Positions 1 through 64,000 of a DNA stretch of 64,000 bases are shown here, piece by piece. A program made the position numbers and the translations under genes. Source of the DNA: Apostichopus japonicus (lineage: Eukaryota > Echinodermata > Holothuroidea > Aspidochirotida > Stichopodidae); NCBI RefSeq assembly GCF_037975245.1, contig NC_092574.1:26766713-26830712 (forward strand), given 5' to 3'. Within the stretch, counting starts at the first letter, position 1. Each line of letters begins with the position of its first letter. The notes under the pieces were generated by a model. That model was not told where the DNA came from. It saw only the letters and a program-made list of their open reading frames with translations, and made no database searches.

Positions 1-494
1 CCTTCCCGAAATGTTCCCCGACGACTCGGTCGAGTTCAAGACCAGCCACAGTTGGTTCCATATAGCACAATTCTACAATTGTTTAAGGCGTCCATACACA
101 CACGCGCGTTATGATAGACCATATATAGTATTTATATAGATACATTAGTGAGAGAGGAAAAATGGAAACGTCAAAAATGGAGTTGTCGATGTAAGGGGTA
201 GGGTGAGGCGCACACCCCTTCCGTAATCCTTGATCTGTCACTGGCTACCTGTGTATATAATAGGGATCAGCGCTTTAACTATGACTGTTCCTCTTTCTCT
301 TCCCGAGGTCTTGACTATCTTCTACGACCTCCTTTCTCCTTTTTCCCTCTTTTTTTCTTTTTCTTTTCCCTTCCTTCCTCTCCTCCTTTTCTTTTTTTCC
401 CCCTCCTTTTCCCTTTTTTCTTCTCTTTTTTTCTCTCCTCTTTTCCTTACCCGGGGGGCGCGCGCCCCCAACGCCCCCCCTGGATACGCACCTG
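1..494 (+). mobile_element. hAT-like non-autonomous element, left part outside window
   Basis: This segment is a diverged copy of 1088-1592. Both start with the same C-rich stretch, continue through an AC-rich tract and a long polypyrimidine tract (about 290-445 here), and end in a G/C-rich block followed by a terminus close to TACGCGCCTG. The matching left half, present at 787-1087 in the second copy, would lie before the window starts. No reading frame in it resembles a protein; the low-complexity Phe/Ser-rich frames come from the pyrimidine tract. Confidence 0.6.
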
Positions 495-786
495 ATGTAA
501 TTTGTTCCATTCAAATCGACTGCGCCTCGTTGAATGGAACATTCCATCTTTCAACTCATGAAATTTTTGCACTATTGCACTCATAACCATTTATTATTTG
601 TATAATAACCGATGCTTGCTTATATGATATTGACATTGAAATGTTGAACGCGCGCAGAGCGCGCGAAAATTTTTGGTTCTTTTTTTTTTGGGCAAGTCGG
701 GCAGTTTTGAGGCTGTTCATCCTGGAACGCCATTTTCATGCTCACTGATATGATGTGATATCTGCTGTTTGCTTTACAAATTCGAA
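495..786. other. Unassigned spacer between two element copies
   Basis: This spacer between the two hAT-like copies holds no recognisable gene. A short GCGCGC-rich palindromic patch lies near 648-666 and a T-run near 678-690. Confidence 0.4.
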
Positions 787-1592
787 CAGGCGCGTAGCGA
801 GGAATTTGCCAAGGGAGGAGCCAAGCCTGTAGGCAAATTATCTAAGCGTAGCTCCACCATGAGTTGGCGCGAAGCGTACAAGAAAAGTTTGGCCGAAAAT
901 GCCTCCCAGATCGTTGGAAATGGCACTACCCAGGACCGTTTGTTGGTGCGAAGCGTACAAGCAAATTTTGGCCGAAAATGCCTCCCAGATCGCTGGAAAT
1001 GACACTTCCCAGGCCTTGTATTTTCTATTGTGAAATTACTAGCGATATCATAAAGAAACACGCTGAAGGGGGGGGGGATGGTCTCCCCCTTCCCGAAATG
1101 CGTCATGTTCCCCGACGACACGGTCGAGTTCGAGACCAGCCACAGTTGGTTTCATAGCACAATTCTACAATTGTTTAAGGCGTATATACACACACACCCG
1201 TTATGATAGACCATATATAGTATATATATATAGATCATTAGTGAGAGAGAAAAATGGAAACGTCAAAAATGGAGTTGTCGGTGTAAGGGGTAGGGTGAGG
1301 CACACGCCCCTTCCGAAATCCTTGATCCGTCACTGGCTACCCTGTGTATATAATAGGGATCAGCGCTGTAATGATGTCACTGTTCCTCTTTCTCTTCCCG
1401 ATGTCTTGGCGATTATCTTCTACTCCCTCCGTTTCTCCTTTTTCTCTCTTTCTTCTTTTTCTTTTCCCTTCCTTCCTCTCCTCCTCCTCTTTTTTCCCCC
1501 CTCTTTTCCCTTTTTCTTCTCTTTTTTTCTCTCCTCTTTTTCTTACCCGGCGGCGCGCGCGCCCCCAACGCCCCCCCCCTTGGATACGCGCC
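787..1592 (+). mobile_element. hAT-like non-autonomous element, about 806 bp
   Basis: The left end reads CAGGCGCGTAGCGAGG and the right end TTGGATACGCGCCTG, an imperfect terminal inverted repeat matching the better-defined element at 55681-55946. It carries two internal boxes also seen in other MITEs here: a CTAAGCG...GTTGGCGCG box at 842-879 and a GATCG(C/T)TGGAAATG box. The second part of this module is tandemly duplicated with an 80-bp period (about 869-948 and 949-1028). A roughly 150-bp polypyrimidine tract sits at 1380-1545. No clear target-site duplication was found. Confidence 0.6.
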
Positions 1593-1659
1593 TGCCTACT
1601 GCCCATATTGACCCTGTGTGTGTAGCGGCGCAATTTGACACCGCTACTGTTTCCGTTAA

Positions 1660-1901
1660 GCCCGGGTCACATCTGCGCGATTCAACACGCGATTCAACTC
1701 GCAATACAATTGAAGGTTGAATCGCGTAGTTAGACACGGGTATCAACTTGTCGCGCAATAAAAGTTGCGCCGTCGATTTGGGTTGATTTGCAATAGAGCA
1801 ATGTCCTAATCAGCGCAACTTCTCAGAAGCAACTTTTCTGATTCGCGTGATTTTAATTGCGAGTTGAATCGCGTGTTGAATCGCGCAGATGTGACCCGGG
1901 C
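1660..1901. mobile_element. MITE with ~45-50 bp terminal inverted repeats, TTAA-type target
   Basis: The first ~45 bases (beginning GCCCGGGTCACATCTGCGCG) reappear as the reverse complement at the right end (about 1855-1901). The left flank is TTAA (1656-1659) and the right flank TTAG, consistent with a TTAA target duplication carrying one substitution. TTAA targets are known for piggyBac and Kolobok elements. The element is 242 bp with no coding capacity. The TIRs contain direct sub-repeats of GCGATTCAAC. Confidence 0.7.
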
Positions 1902-1904
1902 TTA

Positions 1905-2960
1905 GAGATTCTATATCTCTAATTTCCGTCTAAATATACGGCTCTGGTTTCCGTCAGAGCCGGCTCTGGTTTCCGTCAACTTTTAGCGCCCTTAACTACC
2001 CTTGTGGTATCGCTAGTTCGAACTTACACCACTTCGACTTTCGACCGCTCGACACGACGAGCTACCAACGTCGTTGATCGCATACATTAATCGACTTATT
2101 ATTACTTTCGATCGGATTATTCTTATCAACTTGGGAAACGTTCCTATCCGACCGCTATATATATTTTATTGGTACGTAGGCCTACGTACCGCATTCCTTT
2201 ATTTCTTTACATAAACTATACGTATTTTGTGAAAGATCTAAACATACTTTTAATTATGGATAGATGCTGTATTTACTATTAAGTTATTCGTAACGGACCG
2301 ACCCAGTTGACCGGAGTTATTTTTGCTGTGCTAGACGAACTGGTTAGTAATAATTTCGTTTAAATTTGTAACCGAATCTGACATGAAAGTACATAAAATA
2401 TTGACCCAACTGGACGGGAACAGCTCTAGTAGTAGTAGAGAGTTTCAGTGACGGACACATGATTGTCAACTGTGAGAGGCGGTACGGTAATAGAAATTTC
2501 CCTCGGCTGGTTGAGATAGGCGCATTAATCTCTACGGAAGGGCCATATTGGCGAATAGAGGATTTTTTTCATAAAGGAGAGGTTGAGGCCCTGGAGTCGT
2601 TTAAGACGAATTGCTTGTCTTGGGTCTAGGGGTCCTACCCAGAAAAAGTAATGACATTTAGAAGTCAACGGTTGCATTCTGGAGTGCAATTAGGGTAAAC
2701 ATTAAGTCTATAATTATATCTTAACACAAGGTTGTACTAAACTAATTCATTTGAATTTTAGTGTGGGGTTGAAAATAGAATGTAAACCTGGAGGGGTGGT
2801 ACATATATTTCAGCCTCAACTGAATGTTTAAAATCTCCCGACTGAATCATATTCCCGACTGAAAATGGAACGTTGGGCAGTCCCTGCCCCCTTTGCGCGT
2901 GCTACTTCAGAGTATGAAGGTGTTAACATATATAATTGTTGATTATGGAAGTTTAGAAGA
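1905..2960. other. No gene recognised
   Basis: Just over one kilobase of AT-rich sequence without a convincing reading frame or repeat. A short direct repeat (GGCTCTGGTTTCCGTC twice, about 1940-1980) adjoins the preceding MITE. Confidence 0.4.
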
Positions 2961-2968
2961 ATCAATCT

Positions 2969-3207
2969 CAAGGGCGTAGGAACCGGGGGGGGGGGGGCTG
3001 GGGGGCGCCAGCCCCCCCAGTGAAAATTATGGAGGGGCGGAAGTATCATTCCGCCCCTCCCCCCGCTTCGCAAGTCAGAAAACCCATTTTTCATTTCCAA
3101 ATGAGAAAAAAATCTCATTTGGAGCACCAAATTGCATCTAAGGCCAGGTGAAAATGCCATCAATCTTCAGCCCCCCCCCCACTCAAAAGTACCTTCCTAC
3201 GCCACTG
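2969..3207. mobile_element. Short hAT-type MITE (239 bp) with 8-bp TSD
   Basis: The left end CAAGGGCGTAGGAACC and the right end, CTTCCTACGCCACTG, form an imperfect inverted repeat. The element is flanked by a perfect 8-bp duplication, ATCAATCT, at 2961-2968 and 3208-3215. An 8-bp TSD with CA...TG ends is typical of the hAT superfamily. The inside is G- and C-homopolymer rich. It belongs to the same family as 29814-30170 and 50537-50894. Confidence 0.85.
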
Positions 3208-3215
3208 ATCAATCT

Positions 3216-4320
3216 ACAGGGATCGAGTGTAATACACGTGGAGTTAGTGTCCATTATACCTAAAATAACTATACTTTAGAAATGCTAAGCTGTCCTTTAA
3301 AAACCTTATAATCTTCACTACACTATCTCAGCAATTTTCTGTAAAATGTTTAAATCTAGACTTATATCCGAACAAAGTGCAGAAATTCGTTGAACTGCTG
3401 ACTTATTGAATTTTGGTAATTTATCATTTTGCAATTAAAAAATGATTTGCCAGTACTTTGCATCTTGTGAGTACTTTGCATCTCAACAACTTTGTGCAAA
3501 GGGTTCTTTTACTAACTGCATTTTACTGTCTCACAAAGAAATGATCACTCTGAGATTTTTGTGGTCAATTCATCACTACTATATTTGATCTGATTTCAAT
3601 TTTGTTACATTTTATTCTTTCAATAGTTTGTTGACTTACTAACTCTATGTGAAATGAAGATATTATCAATTGCTGCAAATCATACGTTAATAAAACTGAC
3701 AAGCAATTATTCTGTCGTTTTTGATTTCCTGACTTATTAAAACATAACAAATTCACCAAACTGTTGCAAATTTTGAAGATATTCACTCATGCAAATCATT
3801 TTTTGAAAATTGCTAACATCTTTGAAGAAAAATCTAACAGTTTGACTGCAACGTACCGTTGCCATGCAACTCATCTCGCTTTTCAATTAGTCTTTAACAA
3901 AATGAGATACTAAAGACTCGATAGTTTGGTTTGCTACAACAGCAAAAAGTGTGCCCATCCATACATGTCATATAAATAACAAGTGTCTTAAGATCCTGGC
4001 AAGATTAAAATTCAAGCATATGAAATAAAAGCTTCAAAAGACAACAGTAAATCAAGGACACTTGCATTTTACACTATTTTATTTCAGCTTTTGGTCCTTA
4101 CAAGAGTTTTCTTTTAAATTAATTGATGTCTGAAACCATACAGTGGTTAAATTCCAAGGGTAATAGTATGGACAGTGCATTTGTAATAGCTACCGGGATA
4201 TCTTTTTTTTTACAAATTCACCTCATCCACAAACAATTGTCCCTAAAAGAATCTCAAATAAGTAATGTCCAAGAAGTATTTTAAAACGTTTTATAATTCT
4301 GAAAATGATCAAGTGTTCAT
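3216..4320. other. No gene recognised
   Basis: AT-rich sequence between a MITE and the minisatellite at 4321. Only short, low-complexity reading frames are present. Confidence 0.4.
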
Positions 4321-5690
4321 CCACTGGAATGTTCAGAACTGAATCTATTCTGTTCACTGAAATTTCTTAACAGTAATAGAGAATGATAATCTGAATCTAC
4401 TCTGTCCACTGAAATTCATAGCAGTAATTAGAATAATGAACTGAATCTATTCTGTCCACTGAAATTCATAGCAGTAAATAGAATAATAATCTGAATCTAT
4501 TCTGTTCACTGAAATTCATAGCAGTAAATAGAATGATAAACAGAATCTATTCTGTCCACTGAAATTCATAGCAGTAAATAGAATGATGAACTGAATCTAT
4601 TCTGTCCATGATATTCTTAGCAGTGAATAGAATGATTAACTGAATCTATTCTGTCCATGAAATTCTCAACAGTTAAATAGGATGATGAACTCAATCTATT
4701 GTTCACTTAAATTCTTAATGTGAACAGAATGATGAACTGAATCTATTATGTCCACTGGAATTCTTAACAGTAAATAGAATGATGAATTGAATCTATTCTG
4801 TTCACTGGAATTCTTAACAGTGAACAGAATGATGAACTGAATCTATTATGTCCACTGGAATTCTTAACAGTAAATAGAATGATGAATTGAATCTATTATG
4901 TCCACTGGAATTCTTAACAGTAAATAGAATGATGAATTGAATCTATTCTGTTCACTGGAATTCTTAACAGTGAACAGAATGATGAACTGAATCTATTATG
5001 TCCACTGGAATTCTTAACAGTAAATAGAATGATGAATTGAATCTATTCTGTTCACTGGAATTCTTAACAGTAAATAGAATGATGAACTGAATCTATTATG
5101 TCCACTGGAATTCTTAACAGTAAATAGAATGATGAACTGAATCTATTCTGTTCACTGGAATTCTTAACAGTAAATAGAATGATGAACTGAATCTATTCTG
5201 TTCACTGAAATTCTTAACAGTAAATAGAATGATTAACTGAATCTATTATGTCCACTGGAATTCTTAACAGTAAATAGAATGATGAACTGAATCTATTCTG
5301 TTCACTGGAATTCTTAACAGTAAATAGAATGATGAACTGAATCTATTCTGTTCACTGAAATTCTTAACAGTAAATAGAATGATGAACTGAATCTATTATG
5401 TCCACTGGAATTCTTAACAGTAAATAGAATGATGAACTGAATCTATTCTGTTCACTGGAATTCTTAACAGTAAATAGAATGATGAACTGAATCTATTCTG
5501 TTCACTGAAATTCTTAACAGTTAAATAGGATGATGAACTGAATCTATTCTGTTCACTGGAATTCTTAACAGTAAATAGAATGATGAACTGAATCTATTAT
5601 GTCCACTGGAATTCTTAACAGTAAATAGAATGATGAATTGAATGTATTCTGTTCACTGAAATTATTAACAGTAAATAGAATGATGTTCAT
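4321..5690. repeat. Minisatellite A, 50-bp unit, ~27 copies
   Basis: Tandem repeat of a 50-bp unit that contains CACTGGAATTCTTAACAGTA and AGAATGATGAACTGAATC. Early copies (4321-4700) are more diverged. Later copies fall into two alternating variants, TCTGTTCACTGG and TATGTCCACTGG, suggesting that blocks of several units were duplicated. The array lies 3' of the CKAP2-like gene (minus strand) and outside its exons. Confidence 0.95.
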
Positions 5691-7719
5691 TTCAGCATGG
5701 AAGGTTCATGCTTCACAATAGTACAAACAGTTAGAACTTGAAGGTGACGACAGATTTACATCAATGTAAGTTGTGAAGTTTCCAGCAGCCTGAAAACTTC
5801 ATATTAAGCCCAATTATTGATAACTTCCTTAAAGATTTATTTCTCCTTAATACACCGGATAGCGAGTCTATATACAAGTGCACTTATAACATATTAACGT
5901 TTCTATCTTAAATCTTATGACTGAAATTTTGCTAGAATTACAGTTGAAGCTATCAAACATAAATAGTAACAATGTTATATTACATGCACAATGAAACATG
6001 TTAAAATTTTGATGCAGTCCTTCAAGTTCATGACTAATTCTAGCTAAGATTGTCAAATTTGCAAATTAAAATGAATAAATTAAATGTAATTACATCTTAA
6101 AATCTCAAAGGCTTTTTAAAAAGTTTCCACAATGCATTTGTGCACACTTAAAAGGAATTGAGAATAAAGAGGCAAAGTGTGACATTCTGACAGCATTCTT
6201 ACAGTGCTGCCTATTTCAAATGCTGTAGTACAGAACTGAAGTAGGAACAAACATTTTACTACTCTCTGTTCCTCTCCCCTCCTCTATCCCACAAGTACGG
6301 CCCTTGCCCTCTTTGCTTCCTCCCTGGTGACCCACCTCCATCCACCACTAAACCCCTGCCGACTGTAGGTCCCTCCAGCTAGACAACACTGCTGATCATG
6401 TGACTGGCATGGAGAACAAGCAGGACATTAAATTTTATCATACCAAGCTCTTTACTAGGACTCAACTTATGAAAAGTACATCCATGGTCAAATATCTTGA
6501 CACAGAAAAACAAATTTAATAAGCTTCTTTTATTTGGTTTTCTCCCATTAAACCTGGTAGAGTACTAGGAATATGTACTCATGTTTTGAATGAAACACTT
6601 TAAGTTTACTAAGTCAAGGGAAACTTTCCGCCATCAATTTATTAATTGTGGATTTTCTAGGACAAAAATTGGTTGTGAATGTTTTGAGCAGTCTGCATCT
6701 CATAAGTTGCTGTCTTAAACAATGCAAGGTCATTGGTCTCATGTCGATACAGACAACTCACAACATTAGAAGATTGGTAAAGGATTAACTTTGGGATACC
6801 AAACTTGAAATTTGTTACCAACCCATGTACAAAATCAATTGGAGTAATATGAAATGAAATATAAAGCATTTTAGTAATTAATATTTGAGGTCTATCGCAT
6901 CCCACCTCAGACAGCCTTGGCTTTTGGCTTGATTGCCACAGGTGGCTGCCTTCTCATACATTTAAGTTTTTATTTAAAACTAAACAAGGCCCCCCCCCCA
7001 CCAACCCCCAAACATGCTTAATACAGCCTTTCTCTCACAGCAAGAATTATTTACCTGTTGATCAACTTACAGTATTTAATGTTTAATCATGTGGCACAGT
7101 ATTTACATTTCATAGAGACGTTCACATATTATGATTTTATACAAATGATTTCAATAATTATTATACAGTTAAAAGCCAAGTAAACTCCATCAATTTACTC
7201 AACCCTTCTGTATCTCACTACAATTTTTGATCAAACAAATCTGTAATTTTCTTTCAAGAAACCAACATTTTGCACCCCTAGTACACATATAATTTCACCC
7301 ACCTGTTTTCCCTTCAGCTAATGGTACAATTCTCTACACGTATGCTTCGAATCATTAGTCCACACACACAATGGTAATCACTTCAAGGCATTCATATTCA
7401 GATTAGTCTAGGCCTTGGTACAGCTGTAATGTAAACTGAATGTAAGTGTGGTAGGCAAAATGTAAAGTCTTGATATTCTGTATGAAAGAGTACCAAATTT
7501 ATACTAGATCTGCTTGTGACACTAAACTAACAACAATATTTTTGCTTCTGTGTTTGCAGGAAAGGGGACATTACGCTGCAAACACAGGCAGCTACAGTAT
7601 ATGGGCTGTGCATAGTTTCTAATTGAAGATTCTTCTGGAATGGTTTGAAGCACAAAATCATTTCATTATGATTAAAAATAATATTGCAAGCTCCCAATAA
7701 TGGATCAATCAATCGCGTT
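5691..7719. other. 3' flank of the CKAP2-like gene, no other gene
   Basis: About 2 kb of AT-rich sequence downstream of the CKAP2-like stop codon. It probably contains the 3' UTR. Minus-strand AATAAA hexamers occur near 6527 and 6970, but no single poly(A) signal can be chosen. There is a short C-run near 6990. Confidence 0.4.
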
Positions 7720-10700
7720 TCAGATTGACATCTCTTCATCATTAAGATCAAACTCTTCCTCTAAAGCTCTGTTTGATCTCAGAACAAGCTGCACCGGTTC
7801 TTCCAGAGGCAAATCTTCAATTTCTCTCAAATTGCTGACGCACATGTCAACCTCACCTCGCTGACGTGATGCGAAGCTGACCGATTTTCGTTTGGAGAGG
7901 CGGATAGATCTTCTTACTGGAGTGATAATCATCGTCGAGGGAGTAGTGTCTGATGTACGTCCCAGTGCCTGCTGGATCCTAATAGGGAGAGAAAATATCA
8001 ACAACATTTTCAGCTATAAACAGACCTTCAAAATTTGTCAAATATTGTGTATGTTTTCAATTTTCCAGATTTCCAAGACCTTATCAATTTTTTTCCCCAC
8101 TTGGCAGCGATAAATTTATCAATTCTTTGAATGCTTTCACAAAGTTAATGTTTCCAAACAGTGACATTCTTGTTGATCTTCAATGTCCTAATCCTCTGAT
8201 CAAGTGAAATTTTATTGACATCACACATGACAGAACAAAACAGATATTTAGTTACTTTGGACCTTTGGCTTTTGCCTGTTTACTTCCTTAGAAAAACATA
8301 TTAAATTTACCTAAATACCTAGTATCTTCCAAAATATAAAAGAAGAAAAAGAAGTTTTATGTATCATAACATAAGCTGCACATAACTTTTTATTATCAGA
8401 ATATGTTTGCTCTCATTTAGGCCTGTGCATTAGCTGATCTGTGTCTAAATTCAGGTCAATGCCAGTAAGAACTTGACTTTAACCAGGAGATTTTATGAGC
8501 ACTGTTTTTTTATAGCGAGTGGCTAAAATTGAAATATCTAAAATTGGTTGGTTCTGGATCAAACTACTCTAGGGAAGTTGGCCAGCATTTGTCCACAAAT
8601 TGGCTAACTTCCTTTATCTTGAACAGTTAGCTACTGATGCTTCACCCTGGTAGTCAATATCTATTCTATGATAGAGTTATAATTAATGTTTTATTTTAAA
8701 ACCCTTATGTTTGTACATATCTAGCAAATCCATAATTTAGTGAATGACAAAACTGCCAGATCTTTTCGCATCTAGTTAACAGTGAAGTGTCTCAGGAGAT
8801 GTTTACCTCATAAACACAATAATAGTGCAATATCAAATAATTTTAGTAAACTTTAAACAAAACTGGGAACTATATTTCAATGCAATTTAGAGAACTCAAT
8901 GTTAAGAGGTCAAGGTATGGTGTAGATGATAGCCTCATAACAGATTCTCTTGACCTTAGTATGCAATAATGTTGCTATGCAGTGTTTCTCTTGACCTAAG
9001 TATGCAATATTGCTGCTATGCAGTGATTCTCTTGACCTAAGTATCAATAATGTTGTTATGCATTGTTTCTCTTGACCTAAGTATGCAATATTGCTGCTAT
9101 GCATTGTTTCTCTTGACCTAAGTATGCAATATTGCTGCTATGCAGTGATTCTCTTGACCTAAGTATCAATAATGTTGTTATGCAGTGTTTCTCTTGACCT
9201 AAGTATGCAATATTGCTGCTATGCAGTGATTCTCTTGACCTAAGTATCAATAATGTTGTTATGCATTGTTTCTCTTGACCTAAGTATCAATAATGTTGCT
9301 ATGCATTTCTCTTGACCTAAGTATCCAATATTGCTGCTATGCATTGTTTCTCTTGACCTAAGTATGCAATATTGCTGCTATGCAGTGATTCTCTTGACCT
9401 AAGTATGCAATATTGCTGCTATGCATTGTTTCTCTTGACCGAAGTATCAATACTGTTGTTATGCAGTGTTTCTCTTGACCTAAGTATGCAATATTGCTGC
9501 TATGCATTGTTTCTCTTGACCTAAGTATCAATAATGTTGTTATGCATTGTTTCTCTTGACCTAAGTATGCAATATTGCTGCTATGCATTGTTTCTCTTGA
9601 CCTAAGTATGCAATATTGCTGCTATGCAGTGTTTCTCTTGACCTAAGTATCAATAATGTTGTTATGCATTGTTTCTCTTGACCTAAGTATGCAATATTGC
9701 TGCTATGCATTGTTTCTCTTGACCTAAGTATGCAATATTGCTGCTATGCAGTGATTCTCTTGACCTAAGTATCAATAATGTTGTTATGCAGTGTTTCTCT
9801 TGACCTAAGTATTCAATAATGTTGCTATGCAGTGATTCTCTTGACCTAAGTATCAATAATGTTGTTATGCAGTGTTTCTCTTGACCTAAGTATGCAATAT
9901 TGCTGCTATGCAGTGTTTCTCTTGACCTAAGTATTCAATAATCCTGTGGTTGATAACACAACTTGGCCGTTTGCCGGTGTGTACCTTTTAAAGTATGGTG
10001 TAGCATCCCTGACTTGGTACTTCACTGCTGACGATTCTTCATGTTCTCCCAAAGGACTGAGCAATTGAAAGCAGGATCTTCTTGATTTACGTGGAGTGGG
10101 TGTAGCTGGAGGTCCAGGAATAGTTTCTATGGAAACCTCTTTTGTCTCTTCCATAAGAGCCTGATGAAACCCAAAAAATGCATGAAAAAGTATCTTAAAT
10201 AATAAAATAAAGTATGCCTTTGGAAAAGAGTTACTGAACTGAAAAAGAAAAAAAAAAACGGTAAATTTCAACATACAAAAACAGTTTTTGTGTACGTCAA
10301 AACTGTATTTAGAGTACTAAGCAATATGCTAGTATTTTACTTAAGTTACAAATAAGCACTTTATGCTATCAAATTGATGAATGTTTCTTGCATATATAAG
10401 CAGAATCATTTACTAATATTTTCTATATAAAATTTGCTTCTATCCTCTAAACTGCAATCTGAATGTATTTTTTATTTTTTACTTAATCTTTACCCCTTGA
10501 TATTAAATATGTTGAATCACCTCTGGAATTATTTCATCAATGCTTTGTCCATTGAAGGCTTCTTGTACTGTTTTCCTACATTCCAGAAAGGATTCCATAT
10601 CACTCAAGTAGGGTAGTTTAGTCTCTATATTTGTTAGCCAATCAAATAGATATTCTGCTGGACAACCCTGTAAAATAAAAAAACAAAACAATGTTGATGT

Positions 10701-13700
10701 TCAGGAAATATCACAGTTGTATGTACAGTAATACATAGATCATATGCAGGCCTGCAAACCTAAAAACATACATACACACTGTACTGTCCAACATCACGAA
10801 AATGAAAGGCATATAATCAGGGCGTCCGTAGGTTGAATAGGTGTTTACATCAAATTCAGTTTGCTTGGTAACTCAATACCCCAAAATTGGTAATTGATAA
10901 ATTGGTATCACCCCCAAAGTTGATGTTCTATTCACCAAACCTACACATCTCTCCTACAGTGTACAGTACATATTGATGTTCTATTCACCAAACCTACACA
11001 TCTCTCCTACAGTGCACATATTGGTGTTCTATTCACCAAACCTACACATCTCTCCTACAGTGTACATATTGGTGTTCTATTCACCAAACCGACACATCTC
11101 TCCTACAGTGTACAAATTGGTGTTCTATTCACCAAACCTACACATCTCTCCTACAGTGTACATATTGGTGTTCTATTCACCAAACCTACACATCTCTCCT
11201 ACAGTGTTCATATTGGTGTTCTACTCACCAAACCTACACATCTCTCCTACATTGGTAATATTGGTGTTCTATTCACCAAACCTACACATCTCTCCTACAG
11301 TGTACAAATTGGTGTTCTATTCACAAAACCTACACATCTCTCCTACAGTGTACATATTGGTGTTCTATTCACCAAACCTACACATCTCTCCTACAGTGTA
11401 CATATTGGTGTTCTATTCATCAAACCTACACATCTCTCCTACAGTGTACATATTAGTGTTCTATTCACCAAACCTACACATCTCTCCTATAGTGTTCATA
11501 TTGGTTTTCTATTCATCAAACCTACACATCTCTCCTACAGTGTACATATTGATGTTCTATTCATCAAAACCTACACATCTCTCCTACAGTGTACATGTTG
11601 GTGTTCTATTCACCAAACCTACACATCTCTCCTACAGTGTACATATTGGTGTTCTATTCACCAAACCTACACATCTCTCCTATAGTGTTCATATTGGTTT
11701 TCTATTCATCAAACCTACACATCTCTCCTACATTGGTAATATTGGTGTTCTATTCACCAAACCTGCACATCTCTCCTACAGTGTACATATTGGTGTTCTA
11801 TTCACCAAACCTACACATCTCTCCTATAGTGTACATATTGGTGTTCTATTCACTAAACCTACACATCTCTCCTACAGTGTACATATTGGTGTTCTATTCA
11901 CTAATCCTACACATCTCTCCTGCAATGTATATATTGGTGTTCTATTCACCAAACCTACACATCTCTCCTACAGTGTTCATATTGGTGTTCTATTCATCAA
12001 ACCTACACATCTCTCCTACAGTATACATATTGGTGTTCTATTCACTAAACCTACACATCTCTCCTACAGTGTACATATTGGTGTTCTATTCACCAAACCT
12101 ACACATCTCTCCTACAGTGTACATATTGGTGTTCTATTCACCAAACATACACATCTCTCCTACAGTGTACATATTGGTGTTCTGTTCATCAAACCTACAC
12201 ATCTCTCCTACAGTGTACATATAGGTGTTCTATTCATTAAACCTACACATCTCTCCTACAGTGTACATATTGGTGTTCTATTCACCAAACCTACACATCT
12301 CTCCTATAGTGTTCATATTGGTTTTCTATTCATCAAACCTACACATGTCTCCTACATTGGTAATATTGGTGTTCTATTCACTAAACCTGCACATCTCTCC
12401 TACAGTGTACATATTGGTGTTCTATTCACCAAACCTACACATCTCTCCTATAGTGTACATATTGGTGTTCTATTCACTAAACCTACACATCTCTCCTACA
12501 GTGTACATATTGGTGTTCTATTCACTAATCCTACACATCTCTCCTGCAATGTATATATTGGTGTTCTATTCACCAAACCTACACATCTCTCCTACAGTGT
12601 TCATATTGGTGTTCTATTCATCAAACCTACACATCTCTCCTACAGTATACATATTGGTGTTCTATTCACTAAACCTACACATCTCTCCTACAGTGTACAT
12701 ATTGGTGTTCTATTCACCAAACCTACACATCTCTCCTACAGTGTACATATTGGTGTTCTATTCACCAAACATACACATCTCTCCTACAGTGTACATATTG
12801 GTGTTCTGTTCATCAAACCTACACATCTCTCCTACAGTGTACATATAGGTGTTCTATTCATTAAACCTACACATCTCTCCTACAGTGTACATATTGGTGT
12901 TCTATTCACCAAACCTACACATCTCTCCTATAGTGTACATATTGGTGTTCTATTCACCAAACCTACACTTCTCTCCTACAGTGTACATATTGGTGTTCTA
13001 TTCACCAAACCTACACATCTCTCCTACAGTGTACATGTTGGTGTTCTATTCACCAAACATACACATCTCTCCTACAGTGTACTGTACATATTGGTGTTCT
13101 ATTCACCAAACCTACACATCTCTCCTACAGTGTACATATAGGTGTTCTATTCATTAAACCTACACATCTCTCCTACAGTGTACATATTGGTGTTCTATTC
13201 ACCAAACCTACACATCTCTCCTACAGTGTACATGTTGGTGTTCTATTCACCAAACATACACATCTCTCCTACAGTGTACTGTACATATTGGTGTTCTATT
13301 CACCAAACCTACACATCTCTCCTACAGTGTACATATCGGTTTAAATATTGGTTATATGTGTGTTTTATTGTAATCGATTGTATGTACAGAGTCATGAATT
13401 ACTTGGTTTTATTATTGGTAATATGTGGGTTTTCTTGTTTAAGGTTGTATGTTCAGAGTCATGAATTAATTGGTTTTATAATTGGTAATATGTTGCTTAT
13501 ATTGTTTAAGGCTGTATGTACAGAGTCGTGAAGTACTTGGTTTTATTATTGGTAATATGTGGGTTTCATTGTATTCGGTTGTATGTACAGAGTCGTGAAT
13601 TACTTGGTTTTATTATTGGTAATATACGGATTTTATTGTTTAAGGTTGTGTGTAATGAGTCACGATTTCTTTTGATTTCCTCTTCCAACTGATCATTGGA

Positions 13701-15950
13701 AGATCAGTCAAACACATAATGATCCTCTTTAAGGATTCGGTTACATTACCTCATTGAGAAGGCTCTTGCAGGTTTCCATAGCTTCATCAACTGTTAGTAC
13801 ATTGTCGAGAGATGTTGCTTCTTCATCTTCCTCCAGGCTCATCCTTGATCTGGTAGACACTTTGGGAGTTTTCATAAATTTAGCTGCCCTCTTAGGAGTT
13901 TTTCCTTTAGCTATCAACCATTGTTCAAGTTTTTCTCTGCAAAGGAAAGAAGAGGTGGTCATCTCCCTACACAAATTTATTTAATAAAAGCAGGGATTTT
14001 CCTTACGAAATGGTGAATAATATAATGAGAAATGCTGAAATGTAAACAACATAATCTATGAATCAGCGGACTGCTGTATAACCCAGGGCATAACATAAAT
14101 CACTGGGTAAGTTGAATTAAGCCTTTATCTACAAATTTCCAAACTCAGTTTCAATGAACAAATGATTGTGAGCTGAATAGATAACAAGCAAAACATACCT
14201 CATGCTTTCCTGTGTTCCTTCCTGAGAAGTAGAAGGTCTTTCGTGAACACTTGGTTTAGTAAGACTGGTCTTGTGTAACCATTTATGGCTCTCAGCTCTC
14301 AATTTTCTTTGCTCTCCAAGGCCTCCATTTGTTGTTACCTTTGACTGCCTCCAGGGTCTTTCTCTCGTCATCCTCCTGTCCTTCCTCTCTGCAACTGAGT
14401 TCATCTTGTTTCCACTTTGCTCTCCTCCTAAAGTGTTAGCAGATCTCTTCTTAGCAGCTCTCCTCTTCACCTGCAATTCCCGTCTCAAGTCATTTTCCTC
14501 ATCCTCATCTTTCAAGTCTCTCTCTTGTTTCTCATGTTGAGTGTTTAGCTTCTTTCCAGTTGACAGGGTCAATGTTTCTCTTCTAGCATTGCTGGTATCA
14601 TTTTTGCTTACTTCTTGAGAAACAATTTTGGAGTCCCTTTTAGATCTAGAGTCCATCTTGACTTTACCAGTGGACAGGGTCAGTGTTTCTCTTCGATTTG
14701 TACTCTTCCTCACAGATTTACGATTCTCTTTTCCATTCATTCTCTTCTCAGTCTGTTGGGGAGTTCTCCTGGCAGAAGCTAAAGTCTTCCTGTAGTTCAG
14801 ATGTCTCGGTGATGTGTTGTAACTCCAGCTAGTCTTGAGATTCGACTCAACTAGTAATTTCATCTTCTCGCTGGCTTTGGAAGGAACTTTGCCTTTATTT
14901 TGTTGCATTGAAGTGGATCCAGCTTTAAATGGTTTCTTCGTGGAAGCTTTCATTGAGGTCTGCCTCTTTTTCTTCTCTGTCTTCCATTTCTCTAGTTTCT
15001 CCCTGCAAGGTGAACACAATATATTACAATCACCTGTTACATAGTAAGACATCTAAACTGAATGCTACATTAGTTTTCAAAGCCATTAAGCAAAATAACA
15101 AAAAAGGGGGAGGTTTGTAGAGGAAGAATGAGAAAAAGAAAACCCTTTCCTTCTTATTTGCTGCTGATAGCAGCTGGTTGTCATGGCAATCCAGCAGAGT
15201 TGTAACAAGTCACTTTATTTTGAGTAAATTGAGTTCAAGTTAAGTCTCTAGTACCAGTACTTTTCCTGACTCCATTCAGTGTGCTATCTTCTTTTTAAAA
15301 TTTCTTCATTTCGGAGAATGAGTGGCTTGAACCATTACTTGTTTGTGACAATGGACAATTAAGGCCTAGAATACTTTAATATCAAGTGTACAGTACATAA
15401 AGGTAAACTCAGCATAATTTGCATATCGAAGGGCACTTGACTTTGCTGTCATGAATACAGGCAAAATACAATCCCAGGCACCATTTCAAAACAATGCAAG
15501 GAGTAGGTATGGTACAGTAGGTTAGTGGCATGCCCATCAAAGCTGTTTCAGATGAGAAGAAAAAAAGTGTACCCTATCATTTCCAGTCTAGAAGTAAATT
15601 ATTTACAATTGTACAACTGGCTACACATTTATTTATGTAAAGATCTATACTGGTTGTTTAAACACTGACTAAATAGTATTTACTTTCAATAATTATTTTT
15701 TCTCAACTAAAACTTCACAAACCTAGAAACCCAGCTACATGAAATGTGAACAATTTTATTCTCTGGATAAGTTCTCGCTTCTGTAATAAACTGTGCCATC
15801 TCTAACAGGATCTTTTGCAAATATTGGGTTCCTTTAAATATGATCTTACCACATGGATGGAGACCTATACTGGTCTAAATTTGACTTTGTCATTTCTCCC
15901 TCTGACTTGATAACAGATGTTGAAACCATAGTTCTCTTTGCAGACTTCAT
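7720..15950 (-). CDS. CKAP2L: CKAP2/CKAP2L-like mitotic microtubule-associated protein, six exons
   Basis: Exons (minus strand) are 15950-15850, 15002-14199, 13936-13750, 10667-10521, 10160-9985 and 7978-7720. All junctions are GT/AG with compatible phases, giving 557 residues (vertebrate CKAP2/CKAP2L are about 680-745). An N-terminal EKLEKW motif at the exon 1/2 join resembles the family's N-terminal motif. A KEN box (about residues 125-127) lies in a Lys/Arg-rich, disordered exon 2, which also holds RRETLTLSTGK twice. Exon 3 has REKLEQWLIAKGKTPKR. Exons 3-4 join as CKSLLNE-GCPAEYLFDWL, matching the CKAP2 C-terminal helical domain. Exons 5-6 join as TPYFKR-IQQALGR, then TPVRRSIRLSKRK. Family members bind spindle microtubules and are removed by APC/C; KEN boxes fit that. 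Exon 1 (MKSAKRTM..., in a possible exon with 5' UTR from 15971) is the weakest part. The choice between CKAP2 and CKAP2L is uncertain. Confidence 0.85.
8936..9950. repeat. Minisatellite B, 40/41-bp unit, ~25 copies, in CKAP2-like intron 5
   Basis: Units start TCTCTTGACCTAAGTAT and come in two forms: a 41-bp form with GCAATATTGCTGCTATGCAG and a 40-bp form with CAATAATGTTGTTATGCA. They are interspersed irregularly. The array ends only about 35 bp from the splice donor of exon 5 (donor at 9984). The short Ser/Leu/Ile-rich minus-strand frames inside are products of the repeat. Confidence 0.95.
10925..13345. repeat. Minisatellite C, 48-bp unit, ~50 copies, in CKAP2-like intron 3
   Basis: The 48-bp unit contains CTATTCACCAAACCTACACA, TCTCTCCTACAG and TGTACATATTGGTGTT. 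As 48 is divisible by three and two frames lack stops, the array yields long false reading frames (16-residue repeat VFYSPNLHISPTVYIL), up to 722 codons. A higher-order repeat of 13 units (624 bp) is visible: rare variants near 11730 and 11920 recur near 12354 and 12544. A third partial block begins near 12849. A TGTACTGTACA insertion variant occurs at 13078 and 13276. Confidence 0.97.
13345..13655. repeat. Short tandem array D, ~67-bp unit, ~4.5 copies
   Basis: Direct repeats contain GTATGTACAGAGTC(A/G)TGAA and TTTTATTATTGGTAATATG. They lie directly after minisatellite C, about 95 bp downstream (plus direction) of which CKAP2-like exon 3 starts. The unit is unrelated to array C. Confidence 0.85.
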
Positions 15951-15971
15951 TTCTCATGTAGATGGTAAGTT

Positions 15972-17073
15972 CTGTGAAAAACAATTTACAAGTACAGTAG
16001 CAATTGGGATAAGTTGTTGTAACCAATGCAAATTTATAAAGTACATGTAACTATTTAATATATATTCTATTTCTGGTCTGTAAGAATACAGAAAATTTTG
16101 ACATTGTCAAAACAATTCCTGCAAGCAGGCACGTAGCCAGTCCTGTCGGTATGGGTGGGGGGGGGGTGGGGGAAATGGGGGATTAAATGATTGCCTTGAT
16201 ATCATGGTTTAAATTTAATTGTGAAACACTGAATAATATTGAATTAAAGCAGTCGATATATTGTACAAACATGGTCATCTGTGGTTGATTGTTCTTGGAC
16301 TTCTTTCCTTTGAGCTTCTAGTGTCTGAAAGTTCTGTTTCTATTATTATTTTCAGGGGTATACAGTAGCTAGACTTTAATTTTTGGGAGTGGGCATTGCA
16401 TTAATTCATGGGAGGCTTCAGGTTGGAATGACCCGACAGCGCCTAAGGCACTACTGGATCCTGAGGGCGTGGGTGCCCCTGGAAGCTCTGGGGTACTTAC
16501 AAATTTGAGCAATGAAGCATTTAATATCTTCAAATTGCATCGGATGCGCACAAATTAAAACAGACAATAAAAGTCACCATTTAACCAATTTTATTATAAA
16601 AGCCAAACTTGGACTAATGGCTGATGATGCAGGGGGCTTGCGGGTGGGGAAGGTGGTAGGGGTTGCATGGGGCTTTGGAACAATAACTACCTACAGTAGG
16701 ATGGATAGCATTCTTTTAGACAGTGACTGTAGTGCTTGTTTACAGTATGTACGTGTGAGCTAGCTTGCTATGTAAAGTATTATAGTACTGTATTGTGGAG
16801 TGATGTAATAGCCGTTACTAGGCATTGAGTTCAGTATTAGGGTATTCCTGGTTTGTAATGAGTTCAAATACCTGGGAGGTTGGAATGGGTTTGTTGGCAT
16901 GTGTTTCGTGGAATGTTTTGTCTAGAGAGAGAAATAAGAGCAGAAAACAGTTCAAAAGCTACATTTTACAAAATACAGTGATATTATTTATATTCTACAC
17001 TACTTTTATATGTTCATGTCTTCATTTTTACAGTTTAGGGCACAGGTTTTCCCTCTCCCCTGTAGCTACTGTA
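15972..17073. other. No gene recognised; one MITE end
   Basis: Sequence upstream of the CKAP2-like gene. A hAT-like left terminus (CAGGCACGTAGCCAG, about 16131) with a G-run follows, but no matching right end was found, so it is probably a truncated element. The promoter of the CKAP2-like gene may lie here or further upstream; no clear motif was seen. Confidence 0.4.
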
Positions 17074-17465
17074 CAGTGGCGGAGCTAGGAGTATTGGTCA
17101 GGGGGGGCAAGAATGGTCTGTAGGGGCGCTTTCAACACTATCTAAGCGGAGCGCCACCACAGGTTGGCGCGGAGCGTACAGAAAATTTTTGAGTAAAGAT
17201 ACTCCCTAGATCGCTGGAAATGACCCTTTCCGGGCCTTGCTAATTTGCAGATAAACGAAGAATAAATAGGTGTCATCGCCATTTTGTCAGAAAATTACAC
17301 CAACAGAATATGACAAATGTCAATAGGTAGATGAGAGCGCAATAAAAAGTCAATAATCGCGAATAAGTAAAAAGTAGTTAAAGCTGAAAAGGGCGCCAGC
17401 AGTCCATTTGAGTCCGTCAGGGGGGAGCATTCAACCCCCCTGACTGAATGGACGCTCCGCCACTG
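17074..17465. mobile_element. hAT-type MITE (392 bp), 12-bp perfect TIR
   Basis: Ends CAGGTGG-like: precisely CAGTGGCGGAGC at the left and GCTCCGCCACTG at the right, a perfect 12-bp TIR. Flanks share ACTGTA on both sides (6 bp; 8 bp if CA is counted as target on the left). The inside holds the two-box module (CTAAGCGGAGCGCCACC at 17142, then a GATCGCTGGAAATGACC box). A reverse-oriented, interrupted copy lies at 27163-28711. Confidence 0.85.
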
Positions 17466-18618
17466 ACTGTACACCTCTGTTATATTCCATGCTATGATGA
17501 ACTGAAACATTGATACTTAGCCGTAATTTTATCCCAAAAAATTGTTTATACAGTTACACACATTACACTGAAGGTTATTCGTGTACTGTCTGTACATGAC
17601 ATAAATAGAAAAAAAAAAATCTACAGTATCATCAAATGTTGTAAGACAAGTACGTCCTGCACGTAAACTGAGTAAATGCTGGTTCATTGTATTGATTCAA
17701 GTTTTAACTTGGTTTGTTTCTGCATCAATGGTCTTTCAATAGGAAACTATTAGTAACAACATACTTGCAAGGTCCATCTGTAAGACTGTAGACAAGACAT
17801 TGGCAATTTATATCTCTCATGAGTGCACTTTGTTGCTTTTCTCATAATGTCAAAAGATTTCTTTACTGCCTACCTGTATAGCGGGTGTTCCTATTCAAAT
17901 GAAACAAAAAATTTGAGTCCTACCAATCTCTTAATTATGTATACTTTAAAGTTGACTGCATCAAATTTGAAGTCCTCTGAAATATTGTGCTCTATGCTGA
18001 GAATTTCAGCCTGTTACTTCATACATGGTGGATCTTAGACACAATTTCGGTAGCTTCAAGCGACTGAATGACCCCTCACTTGAAGCAGATGACATCGTGA
18101 TTGTACCAAAAATTCTATACAAAGGATGCCCTGCCTGCCTCAGTTCTTGTCCCATTTCCATTTCTCCTCTCCCTCCCTGTGTCAATAATCCCTAGATTCT
18201 TCTCATTTCTTTCTTTTCCATTTTGTCTGTCTAGAGCTCTTTCTCACCTTTTCTCATCTCTTTTTCTTCCTTCTTTTTTTTTGTTATTTTCACTTCTTCG
18301 TTATTTCAACTTTTTTGCCTAATTTCTTTTCACCTTAAAGCCTTAGGCCTAAAGGGAAACATCCAAAGTTGCCACAGAGAAACAAGGGAACAGCAAGTTT
18401 GTATTTTGGGACACTTTCATGTGATTCCACCCATTTAGTGGAATTGTTTGGTATTAAACTTCAACACATGCCCGAAGTTTGAGAAATTTTTAATTGTCTT
18501 GAGCAGTTTGAATCCCGACCTTACAGATATTGTAATGGTAAATAGTATAGGCCTATTTACTTCTGGTGCAATATGTTCAAACCATCCATTAATCACTTAG
18601 CTGAAGAAGAAAACTGAA
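17466..18618. other. No gene recognised
   Basis: AT-rich sequence with a pyrimidine-rich stretch at about 18130-18330 that gives low-complexity Phe/Leu/Ser frames. No coding evidence. Confidence 0.4.
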
Positions 18619-18874
18619 CAAAGTGGCTATTCTTACGACTGTTCGTAAGAATAATTTCCGACTACGCATGCGCAGTTGCTATTTTTATGACAGGAGAACT
18701 ATTTTTTACGACCAGGAGTAACAATAATTTCCGGTTAGGGTTAGGATTGGGGTTTAGGGTTACCCCTACTACATGCGCAGTTGCTTTATTTACTTTACTG
18801 CGCTTGAATTCGCCTTTGTCGTAAGAATAGTTTATAAATAATTGTTACGACTAGTCGTAAGAATAGCCACGGCC
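18619..18874. mobile_element. MITE with 9-bp TSD and TTAGGG-like core, copy 1
   Basis: Flanked by AAAACTGAA at 18610-18618 and 18875-18883. The inverted ends share GTGGCTATTCTTACGACT; the outermost four bases differ. Nested just inside the left end is TTACGAC...TCGTAAGAAT dyad symmetry. The middle has GGTTAGGGTTAGG and similar vertebrate-type telomere-like units, flanked by an inverted/direct ATGCGCAGTTGC motif. A 9-bp TSD suggests a Mutator-like element. The second copy is 25709-25976. Confidence 0.85.
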
Positions 18875-18883
18875 AAAACTGAA

Positions 18884-19410
18884 CCACTGAGCAAAGTCAG
18901 CGAGATCTTCATCACTGCTATCATTTAAAATAACGTTAATACCCTTAGTACTTACTGTACAGTAGTTACTATCTTGAATACCGTATAGGTCTAGGGCCCT
19001 ACGTACATCTTATTGTTTTGTGTAAAACTAAAAGTAAGAGGGCCTGGCATTTTATTGTTTTACTAGCCTTACTTGGATAGGCTACAGTATGCCTATGAGT
19101 ATGAATACTAATTAACCTACATGATATAACTTAGACAAATTACGAAAAGCTTTGTCTAGATTTACCAACACGTACACGTTACGGATTTTCCTACCTAGTC
19201 CGCCTAGGTTACTTACAATGTAGTGATCAGCATGAATCCTAGGCTTGCCAACACACAACTATCTTATTCTTACTTAGTCAAGTTAGTGTCACTAAGGCTT
19301 GAAATCGATTTTAGATCTTAGTTCGGAGAGTATGTTTTGATATTTTAGGTGTGTATGCCTTCCATTTATATATTTATGTGTTGTTATATTTTGTATGTTT
19401 TATATGTGCA
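18884..19410. other. No gene recognised
   Basis: Unassigned sequence between the MITE and the structured tail at 19411. Confidence 0.35.
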
Positions 19411-19466
19411 GGGATCCTGGGGAGAACACTGGTTCACCAGTGACAGGATCCCTGGTTACGAATAAA
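19411..19466 (+). other. Nested hairpin with AATAAA, probable retroelement 3' tail
   Basis: An outer stem GGGATCCTG/CAGGATCCC encloses an inner stem CACTGG/CCAGTG with loop TTCA. It is followed within 10 bp by GAATAAAG and then an A-rich run. This combination looks like the structured 3' end of a non-LTR retrotransposon or SINE. No upstream body is recognisable, so the copy is 5'-truncated or it is another RNA 3' end. Confidence 0.45.
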
Positions 19467-19924
19467 GTTAATAAAGAAAAGAAAAAAGCTTAGCGTTACG
19501 ATAGTTTTTACTCTATCCTTACTGTTACTCTGTAAGACTGTAGTGACTCTTACCTAGGCTTCGTGCTCACTTTACCTTTGACTGTGCGAGTACGAAACTA
19601 GTTGTAGGCTAGATTTGCATCACATTCACAAAATCGGTGTTTTCTTCTGTCAGTTTACAATTTTAGCTCCACATCAATGGCTTCGATTAGGCAATGACAT
19701 ATTTCAAATTGGTTTTCCGTTGAACTCACTGATTGACAGGAAATGGAGGAAACGTGTTTTTGTTATGACTGCCTTGTCAATAACAGATTTCAAGCTATGC
19801 GCTAATTTGAATAAAGGGATCATGGAACAACTACAAAACCTAAGCTCGGTATGTCGTTTTATGTTGTCTGACACATCCCATCATGATGTTTTTCACCATA
19901 AAAGTATAACCCTGGCTTCTTAGT

Positions 19925-20102
19925 CATACAACCACCCAGTCAGTGCATAGGTTTTATAGTTTACATGGAGTGTACGACACACCCTGTTTCAGCCTTTGTA
20001 ATTTTGCGTTGATACGATTGAACTTACTCATTACTTCCTACATGGGTGAGACACTTTCATTAAAAAAACTTTTCATTTGACTTCTAATAGTTGACACTTA
20101 TG
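19925..20102. repeat. 178-bp dispersed repeat, copy 1
   Basis: Nearly identical to 23659-23836 (same orientation), starting CATACAACCACCCAGTCAG and ending near TAGTTGACACTT, with scattered substitutions. No TIR or TSD is seen. It may be a SINE-like or fragmentary element of unknown class. Confidence 0.8.
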
Positions 20103-23015
20103 TCATTATTCACAAAGGTTTGACATGTCGTTGCAAACACCCACCAACTTGAGGTCATTCTGCATATCCTTTAAAACATTCATTTTCATAAAACGTGAGA
20201 AAGTTTGGCATTAGAAGTTAATTGAACACAGGACTCAACAATGAGTCTGATTTCCTACATAAGAGTAATGGTTTTGTTGCTGTTGTCATATATTTACCTG
20301 GATTTACCATTGGCCAAACTAAAAGAAGATTTTTGGTTACATTGACCTGTTTTGTTTTATCACTCTATGAGATTCAACAGCCAATGCCCAGGTATACAAC
20401 TACCAAGTCTGAAGTTGACTGGTCTGATGGTTTAGAAGACATCTGAGACATTTATAGTTTGGCCTTTGAGTTACTATTACGATATTTGACATTTAATATT
20501 TTAAGTAAAATTGTAGGATGGAAATATTTCTTATAATAGTTTTGGCCATTTTGTAGTTTGGGACTGATTGACCTTTTAATGTCGTGATACAGAGGTTCCA
20601 TAGGGCTTGCCAAGACATACACCATGTTTGAATATAAGAAGTCAACAAGCCTGTTTGCTTAGGAGAAATTTGAGACACTTTCAAATAAATTTGGCCACCT
20701 ATGAGCTTTGACCTCTTTGGAATATGTGACTCTTGGCTTTAAACATTACTTGATATGATATGAACTTTGAGAATCTGATATTCTATTATTCTACATGGGT
20801 TTGAAATGTTTCAGCCAACACACATCTTAATTCCTACTTCTGACTAAATGTTTAAATAAACTATTAAACTATTTAAGATTGGTTATTTAATGATATAAGA
20901 CAACAAGTTCATATGACTGATATAAACATGAAAAAAAGACAACAAACTGTAAAGTACTCTTTAAGATTCTTCTCTCTTTTTATTTTTATTTTCCTCTGAA
21001 AAAAATTGTGCAATTCTTCTCTGAACCTCTGCTTATATTTGTGCTATGACAAAGGTTATATGACGTAACATACATACAAAAAGTGAGTTTGATATAATAA
21101 ATTAAAAGTACATGATTGGAAGGTTGTTACCTATAAGTGGTTTAATAAAAAGCAGTACAAGGACATATACATGTATATTATATAAGTTTTATCAATAGGA
21201 ATTACACAAAAACCACCTACAAGGAGTGGTGTCTTTTGTATTGTACAGTACCACATGCAACTTCCAACCAGATTCACCCATTTTCCTAAATCCATGTTCT
21301 CTACAAAGTTTATACAGTGTTTTTATTCTTCTTCTTCAAGAAACAAGATTTGGCCAGTAGTCAGTCTTAACATTTAATGACAATAGCAGATTCAGCCCTG
21401 ATTTAGCTATGCAAAGAAGAGACTAGCCACATGCACTTTTCAACTATGTTCGCCAAAAAAAAAAAAAAAAACTTCAGGCACCAAATTTCCTTTTCTTAGA
21501 GGCAAAAGACTTTCTCATGAACTTAAACATTTGATGTGAAATGGCATAGGATCTACTTCACAATGTTATGAGCAAAAAGATCTCTTTAAAGACAATTGCA
21601 ATGACGATGCCCTTCACATTGATCCATGGCTTAGTTTGGTCTTTCCGCAAAAATGCAACAATTTCACAATTTGTGTGCACTTTATGTGTGCAGGACAGAA
21701 TTAGTTAAAGTTCACTGTATAAATGGCATAAATCAGGGTGCCTCAGGATACAAATACAGGTTTCCTTCCTTTACTTTATCAATCTGTTACATGAAGAACA
21801 TGTTGACTACCATAACATTATTGAAACTAAAATGTTTGCATCTCAAAGGATATTGGACAGCAAGAACAAATAAGACCTGTTAAAACAGCTGCATGCTTTT
21901 GTTTACTGCCAGATCTAGAGTAATATCAGATTCAAGACAGATAAAGGAAGAAATAAGCCTCAATAATTAGATATTATATATTAACTTTAACAGAGGTTGC
22001 AAACTCACAGGCCCACTGAGCACCGCTTTGGGACTCATGACCTTTTGACCTAAAAATGTGAATTAAAACTGGCTGATGTATTAAAATATATTAAGAAAGT
22101 GTATTGATTACAGGTGTGCACACAACAAAATTTTACAAAATACAATGGATATAGGTGAACACATACATATTAGTTATCAAATAGTACCTTTTGTTCAAAC
22201 AGCTTAGAAATAATATAGCAAACACACACACAATGTTAAACATGATAAAATCTTCTACATATTGCATAATAAATAGGGAATAATAGGCCTATCCCCTAAA
22301 ACTCTCTCCTTCATTTAGCAGAGCAAGATAACGGCATTTTCATACTGAGTTTTATTGACCAAAGTTTACTAGTTGATATATAATTCATTACATCTAAATA
22401 TTGCTTGAAATGAGGAAAAGTGAAAATTATTGTCATTTTAATATGGGCTTTCATTTCACTAGTTTAATTTAAAAAATCATTTTAAAAGTAAGAAAGGTAT
22501 TGGGTTATTTTATTCAATTCATTGCCAAGAGATAACGCTTTGTGCGTTGTTGAAGAAATCCCTAGTGAAATCTAGAAATCTAGTGAGGTAATTATAACAA
22601 GTTTAAAGATGTTCTGGCACATACTGAAATGGTTTGAAAGTTTATTCATAAAGTATGTAACAGATTTCTTAGATTTTTATAAAGGTTTTATCTCTACTTA
22701 AGGATATGATACAGGTTATATCCAGTGCACCAGATATTTCAAGAATTTATTCCAAAAATTGTCAGAATTTTCTTTTTTAATTAAATAGGTTCTTTCTGCC
22801 CCCCTCTCAAAAAGCACCAGGCCATCCTCACAGAAAAAGTCTAGCCAAACCCCTGTCTTGTACTCTCATGAAAACTGATTTTCATCCTCAACATTTATGA
22901 CCAAAAGGCAAACAGAATCAATGTCTTCCTAAGATTTCCCATCTTTTTCTTTATTACCACTACTGTCTAAGAATTAAATGCTGAAATGGCTGTTTCTCAG
23001 AAAAGTTGCGGCCAC
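20103..23015. other. No gene recognised
   Basis: Nearly 3 kb of AT-rich intergenic sequence downstream of the URAD-like gene (which is on the minus strand). Its short frames look random. An A-run is near 21450. Confidence 0.4.
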
Positions 23016-24069
23016 TTAAACAGCATCTCTAGCAGACATTTCTGTGTGACTGCACAGTTTAACATTTGCTATTCCCATAAGAACTTCCTCTTGTCGTGAA
23101 TGTTTCAATCTCAACTGCAAACCTTGTACTATTGCATGCCTCTTGCTTTCATTGACACAGATCACAAAGGGAAAGCCAAACTTACGAGTATACTTATCAT
23201 TCAAGTCTGTGATGAGTTCAAGGTCATCCGAGGATAACGTTAGAAGACCTGCTCTTCTGCTTGGTTCGTTGATGTCTCTAAAACTATTACTGGCTATGGC
23301 AAGTCTGGAGGGCAGATCAGGGTAGCATCTTAACAATCCTTCCTTACCTATTTCACAAGAAGAGAAATGAGCATTTGCAAAACATAGCTATATTAAGTCT
23401 GTATCAAATTGAAAGGTTTGAGAAAGTTTTGAAGGTTTGTTGATGAAAAATTTCAATTTGGACACCACAAGAGGATGACAGGGAGAGTAATTCTATTTGA
23501 AAAACCATCATTAAACCTGATTCCTGGCATGGAGTCAAATTTATCTGTATTTTTGGTATTCCAATGGTGTCGAGAGATAGGGTGACTCAGTTTTGCTTCA
23601 TTCTTTAAATTCCCCTGGATGAGGAAGCTATAAACAGCTTAGTGGCTTTTAAAATGGCCATACAACCACCCAGTCAGTGCAAAAGTTTTATGATTTACAT
23701 GGAGTGTACGACACACCCTGTTTCAGCCTTTGTAATTTTGCCTTGATACGATTTAACTTTCTCATAACTTCCTACATGGGTGAGACACTTTCATCCAAAA
23801 AGCTTTTCATTTGACTTCTAATAGTTGACACTTGTGTACACTTGACACAACTTTAGCAGTTGTATGCTAAATGGAGACTCACCCTGAAAAGGAAGATTAT
23901 CCAGAAACTTACAGAGAGTTGCGTGTAAATCCCTTACGCTACAGAATGGTCTATCAGACCAGGCTGCTAATGGTATCATGGGAGTCTTAGCAACAACATT
24001 TGCCAGATAGTCACCAAACTCTTTGTAGCCTAAATTGTTGATGTCTTCAAGAGATTTCACTTTAGCCAT
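23016..24069 (-). CDS. URAD: URAD-like OHCU decarboxylase homologue, active site altered
   Basis: Exons 24069-23883 and 23347-23016 join in phase 1 (FQG-KEGLLRCYPDL) and give 172 residues; human URAD is 173. Family features seen are WSDRPF near 37-42, the LLRC.PDL motif and KFGFPFV. URAD decarboxylates OHCU to (S)-allantoin after uricase and HIU hydrolase. Known catalytic His67 and Glu87 (zebrafish numbering) align with Tyr71 and Pro91, with identical spacing, and the C-terminal substrate Arg161 aligns with Glu. This suggests a pseudoenzyme or a diverged function. The C-terminus is DAV, not a PTS1 peroxisomal signal. The ATG lies in good context (GCCATGG); a possible acceptor (ATATAG) just upstream suggests a 5' noncoding exon. 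Exon 1 is within segmental duplication copy A; exon 2 is outside it. Confidence 0.9.
23659..23836. repeat. 178-bp dispersed repeat, copy 2, in URAD-like intron
   Basis: Second copy of the repeat at 19925-20102, same plus-strand orientation. It lies inside the only intron of the URAD-like gene and ends next to the start of duplication copy A. Confidence 0.8.
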
Positions 24070-24084
24070 GGCAACAATTCCCCT

Positions 24085-25699
24085 ATATGCAAAGAAAGAA
24101 AGACAGAAACACCAACATACAATACTGAAACCTCACATGCATAATGTATTCAAAATTGAGCAGCAAGCATACAGTTTAACTAGATTCACCGGCATGAACT
24201 GAGTTTATTAAAATCAAACTGGATTGATCATTCCAAGGTTTACTGGTAATAGTTTTCTTCAGGTACAAATTAATGTTTGACTGAAAGTTTGTTTTTGCAC
24301 CATCAGCAACCAGAGCTGAGAAGATATTAATACAACTTACAAGATCATACTGTACAATACCACTATCCCTGTTTTGTTTTACTTAGCAAATTTGCAAACA
24401 AGAGATTATGTTCTTGAATCCTGAATCCAAAGAAACATAATGTTGCATCAACTTTGAGTAAATCTGAAGCTTAATAAAAGACATTGGAACCAAGAGACAT
24501 TTTTCCCATGACATGTACTTTCTTCAAAATATTCCTTCAATACTTGAATGTCAAAGACAGCAGGTTTGAGTAGTGCCAAGAAACCTTCCATAAGCAAGAC
24601 TTACCTGTACCTTCAAAATACATGCAAGGATACAAGCAGTGGTTCAGTACATTCATGAAATATAAATTATCATTTCTAAAAATTGACTCCACAAACTTAC
24701 AAATTACAGAAAAAAAGGAATGATTTCCAAAAAGCCATTTTTGTACTTAAATCATTGCTTTAGGCATACTGTACTTATTCATTGTTAAGTAGGCTACTTA
24801 AAAAATATATTTGCTACCTACTGTTACTATGAAGTAAACAACATATCACCAACTTTGTATAATTTTGTAAGCCTACTATAGAGGCAAAAACTGCATCATT
24901 GAAGTTTAAGAAAACTAGGAAAGGGAAATTCCAAAGATTTTTCAAAACAATTAGGAAACAATTTAGATACGGTACCTTTAAATTATACCCCATTGATATT
25001 GGGTATGAATATTATATTTGTATAATTTCTGAAAGCTTTATGGATATTGTTTCAGACATTTCATGTTAACCTACATTATAGCCTACCATGCACTGAAGAT
25101 GAGGTGCAATGAATTTAGCACGCAAACTCTTGTCCTACATTCTCAGTTTAACTTTAAAGGCATTGAAGAATCGCCCAAACAGCGTGCGGCCATCTGGAAA
25201 AAGTCAACTTTCCATTGCTTGCAAGTGACGTTTTGTTTGTGTTGCTACAAAATGCAGACAGTAATGAAACATGATACCTTGTTATCTTTAGCTGGACCTG
25301 AGATGTCGGTCGCTGTATTGTTTGTACCAGAGCCAAATATACGACTCTGGTTTGTACACTGTGCTGTGGGTATTGACTGCAGCTGTATGTACTGACTATA
25401 CACTAGTGTCTATGTACCGATGGTAGCAAGCTGTGTGTGTGTATTTTCTGGGATAGATGGTGGGATAGATGGAACAGAACACTTCTGTTACAACTCATTC
25501 GAAACTAGGTCAGATTACCGGCATTAGGTGTTTCTTTTTACACGAGTCTTCACACCCTTTAATTGTATCTTTTACTGACATTACTGTGTTCTCACAATCT
25601 CCGTAACCATTTCATTGTTTCAAGTTTACAAGATGTTTTAGGAATAAGATATGGCTCAATATGTGAACATTTAGGTTTACGGGCATGCTATCATGATGT
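24085..25699. other. Noncoding interior of duplication copy A
   Basis: No gene recognised. A 110-codon plus-strand frame at 25063-25395 also exists in copy B, but all four differences between the copies change the amino acid, which argues against coding. Confidence 0.5.
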
Positions 25700-25708
25700 A
25701 AACAACAA

Positions 25709-25976
25709 CAAAGTGGCTATTCTTACGACTATTCGTAAGAATAATTTCCGATTGAGCATGCGCAGTTGCTATTTTTATGACAGGAGTACTATTTTTTACG
25801 ACCAGGAGTAACAATAATTTCCGGTTAGGGTTAGGATTGGGGTTTAGGGTTAAAGTTAGGGTTACCCCTACTACATGCGCAGTTGCTTTATTTACTTTAC
25901 TACGCTTGAATTCGCCCTTGTCATAAGAATAGTTTATAAATAATTGTTACGACTAGTCGTAAGAATAGCCACGGCC
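25709..25976. mobile_element. MITE with 9-bp TSD and TTAGGG-like core, copy 2
   Basis: Same family as 18619-18874. It is flanked by AAACAACAA at 25700-25708 and 25977-25985. Copy B of the segmental duplication keeps the single, unoccupied AAACAACAA at 49848-49856, which proves insertion after the duplication. It contains an extra telomere-like unit compared with copy 1. Confidence 0.92.
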
Positions 25977-27498
25977 AAACAACAATGGCTTATCTAATTA
26001 AATTATGGCCTACACTAGCCGTATACTGGCATAGGACCACTGATCTACACTAACTGGATAGGCCGCGCGGCTCCGTTTGTGAAGCAGCCGGAAGTGACTC
26101 AGCGGCCATGTTGGGATATTCAAAACATCACCGCACGCACATACAGGGCATACTGTACGTTGCTATGTCGGTCGGTGGCCGAGAAGGTGATGCGAAGAGA
26201 TGCCAAGGAAGGGAAGTGAATGTCGCAGAAACAAACCTTATTGATCAAGGAAGTGAAGGTGAACATTTGAACCCCTGAGAAATATGTGTTATGCCAGACT
26301 AAAATGGTTAATATGCCTATTTTCAGTGCAGGAAAAGATATGGAATGGGTCGTCTGTACAGAGACAGACGCTGCAACTGCATTGCAATACAAAGTCTATG
26401 GTATACGTCGGGCTAGGAACTTGAGTGGCATCCCTTCCTCCATGGTTAGGGCCTTTTAATTTCAAGAAAAATGTTAAGCGTTTCTTCTAAATTCACTTTA
26501 AATTGGGGGAAAGAATATCATAACTGGACGAGGCTACACCATCCATGCAACAAACTACATGTATCGCTATCTAGTACTGGGGAGGGCAGATATTAAATTT
26601 TGAGGTGGCTCGCAGGGTTACAAAATTTGAGTTAATTTCCATCTAGAAACTAAAAATGCGAGTTCCATGATAAATAAAAAAAATAGGAGGGAAAAATTCC
26701 ATGTGTTCTCAGGAAAAACTTGTCGCATAGGGTTTTTGCATGCGGCTGGGGTCTTAAGGCAGTGTGTCCAGTCTAGTAATACAGTGGCGGCGGAACCGGG
26801 GGGGCTTGGGGGGGCTCAGCCCCCCAATAAAAAATGTTGAGGGGGCAAATGCATGATAAGCCCCCCCAATATTTACCAAGGCTCCGAAACGTGCATCTGC
26901 CCATTTTTCAATGCATACTTGTCGATCTGTCCGATGCACACGTATGCTCTATACAGGTAGGTGTAATAATTTTAGTAATTGCTGGGGGACCATCGGCCCG
27001 TCCCCTGGCTATAGACCACATTGTCACCCCAACCGCGTCTTCACGCGGTTGGGAAGCAGTGAAAAGTGGAAGCAGTGAGTGTGAGTACCGGTAAGCGTAA
27101 CACAACTTCGTCTTAGGCAATGACTTGCCTCATTTCAGCCAGTTCTCCAACATCCCCTTACTTAGTGACGGAGCGTCCATATATACAGTCAGGGGGCGGA
27201 TGCCCCCCCCCCCTGACGGACTCAAATGGACTGCTGGCGCCCTTTTCAGCTTTTCACTACTTTTTACTTATTCGCGATTTTTGACTATTTTATTGCGCTC
27301 TCATATACCTATTGACATTTGTCATATTCTGTTGGTTTAATTTTCCGACAAAATGGCGACGACACCTATTTATTCTCCGTTTATCTGCAAATTAGCAAGG
27401 CCCCGGAAAGGGTCATTTCCTGCAATCTAGGAAGTATCTTTACTCAAAAATTTTCTGTACGCTCCGCGCCAACCTGTGGTGGCGCTCCGCTTAGATAG

Positions 27499-28644
27499 TG
27501 TAACGCGCCGTCCTCGGTGGTGAGCGCAAGGAAGAGTGGAAATGCGGGAACACAGGAATGAGGCTGTCGACAGGAGATATTAAAGTTTACCCGTTTATTT
27601 ACGATCAATGTACATGTCAAGATGGTGCACAGTGGTCGTGCATTACAGAGGCAATTATTAAATACGAAACCAGGTTTTAACAAATGCTTAGAAGTCGGTG
27701 AAGTTAAATACAACACTGTATATTACTAATGGCGGGTCTCGACACGGAGGGCAGAACGATAGACTTCGGCGCTGAAGATTGGGCTATGGTGAATTGCGGC
27801 GCAGTCGGCGGATTGGTGAACGGCGGCGCAGTTGGCGGATTGGTGAACTGCGGCGCGGATTGGTGATCGGCGGCGCAGTTGGCGGATTGGTGATCAGCGG
27901 CGCAGTCGGCGGATTGGTGAACGGCGGCGCAGTTGGCGGATTGGTGAACTGCGGCGCAGTTGGCGGAATGGTGAACAGCGGCGCAGTCGGCGGATTGGTG
28001 AACGGCGGCGCAGTTGGCGGATTGGTAAACTGCGGCGCGGATTGGTGATCGGCGGCGCAGTCGAACCGAAGTGTTGAACCTGGTCTTCTAGGTTATTTTA
28101 CTCGTCTTCCGGTCCTACTTCCTGGGCTGTTCCACCACTGTTTTTGCCAATAGAAGACTCGTTCGTCTCCTAACTCATGGTCAGAATCGTTCTACCCCTC
28201 CTATTCCGAGCCGGGAACCGCCCCTCGTCCGAGCCCGCAGTTGCTTTTAAACAGAAACTACTTCCTATACCTATAACGTGTGAACCTACACTTAAACCTA
28301 TTAGAAACATAAACCACGCCCAGTCTACAACCATCAACCAATAAAACACAATTAAATACGACATGCGTGCTGGTTAAGATTTACCCAGACCTAACATTTT
28401 TGGCCCCCCGGAACGTAAACTAGACGTCCTACTCAGTGACCTCCAAAATCGGTCAACAAGAGAGAATTCCCCCTTAACAGTTGTTCATAAATCAAGCAAG
28501 TGACACCCTTATACGGTTTTATCTAATAAACAATTCCCGTAAAGCGTCTAATAATGTAAAGAATCAACCCAAGTTAAAACATTTGATTGGAGAAAATACA
28601 TGTTAACGCTAACGACACACAATGAGCTTTGACGTGTCGTTACA
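27499..28644. mobile_element. Probable solo LTR (1,146 bp) nested in a hAT MITE
   Basis: The insertion starts TGTAACG and ends CGTTACA, flanked by ATAG at 27495-27498 and 28645-28648. TG...CA ends, short imperfect inverted termini and a 4-bp TSD fit a solo LTR of Ty3/gypsy type. It is longer than most and contains its own minisatellite. A non-LTR origin cannot be excluded. No protein-coding remnant is seen; an AATAAA lies near 28340. Confidence 0.65.
27780..28070. repeat. 27-bp GC-rich minisatellite inside the solo LTR
   Basis: Tandem units of about 27 bp built on CGGCGGCGCAGT(T/C)GGCGGATT followed by GGTGAA. About ten copies, some shortened. In one plus-strand frame it reads as NGGAVGGLV repeats, which is an effect of the 27-bp period rather than a gene. 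Confidence 0.9.
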
Positions 28645-29813
28645 ATAGTGTCGAAAGCGCCCCTACAGACCATTCTTGCCCTCCCTGACCAATACTCTAG
28701 CTCCGCCACTGCCCTTACTACACTCAAAAACATCATTGCGAGAACACTACGAGTAATAGCTACTCTCTTAAAAAACCATCGAATATACAAATTACAATGT
28801 TTTTACAGACTTTTACGTGCAATCTGAGAAATTGCAGGCTTGAGACCCATATTTTAGGGCTGGGTATTCGCAGCATAAAACACTCGGAAAGTGCCGTTTC
28901 CGGCCATTTGGGGGTTTGAAAAAACCCAAAATTTTCTCGTACACTCCGCCCCAACCGATGGTGGCGCTCCGCTTAGTTAGTCTCCACACATTAGCCCCCC
29001 CCCCCAATAATTTTTCCGTTCCGCCGCGCCTGTAGTAATATATGGACGGTCGTTGTCATATGCGCGGTGATGTTTTGAATATCCCAATATGGCCGCTGAA
29101 CAACTTCCGGTGACTTCACGGCTCGCTATACAATCACCGTACGCGCAGCCTATCCAGTTAGTGTAGATCAGTGCATAGGACTAAGGTAGGTCCTGACTAA
29201 ATTAAGGCCTACGCTAGTCGTAGGCTGGCCTAAGTTAGCTTATCATCATGGCACAATGAAGTTACGAATTACGGCCTGATAATGAATAAACTAATCCACT
29301 CCTAAGTAAGGCCGCTATCTAACAATATGACTGATTGAAAAACCATTATATAAAACTCAACCTACAGCACAATTACCACGAATAGGCAAAACTCGTATCG
29401 CCAGGCCGAAACTGGGAAATTACAGTCATGAGTAACACTAACAGCTATCGACTAACAGCTATGTAAAACATTGTGTGTTTACTGATCTACACTAGTTTAC
29501 GTACGTACCAGGGCACAGATATCATCGGAACGGTCCCAAAGGACTTGAAACCAGTGACCATTTTGCAGCATTGAAGTAAGCTAATTTTAGAAAATTTCGT
29601 ATACAGTTAGTAGTTGGGGTGTTACTGTGGATATAAGTACGTTGATGCTGTTGAGATTGGGCTAGGTGGGAAAGAGGGTATGGAAAGACCGAGGAAGATG
29701 GGGAAAAAGTTTTGAAGGGAAAGGAATGGGTTTGGACGAGTGTAAGGCCGGGTGTGTCAGAGTTTTTGGATGGATCCTTACTCGCTATTCAACACTGACA
29801 TGTTAGCTATACT

Positions 29814-30170
29814 CAAGGGCGTAGGAACCGGGGGGGGGGGGCTGTAAAAAATAAAGATGGGCGGAAGTATCATTCCCCCCCCCCTGCTTCGCAAGTCAGA
29901 AAACCCCCTTTTCATTTCCAAATGCGAAAAAAAAATCTCATTTGGAGCACCAAATTGCATATAAGGCCAGGTGAAAATGCAAAATTATATACAAAAAGGA
30001 GTGGGTGGGTTGAAGTGTGCTATATTGCACCAAATTGCATCTGAGGCCACCTAGAAATGCAAATAAAAAGCCAAAGGGAAGGGGGACACCCTCCCCTTAG
30101 ACCCCTCCCCAGGCCGGCCATCAGTCTTCAGCCCCCCTCCCCCACTCAAAAGTACCTTCCTACGCCACTG
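29814..30170. mobile_element. hAT-type MITE (357 bp), older than the duplication
   Basis: Same family as 2969-3207. TSD GCTATACT lies at 29806-29813 and 30171-30178. The identical insertion with the same TSD is in copy B at 50537-50894, so it predates the segmental duplication. Confidence 0.9.
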
Positions 30171-30672
30171 GCTATACTGTTGACAGTGGCGTAACCAGCG
30201 GGGAGAGGGTACAAAGGGATACCCAATCAAATGTCTTGCACCCCCACTTGCTCCGAAAATGACATTGGTAATCTAAAGAAATGGACGAAATTTACCAGTG
30301 CATTTATAGGTCTTCTGTATAGACCCCAACTATTGCACGTTATCATGGCAGAGTTTCTTGAGATTACGTTATCGACCTGCCTTGGTCGTATGTCGTAACA
30401 TCACCTCTTTTCACTCATTGGTCTGCAACGCTTGCCACATATTTTTCTTGCATGAGGTTCTTTTGTGTGAACGCTGTGTGATTATAACTACATTATAGAC
30501 ATAGGACATACTTCCACACAGTGTTTACACAAAGAGCCTAATGGTGTTAAGAAGCTATACAGGCTAGCTAATTGCAGAGCATGAGGTTGATTTACGAACG
30601 TGGCAGGTCGATTACGTAATCACAAAACTTTCCTAGCTATAGTGTGCTATAATTGGAGCAGGGAGTTGTTAA

Positions 30673-31249
30673 CAAGGGCGGCGGAACCGGGGGAGGGGGC
30701 ACAGGGGGCACGCGCCCCCACTTTTCCTTAAAAATGTGCCCTTTTTCTACATAAAAATTGAGGTGTCTTAAGTTAGCAAGAGGCCAGGGAACCAGAATGA
30801 ACACTCAGGAAGGGCCGTTTCCGGCCATCTGAGGGGTTTGTAAAACCAAAAATATTCTTGTGCGCTCCGCGCCAACCGATGGTGGCGCTCCGCTCACATA
30901 GTCGTGCATACAACTTTGCAAATCCTGGTTACGCCTGTGCCGTTTAATGAATTTCTGTGGGTCAAACTCAAAGCTATTTCGAATGGGAAAAAATTTGTTA
31001 AGATATTAACATAATCCTTGTTTCCCAATTTGCACATTGGATATTGGAGTGCTAGTATATATGCATATTTTCCGTGAGGTGGGGGGGGGGGGGGGCGTTG
31101 ATGGAGTGATATGTATACGCAAATAAGATAATACAATAAGAATTATAAAGGTCACTAAATATAAGGCTGCATCAGTCCAATCGAATTTCTGCAAAGTGCC
31201 ATTTGATGTCGGTGCCCCCCCCAGATTAAAAGTGATTCCGCCGCCCTTG
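30673..31249. mobile_element. hAT-like element (577 bp) in copy A only
   Basis: Ends CAAGGGCGGCGGAACC and GATTCCGCCGCCCTTG form an inverted repeat. The flanks GTTGTTAA and GTGGTTTA match at 6 of 8 positions, so the TSD is imperfect. The two-box module is present in reverse near 30810-30896. Copy B lacks the element but has a 32-bp palindrome at the corresponding site (51390-51421). Confidence 0.8.
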
Positions 31250-32640
31250 GTGGTTTAACCAGTTCGCGGTTGACGTTGATTCGTAATTGACGGGTATTCT
31301 CAATCTATACCAGCCAATTGCGTCTCAAGTTAAATATTATCCTTTTCATTTTGCTTTCTGTCTTCGCCATCCCCCCCCCCCCTTCGCCACAAACTCTACC
31401 CTACGAGATAACCAGCTATACCATGCTACTTGTAACTCCCTGCTTGTATTTTGTGTATGTTTAAAACCTTATACCATTGTTTTATCATCCGAAACTAATC
31501 CGATATAAGTTGTTATTGGAAGCTGCAGCATGATATATTACGTAATTTCAAGATGGCACAGGTGAATTCACACAGAATGATCATTCATTAGAATATGCCT
31601 AACCGAAATATTGTTTCCCACGACTTTACAGATTTCAGTCGATTAATGTAATAAAACCAATGGACTATGGCCCTTGACAAACACTTTTGTAGTGGCTGAA
31701 TGAAGGAAGCCTAATTCGATGAAACTGACATTCATATACACATTTATTTAAACCATAGTTAGAGTAAATCATAGACAATGGGATAGATTAAAATGTACTG
31801 ATGAAAGAATAGTACAGAAAAAAAGACGACAAAACAATTGAAATGACGAAAAAATGAACCTAATTGTCAAAATCCCATCGCTATACCATGTTTTCTAATT
31901 TTTAAGTTTATCCAAATTCTAAATTTGATTGGGCCAATTAAAAATATTACTGAAACCAGAATGAAAACGCATTGAGGTTTCGATGGCTTCATTGCACTAG
32001 ACTTCTGCTTGTCAACCAGAAACAGCTGTTACAATATTAATTAATGTCCCGAACCAATATGTTGATGTACAATAGACTAAGGCATGGTAAACCCAGGTCA
32101 GTCTATTGTACGTGGCAATACACACCTCCACCAAAAACAATATGATTATTTTACTCAATGTGATGCATCCACACACCAAATATTAGAATTATCAACGATT
32201 CCCATCGTTAGATATCATGTAAAAGGCTTTTCAGAGTTTGACCTCTGGTGACCTCAAATGATATTTGACAAGCAACAGGATTCTTGTACACAATATGGCA
32301 AATCCATATACCATGTAGGCTATATATGAAAAGTATCCATGAGTTCTACCATAAGAAATCATGTTTTAAAGGTTTTCGGGCCTGACAATTGTTTTAAATG
32401 TACTAGTTATTTTGCGACCGTGACTAAAAGTCTACTATCCAAAATGCAAAATTCACTCGCCACTATGACTGCTGTTCAAATCTCCATAGTACTGATCTGC
32501 AACATCAATACTTTCTATGAACAAAATGTTTAGCACTTAGGCAGTTGCATGGTGCTACGTAATTGCACATTGGAAAATTATGTTTCTGTGCAGTATGAAA
32601 TTTAAACTTTGTTCCACCAGAAGTAAGGGATTAACTAAGT
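31250..32640. other. Duplicated noncoding sequence
   Basis: Matches copy B 51420-52493 and 54024-54330. No gene recognised; only short unsupported frames. Confidence 0.45.
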
Positions 32641-35600
32641 AAAAGATGTCGCAGAATTGTAAATAGGCAGCTAGACCTACTGCAGTGTCTCAATCAAAAT
32701 ATGAAACATCTGCAAAAATACCAACGGAGATAGCATGGCTTCTGTTACATTCGCGCGTTTTCTGTGCCTTAGTGTATTCGTTATGGATGTGCCTGATCGT
32801 TTAGTCTGCGGTGATGTGATGAGTGTAATTATGTGGATCGAGTTTTAGGTTTCTAGCTTGGAATGTGATTTTAATTCTGCGTCGAGTAAAGATATTGTGT
32901 GATAAGTGTGTGAAATTTAAGGAATTAGAGGAGCTATTGAATAGCTGTAATTGTGAATGGACTGAAGTCAGGAATAGTAGGACTGTAACTAGTGCAGTTG
33001 TCGAAAGGGATTTTTGTGAGGGTGTTCCAACTTGTAATGGATTCGACGTGTTACCTGTGGAGGAGTTGCGTGATGTTGGTGATGGGAATGAAGTCTCCCC
33101 AAGAGAGAAATAGTGTGTGGTTAGTAGTGGACGAAGAACGTGGTGATTGTGATGTGATTGACGATGGAAGTGTGGTTGAAAACAGCAGTCAGTGGGACGG
33201 GAGAAGTCAAAAGGAAGAATGGTCTTGTGTGAAGATTCACTGAAGCGGTATGTGGACCGAAAGTTCTGCAGGCCGGATAAAGCAAAAAAGGGTCAAGGTA
33301 CGTTGCCAGGTGCCAAAATCCAGGATGTCAGTGAAAGGGTTAAAAAAAAATTGTGTCAAATGAGGAGGTGGCTGTGGTCCAGGTAGGTACCAATAATGTG
33401 CAGAAGGAGTCACTCGACATAATTCGGTCAAGGCATCACGAATTGTTGTGTCGCCTATAGCATCGACTCGTGCTAAAGTTGTCATCTGTAGTGAGTGTAG
33501 TCTATTGCCAAGATTTGACAACAAGGTTCAGTCACATAAGATGGTAACTTGGAATGATTTCTTGCATAGTCTGTGTTCTGACTTCGGCTTCACATTCGTT
33601 GACATGTTGTCATGTTTCCAGGGTAGGGATTTGTTTGCCAGGGATGGGTTGCACTTAGCTAATACTTGGGCCTTGTTGTTTGGTAGGATGGTGAATTACT
33701 CTGTTGAACAGCTATGTTTAAACAAAATTGGGGGGCGATGGGCAGGCATACATTTTGATAAGGATTATATTTCCGTGGAGGTGCTTATAGGCATTTTGAA
33801 AGCAAGGAAAGTGATATAGTCATAGTTCTAACATTATCAGGAGGCATGCTAAGGTACATAGTTTCAGGATAAGCTGAAGATTGTCTTTACCATGGTAGCT
33901 TGAAGTATTCGTAAAGTTTTGCTGAATTTACTATTCTTCTTGAGGATCTGAAACCTGATGTGTTTGGTATCACAGAATCTTGGTATATAGGGAGGACATT
34001 GGAAGTGCTGAGGTTTCCTACCCGGGGTATGTTGTGTATCGTCAGGACAGAAGGGATACTCATAATGGGATCGGTGGGGGAGTTTTATTGTATATAACAT
34101 ATAACATATGTTAGGGATGATATTGTAAGTGTTGAGAAATCTCAGTTGCAAGGTTCTTTTGTAAATTCTGTCTGGTGCGAGTCGCCGAGTTGTCCACAGA
34201 CAAGAGGTTCGGTGATGTTATAACTATTGGCGTTGTTTACCGTTCTCTTAACAGCAGCGAAAATAATGATGTCTTGCTGTTTGATACATAATTAGAAAGG
34301 CTGCTAAAGGTGATGTTGTGTTATAATGGGCGACTTTGATTTTCCTGACATTAATTGGATAGATGGTTCAAGTAGTAGGACGGGTAATAACTTTCTAGAT
34401 GTTGTGCAAGATTGCTTTTTACATCAGCATGTTACTTTCCCTACTGGGGGGGGGGGGGGATAACATCCTGGATCTTGTTTTGAGTTCTGATCCAAGCAAT
34501 GTTTTTGATTTGACGGGTCTAGGAAAACTAGGAACTAACGATCATGATATACTAGCTTTTGATGTTGTTTGCAAGGTCGTACATTCTGTTAGCAAGGAAA
34601 AATTCTCCGATTTTTCGAGATCAGATACATAGGCAATTGAAACTTTACTAAAGGGTACATATTTGATTAATTTGTTTAGAGATATAAGTGCTTCTCAGTC
34701 TTGGATTTGTTGAGCTGATAAGTTACATGTCATTATGGAAAATCATGTTCCGTGGCAGAATTGTCGTCGTAAAAGCAGTATGTCTTCCTGGATGAATAAG
34801 AAAGGTAGATGTGCAATTAGGCAAAAATGTAGAATGTGGAAGTTGTTTAGGAGGACTAAATCTGAATCTCTTTTGGCCAAGTTTAAAATTCATCAGCTGA
34901 AGGTAGAATGCTTAGTCTCTGTTGCAAAGGTGAATTTCGAAAATAACATTGCCTAAATATTAAGGATAACCCACAGGCCTTCTTTTCTTATATGTCAGAT
35001 CAAAGCAGAAAGTTAAAGATGCAATTGTTTTTCTGAGGGCACTACAGGCTGATAATATAGTTACTGATAGTCAGGATCTTGCAGATCTTTTGAACAACTA
35101 TTTTGTTTCGGTTTTTACAAGGAAAGATACGAGTAGTTTTCCAGATTTTCAGGGAGGAATTGATGGTCCTAAACTGGATACGGTCTTATAGTTTCGGATG
35201 AGGTTTAAAAGGTCTTAAAGGAGCTGCTTTGTCTAAATGTTTCTAAAGCTTCTCGACCTAATGCAATCCATCCGTATTTGTTGAAGACTTTTGCACACCG
35301 TTTCTGCGTTCCACTCTCATTGGGTTTTAGTAAATTTATGAATGATTGGAGATGTTCTAATATTACCCCAGTTTTCAAGAAGGGTGATATAAGTCTAAGC
35401 CCTGTAATTACAGGCCTGTTAATCTCACTAGTCTTGTTTGTAACGTATGGAGTATACTGTTAAACAGTCTATCGTCAATCACTTCAGCAGTCTGTCTTTG
35501 ATCAGAGAGTCTCAACATGGCTTTTGTCAAAAAAGGTCATGTCTCACTAACATCCTTGAGTTTATGGAAGATGTAACAAGCTCACTAAATAGGCAGAAGT

Positions 35601-36440
35601 CTGTAGATGTTGTGTTCCTGGATTTCCAGAAGGCCTTTGATAAAGTTCCCTACCAGCATCTTTTACTTAGGCTAAAGAGTGTGGGTTTCAATAGGAATTA
35701 CTCTCTTGGATCGAGAATTGGCCAGCTTGGTAATAGGAAACAGAAGGTGGTTATTAAAGGCTGTGCTTCTTCTTGGCAGGACGTTACTAGTGGGTTTCCA
35801 CAAGGGTCTGTTTTGGGTCCCTTGTTGTTTGTTGCCTATATAAATGACATTGACGGAAATATTTTGTGTATAGCTAAGACGTTTGCTAATAACACCAAAT
35901 TGTATTCTGAGGTCCCTTCCAAAAGCAATTCTGAGAAATTTCAAACGGATTTGGATAAGGTTTTTCCTGGTCTCAGGGATCGATGGCTAATGCTTTATAG
36001 TATTGGTAAATGCAAAGTGAGCATTTAAATAGTAGTAACCTTAAGTATACCTACCATCTTAATGGTGTAGAGTTACAGGAGGTCTTTGTTGAAAGAGACC
36101 TGGGTATCTACATTGACTGACTTATCTCTGCAACCTTCTAAACATTGTCTTGAAGCTGCTCGGGCTAAAAGAGGTGAAAGGGTTTTAGGTATGATAAGAG
36201 GAACTTCAGTTTTCTGAAAGAGGATATAGTAGGTAGGCTTTATAAGCAGTTGGTTAGGCCTCATTTGGAGTATGCTGTGCAGGTTTGGAACCCATATTTG
36301 ATTTCCCCGTGAGTCTTTGATTGAATTCTACGGATGCCCATAAGCTTATTTTCAATTGCCAACAACCTATTCTTATGAGGCTCAGGCGTAAAGCACGTGT
36401 TATTTACTAGGCTGTTCGTTGGGAGATACGGTAGATTATG
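32640..36440 (+). mobile_element. Degenerate CR1-like LINE with esterase-type ORF1, copy A
   Basis: Plus-strand relic with frameshifts. An ORF1-like part (about 32.78-33.8 kb) begins MDVPDRLV and ends with an SGNH/esterase-type signature (GRDLFARDGLHL near 33.62 kb), as found in ORF1 of some CR1/L2 elements. An endonuclease-like part follows (ITESW near 33.97 kb). The reverse transcriptase (35.45-36.03 kb) has DFQKAFDKVP and GFPQGSVLGPLLF. C-terminal LINE sequence continues to about 36.4 kb. The poly-G runs at 34445 and 33728 disrupt frames. Copy B has the 5' part only. Confidence 0.8.
35447..36028 (+). pseudogene. LINE reverse transcriptase fragment, catalytic motif lost
   Basis: A 193-codon stretch with fingers/palm motifs of a non-LTR reverse transcriptase: SQHGFCQKRSCLTNILEF, VFLDFQKAFDKVPY, and QGSVLGPLLFVAYINDI. 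The catalytic FADD box reads FANN (in KTFANNTKLYSE), so both aspartates have become asparagine and the enzyme would be dead even if the flanking frameshifts were ignored. The stretch is absent from copy B. Confidence 0.88.
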
Positions 36441-37089
36441 AAACAAGGTTCCACAATTTGGCCTCTGGTGACTCCAAGTGACTGGAAACCCTGCTCTGTC
36501 GGCTGTAAACTGGTATCACACCGTAACACCATCAGTAGTGGTTTCGTATTACTGGCTACTGTCTCAGTGCCACGGATTTGACTAGGCCACCCTAGATTAG
36601 CTTCTCTTTTTGAGTGAGTTATTACCTATTTGAATTATTTCTACCCAACGAATCACGGTTAGGCTTATCATATGCAGTATTTCAGTAATATTACATGGCT
36701 AAAATCTGGACCGATTAGCTAAAACATGAAAACTCTGAAGTATCTAAAGTTTTTCACATTGTACCCCACGCAGATAGCGCAAAGCGCGCTCTCGTTGACA
36801 TGTAAATCTTATGCCCCCCCCCGGCTACGCGCTTGACTTTCGTTACAACATATCAAGTTCATATTTTTAGTTGCATGATCACTTCAACCATTTTAGCGTA
36901 TGGAATCCAGGAATAAACTGTTCAGTTTTGAATAAAGAAACATTAATAACACTACCGTTACAACGGTTTCAAGTGTTTGGAATGGGGCATATTGCAAAAG
37001 TAACTAAATTGACCAAACTTCTCTCGCGCGAAACTCTAACCCCCCCCCACACTCAAAATATCTCCCCCCCCAGCCACTAGATGAAAACT
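36441..37089. other. Duplicated noncoding sequence with a hAT-like terminus
   Basis: Matches copy B from about 57121 to 57750. It holds a C-run followed by GGCTACGCGCTTGAC, resembling a hAT right end, and a second C-run near 37040. No gene recognised. Confidence 0.45.
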
Positions 37090-37217
37090 TGGAACAGGTG
37101 CAGGTCTGACACATGGAATCGATAAAAGAAGCGGTACGAGTTTTAAACACAAAAATTTACTTTATTATACGAAACCATAAGTTACTTGAGGCCTCCTACA
37201 ATAATACTTAATACAAA

Positions 37218-37248
<31 letters not shown>

Positions 37249-39420
37249 GAATAAGAATAATACAGGTTAGGCTCGACACGGCTTTCTCTCCAGTTCCAGG
37301 ATAAAGACTCAAAGCGATCTCTGCCTCTCAAGCAGTCGAAAGGAACATCGCATGTCGCCTTTCAGCCAATGTCTGACCTAATTCTCAGGTCACAAGCACC
37401 CTATGAATTAAAAAGGAAGAATTTGTCTAATCTCTAATTCCTTTGAACCATATTCCAGTATTAACATTTTCATATAGTAATACGTATGACAACACATTCT
37501 TTTTTTAACTCCTTGCAATTGTTTTTCATTTATTAGAGCTTCCTGTACGACAGCCGCACTACAACCGGTGTCGCGCAGGACATCAACCTCAGTGTTACCT
37601 ATTAATCCCTTCAAAACTGGCATACCTTGACCGGCAATGCAGGCTGCGCTTGCAAGCGGAATTCAGTGACCACATGTCAGTTTGACATAAGACCCATTGG
37701 ATGGAAAACATGTAGGCCGTATACAAAGCTGAATATCGACGCAAGCTCCCAATGGTCTGTCGTTATAGTTCGTTAGTTCGGGTGAAGTCGTCATGGTATT
37801 GTCTTGTTCTAAACCTCTCAATCTATCACGTGGAACACCCTCAAACTGACGGTTACAGTCCTTAGCTAAATGACTTTTATTACCACACACAAAGCACCCA
37901 CTGAAATTTGGACCTATGGTAAATCGATTATCTCGATTATTATTGCTACCACGCCCACCACGGTTACTACCATCCCGATTACTACGATCACCATGATTCT
38001 GCTCTGTGTTACCGCGCCCCTATTTTGATTTTGATTATATGATCGGTTATTTGGCCTATTTCCATTACTCGTTTGACTCGATCTGAAGTGAGCGAGGGCG
38101 TATTGGTCTGCCAGGGACGTCAATTCTGAAAGTGAATGTGGTTTACGTTCTCTTAAAAAGATAGCCAATTCCTTACTACAACTTGCCAGCAATTGCTCTC
38201 TTATTACAGTAACTCAATAACCCCCTCGTAAATTTTCTCTATTTTTGCTAATTCCATCCAGCGAGTTATGTACCCATTAAGTCTTTCCGCGAACTGCACG
38301 TAAGTTTCATCCGCTAAAGGTTTCGCAATTCTAAATTTGTCCCTGTAACCACCCTCGGTTAATTGATAGCTTTGTAAAAGCGCGGATTTTAACTGCTTGT
38401 AGTCAGTTGCAGTTGCTACTGGTAGGCGAGAGCCTATATCTCCAGTGCCCGACCAGTTGTGAGTGCACTTAAGGACAACGCCCAATTTGATTCTAACCAA
38501 CCAGATGACGTGGCAAATCTTTCGAACCTTAGCAAATATGCATCCAGGTCATCAAACCTGTCACGAAATTGAGGCAATTTGGGTAATTTTGGAATTGTGC
38601 GTACTGTGTCATTTGAATCAGTCCTTTGTGTATTCTGCCTACTTTCAGCAATATTCAATTCATACTCTTTGATCTCAAGTGCATGTGCACGTTCCCTCTC
38701 TCTTTCCTCATGTTGAACAATTCTTTCCTTTTGCTCACTTTCAATAGCTTCAGCTCGTTCTTGACGCTCAAAAGCTTTTTGTTTTTCCTCACGTTCAACC
38801 CTTCTTTCCTCCCTTTCCAGAGCTTGCTGCTCTTGTGCAAATTTAATTAATCCATCCCCCTCCAAACCCAATTCACGCCCTAAAATTAGGCATTGTTGTA
38901 ATCTATCAATCACTTACATTAGTATTCGTTATAGTTTCTTTCTCTAAAACTATATGATGAAACGGTAAATATGGACCTTCTCTCATCGACTCTCTGCATC
39001 AAATTATACCATGCACACAATTGGGGGGGGGGGGGGGCAAAAGATGCCTCGCACTTCCACCAGTTTTCACAAGGTCCCACTATACAAGGTCCTTGGAACA
39101 GGTGCAGGCCTGACACTTAGAATCGAGAAGCGATACGAGTTTTAAACACAAAAATTTACTTTATTATACGAAACCATACGTTACTTGAGGCCTCCTACAA
39201 TAATACTTAGAATACAAATGAATAATAATACGAATAATACAGGTTAGGCTCGACACGGCTTTCTCTCCAGTTCCAGGATAAAGACTATCTCTGCCTCTCA
39301 GGCAGTCGAAAGGAACATGCATGTCGCCTAATTCCCAGGTCACAAGCTACCACCCTATGAATTAAAAAGGAAGAATTTGTCTAATCTCTAATTCCTTTGA
39401 ACCATATTCCAGTATTTACA
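37090..39420 (-). mobile_element. LTR retrotransposon, internally deleted (gag-protease only), minus strand
   Basis: Two direct LTRs, 37090-37466 (377 bp) and 39094-39420 (327 bp), share termini TGGAACAGGTGCAGG and ATTCCAGTATT(A/T)ACA. The left LTR has an expanded (AAT)n tract at about 37218-37260. Between them, on the minus strand, are gag, a CCHC knuckle and an aspartic protease remnant. Reverse transcriptase, RNase H and integrase are missing. No TSD was found; the left flank differs from copy B, suggesting a deletion on that side. Absent from copy B. Confidence 0.85.
37408..38913 (-). pseudogene. gag / zinc-knuckle / protease remnant of the LTR element
   Basis: Read from the right: a Glu/Arg-rich coiled coil (38850-38660), then a gag core (KLPKLPQFRDRFDDLDAYL, then LRERKPHSLSELTSLADQYA), a knuckle CGNKSHLAKDC, and protease motif RDTGCSAAVV near 37560. 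It is broken into at least four frames at about 38450, 38200, 37900 and 37640. The gag resembles the Gmr1/SCAN-related gypsy type. No intact product is possible. Confidence 0.8.
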
Positions 39421-40061
39421 CATCCGGTTAAGTTAATCGAGGGATGGACTTCACGAAAATCTCGGAATTGCTTTCTACAACGCTAATCCCATACTAGCAG
39501 AATGGTTTGGTGTCCCCACGGTACGTGGTCTACCGAGGCTTTATATCCTGAAAATATAAAAGAAAAATATATTGTTTATTCAAATGAAAACAATTTCACA
39601 AACTGAGTGAAAACAACAGCTACATGTAAAACTTGGCCAAAGGTTTGTAAATAAACAACAACACATCTCTATAAATTCGTGAGATTTACAATTTTTCTAG
39701 GTTGAATAAAGAATATGAAAGAACTTATAACTGTAAACTTCATCATTATTTATAGCTATGTTCACTGCAGCTGATTGTAATACGACGTAAATATTAAGTA
39801 TGGGTAATTCAGAATGAAGCCAAATTACGCCTAACCACAAAAATAAAGTTTGAATATTATCATATAGAAATTTTATATTATTGGCTGACCATTTCGTACT
39901 ATTCTAATATGCTGTTTGATTGCTTTAACGAAATCAATTAAACAGCCTCGAAATTGTAAAAACAGGAATACGAGTGATGGCATGAAACATCGTTACCCGA
40001 ATTAGAGTTACTCAATGCAAAGCGCGCCTACAATTTTAAGCTTCGGTAAACAAACACACAT
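39421..40061. other. End of copy A; likely 5' flank of the two-TM gene
   Basis: Matches copy B 58275-59042. It ends about 190 bp before the start codon of the plus-strand two-TM gene, so the promoter probably lies at or near the duplication edge. No TATA box or other motif could be assigned with confidence. Confidence 0.4.
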
Positions 40062-40248
40062 GGTTAGTTATTGGTGAACAAGTATCAGAAAAGAAGCAGT
40101 CAGTGTGATACGGTGCGATACGTTGGACGTATACACAGTGGTTAAATTTACGATTTGTGGTTTGAACACTTTTAGTTTATTTTTGTTAGTTTTAGTGAAC
40201 ACTTTATACTTTTCTTCTTTTGAACGTGACCAGAGCCCAATATCAAGG

Positions 40249-43200
40249 ATGGCATCGACACAAGAAAATACCGGTAAGTTGGTATCACTACATAAGGTAA
40301 ATTGTATAGGATTTAGACTATATCCGAATTAACCCAAGCACGTTACTGTTGTACACGGAATATTGTTCCATGAGTCATTTCGTTAATATTTGTTGTGTAA
40401 TGGTTCCGTTTGTGTTACTGGTAGCTATAGTGCAGCAGTAATCTGTACGGATATCATTATAATAGAACAAGTCAGTGATAACTTTTGTACATGCCGTCTA
40501 TATGATATGCGTGGGTATACCTATCCGTGCAGTTTTAAAAGGGAACTATAAATATGTGTGAAGTGAATCAAGAAACACCAAACGTCGTTTGTGGGCGATT
40601 TGATAAAAAAAATCAAGCTCCAATGAGACAGCATTCTTTGGTTAATACTTTTGGATACTTGCAAGTACTCTGCGACATCATAAACGCAAGATTATCGAGG
40701 CTGAAATTGTTATTTTTCAAAACCCTCAGTCTGAACAAATGTGCGACTTATGTACATTTCAAGACATTGTGGCCAAATTAGCTTATTTAAAAATAGTAGG
40801 TTATGACGTAACGTCATTGGTATTGGCATGTGGATGACATAGGCTATCATCCGATGATGCTCTGTTGTTTCCATGAAATAAATATAATATTTGGTAAAGT
40901 TATTAGAATTTATAACATAATGGGTGAAAATCTATAGAAGCCTGTATCGAGTAGTCGACGTCATCGTCACTTTAGCCTTAAAGGAGAATTCCAGAGATTT
41001 AGCATATTTTGAATATCTTAAAAACCGGAATAGCTTGGAAATATTGCATTTTTATTTGACTATAATATATCAAGACAAAAATTATGCTTAAAGCTGGATA
41101 TACTCAGTATATCAATGAGGATTCTTTCTTCTTTCTTCCACAACATTTAAAGTTGACAAGTAAATTTGATAGCTGTTATGTCATATTCATGCATTTATTT
41201 TACTTGCAAATTTCTCAGTAATGCATTCATTGGTTTTATTGTTAAGTTCACATCCACCTTAGGTAGTAGACATTATTATTTGGAAGTTTATCCAATTCAA
41301 TCCAGGTCAAAAAAACATAAACCAGATTTTTTGGGGGGTCAGTGGAGTAACTATTAAATAATACCTTTGTTTGGTATAAACAGTGACACCTTTAACTATT
41401 AATATCTCAAATCATTATATAATTTTGTCGGAATTGTAATCAAATTTCCGGCGGATATTTAGAATATGTTCCTCTTTCATAATTCAAAACGTCCCCTAGA
41501 CTATTAAGAACAGGAAACCTTCCACTGGTGCTTGTTTTCTTGTTTTCTATTCCTGCCCCCAGTATTTGACTAGGTTTAGTTGCTTGTGGTCTGTCCCAAG
41601 TTCGCTTTGTCAAAGTTCAGACGGGACGTACATGGAAACATCATGGTTAACTTGATGAATACAAATATAAGCTAGTGTATATAGTTGGTCTGAAAGACGA
41701 TATGGGGAAGAGAAGGTGAGTTGGAGTGAATCGGGACACATATGTCATGTATAGTTTTCCTCACACCATCTAAAGAACACTTATATTGAAAGATACGTGA
41801 TGATCGGCAAAGCGAAACTTACCATAGACTATTTAAACCATAACACATATACAGCGGAAACTTTGACTCTGTGTTCTGTTGTAACTTAATAGTGTAATCT
41901 CCGGTACATAATATACAAACTAAAGTAAATATTTGAACACGATGATCCTTGTTCACTACTTTCAACAACTATAAAAGTTCACATATTTGTAATGCATAGT
42001 CCAGAATCCATTGAGTCACCACACAACAAACACTACACAATCTACAATTATTGACGTTTTGACGACACTAACGTATGATATGTTTTTATTTCATAACATT
42101 GTCTTATATTGTGAACTCCTCGAACTTTATTGCTTAGTGGGTAAACACATTCATATACAGAAAGTTTCAAGCAAATAGCTGCGATTGTGATGCAGATAAC
42201 GTCTCTCACCAACGAAAACACATATAATATATGTTGTTCCGAGGTGTACTATGTTAATGGCACAAGAGATCGCTATGCTATCATAAGAACTTTTGTATCT
42301 AAACGAAACAGCAAGTAACTATTGACACCCATGGAGCTTACGTAAAGGAACCGATGTAGCTTGACACAAGGACCAAAATGAAATCTGTACCAATGCTTGT
42401 TTAAGAAAAAACCTTAATTTCTTTGACCAAGGAGGGCCAAGTTTGAACAGTCTAACACCCGCCAAACAAAAAGGAAAAAAAATCTGATGTCGTACTCTGA
42501 TGGCTTGGAGTATTTCCTAAAATGTGTGTGCAGTGGTTGTCCCTTAAAAAACTTCAAGCAGTGGTTTAAAAGGCCACGTACACTTTCAATCGACATCAAT
42601 CAATCGATATGTAAATCAACATATACCATTGCAATTGAAATCGTCATATACCAATTTAAATCAATGTTATAAGTCAATAAGTTTAAACTGACATCGACCA
42701 TTTTCAGATTGCATGAATCGATTTAAACTAGTATAATATATTAGAAACTATCAGATGTCGACTCAAAGTGATCGTTAGTGAATGAAAATTGCATCTGTTC
42801 CTACTGTTCGCACTTCCACCGATGGGGAAAGTTGCTTTGCTAGATCAGCTCCACAGCTCTAGAACAGTCTCCCCTTACATCTGAAAACAATCCAGCATGT
42901 GTCAACATTCCAGAAAGAACTCAAGACGCTCTTATTCATCAATACGTTTCCATTTGTTTGATAACTGTTGTATCCATTTTGGGTACTTTGCTCCTGCAGC
43001 GCTTCTGAGCAGTTTTTTTAACTGGATAAAAGCGCTTTACAAATTCTTATATTATTATGATTATGAAAATGCCGAAAACATATAGTTTTCGATTTCCCGT
43101 GATCTGATACAATATGGCCGCCATGTTCCTAGAACATGAGTAATATCAATTTAACAGAGATATAATGGCTGGAAGCGATATTGACAAAATATACCAAAAA

Positions 43201-46200
43201 GGTAATATCCTGAAGCTAAAATGTGGTGAGAGAGGGCGAAGGGGAGGGTGGTGACGATGTAGAAAACTGTGTCCAATCCCGTACAGAGTTGCCGAGTAAT
43301 GTATTATAATGCTAACTAAGATATGCAAATGCAATTGTATTTAAACTAGTAATGGTTTACTTTATCGGCTTGAGCTATAGGGCAAAGTTGACTCCGACGT
43401 AGTTTGATATTGCTAAAATTTGTCAAGTTGGAATTGGATGGGACCGTCTGTTATCAAATACAGTTTGAAATTCATCCTAGAAGTATTCCAACTGTGATCA
43501 GTTTATCCATGGTTGTAATTTATCTTCATATCTATGATGTGTTAATTTACTTTAAAAGTAGAGCTATATTTAGTTCACAGACCAAAAGAGGCATACATCA
43601 ACCTTGAATGAAAATTACAATTTCTAAGCAAACTGTGGTGCCAAATATCTATTAAAATTGAGATTACTCGAAGATCGTGAGATTTTTGGAACTCTAGAAT
43701 CGCATCATATCATATTCTGTTCTTTGGCAATCATTGGTTTTAGTTTCCATTCGGAATCATCACAACAACTGTGCTGTTTAATCGAATTGTCAAGTTTGGT
43801 GGTAAACTGAGTTTTTTTGTTATCAGTTTTAATATTTTAACGCTACATTAATCATAAAGTACACCACTTATATGTTTTATGTATTATAACTGATTTTGCA
43901 GAGTCAAATGTTTACTACGATATTGTTGAAAATCGGGACCAGATCCCGGAGTACATAGAAGTCACTGGAGATGCAGAATATATGAGGGTAATTCCACCTG
44001 GGACACCGCCATCAAACACGACTGTGGCATCTGCACCACCTGCAGGAAATGTGATGTTAACACCTAACATTGCGAATCAACAACTTCAAGGATCGCAACC
44101 ACCGGTTAACCCGAATTACCAGACTACGTCCCAGCCACAGCAGCTTCCACGACAACCACAACATCAGCAGCCGTACCTTCAACCCCAGATGCCTCCACAC
44201 CAACAACAAACAGCCGAGAATCAACCCCAGCAAAACCCTGTCACATATCCCGCTCCTCCGCCATATCAACAATACGACCAAAAAGGATCTTTACCTCCTC
44301 CTCCCTACCAGCCACAAGAGATACAGACTATTCAGCCGCAACCGATTCACGCAATGCCGTACAATATGTCACAACAAGGTCAGGGGGTAGTTATCCAGCA
44401 GCCTCAACAGTTTCAACAAATGGTATGCAGTTTTGTGTGTTGCAGTTGTTATTAAGAATGTAACATAATGTTATCCATGTTGAGAGGTGTTGACGTTACA
44501 TGGCTTGGGAATTGGTTTCATTTCTATTGTATAAGAAATATGTATGCGTGAAATAGAATCCCACTTATATAATCACCATAATTCTGAAACGAGGAGGATA
44601 AGGGAAATATATCAAAGATAATATTGCGAGATAGTCTTTATTATTTTCAATGAACGGCTGGTTCATGACATTCATATACTCGGTTTTATGAATGGTTGTT
44701 TCAACTCGTCATCGCCCTCCCCATAGTATGCATTCATAATCAATGGAATATCACATTGTACACATTGATATGTTCATCTAGGGGCGTCCATACTTCATCG
44801 TTTTTCAAATGGTGTAAATCGATTTGGGGATCGGCTAGCTCTTTTGAGATCAAATAAAGTGACAGGTAGAGTAAGTTGGGCCATCGAAACCGGTTTTTGT
44901 CTAACATTAATTACTGTCTACTGCGAGGCGTATAGGAGGGTAGTTCGGGTTGGTTGTCGACTGGAGATGTATATTTATTCGTAATCGACTTTGTCGGGGT
45001 CCAGGGACAGATCTCTGGTTCTCCCTTAAGCTGCAGCATTTTCAGATATTGTCAGGCTTTGCCTGTTCTCTCAGAGCCATGTTGATCAAAGAAAGAACAA
45101 TCTCCTACATTTGTTCAGCACTTGAAACGATAAGTGATGGAGAAATGAACAGTTATCTTTGGATCTCACCATGTCGTCACCCAGGCAATTTGTCAAAATT
45201 ATTGTTAAAAGCAAATTAATATTTGTCTTTTTACTTTATTTCCTTTAAAAAAAAATTCTCCAGTAAGGTTTATCTGCAATATATTTTCTTCATGATATGT
45301 TCAATATCTACTATCGGAAATGTTAATATCAAAATCAACTCAAAAATCTGCCTTAGTCCCCAAGGAGAAGAAGAAGAAGAACATTAATAAATAATATCAT
45401 GGTACACACCTGAAAGATCGTAAAATTTCCATTTGGTATTCTGAAGGTTACCCTTACATAACGTGTACAGACACCATTCTCGTAATTTATTAAATACGAA
45501 GTGGCGGATTCCAGATAAATTTGATACCAATCCGTCAATCTGTTCTCCTGTTCCGGGAAAGTGTCAAAAAGCAACAAGAGAACATTTTTGGATATATGCT
45601 ATTAAATAAGATTTTGGGTTTTTCTATTTTGTGGCTTGTACGAATGGAATTACATGTGTTGCCAACCTTCAACTGAGGCAACTTAGGACTTGTTTTTACC
45701 GGTTAGTAAAGGTTACTTGATAACAAGCGACGAAAACTTAGAGGCTGGTCGAAATATTCTACATGCTAATGATGGAAAATTTAAGATACCGTGATGACCA
45801 ACGCGTCAACTGTAATAATATGGGATACAATGCCATTAAAGTGAACATATAGTATGGTATATGGTTAATATAATAACCCGTTTGTAACATTTGTGCACAC
45901 GAGTGATGTAGTGTTAGATATATATGCTGATAATTTTGTTCTTGCTTTATATTCTCAGCCATTCCAACCTGTCACGGTAATAAATACATCGGATGCAGGT
46001 CAAAGTAACTCAATACAAGGAATGGCTATAACCTCCATAGTGCTGTCAGCGATTGCAACAGTGTGTGTTCTTGGATGCCTTTGTACCGTACCAGCAATAG
46101 TGCTTGGTTCACTGGTGAGTTATAATGTGTTAATCTATGTAAATGGCTCACACAGACAATATGACATGATTGTCGTTCAAGGTGTTTTGCCCCAAGATGT

Positions 46201-47022
46201 CATTTTGCAAATCTCAATTGGTTTGTAGCATCGCTGATATTCTAAAGTTCAGTTTACTGCCTTTGACAGGCAATCAAGCTGGACGTCTCTAGAGGCTATG
46301 TGTGTATATGTGTTGTGCGCGTGTAAAGCCACATACCTTGTACACACGATATATAAAGACTTCACGTGGTCCAAGAATCTGAACTTGGAAAAGTCGGCAC
46401 ATGAATGATAGATTGATCATACGACTTCACAAATTCGCTGTTTCCCATAGAATTACAGGAATCCTTGTATACCTCTCCTTCTTCGGGTAACCATGTGTAT
46501 TCTTAGCCACTCAAGTCATAATTTGAATGCTTGAATGTTTTAGGTTTCCTAATATGGTAAGAAACTGCTCGGAGCCTGGTTGCGAGTCTGTTCTTTCTAT
46601 AATAATAAAAGTAGAGACTTCTTCATGTGTTCAACTATTAGCGATGAGATATCATACTTAGCCTTGTTCAAGTCTACAACCTATAGCCTAATGGGAAGGA
46701 ATGCTTCATCATTATATCTCTCAAAAGGAATCAAATTATTCTTAGTTGCATGTGGTTCATAATTTATTACTACGCATCCCTATCACATATATAAGTTTAT
46801 ATTTTAATCTGATAAATAATCTGAAAATTGTAACGTTTCGCAGCCAGTCGAAATGCTATATTTTCAGTTACTCATAACGTTTCTCCTAAATCTCTCCTTC
46901 AGGCTTTAAACAGATCCGCGGCGGAAGACACAAGGAAAAAATTCGCTATCACTTCTATGGTTTTGACAGTTACAGTATGGATCATATATGTTGCCTTATT
47001 ATTGATTTCAATATTTCAATAA
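40249..47022 (+). CDS. Pro/Gln-rich PPxY protein with two membrane helices, four exons
   Basis: Exons 40249-40273, 43902-44422, 45959-46114 and 46903-47022, all GT/AG and in phase, give 273 residues starting MASTQENTESNVYYDIVENR. Residues about 36-182 are Pro/Gln-rich and disordered, with two PPxY WW-binding motifs (APPPYQQ near 127-130 and LPPPPYQ near 140-144). Exon 3 encodes TM1 (AITSIVLSAIATV...VPAIVLGSL, about 204-233); exon 4 has a short basic loop (ALNRSAAEDTRKKF) and TM2 (about 248-272), ending 1-2 residues later. The hairpin layout resembles CD225/dispanin-like or DUF4190-like proteins, but no family can be named firmly. PPxY motifs suggest recruitment of NEDD4-type ligases, by inference. 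The ATG context is AAGGATGG. Confidence 0.8.
40300..42790. other. Large intron 1 of the two-TM gene, no other gene
   Basis: AT-rich intron sequence. The short frames (for example at 40554-40781) show no recognisable domain and no splice support. Confidence 0.45.
42796..43072 (+). mobile_element. LINE (CR1/L2-like) 3'-end fragment
   Basis: In one frame it reads RTSTDGESCFARSAPQL, stop, NSLPLHLKTIQ, then STFQKELKTLLF. That is the typical C-terminus of CR1/L2-like ORF2 (APxLWNSLP...FKxxLKTxLF) with the Trp codon mutated to TAG. It is followed by a 3' UTR containing AAAGCGCTTTACAAATTCTT and an ATTATTATG microsatellite-like end. The copy is 5'-truncated, in the intron of the two-TM gene. Confidence 0.8.
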
Positions 47023-47205
47023 TTTCAATAATAGGAGGCTAAGAGGCTGTGGTGCAGAGGCTGCGCTGAAGTAACCCGCTGGTTTCAACTCGAGGAAGGA
47101 ACCATATAGCGGGCAATAAACGTTGAAATAGATATCTATACATTAACTTAGCAATTAAAAGGAATATTTTACTCTTATGTAAATGGTGGTCAGGTATTAA
47201 ACTCA

Positions 47206-47330
47206 GCCTGTGGTTGTTCGCCAACAGCCTCAACATTATCAACAAATTGTACAGTTTTGTATGCTGCAGTTGTCGTTAAGTATGTAACATATAATATTAT
47301 TCATGTTGATATCTATTTGTCAGAGATAGC
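47206..47330 (+). pseudogene. Decayed copy of the 3' part of two-TM gene exon 2 plus donor
   Basis: Closely resembles 44380-44500: CAGCCTCAACA then TCAACAAATTGTACAGTTTT (original CAACAAATGGTATGCAGTTT), continuing past the splice donor into the intron (GTTAAGTATGTAACAT). It lies about 180 bp after the stop codon of the parent gene. This indicates an old tandem duplication. No following exons were recognised. Confidence 0.65.
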
Positions 47331-47994
47331 TAGAGAATACGCATCAGAAAGCTGAGTTATTTAAAGCCTGTTGCTTCAAACAAATTGTTCTCTCTACAAG
47401 AGTATAACAGAGACTGAGGATAAACTGTACAGTACATATATACAGAAACAAGATTACTTTAAGGTAACAAACTAACAATACAACTTGATTAACCTATAGT
47501 CTGAAGCAGAGCTGTAAAAAAAGACACTTAACAGTTCCACAAACGGCCTTCTTTCTGAATACATATAATAGAGCTAGGAACTTAAAGGTATATAAAGAGT
47601 ATTAAATAGAATGTGAGACTACACTTAGCAACAGTATTCCTCAACTTTCTAACAAAAAATCTAAGCATAGCTGATTTTGAAGCATGGGTTTACAAAGGAA
47701 TATTCAATCTATGGTCATTTCACAAACTGGTATGCTGCCAAACAGATTACCTTCAAGGACTTTTGTGCATATTAGTACTAGACTAAAGTACCTGTGTACA
47801 ATCCGAGAGATTTACACGTCTTACATCCTTCAACCTCAAGAGACTTACATCCTTCAACCCCATTCCCCCACTCCCTCCCCTCCCATGCCTGGTATCCATT
47901 ACTGTTCCTGTGCAGGTGTCATAGATCTAAGAACACCGTACTTGATCAAACTCTTTTATTTTTTCTCGTTCTCAGTTGTGTCCTTGACAATAAG
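47331..47994. other. No gene recognised
   Basis: Unassigned sequence between the decayed exon and the start of duplication copy B. A 113-codon frame at 47684-48025 runs into the antisense of the URAD exon copy and has no support. Confidence 0.4.
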
Positions 47995-48020
47995 TAGTAG
48001 TATGCTAAATGGAGACTCAC

Positions 48021-48207
48021 CCTGAAAAGGAAGATGATCCAGAAACTTACAGAGAGTTGCGTGTAAATCCCTTACTCTACAGAATGGTCTATCAGACCAG
48101 GCTGCTAATGGTATCATGGGAGTCTTAGCAACAACATTTGCCAGATAGTCACCAAACTCTTTGTAGCCTAAATTATTGATGTCTTCAAGAGATTTCACTT
48201 TAGCCAT
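48021..48207 (-). pseudogene. Orphan duplicate of URAD-like exon 1
   Basis: Same 187-bp coding exon as 24069-23883, with intact ATG, frame and GTGAGT donor. It differs by Ser-to-Arg and Asn-to-His changes plus one silent change, and one base just before the ATG. No exon 2 lies downstream on the minus strand within reach (the two-TM gene follows). It is probably a non-functional gene fragment, unless it is spliced to something unrecognised. Confidence 0.85.
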
Positions 48208-48309
48208 GGTAACAATTCCCCTATTTGCACAAAGAAAGAAAGACAGAAACACCAACATACAATACTGAAACAGCACAAGCATAATATATTCAAAATTGAG
48301 CTGCAAGCA

Positions 48310-50528
48310 TAAAATTTAACTAGATTCACCGGCATGAACTGAGTTTATTAAAATCAAACTGGATTGATCATTCCAAGGTTTACTGGTAACAGTTTCCTTT
48401 AAATATAAAAATTTACTGTTTGACTGAAAGTTTGTTTTTGCACCATCAGCAACCAGAGCTGAGAAGATATTAATACAACTTACAAGATCATACTGTACAA
48501 TACCACTATCCCTGTTTTGTTGTACTTAGCAAATTTGCAAACAAGAGATTATGTTCTTGAATCAATGTTCTTGAATCTTGAATCCAAAGAAACATAATGT
48601 TGCATCAACTTTGAGTAAATCTGAAGCTTAATAAAAGACATTGGAACCAAGAGACATTTTTCCCATGACATGTACTTTTTTCAAAATATTCCTTCAATAC
48701 TTGAATGTTTAAGACAGCAGGTTTGAGTAGTGCCAAGAAACCTTCCATAAGCAAGACTTACCTGTACCTTCAAAATACATGCAAGGATACAAGCAGTGGT
48801 TCAGTACATTCATGAAATATAAATTATCATTTCTAAAAATTGACTCCACAAACTTACAAATTACAGTACAAAAGTAATGATTTCTAAAAAGCCATTTTTG
48901 TACCTAAATCATTGCTTTAGGCATACTGTACTTATTCATTGTTAAGTAGGCTACTTAAAAAATATATTTGCTACCTACTGTTACTATGAAGTATACAACA
49001 TATCACCAACTTTGTATAATTTTGTAAGCCTACTATAGAGGCAAAAACTGCATCATTGAAGTTTAAGAAAACTAGGAAAGGGAAATTCCAAAGATTTTTC
49101 AAAACAATTAGGAAACAATTTAGATACGGTACCTTTAAATTATACCCCCTTGATATTGGGTATGAATATTATATTTGTATAATTTCTGAAAGCTTTATGG
49201 ATAATGTTTCAGACATTTCATGTTAACCTACATTATAGCCTACCAAGCACTGAAGATGAGGTGCAATGAATTTAGCACGCAAACTCTTGTCATACATTCT
49301 CAGTTTAACTTTAAAGGCATTGAAGACTCGCCCAAACAGCGTGCGGCCATCTGGAAAAAGTTAACTTTCCATTGCTTGCAAGTGACGTTTTGTTTGTGTT
49401 GCTACAAAATGCAGACAGTAATGAAACATGATACCTTGTTATCTTTAGCTGGACCTGAGATGTCGGTCGCTGTATTGTTTGTACCAGAGCCAAATATACG
49501 ACTCTGGTTTGTACACTGTGCTGTGGGTATTGACTGCAGCTGTATGTACTGACTATACACTAGTGTCTATGTGCTGATGGTAGCAAGCTGTGTGTGTGTA
49601 TTTTCTGGGATAGATGGTGGTGTCTAACACTTCTGTTATAACTCATTCGAAACTAGGTCAGATTACCGGCATTAGGTGTTTCTTTTTGCGCCAGTCTTCA
49701 CACCCTTTAACTGTATCTTTTACTGACATTACTGTGTTCTCACAATCTCTGTAACCATTTCATTGTTTCAAGTTTACAAGATGTTTTAGGAATAAGATAT
49801 GGCTCAATATGTGAACATTTAGGTTTACGGACATGCTATCATGATGTAAACAACAATGGCTTATCTGACTAAATTATGGCCTACACTAGCCGTATACTGG
49901 CATAGGACTAAGGTAGATCTTGACTAAATTAAGGCCTACGCTAGTCGTAGGCTGGCCTAAGTTAGCTTATCATCATGGCACAATGAAGTTACGAATTACG
50001 GCCTGGTAATGAATAAACTAATCCACTCCTAAGTAAGGCCGATATCTAACAATATGACTGATTAAAAAACCATTATATAAAACCCAACCTACAGCACAAT
50101 TACCACGAATAGGCAAAACTCGTATCGCCAGGCCGAAACTGGGAAATTACAGTCACGAGTAACACTAACAGCTATCGACTTTTACATTGTGTGTCTACGT
50201 GACTGATCTACACTAGTTTACGTACGTACCAGGGCACAGATATCATCGGAACGGTCCCAAAGGACTTGAAACCAAGTGACCATTTTGCCGCATCGAAGTA
50301 AGCTAATTTTAGAAAATTTCGTATCCAGTTAGTAGTTGGGGTGTTACTGTGGATATAAGTACTTTGATGCTGTTGAGATTGGGCTAGGTGGGAAAGAGGG
50401 TATGGAAAGACCGAGGAAGATGCGGAAAAGGTTTGGAAGGGAAAGGAATGGGTTTGGACGGGTGTAAGGCCGGGTGTGTCAGAGTTTTTGGATGGATCCT
50501 TACTCGCTTATTCAACACTGACATGTTA
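48310..50528. other. Noncoding interior of duplication copy B
   Basis: Counterpart of 24170-25699 plus 29174-29805. It includes the two empty insertion sites. No gene recognised. Confidence 0.5.
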
Positions 50529-50536
50529 GCTATACT

Positions 50537-50894
50537 CAAGGGCGTAGGAACCGGGGGGGGGGCGGAGCTGTAAAAAATAAAGAGGGGCGGAAGTATCATT
50601 CCGCCCCCCCCCTGCTTCGCAAGTCAGAAAACCCCTTTTTCATTTCCAAATGCGAAAAAAAATCTCATTTGGAGCACCAACTTGCATATAAGGCCAGGTG
50701 AAAATGCAAAATTATATACAAAAAGGAGTGGGTGGGTTGAAGTGTGCTATATTGCACCAAATTGCATCTGAGGCCACCTAGAAATGCAAATAAAAAGCAA
50801 AAGGGAAGGGGGACACCCCCTCCCCTTAGACCCCTCCCCCAGACCGGCCATCAGTCTTCAGCCCCCCACTCAAAAGTACCTTCCTACGCCACTG
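50537..50894. mobile_element. hAT-type MITE (358 bp), copy-B partner of 29814-30170
   Basis: TSD GCTATACT at 50529-50536 and 50895-50902. Orthologous within the duplication to 29814-30170, with differences mainly in G and C homopolymer length. Confidence 0.9.
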
Positions 50895-51389
50895 GCTATA
50901 CTGTTGACAGTGGCGTAACCAGCGGGGGAGGGTACAAAGGGATACCCAATCAAATGTCTTGCACCCCCACTTGCTCCGAAAATGACATTGGTGATCCAAA
51001 GAAATGGACGAAATTTACCAGTGCATTTATAGGTCTTAGATCTGTATAGACCCCGACTATAGCACGTTATCATGGCAGAGTTTCTTGAGATTACGTTATC
51101 GACCTGCCTTGGTCGTATGTCGTAACATCACCTCTTTTCACTCATTGGTCTGCAACGCTTGCCACATATTTTTCTTGCATGAGGTTCTTTGTGTGAACGC
51201 TGTGTGATTATAACTACATTATAGACATAGGACATACTTCCACACAGTGTTTACACAAAGAGCCTAATGGTGTTAAGAAGCTATACAGGCAAATTGTAGA
51301 GCATGAGGTTGATTTACGAACGTGGCAGGTCGATTACGTAATCACAAAACTTTCCTAGCTATAGCGTGCTATAATTGGAGCAGGGAGTT

Positions 51390-51421
51390 GTTAAACCAGG
51401 GAGTTAACTCCCTGGTTTAAC
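51390..51421. repeat. Perfect 32-bp palindrome at the counterpart of a copy-A insertion
   Basis: It reads GTTAAACCAGGGAGTT and then its exact reverse complement, centred on GTTAAC. Copy A at this site has GTTGTTAA, the 577-bp element 30673-31249, then GTGGTTTAACC. The palindrome could be an excision footprint or a simple rearrangement. Confidence 0.7.
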
Positions 51422-51429
51422 CAGTTCGC

Positions 51430-52488
51430 GGTTGACGTTAATTCGTAATTGACGGGTATTCTCAATCTATACCAGCCAATTGCGTCTCAAGTTAAATATT
51501 ATCCTTTTCATTTTGCTTTCTGTCTTCGCCATTCGCCCCCCCCCCCTTCGCCACAAACTCTACCCTACGAGATAACCAGCTACCATGCTACTTGTATCTT
51601 GTATCAGGGAGATAACAACTCCCTGCTTGTATTTTGTGTATGTTTATAACCTTATACCATTGTTTTATCATCCGAAACTAATCCGATATAAGTTGTTATT
51701 GGAAGCTGCAGCATGATATATTACGTAATTTCAAGATGGCACAGGTGAATTCACACAGAATGATCATTCGTTAGAATATGCCTAACCGAAATATTGTTTC
51801 CAACGACTTTACAGATTTCAGTCGATTAATGTAATAAAACCAATGGACTATGGCCCTGGACAAACACTTTTGTAGTGGCTGAATGAATGAAGCCTAATTC
51901 GATGAAACTGACATTCATATACACATTTATTTAAACCATAGTTAGAGTAAATCATAGACAATGGGATAGCTTAAAATGTACTGATGAAAGAATAGTACAG
52001 AAAAAAAAGACGACAAAACAATTGAAAAGACGAAAAAATGAACCCAATTGTCAAAATCCCATAGCTATACCATGTATTCTAATTTTTAAGTTTATCCAAA
52101 TTCTAAATTAGATTGGGCCAATTAAAAGTATTACTGAAACCAGAATGAAAACGCATTGAGGTTTCGATGGCTTCATTGCACTAGACTTCTGCTTGTCAAC
52201 CAGAAACAGCTGTTACAATATTAATTAATGTCCCGAACCACTATGTTGATATACAATTACACTAAGGCATGGTAAACCCAGGTCAGTCTATTGTACGTGG
52301 CAATACACACCTCCACCAAAAACAATATGATTATTGTATTCAATGTGATGCATCCACACACCAAATATGAGAATTATCATGCAACGATTCCCATCGTTAG
52401 ATTTCATGTAAAAGGCTTTTCAGAGTTTGACCTCTGGTGACCTCAAATGACATTTGACAAGCAACAGGATTCTTGTACACAGTATGGC
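51430..52488. other. Duplicated noncoding sequence
   Basis: Counterpart of 31258-32300 in copy A. It has a C-run near 51536 and a roughly 20-bp extra segment near 51600 relative to copy A. No gene recognised. Confidence 0.45.
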
Positions 52489-52493
52489 AAATC

Positions 52494-52747
52494 TGTAATA
52501 TTCGTGATGATAATTATACAAGAGATGACTGAAAGAGGAGTTGTTATAGATTTGACTTCTGTATTCAGAGTGTCTCATTATACACACTCTTAACTACTTC
52601 TACTAACATGCGTCATATACAAACATTCCAAAGAGTGACCACAGCCCCATGCTTTTTAGGGTAGGTTGGTGGTTACAACAGGACATATTGTGGTTGCTAA
52701 AGGGTGGTGTAAAATACAATACTGTAGAATGAGTACAATATGTTACA
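52494..52747 (-). repeat. 3' LTR of the gypsy element
   Basis: 254 bp. In minus orientation it starts TGTAACATATTGTACTC and ends CGAATATTACA. The same first ~30 bases occur at 54023-53994 as the 5' LTR remnant. Confidence 0.85.
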
Positions 52748-52943
52748 TCTCCCTTTTTTCAGTTAAAATAAATTTAAGGATGTGGATGAGAAACAATTTA
52801 CTTATCCAGAAATATACTTGAATGATAATGACCTAACACTGCATAAATATAAACTCAATCTCTAGCAAAGATTCGACTACTGGTTCTAGGTTACCAAATA
52901 ACTACCGCTTCACTACCAAATTAAATTCCTTTGGTCACATTTC

Positions 52944-53990
52944 TTAGTCACTGTGCCAACGTGGTTTTGTCTTTGCTCTAATACTTCTTCGAAAATCAGT
53001 GTTCGTGGTTTGGTTCTCTGAAGAGGTTTGTTCATTGTCAGAATTAACTATGTCATTGTCGTCATGTCTGTCATAACTAAATGTTTCAGCAGTTTTAAGT
53101 AAATGTTTGCGGTTGCGTCTATACTGCACACCTTCAGCTGTCTCTACATAGTATGATCTGGGCTGATCAGCCTTAGATACAATAGTGGCTGGTTTCCAAC
53201 CTTTGTCAGTCTGTAGGCGAATATTATCTTCTGGTTGCAATTCTGGTAATTTCTTTGTCTGTCGGTCGTAATATGTTTTTTGTGTTTGTCTCTTCTCTAC
53301 CAGTCTTTTGTGTACTGTCTCTGGCTTCAGTATTTTCGGCTTGAGTAAATGTTCAGTCACTGGAAGTAGGGTATTTGTCCTTCGTCCAAACAGTCGTTGT
53401 ACAGGTGATCCGAGAATATTATCTCTTGGTGTATTCCTGTAGTCCAATAAAGCTAGGTATGGATCTTGTCCACTCTTCTTTGCCTTCATTAGCAAAGCCT
53501 TTGCAATCTGCACCCCTTTCTCTACCATGCCGTTAGACTGAGGATGGTATAGACCAGACTTAATATGATGAAATTTATAAAGATTCGAAAAACTGTCAAA
53601 TTGCCAACTTTTGAATTGGGGTCCATTATCTGTGATTAGAACATCTGGAATACCATGGCGTGCAAATTGTGATTTACAATGTACTTTAACAGTTTCACTC
53701 TTGTTACTAGGTAAATGTGAAATTTCAAAGTACCCAGAGAAATAATCAATTAAAATCAAATAGTTATTTCTATTCCACTCAAAGAGATCAGCACCCAGCT
53801 TCTGCCAAGGTCTTTGAGGAATCTCATGAGATGTTAGAGGTTCCTTTTGATTCTGCCTTCTGTGTGTGTTACAGATGGAACACTTTGGAGTTAAATCTTC
53901 AATTTCAGCACTCATTTGAGGCCAAAACATAATGTCCCTTGCTCTTCGTTTACATTTTTCAACACCAAGGTGAGCATTGTGGACTTGACT
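52944..53990 (-). pseudogene. gypsy integrase, open reading frame without its own start
   Basis: About 345 continuous codons. The N-terminal HHCC zinc region (HNAHLGVEKCKRRARDIMFW, then CSICNTH) is followed by the DDE core: Asp in GADLFEW, Asp in ITDNGPQF and Glu in HPQSNGMVEKG. The C-terminal part is Lys-rich (YYDRQTKKLPELQPED) and ends KTKPRWHSD. It resembles K02A2.6/Mag-type gypsy integrases. The frame is intact, but the upstream pol is deleted and the 5' LTR truncated, so expression or mobility on its own is unlikely. Confidence 0.88.
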
Positions 53991-54319
53991 TAAAATACTG
54001 TAGAATGAGTACAATATGTTACAAAATCCATATACCATGTAGCCTATATATGAAAAGTATAAGATCTACCACGAGAAATCATGTTTTAAAGGTTTTCAGG
54101 CCTGACAATTGTTTTAAATGTACTCGTTATTTTGCGACCGTGACTAAAAGTTTACTAGCCAAAACGCAAAATTCACTCGCCATTATGACTGCCTTTCAAA
54201 TCTCCATAGTACAGAGCTGCAACATCAATACTTTTTATGAACAAATTGTGCTACGTAATTGCACATTGGAAAATTATGTTTCTGTGAAGTATGAAATTTA
54301 AACTTTGTTCCACCAGAAG

Positions 54320-56890
54320 TAAGTGATGAACAAAGTAAAAGATGTCGCAGAATTGTAAAACATTTGCAAAAATACCAACGAAGATAGCTTGGCTTCTGTT
54401 ACATTCGCGCGTTTTCTGTGCCTTAGTGTATTCGTTATATATAGATGTGCCCGATCGTTTAGTTTGCTGTAATGAGTATAATATGTGGATCGAGTTTGAG
54501 GTTTCTGGCTTGGAATGTGATTTTAATTCAGCGTCAAGTCAAGATATTGTGTTTGTTATCGATAAGTGTGTGAAATTTAAGGAATTAGAGGAGCTATTGA
54601 ATAGCTGTAATTGTGAATGGACTGAAGTCAGGTATAGTAGTAGGACTGTAACTAGTGCAGTTGTAGGAAGGGAGTTTTGTGAAGATGTTCCAAATTGCAA
54701 TGGATTCGAGGTGTTACCTGTGGAGGAGTGCGTGATGTTTGTGATGGGAATGAATTCTCCCAGGAGGGAAATGTGTGTGGTTAGTAGTGGACGAATTACG
54801 TGGTGATTGTGATGTGATTGACGATGGAAGTGTGTTTGAAAACAACAGTCAGTGGGACGGGAGAAGTCAAAAGGAAGAATGGTCTTGTGTGAAGATTCAC
54901 TGAAGCGGTATGTGGACCGAGAGTTCTTCAGGGCGGATAAATCAAAAAGGGTCAGGGTATATTTGCCAGGTGCCAAATTCTAGGATGTCAGTGAAGGGGT
55001 AAACAAAATCGTGTCAGATGAGGAGGTGGTTGTGTAGGCACCAATAATATGCAGAAGGAGTCACTCGACAAACTCGGTCAAGGTATCACGAATGGTTGTG
55101 TCGCCTAGCATCAACTCGTGCTAAAGTTGTCATCTGTCTATTGCCAAGATTTGACAACAAGGTTCAGTCACATAAGATGGTAAATTGGAATAGTTTCTTT
55201 CATAGTCTGTGTTCTGACTTCGGCTTCACAGTTGTGACATGTGGTCATGTTTCCAGGGTAGAAGGGATTTGTTTGCCAAGGATGGGTTGCACTTAGCTAA
55301 TACTGGGGCCTTGATGTTTGGTAGGATGGTGAATTACTCTGTTGAACAGCTATGTTTAAACAAATGTTAAATTGGGGGGGGGGGGCGATGGGCAGGCATA
55401 AATTTGGATAAGGATTATATTTCAGTGGAGGTGCTTATAGGCATTTTCAAAGCAAGGAAAGTGATAGTCATAGTTCTAACATTATCAGGAGGCATGCTAA
55501 GGTACATAGTTTCAGGATAGGCTGAAGATTGTCTTTACCAATGCTAGAAGTATTCGTTAAATTTTGCTGAATTTACTATTCTTCTTGAGGATCTGAAACG
55601 TGATGTGTTTGGTATCACATAATCTTGGTAAAGAGGGGACCTTGATAGTGCTGAAGTTTCCTACCGGGGGTATGTTGTGTCAGGCGCGTAGCCAGGAATT
55701 TGCCAAGGGAGGGGCGAAATTGTAGATTCGGCATTGCAAACTATCTAAACGTAGCGCCACCATGATTGGGGCGAGGCCTCCAGATCGCTGGAAATGGCAC
55801 TTCCCAGGCCTTGTAAGTTGCATCTTAGCATTTTCTCTTTTGAAAATACTAGCGATATCATAAAAACATTAAAACAATTTTTTATTAAATATGCTCAAGG
55901 GGGGGGGGGGGCGGCTGCCCCCTTCGCCCCCTTGGCTACGCGCCTGTGTTGTGTATCGTCAGGACAGAAGGGATACTCATAATAGTATATATGGGGGAGT
56001 TATACTGTATGTTAGGGTGATATTGTAAGTGTTGAGAAATCTCAGTTGCAAGGTTCTTTGTAAATTCTGTCTTGTGCGAGTTGTCCACTCTAAGAGGTCC
56101 GGTGATGTTCTAACTATTGGCGTTGTTTACCGTTCTCTTAACAGCAGCGAAGATAATGATGTCTTGCTGTTTGATATATAATTAGAGAGGCTGCTAAAGG
56201 TGATGTTGTTATAAAAGGCGACTTTCATTTTCCTGACATTAATTGGATAGATGGTTCCAGTAGTAGGAAGGGGAATAACTTCCTAGATGTTTTTCAAGAT
56301 TGCTTTTTACATCAGCATGTTACTTTCCCTACTAGGGGGGGGGTAACATCCTGGATCTTGTTTTGAGTTCTGATCCAAGTAATGTTGTTGATTTGACGGG
56401 TTAAGGAAAACTAGGGACTAGCGATCATGATAAACTAGCCTTTAATATTGTTTGAGAGGTCGTAAATTCTGTTAGCAAGGAAAAAGTCCCTGATTTTCGA
56501 GATCAGATACAGAGGCAATTGAAACTTTACGAAAGGGTACAGATTTGATTAATTTGTTTAGAGAATTGAGTGCTTCTCAGACTTGGAGTTGTTTAGCTGA
56601 TTCGGTCATTATTGAAATTCATGTTCCGTGGAAGAATATTTGTCGTAAATGCAGTATGCCTTCCTGGATGAATAAGAAAGTTAGATGTGCAATTAGGCAA
56701 ATATGTAGAATGTGGAAGTTGTTTAGGAGGACTAATTCTGAATCTCGTTTTCCAAGCTTAAAATTCATCTGCTGAAGGCAAAACGCTTAGTCTCTGATGC
56801 GAAATGGAATTTCGAAAATAGCATTGCCTTAAATATTAAGGAAAACCCAAAGGCCTTCTTTTCTTATGTCAGGTCAAAGCAGAAATATAC
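54320..56890 (+). mobile_element. Degenerate CR1-like LINE, copy B (5' part)
   Basis: Counterpart of 32640-35010. The ORF1-like start (about 54.43-54.8 kb: MDVPDRLV-like, then KCVKFKELEELLNSC) is open longer than in copy A. The esterase-type and endonuclease-like parts follow with frameshifts and a poly-G run near 55374. It is interrupted by the hAT MITE 55681-55946. Similarity stops near 56885; the reverse transcriptase is absent. Confidence 0.75.
55681..55946 (+). mobile_element. hAT-type MITE (266 bp) in copy B only, 8-bp TSD
   Basis: Ends CAGGCGCGTAGCCAGGA and TGGCTACGCGCCTG. A perfect TSD TGTTGTGT lies at 55673-55680 and 55947-55954. Copy A keeps the single site at 34030-34037. The two-box module is present (CTAAACGTAGCGCCACC at 55745; GATCGCTGGAAATGGCAC after it). 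It defines the family of the larger elements at 1-1592. Confidence 0.92.
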
Positions 56891-57750
56891 TTGATAGGAT
56901 AGCTGTATGTTTAAGCGTTTTGCCCATACACTTTTGAAAGGCTATCAGCCTACATAGAGTCACCCTATCGAAAAGGAATGCAAACTACCAAATTGTAAGC
57001 ACTGAAGCCACATTGTAGGCCACCTATACACGTGCAGAAATCGAAGAAAATACCCTTTTTTGCCTTTATTCACTCGATTTGTTCGATAAATTCTCTTAAT
57101 ATGATCGGCTGTGTTACCGAAAAACTGGAAACCCTGCTGTGTCGGCTGTAAACGTCAAACTGGTATCACACCGTAACACCACTAGTTGTTGTTTCGTATT
57201 ACTGGCTACTGTCTCAGTGCCACGAATTTGACTAGGCCACCCTTGAATTAGCTTCTCTTTTTGAGTGAGTTATTACCTATTTGAATTATTTCTACCCAAC
57301 GAATCACGGTTAGGCTAGCCATATGCAGTATTTCAGTAATATTACATGGCTAAAATCTGGACCGAATAGCTAAAACATGAAAACTCTGAAGTATCTAAAG
57401 TTTTTCACATTGTACCCCACGCAGATAGCACAAAGCGCGCTCGCGTTGACAGGTAAATATTATACCCACCCCCCCTCCCCCTCAAGATGAAGTCCTGGCT
57501 ACGCCCTTGACTCTCGCTACAACATATCAAGTTCATATTATTAGTTGGACTATCCATTCAAGAATTTAGCGTATGGAATTCAGGAATAAACTGTTCATTC
57601 TGGGGTAAAGAAATATTCATAACACTACCGTTACAATGGTTTCAAGTGTTTGGAATGGGGCATATAGAAAAAGTAACTAAATTTACCAAACTTCCCTCGC
57701 GCGAAACCCCCCCCCCCCTCACTCGAACTCTTTGCCCCCTCCCTCAGCCA
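56891..57750. other. Copy-B-specific segment, then duplicated noncoding sequence
   Basis: 56891-57120 has no counterpart in copy A and no recognised feature. From about 57121 it matches 36480-37085 in copy A, including a hAT-like end (GGCTACGCCCTTGAC) and C-runs. Confidence 0.45.
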
Positions 57751-59042
57751 CCAGATGAAAGGTCTGGTTACGCCACTGACTATTGATGACCTTGTAAAGT
57801 ATTCACGGTACTTTACTCTCAAGGTCAGTTTGACAAACTTAGCTACAAGAATCATGGCCAACAAACATGGGGTATGCCACGGACTCGATTCTTGAAAGCT
57901 TGGATTCGACTCGTATTGCATGGTAACTCCGCATGACAATCGTTTCCAATTTTACTGATAACCGGTGAGAAAAGTCAATTCAAGTCCCGAGTCCTGACAT
58001 GACTAGTACATATACATACCAAGCACTATACAGTCAGGTGCGTAGCCCGCGAGGGGTGGGGGTGTTGGATGATGTTCGTCCTGGGAAGGGTCCCCTCTAT
58101 GAGATATTTTCGTTTGAGTATGGTAAGTATATAAACGGAAATGGTGCTATCATTTGCATCATAACTTTACTGAGCACAAGTTTGGGATTTTTTTCAGCAT
58201 TCGCTATTACATGCAAGTCATTTCACGTACATTCACCCCCTCCTCCTCACCCCGCCCGTCGCTACGACCTGCCACAATTTTTACACATCCGGTTAAGTTA
58301 ATCGAGAGATGGACTTCACGAAATTCCCGGAATTGATATGAAACTAAGATATGATTACACCCGGCAGTACGGTTGCTAATTTTAGTAATGCGGACGAGGA
58401 AGTTTGGCTTTTTGGCGGACGAGGAAGACTCAAGTACGCTTGAGCTTGAGTGTCATCTACAACGCTAGTCCCGTAGTACCAGAATAGTTTGGTGTCCCCA
58501 GGGTACGTGGTCTAACGAGGCTTTATATCCTGACAATATAAAAGAAAAATATATTGTTTATTCAAATGAAAACAGTTTCACAAACTGAGTGAAAACAACA
58601 GCTACATGTAAAACTTGGCCAAAGGTTTGTAAATAAACAACAACACATCTCTATAAATTCGTGAGATTCACAATTTTTCTAGGTTGAATAAAGAACATGA
58701 AAGAACTTATAACTGTAAACTTCATCATTATATATAGCTATGTTCACTTCAGCTGATTTTTAATACGACGTAAATATTAAGTATAGCTTATTCAGAATGA
58801 AGCCAAATTACGACTAACCACAAAATTAAAGTTTGAATATTATGATATAGAAATATTATATTATTGGCTGACCATTTCGTATTATTCTAGGTTGCTGTTT
58901 GATTGCTTTAGCGAATTCAATTAAACAGTCTCGAAATTGTAAAACAGGAATACGAGTGACGGCATAACACATGGTTACCCGAATTAGAGTTACTCAATGC
59001 CAAGCGCGCCTACAATTTTAAGCTTCGGTAAACAAACACACA
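57751..59042. other. Copy B distal part, no gene
   Basis: 57751-58270 is not in copy A, where the LTR element and a probable deletion lie. It holds hAT-like termini (GGTTACGCCACTG near 57777; CAGGTGCGTAGCC near 58036), but no complete element could be bounded. 58275-59042 matches the copy A end next to the two-TM gene and may be a duplicate of its upstream region. Confidence 0.45.
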
Positions 59043-60280
59043 CAAACTTATAATAGTCAAAACCCCCATTTTATTTCAGCTCAATAATAATAGGTATCCT
59101 ATTGCGTGCAGTTTGCATGATAAACAAGTGAGGTCACCTTAGGCCTACACTGATTCCAGCTTCACGGTTATAGGCCATGGGCCGTGGCTCTGAAATCCTT
59201 CCAGAAAATGATTCTTGTTACGTCCGGAGTGGTATTACATGAAATATAGTCTGAGTTATAGATAATATGTCCATAATAAAGAATCAATTTGTTCTTTTGC
59301 TCAAAAGTGGCACATTAATATGTAATTCACAGATAAAATGTCAAATTTTTCAACATAAAGAAAAACATAAGAAAAACAGCGCCCTCACTTGATCAAAAAT
59401 ACTTAGTCTGTCTCCAGATAGAAGCAGTTTACCCCCCAAAAATTCACATTTTGATGTGGAAACCTTTATAATTGTAAAGATTATGTATGGCACAACAGTT
59501 CTTAAAGTTTGTATAGGCATATGGCTATTGGAATAATATTTTTCAACTGTACTTGGTGTTTTTTGTGGTGGGGATAGGCCAGTTTGTTCATTGTTAAATT
59601 GTTGAAATACACTATTTCTAGGCAATAAACGATCCAGTAATAAGAAATGAGAGCAAGGGGTAGGCCAGCATGTATACATTATAACATGATTGAGGAGGGG
59701 GTCATTATTGGTGAATAAATAAGCACACTATTTCGTATTAATTATAATCAAACTGGAGATTTCTTAACAAACAAAGTATGTCTAAACAGTATTTCTTGTG
59801 CACAGAATATCACTAGGCAAAACTAATAATTGACTTGTCTTACTCTTGTTTGGGTAGAAAAATGAACAAAAATCACAAAATTACCAATCACATCTCAGTT
59901 TAATAAGTACACGTGGATGCTGGAATGTACTTGGTTTTATCCAAACGTGTGCATTTTTTGATCTTCACATTATACCAAGTGACTGAATACATACAAACAT
60001 GAAGATGTTACATGTACGCACGCAGTGATGTGGCTTTAAATTCCGCCTAAGATAGCTAACAAATTTAATGTTACAAATGTTTTAATATAACTTTGTGCAA
60101 TAACAAGAGTTGTGCAATAACAATTCAATGGCATAAGTAAATCTCACTACCCAAATAACATTTGGAATGTTTCTTTTCATTTTGGTTCTTGTGAACAGGA
60201 ATTAGACTTTGTGTTACATTTTGAGTCATACACCGCACTCACTTGATCAAAAAGTTATCTAGTACATATCATTTGTTTTC
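59043..60280. other. No gene recognised
   Basis: AT-rich sequence between duplication copy B and the 3' end of the CXC gene. The motif CTCACTTGATCAAAAA occurs at about 59384 and 60238, a hint that this belongs to the same unit as the CXC gene. A 109-codon minus frame (59679-59350) has no recognisable domain. Confidence 0.4.
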
Positions 60281-63200
60281 TCATCCTTCATCTTCATCTT
60301 CGTCATCCTCGTTGTTTTCATCATCTTCATTTGCCTGCTTTTCATTGTGACAATCTGTGCACTTGCAAAGTTCAGAGCAAGGCAATTTGTTCTTTAGACA
60401 GGAACATGCTGATGTCTCACATTTAGACTTTCTACAGCTACAATGTGTCAGCTCAAGGACTTCATCTGGTGCTGGGGAAAGATCCATCCAGTCAATGATG
60501 AGATGATCACCATCCATTTGCCATCCATGGCCGACTGGGTGTGTCTGGATTAGAAATCAAACTCCTCTTCCAAACTGCCGCCTGATAGTTTGATCTCAAG
60601 ATGTGTTTCTTTAAAGAGTCTTGATTTGGTGGCATTGCTGACTCTGACTTGTTCTCATGCATTTTAAAATGCCTGTACCGGGCCTCATTTACGGATGATG
60701 TGCCGTTCTGGTTGTACACTGAACATGTAAACTTCTCCAGAGATAGAGCTACATTTGGTGACAGAGTGAATGATTCTCCTAAGTCTGCAAATGAACTGTA
60801 TGCTGCCTGTTCCTCCATTTTCTTCCACATGTTTACCTTTCCCTTCCTGTGAATACATGTAAACCTATAAGTGCGCTTGTTTTCTCAGTTCCAAGTGATT
60901 CACGGATAGCTGTCAAGTTGACTATCCTCTTTACCTTCTGGCCAGTATGGAATAAGACATTTCCATCTGATGTTATTTCCTTGCATAGTGTCACACCAAT
61001 GACAAAAACTTCAGTGTCAGGGCTTTTTATGATAACATTAGCTGTGTCGGTTGAGGCAAACTTACTGTGAAGCAACAAGCGAGTATCAGCTTCCTCATGG
61101 TTGCAGTAGAGCTGTACAATTGGCTGGACCAGTATTTGACCACTGCGCACAGAAAATGAGTGGCATTCCTCTCCATGAGCTAAGTAGATGGTCACCTCTC
61201 CTAAGATTGATGCTGATGATGCCTGGCCCCATGCGGTGAACAGAAATTTCACCAAATCCTCCTTATTTGGACCATGGCTCAAGAATTTCTTCCATTGTCG
61301 TGGAACTTTCATCTGTCTTCCATATATTTTGAGAGTTTGCACCCCGCTAGTCCCAGCTCGCCTTTCACGTTCTGCATTTTTGATACTTACGACTGGGTAC
61401 TGATCTGTGACAAAGTGGATGTGCTTATGACTAGTTGCATCTGCTAGCTTCACCAGCTGAGAAAGAATGTCGTCAGCCAATTCGCCAAAGGTTGCTGGTA
61501 ATGTGCTGACCTTAAGTTGTTGCAACATGGCCATGGCATCCACAATCCAGGTGCAGTCTTGAGGAATACTACACAAATATGGATCTTGTGTACATGATTC
61601 CAAGTGATGCATGAGTTTAGCCTTTGGGTGTTTGACTAAAGTTCCATCGTGTGTTGACAATGACAGAGGTAATGGCCCCAGACAGTATTGCAACATAGAC
61701 TCAAGGCTAATATTTCTTGAAGTACCACAGAGTAGCAATCTTGCAAAGAGGTTTCGGTTAGATTTTAATTCAATCACTTTTCCTTTCACTTTTGTTGTCC
61801 GTTTTCTTCTCATTGATGCAAATGTTTTCAAGTTGAGTCGTTTGATTGGTGCAAAGAACCCTGTTTCCTCTCCTTGTAGCCGGTCAGTGATGAAAGATTG
61901 TACCGCTACTTCTCCTTTTGATTTAGCACTAGCTAGATCATCAGCCACTTCTTTAGAGGCCACAACACCTGATGTTAGATTCACTAGCTGGTTACTCTCT
62001 TGGTCAAAGGGGTCAACCATGGACTCTATTGAAGACATTATAGCCATGATGTCTCTTTCATCCCTTTCATTTCTGGTGGGATCTAAATCCTTTCGCTGTC
62101 GTGAAACTTCACCTTTGCCAGCCATCTCTTCACATTCTCTTGAAATCTCTGCTCGCATGTGATCGGATGAAATCCAGCGATGTACAGCACCTTTGTTGAC
62201 TGTGATGCCCGTAAGTCCTCCTTTGGTTTTGGAATCCCTGTTTGCAGTTTGTTCAATGGTCTGATCACATGGTATACCTGCAAATCCATGGCTCGTCTGT
62301 CTCTGAACACTGAAGTGCCCCCTCTGAAATTCCTCTTCTACGGATGGGTGTTTTGTACTAAGCTCCTTCATCTCTAACCAATAAACTGGTGCATACCTTG
62401 CATAGTTGACTCTATCGTAAGCCATGAACCATGGCATCATCGACCTGATAGATGACAGATGTAAATTCCAGTTACTTTCTCTGGATGCTCGGATGAAGAG
62501 AAGGAGAACTTGTACCATGTCTATGTAGCTGCTCCAAAATGCAAACATAGGATTGGTTGCAGCCTTGGAAACAAATTCTTGGTATGACTGAAGCAGACTT
62601 TGAAGCTTTTCATCAGAAAGACGGTCAGGAAAGTTAGTTGGGAAAGAATCACTTAGGCTCGCAAGTATGTTATGGACTTCAAGTGCCTCGTCTGTTGGTA
62701 ATGTTGCAATGTATCTCTGGAAACGGAGTCGGTGTAGAGCCTCAAACATTAGCTTGTGGATCTCACTGATCGGTTGTAGTGATGTCCATTCAGGACCCCA
62801 TTAATGGACCCTTGTGCAACCACTTCTGATGCAATAGCAACTTCTTCCAGCCCAGCATCCCCAAACCGTTTCCCTAGACAAGCTAAGAAGGTCATTGCAG
62901 TATGAAAGGCCCCTAGTCTAACTATAATACGGCTGCTGTACGGACCACTTTTCCACCTGATTTGCTGTGCTTTGGCGTAGATAGCCTGATCAAAGACTGT
63001 GACAATTGTCTGTAGGTGTAGGGCATTGGCTATTTCTAGCGATCTACATAAAATGGTTTCTATAGTATCCATTTCTGTAGGTGAGGCATCGATGACTGGC
63101 AAATATCCAATTATGGACTTGGCTGGTATGTTGTCAGCTATAAGCGTATTAAACCTTGTCCAACTTGGGGGCCTGTGTTGGTTGGACTCTCTCTGGATAG

Positions 63201-64000
63201 CTCTTGAAAGAACGTATGATGTATCTAATGTCATAGCATTCACCTGCCCATCAGTTGTCTCATGTATGGGGATAGCTGCCCCAAATACACTGGGCCCTTT
63301 TTTGGCTCCTCCATAGTAGGAGGCTAGTTCTGTTGGTGGAGGTTCAAGGGAACGGCTCTTGGTCGCAACTGGCGGGCAGCAGAAGGCATCTTCAGGAGAG
63401 TGGTCTGCTTGTTGGGTTTGGACAACAATGCCGTTGGTGTTATGGGTTGTGCCACTGCCGGAGAGCGTTTCTTCCCCAAAATCATTGTTGTCCCAAATTA
63501 GTGTCGTAAACTCCCTCTGCTTTATGAATGGTGGAAGATTGATAGGGCCCATATCAAGCTGTTTTTGAGCAAGAGCGGTGTCATGTTCTAAAATGACAGA
63601 GTGTGATGAAGCATGGCCAAAACCATTCAGTAGGCCAATTAACTTAGCAGAGCCAGTAAGATGTCGGACAGTCATGGCAAGAGCGGCGTGTTTTGGCATT
63701 GACTTCTTGCCTCCTGATGAATTATAAATGATATCTTGTGCCATGGACAAAATTCTTCTGTCATGCTGTTCAGAAACTGCAACTCGCTCACTTTCGGATG
63801 GTTCTTCTGAAGCTCCAATAAGCCATGCTAGAAAATTGTACAGTTGCACAGGAACAAGGTTACGAGCTATGGCTAATGTCAAATCTTGCCCTGTTTGTGG
63901 CCATGCTGTGTCCACATGTACCTCTTGGACAGCAATTCTAAGCTGTCTAGCTGTAAAGTACATGTCACTCAATGAAATGCCTTTACTTCTACACGAACCT
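60281..64000 (-). pseudogene. CXC-domain protein of an uncharacterised invertebrate family, frameshifted, partial
   Basis: The frame is open from the right edge (so the gene continues outside) to 62757. Segments include LTGSAKLIGLLNGFGHASSH, IVDAMAMLQQL, FVTDQY, HEEADTRLLLH, SPDTEVFVIG and GLHVFTG, then a C-terminal CXC cluster (CSCRKSKCETSACSCL... with CxC-x4-C-x4-CxC-x6-C-x3-CxC-x2-C spacing) and an acidic tail. At least three breaks are seen: a one-base shift near 62757 (NRSVR / HKLMFEA), a deletion with shift near 60835 after FTG, where family members usually have a CDT/CDS-T-S motif, and a shift near 60545. The scattered acidic motifs suggest a PIN/FEN-like nuclease fold, which is inference. 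Such genes are common and multicopy in cnidarians and other marine invertebrates, often next to transposons. Confidence 0.75.

Follow-up and report, generated by a model that had tools for sequence, protein, structure and literature searches.

The question raised by this locus is whether a homologue of OHCU decarboxylase (URAD) that keeps the motifs of the fold and has lost those of the active site is a gene in decay or a protein kept for something other than catalysis. We analyzed a window of 64,000 nucleotides (C14:26766713-26830712, in an assembly of 671.6 Mb in 35 contigs), in which the gene, here termed copy A, lies on the minus strand at window positions 24069-23016 and encodes a protein of 172 aa in two exons with no internal stops. 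Exon 1 (23883..24069), where a zebrafish URAD fragment matches, runs from the ATG to a CAGG/GTGAGT donor and covers residues 1-62 plus the first base of codon 63. It is followed by a phase-1 intron of 535 bp (23348..23882; GTGAGT donor, ATAG acceptor) and by exon 2 (23016..23347), which carries YPDL, INEPS, FGFPF, and the stop codon. A polyadenylation-like signal, by motif match only, is found 60 nt 3' of the stop (AATAAA, 22950..22955, minus strand). The re-derived model is open and has consensus donor and acceptor sites, in agreement with the original prediction of a URAD homologue with intact splice sites and frame. Its membership in the family is far above chance, both by profile (Pfam OHCU_decarbox, E = 2.6e-27; NCBIfam TIGR03164, 97.3 bits, where the cut-off is 96.25) and by sequence match to the zebrafish OHCU decarboxylase 2o70 (E = 2.3e-31). 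The alignment with the zebrafish protein, at about 39% identity, is without gaps from around residue 10 to 158, and we thus recover the unchanged spacing to vertebrate URAD through the catalytic loop that had been described for this gene.

A scan of prokaryotic genomes returned at least 581 confirmed relatives among at least 596 pattern matches, and the best 80 by match to copy A were aligned; viral contigs gave 60 pattern matches and no relatives by tblastn. We defined as fixed those columns in which one residue occurs in at least 76 of these 80 prokaryotic URADs (best 80 of at least 581), which gave 24 columns. Copy A retains 17 of the 24; the other seven, E27, H71, S88, E91, Q92, I161, and R165, are lost, the replacements including H71Y, S88I, E91P, Q92S, and R165E, while zebrafish URAD keeps 21 of the 23 fixed columns spanned by its fragment, with departures of Leu to Ile and Leu to Met. 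By position, Tyr71, Pro91, and Glu90 of copy A correspond to zebrafish His67, Glu87, and Glu86, and the columns of H71, E91, and R165 to His67, Glu87, and Arg161, the last of which was confirmed in separate alignments. We take His67 and Glu87 of the zebrafish protein to be the catalytic residues and Arg161 to bind the substrate, and Ser84 and Gln88 presumably line the active site.

Among the best 80 of at least 581 relatives, column 71 is His in 79, columns 91 and 92 are Glu and Gln in all 80, and the substrate-Arg column is Arg in all 80. Copy A and a second full copy, copy C, have Tyr71 and Pro91-Ser92 at these positions; in the Arg column copy C has Glu, and in copy A both this column and that of I161 fall inside a tail derived from a deletion. 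A Spartobacteria URAD (L005:1486-1998), one of the same best 80 of at least 581, has Leu for the catalytic His of HPDL and keeps the other four site residues. The replacement of the catalytic His by Tyr71 (YPDL for HPDL) and of the catalytic Glu by Pro91, with a Glu at 90, reappears in our re-done alignment as first reported. The reported change of the substrate Arg to Glu is true of copy C, whereas Glu165 of copy A lies in the tail that the deletion created; in the pairwise alignment with zebrafish a one-residue gap near the C-terminus of copy A sets Arg161 opposite Thr164. A gap shift that would make Glu90 the catalytic Glu was rejected because the family aligns without gaps in this region and copy A has also lost the adjacent fixed Ser and Gln. 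In the structure model, residues 83-88 have the lowest confidence (pLDDT <50). Measured against an active OHCU decarboxylase, which converts OHCU to (S)-allantoin, the protein has the profile and the fold but neither the catalytic His, the catalytic Glu and Gln, nor the substrate Arg; it is an enzyme homologue without catalytic residues, as pseudoenzymes are.

The losses are concentrated on the site. All five site columns are among the seven of 24 lost by copy A (hypergeometric P = 0.0005), the same test on the three residues first pointed out gives P = 0.017, and copy C, which keeps 18 of the 24 fixed columns (best 80 of at least 581), has all five site residues among its six losses (P = 0.00014). 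The two patterns that chose the 80 rows came from an alignment with the window protein at its head, and one of them accepted His or Tyr at the catalytic position. Because these patterns selected the rows, retention of the pattern columns, GFPF among them, is partly by choice and the count of kept columns is inflated. After removal of the eight non-site pattern columns (67, 72, 115, and 119-123), the contrast between site and non-site columns is weaker, with P of about 0.005 for copy A and 0.0014 for copy C, yet it stays. We also simulated neutral drift, as uniform neutral change from the present coding sequence with indels ignored; at none of the eight loads did more than 1 of 4000 runs combine loss of the five site columns with change in at most two of the other 19. 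In these simulations, again ignoring indels, 47% of frames were stop-free with 2 of the 19 non-site columns changed and 11% with 7 of the 24 changed, and an open frame alone is weak evidence.

The original prediction also held that a canonical URAD exists elsewhere in the genome. This is not borne out: searches of the 671.6 Mb with the Pfam profile and with the zebrafish protein detected no canonical HPDL URAD and matched only a local family with the dead site. The profile (PF09349) gave two matches, exon 2 in the window and a second exon 2 at C14:26956114-26956416. Zebrafish URAD gave eight, at 38-41% identity, all on C14 at 26.79-26.98 Mb within one stretch of 186 kb that starts inside the window. 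Six of these are first exons, all open and with a common GTGAGT donor, and two are second exons; we therefore recognize two full copies (A and C) and four exon-1-only copies (B, D, E, and F), the latter being fragments. A canonical exon hidden elsewhere in the window was looked for and rejected. Six-frame motif scans and zebrafish tblastn show a single FGFPF, the one beside YPDL, and an HPDL at 21740 (minus strand) has no family context and a match at chance level (E = 19).

Copy B (48021..48207, minus strand) has an intact exon 1 with three nucleotide changes relative to copy A, two of them amino-acid changes, and no exon 2 was found for it. It edges a duplicated block (47993..59042) that matches 23855-40060 in pieces at 86-96% identity; exon 1 of A and B differs at 3 of 187 sites, and three upstream stretches differ at 16 of 231, 12 of 701, and 18 of 692. 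The intron breaks at an identical point in B, E, and F and within 8 bases of it in D, and stretches of the 3' neighbourhood are common to all four. Thus, the exon-1-only copies are probably one truncated unit that was duplicated repeatedly. A search for a chimeric second exon behind them gave only open frames of 55-78 codons, some common to several copies, and nothing convincing.

Other features of the window were recorded alongside. A plus-strand gene, proline-rich and with a hydrophobic stretch, has two open frames (43841-44452 and 45869-46225), neither of which gives a Pfam match. It belongs to a repeated unit (window 40060-47993; C14:26.83-26.98 Mb, L091-L107) with a URAD exon-1 fragment on its 3' side, and blocks of this unit, most of them 90-97% identical, are found again at copies B, D, and F and, in part, at E. 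Mobile-element fragments with integrase domains and a reverse transcriptase domain lie between duplicated blocks (52947-54065, minus strand; 35444-36025, plus strand). An open frame at 7723-8013 (minus strand) weakly resembles the C-terminus of CKAP2 (E = 0.026) and, slightly more strongly, an antitoxin profile (E = 0.0023), both below the cut-off, so that its naming is tentative, and Pfam gives nothing for the nearby frames at 9930-10316 and 14132-15052. Tandem arrays occupy 10920-13340, 8945-9940, and 4336-5685, with units of 48, 41, and 50 bp, and the 48-bp array leaves an open frame of 746 codons that the repeat itself seems to have produced. At 60836-63999 (minus strand) there are two long open frames of 655 and 416 codons without a Pfam match above the cut-off.

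Copy C lies 166 kb from copy A, encodes 180 aa with the same YPDL and INEPS, and scores 103 bits against TIGR03164. The two copies are syntenic on both flanks, in blocks of 85-97% identity, and are 96.6% identical over the gene. After a shared GIANVK, copy C continues into a C-terminal helix that resembles the family's, the fixed columns holding Ile and Leu and the Arg column Glu, whereas copy A joins sequence found about 350 bp past the stop codon in C; the resulting tail (23016..23057, minus strand; 13 codons and the stop) matches what is presumably 3'UTR in C. The net shortfall of copy A at the end of exon 2 is about 420 bp (two matched blocks have 418 bp between them and, in A, an overlap of 3 bases), and for this reason the family sequence does not extend to its last 13 residues. 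Since the end of C resembles the family, we infer that the piece was lost by A rather than gained by C. Neither A nor C has the broken frame or splice sites of a pseudogene, as both are open with intact donor and acceptor, although the C-terminal end of A is replaced. Copy C is probably the main functional copy, and copy A, a sister with an altered C-terminus, may have retained its function or lost it.

Over codons 1-159, the two full copies differ by seven synonymous changes in 103 sites and two nonsynonymous changes in 374 (ratio 0.079; Fisher p = 0.00045), so that nonsynonymous changes are about 13-fold under-represented relative to synonymous ones. A divergence that is mostly synonymous argues for purifying selection on this coding sequence. 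Against this, the test comprises nine changed codons from one pair of copies, with the seven synonymous changes confined to exon 2. The intron differs at 13 of 534 aligned sites, a lower rate than the synonymous one of 7 in 103 (p = 0.03), and chance may therefore inflate the synonymous rate; taking the intron rate as neutral, about nine nonsynonymous changes would be expected and two are seen (Poisson, about 0.006). Values from the exon-1 copies alone (15 pairs) run from 0.27 to infinite, as there are too few changes. A dN/dS near 1, indicating simple decay, had been named as the result that would overturn the prediction; the comparison of A with C, confined to local copies, gives about 0.08, and retention by selection, which a pseudoenzyme calls for, is seen in this one pair.

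A tree was built from the window protein, zebrafish URAD, and 36 of the 80 prokaryotic proteins (best 80 of at least 581); in it, the window protein pairs with zebrafish URAD (93/85). Its branch has a length of 3.94, compared with 1.16 for zebrafish and a median of 0.62 for end branches, and the program flagged the placement of the long row as unsure. On the plain reading, it would be an animal-type URAD that has changed fast; the very long branch also fits relaxed constraint.

Uricase was not found in this genome. The profile PF01014 has no match at E up to 0.001, with three candidates scored, and the mouse uricase protein has none at E up to 1, with no candidates. Of 14 named genomes run as a control for the profile, two were positive, those of Bacillus subtilis and Haloferax volcanii, and the mouse query matches PDB entries 43dy, 23bt, and 4mb8. 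Protein searches of this type work on this genome, since they recovered the exons of URAD at 38-41% identity. A gene split into short exons can escape a search made exon by exon, and the exons of uricase may be shorter; the genomes positive in the profile control are prokaryotic, and an empty protein search carries no weight unless a positive genome is matched alongside. As stated in the available portion of one study, HIU and OHCU are converted slowly without enzymes (PMC3646786), and loss of URAD activity may therefore be tolerable.

We consider it probable, from the sequence evidence, that this gene encodes a pseudoenzyme which derives from an animal OHCU decarboxylase, has outlived its pathway, and is retained for a non-catalytic role. 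The pseudoenzyme part of the original prediction thus stands, without the companion canonical URAD that was proposed with it. A rival account is that of a decaying relic, whose purpose went with uricase, whose site changed first, and which was broken by local duplications on the way to becoming a pseudogene. The apparent lack of uricase in both the profile and the protein search would fit such a history, as would the missing end of the C-terminal helix in copy A, the four of six local copies reduced to exon 1, and the very long branch. There is also a precedent in hominoids, where, according to the part of the source available, Urah and Urad became pseudogenes after Uox had been lost (PMC5138847). 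However, both full copies are open, nonsynonymous changes show the roughly 13-fold deficit described above, and the losses cluster on site residues instead of spreading, so that we regard decay as unlikely. These observations suggest that a gene with a dead site is seemingly preserved, and that the protein has a second job.

That job could in principle still be catalytic, if Tyr71 and its neighbours catalyzed another reaction on another substrate in the same pocket. The PDL and FGFPF motifs adjacent to the pocket are kept and the coding sequence looks constrained, but the five fixed polar site residues have all been replaced, Pro stands in place of Glu91, and model confidence is lowest at residues 83-88; an altered enzyme that is still active appears most improbable. 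Alternatively, the dead protein might pair with and regulate a canonical URAD that is missing from the assembly or unrecognised in it, by analogy with the dead activating paralogues of AdoMet decarboxylase and deoxyhypusine synthase in trypanosomes (PMC5201418, PMC3663545, as far as the consulted sections go). Such a partnership seems very unlikely, as an HPDL URAD is absent from 671.6 Mb by Pfam profile and zebrafish protein while copies at 38-41% identity were matched, and uricase was not found either.

Returning to the retained pseudoenzyme, a possible though tentative version of its history, argued by analogy, is that URAD outlived uricolysis, had its whole site replaced, and was kept by selection as a non-catalytic binding protein, much as HIU hydrolase gave rise to transthyretin. 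The urate pathway would have been lost or shortened in this lineage, freeing the URAD fold, and the all-helical protein would then have been kept for binding or as a scaffold. URAD proteins are dimers in known structures. A pocket in which Glu replaces Arg, Pro replaces Glu, and Tyr replaces His could hardly hold the anionic substrate OHCU; any ligand is thus expected to differ from OHCU, or the function may be protein-protein contact.

Were this so, the short urate pathway would have seen a second of its members become a pseudoenzyme with a new function; profile and protein searches of the genome recovered no URAD other than the dead form. Since the window protein passes the curated 'equivalog_domain' cut-off of TIGR03164, maps of the urate pathway built from profiles would score a dead enzyme as functional. 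In titles and the beginnings of abstracts of the open-licence papers listed we found no description of a dead URAD or URAD pseudoenzyme. Compared with OHCU decarboxylase itself (URAD/UraD; PF09349, TIGR03164; zebrafish 2o70), the window gene is alike in profile, length, ungapped alignment over residues of about 10-158, and the PDL and FGFPF motifs, but lacks the catalytic His and Glu, the loop Gln and Ser, and the substrate Arg. 5-Hydroxyisourate hydrolase and transthyretin differ from URAD in enzyme and fold. The AdoMetDC prozyme, as presented in the accessible text of PMC5201418, is likewise a dead decarboxylase paralogue, but its active partner is known, whereas here no active-type URAD was found. 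The co-opted uricase of reptilian skin (PMC10517255, in the part available) is similarly a urate-pathway gene outside its usual role, although it is uricase and not URAD. A further likeness is to transthyretin, which, according to the portion of PMC4324301 at hand, arose from 5-hydroxyisourate hydrolase of the same three-step pathway by an equivalent passage from enzyme to non-catalytic role; transthyretin has a known ligand.
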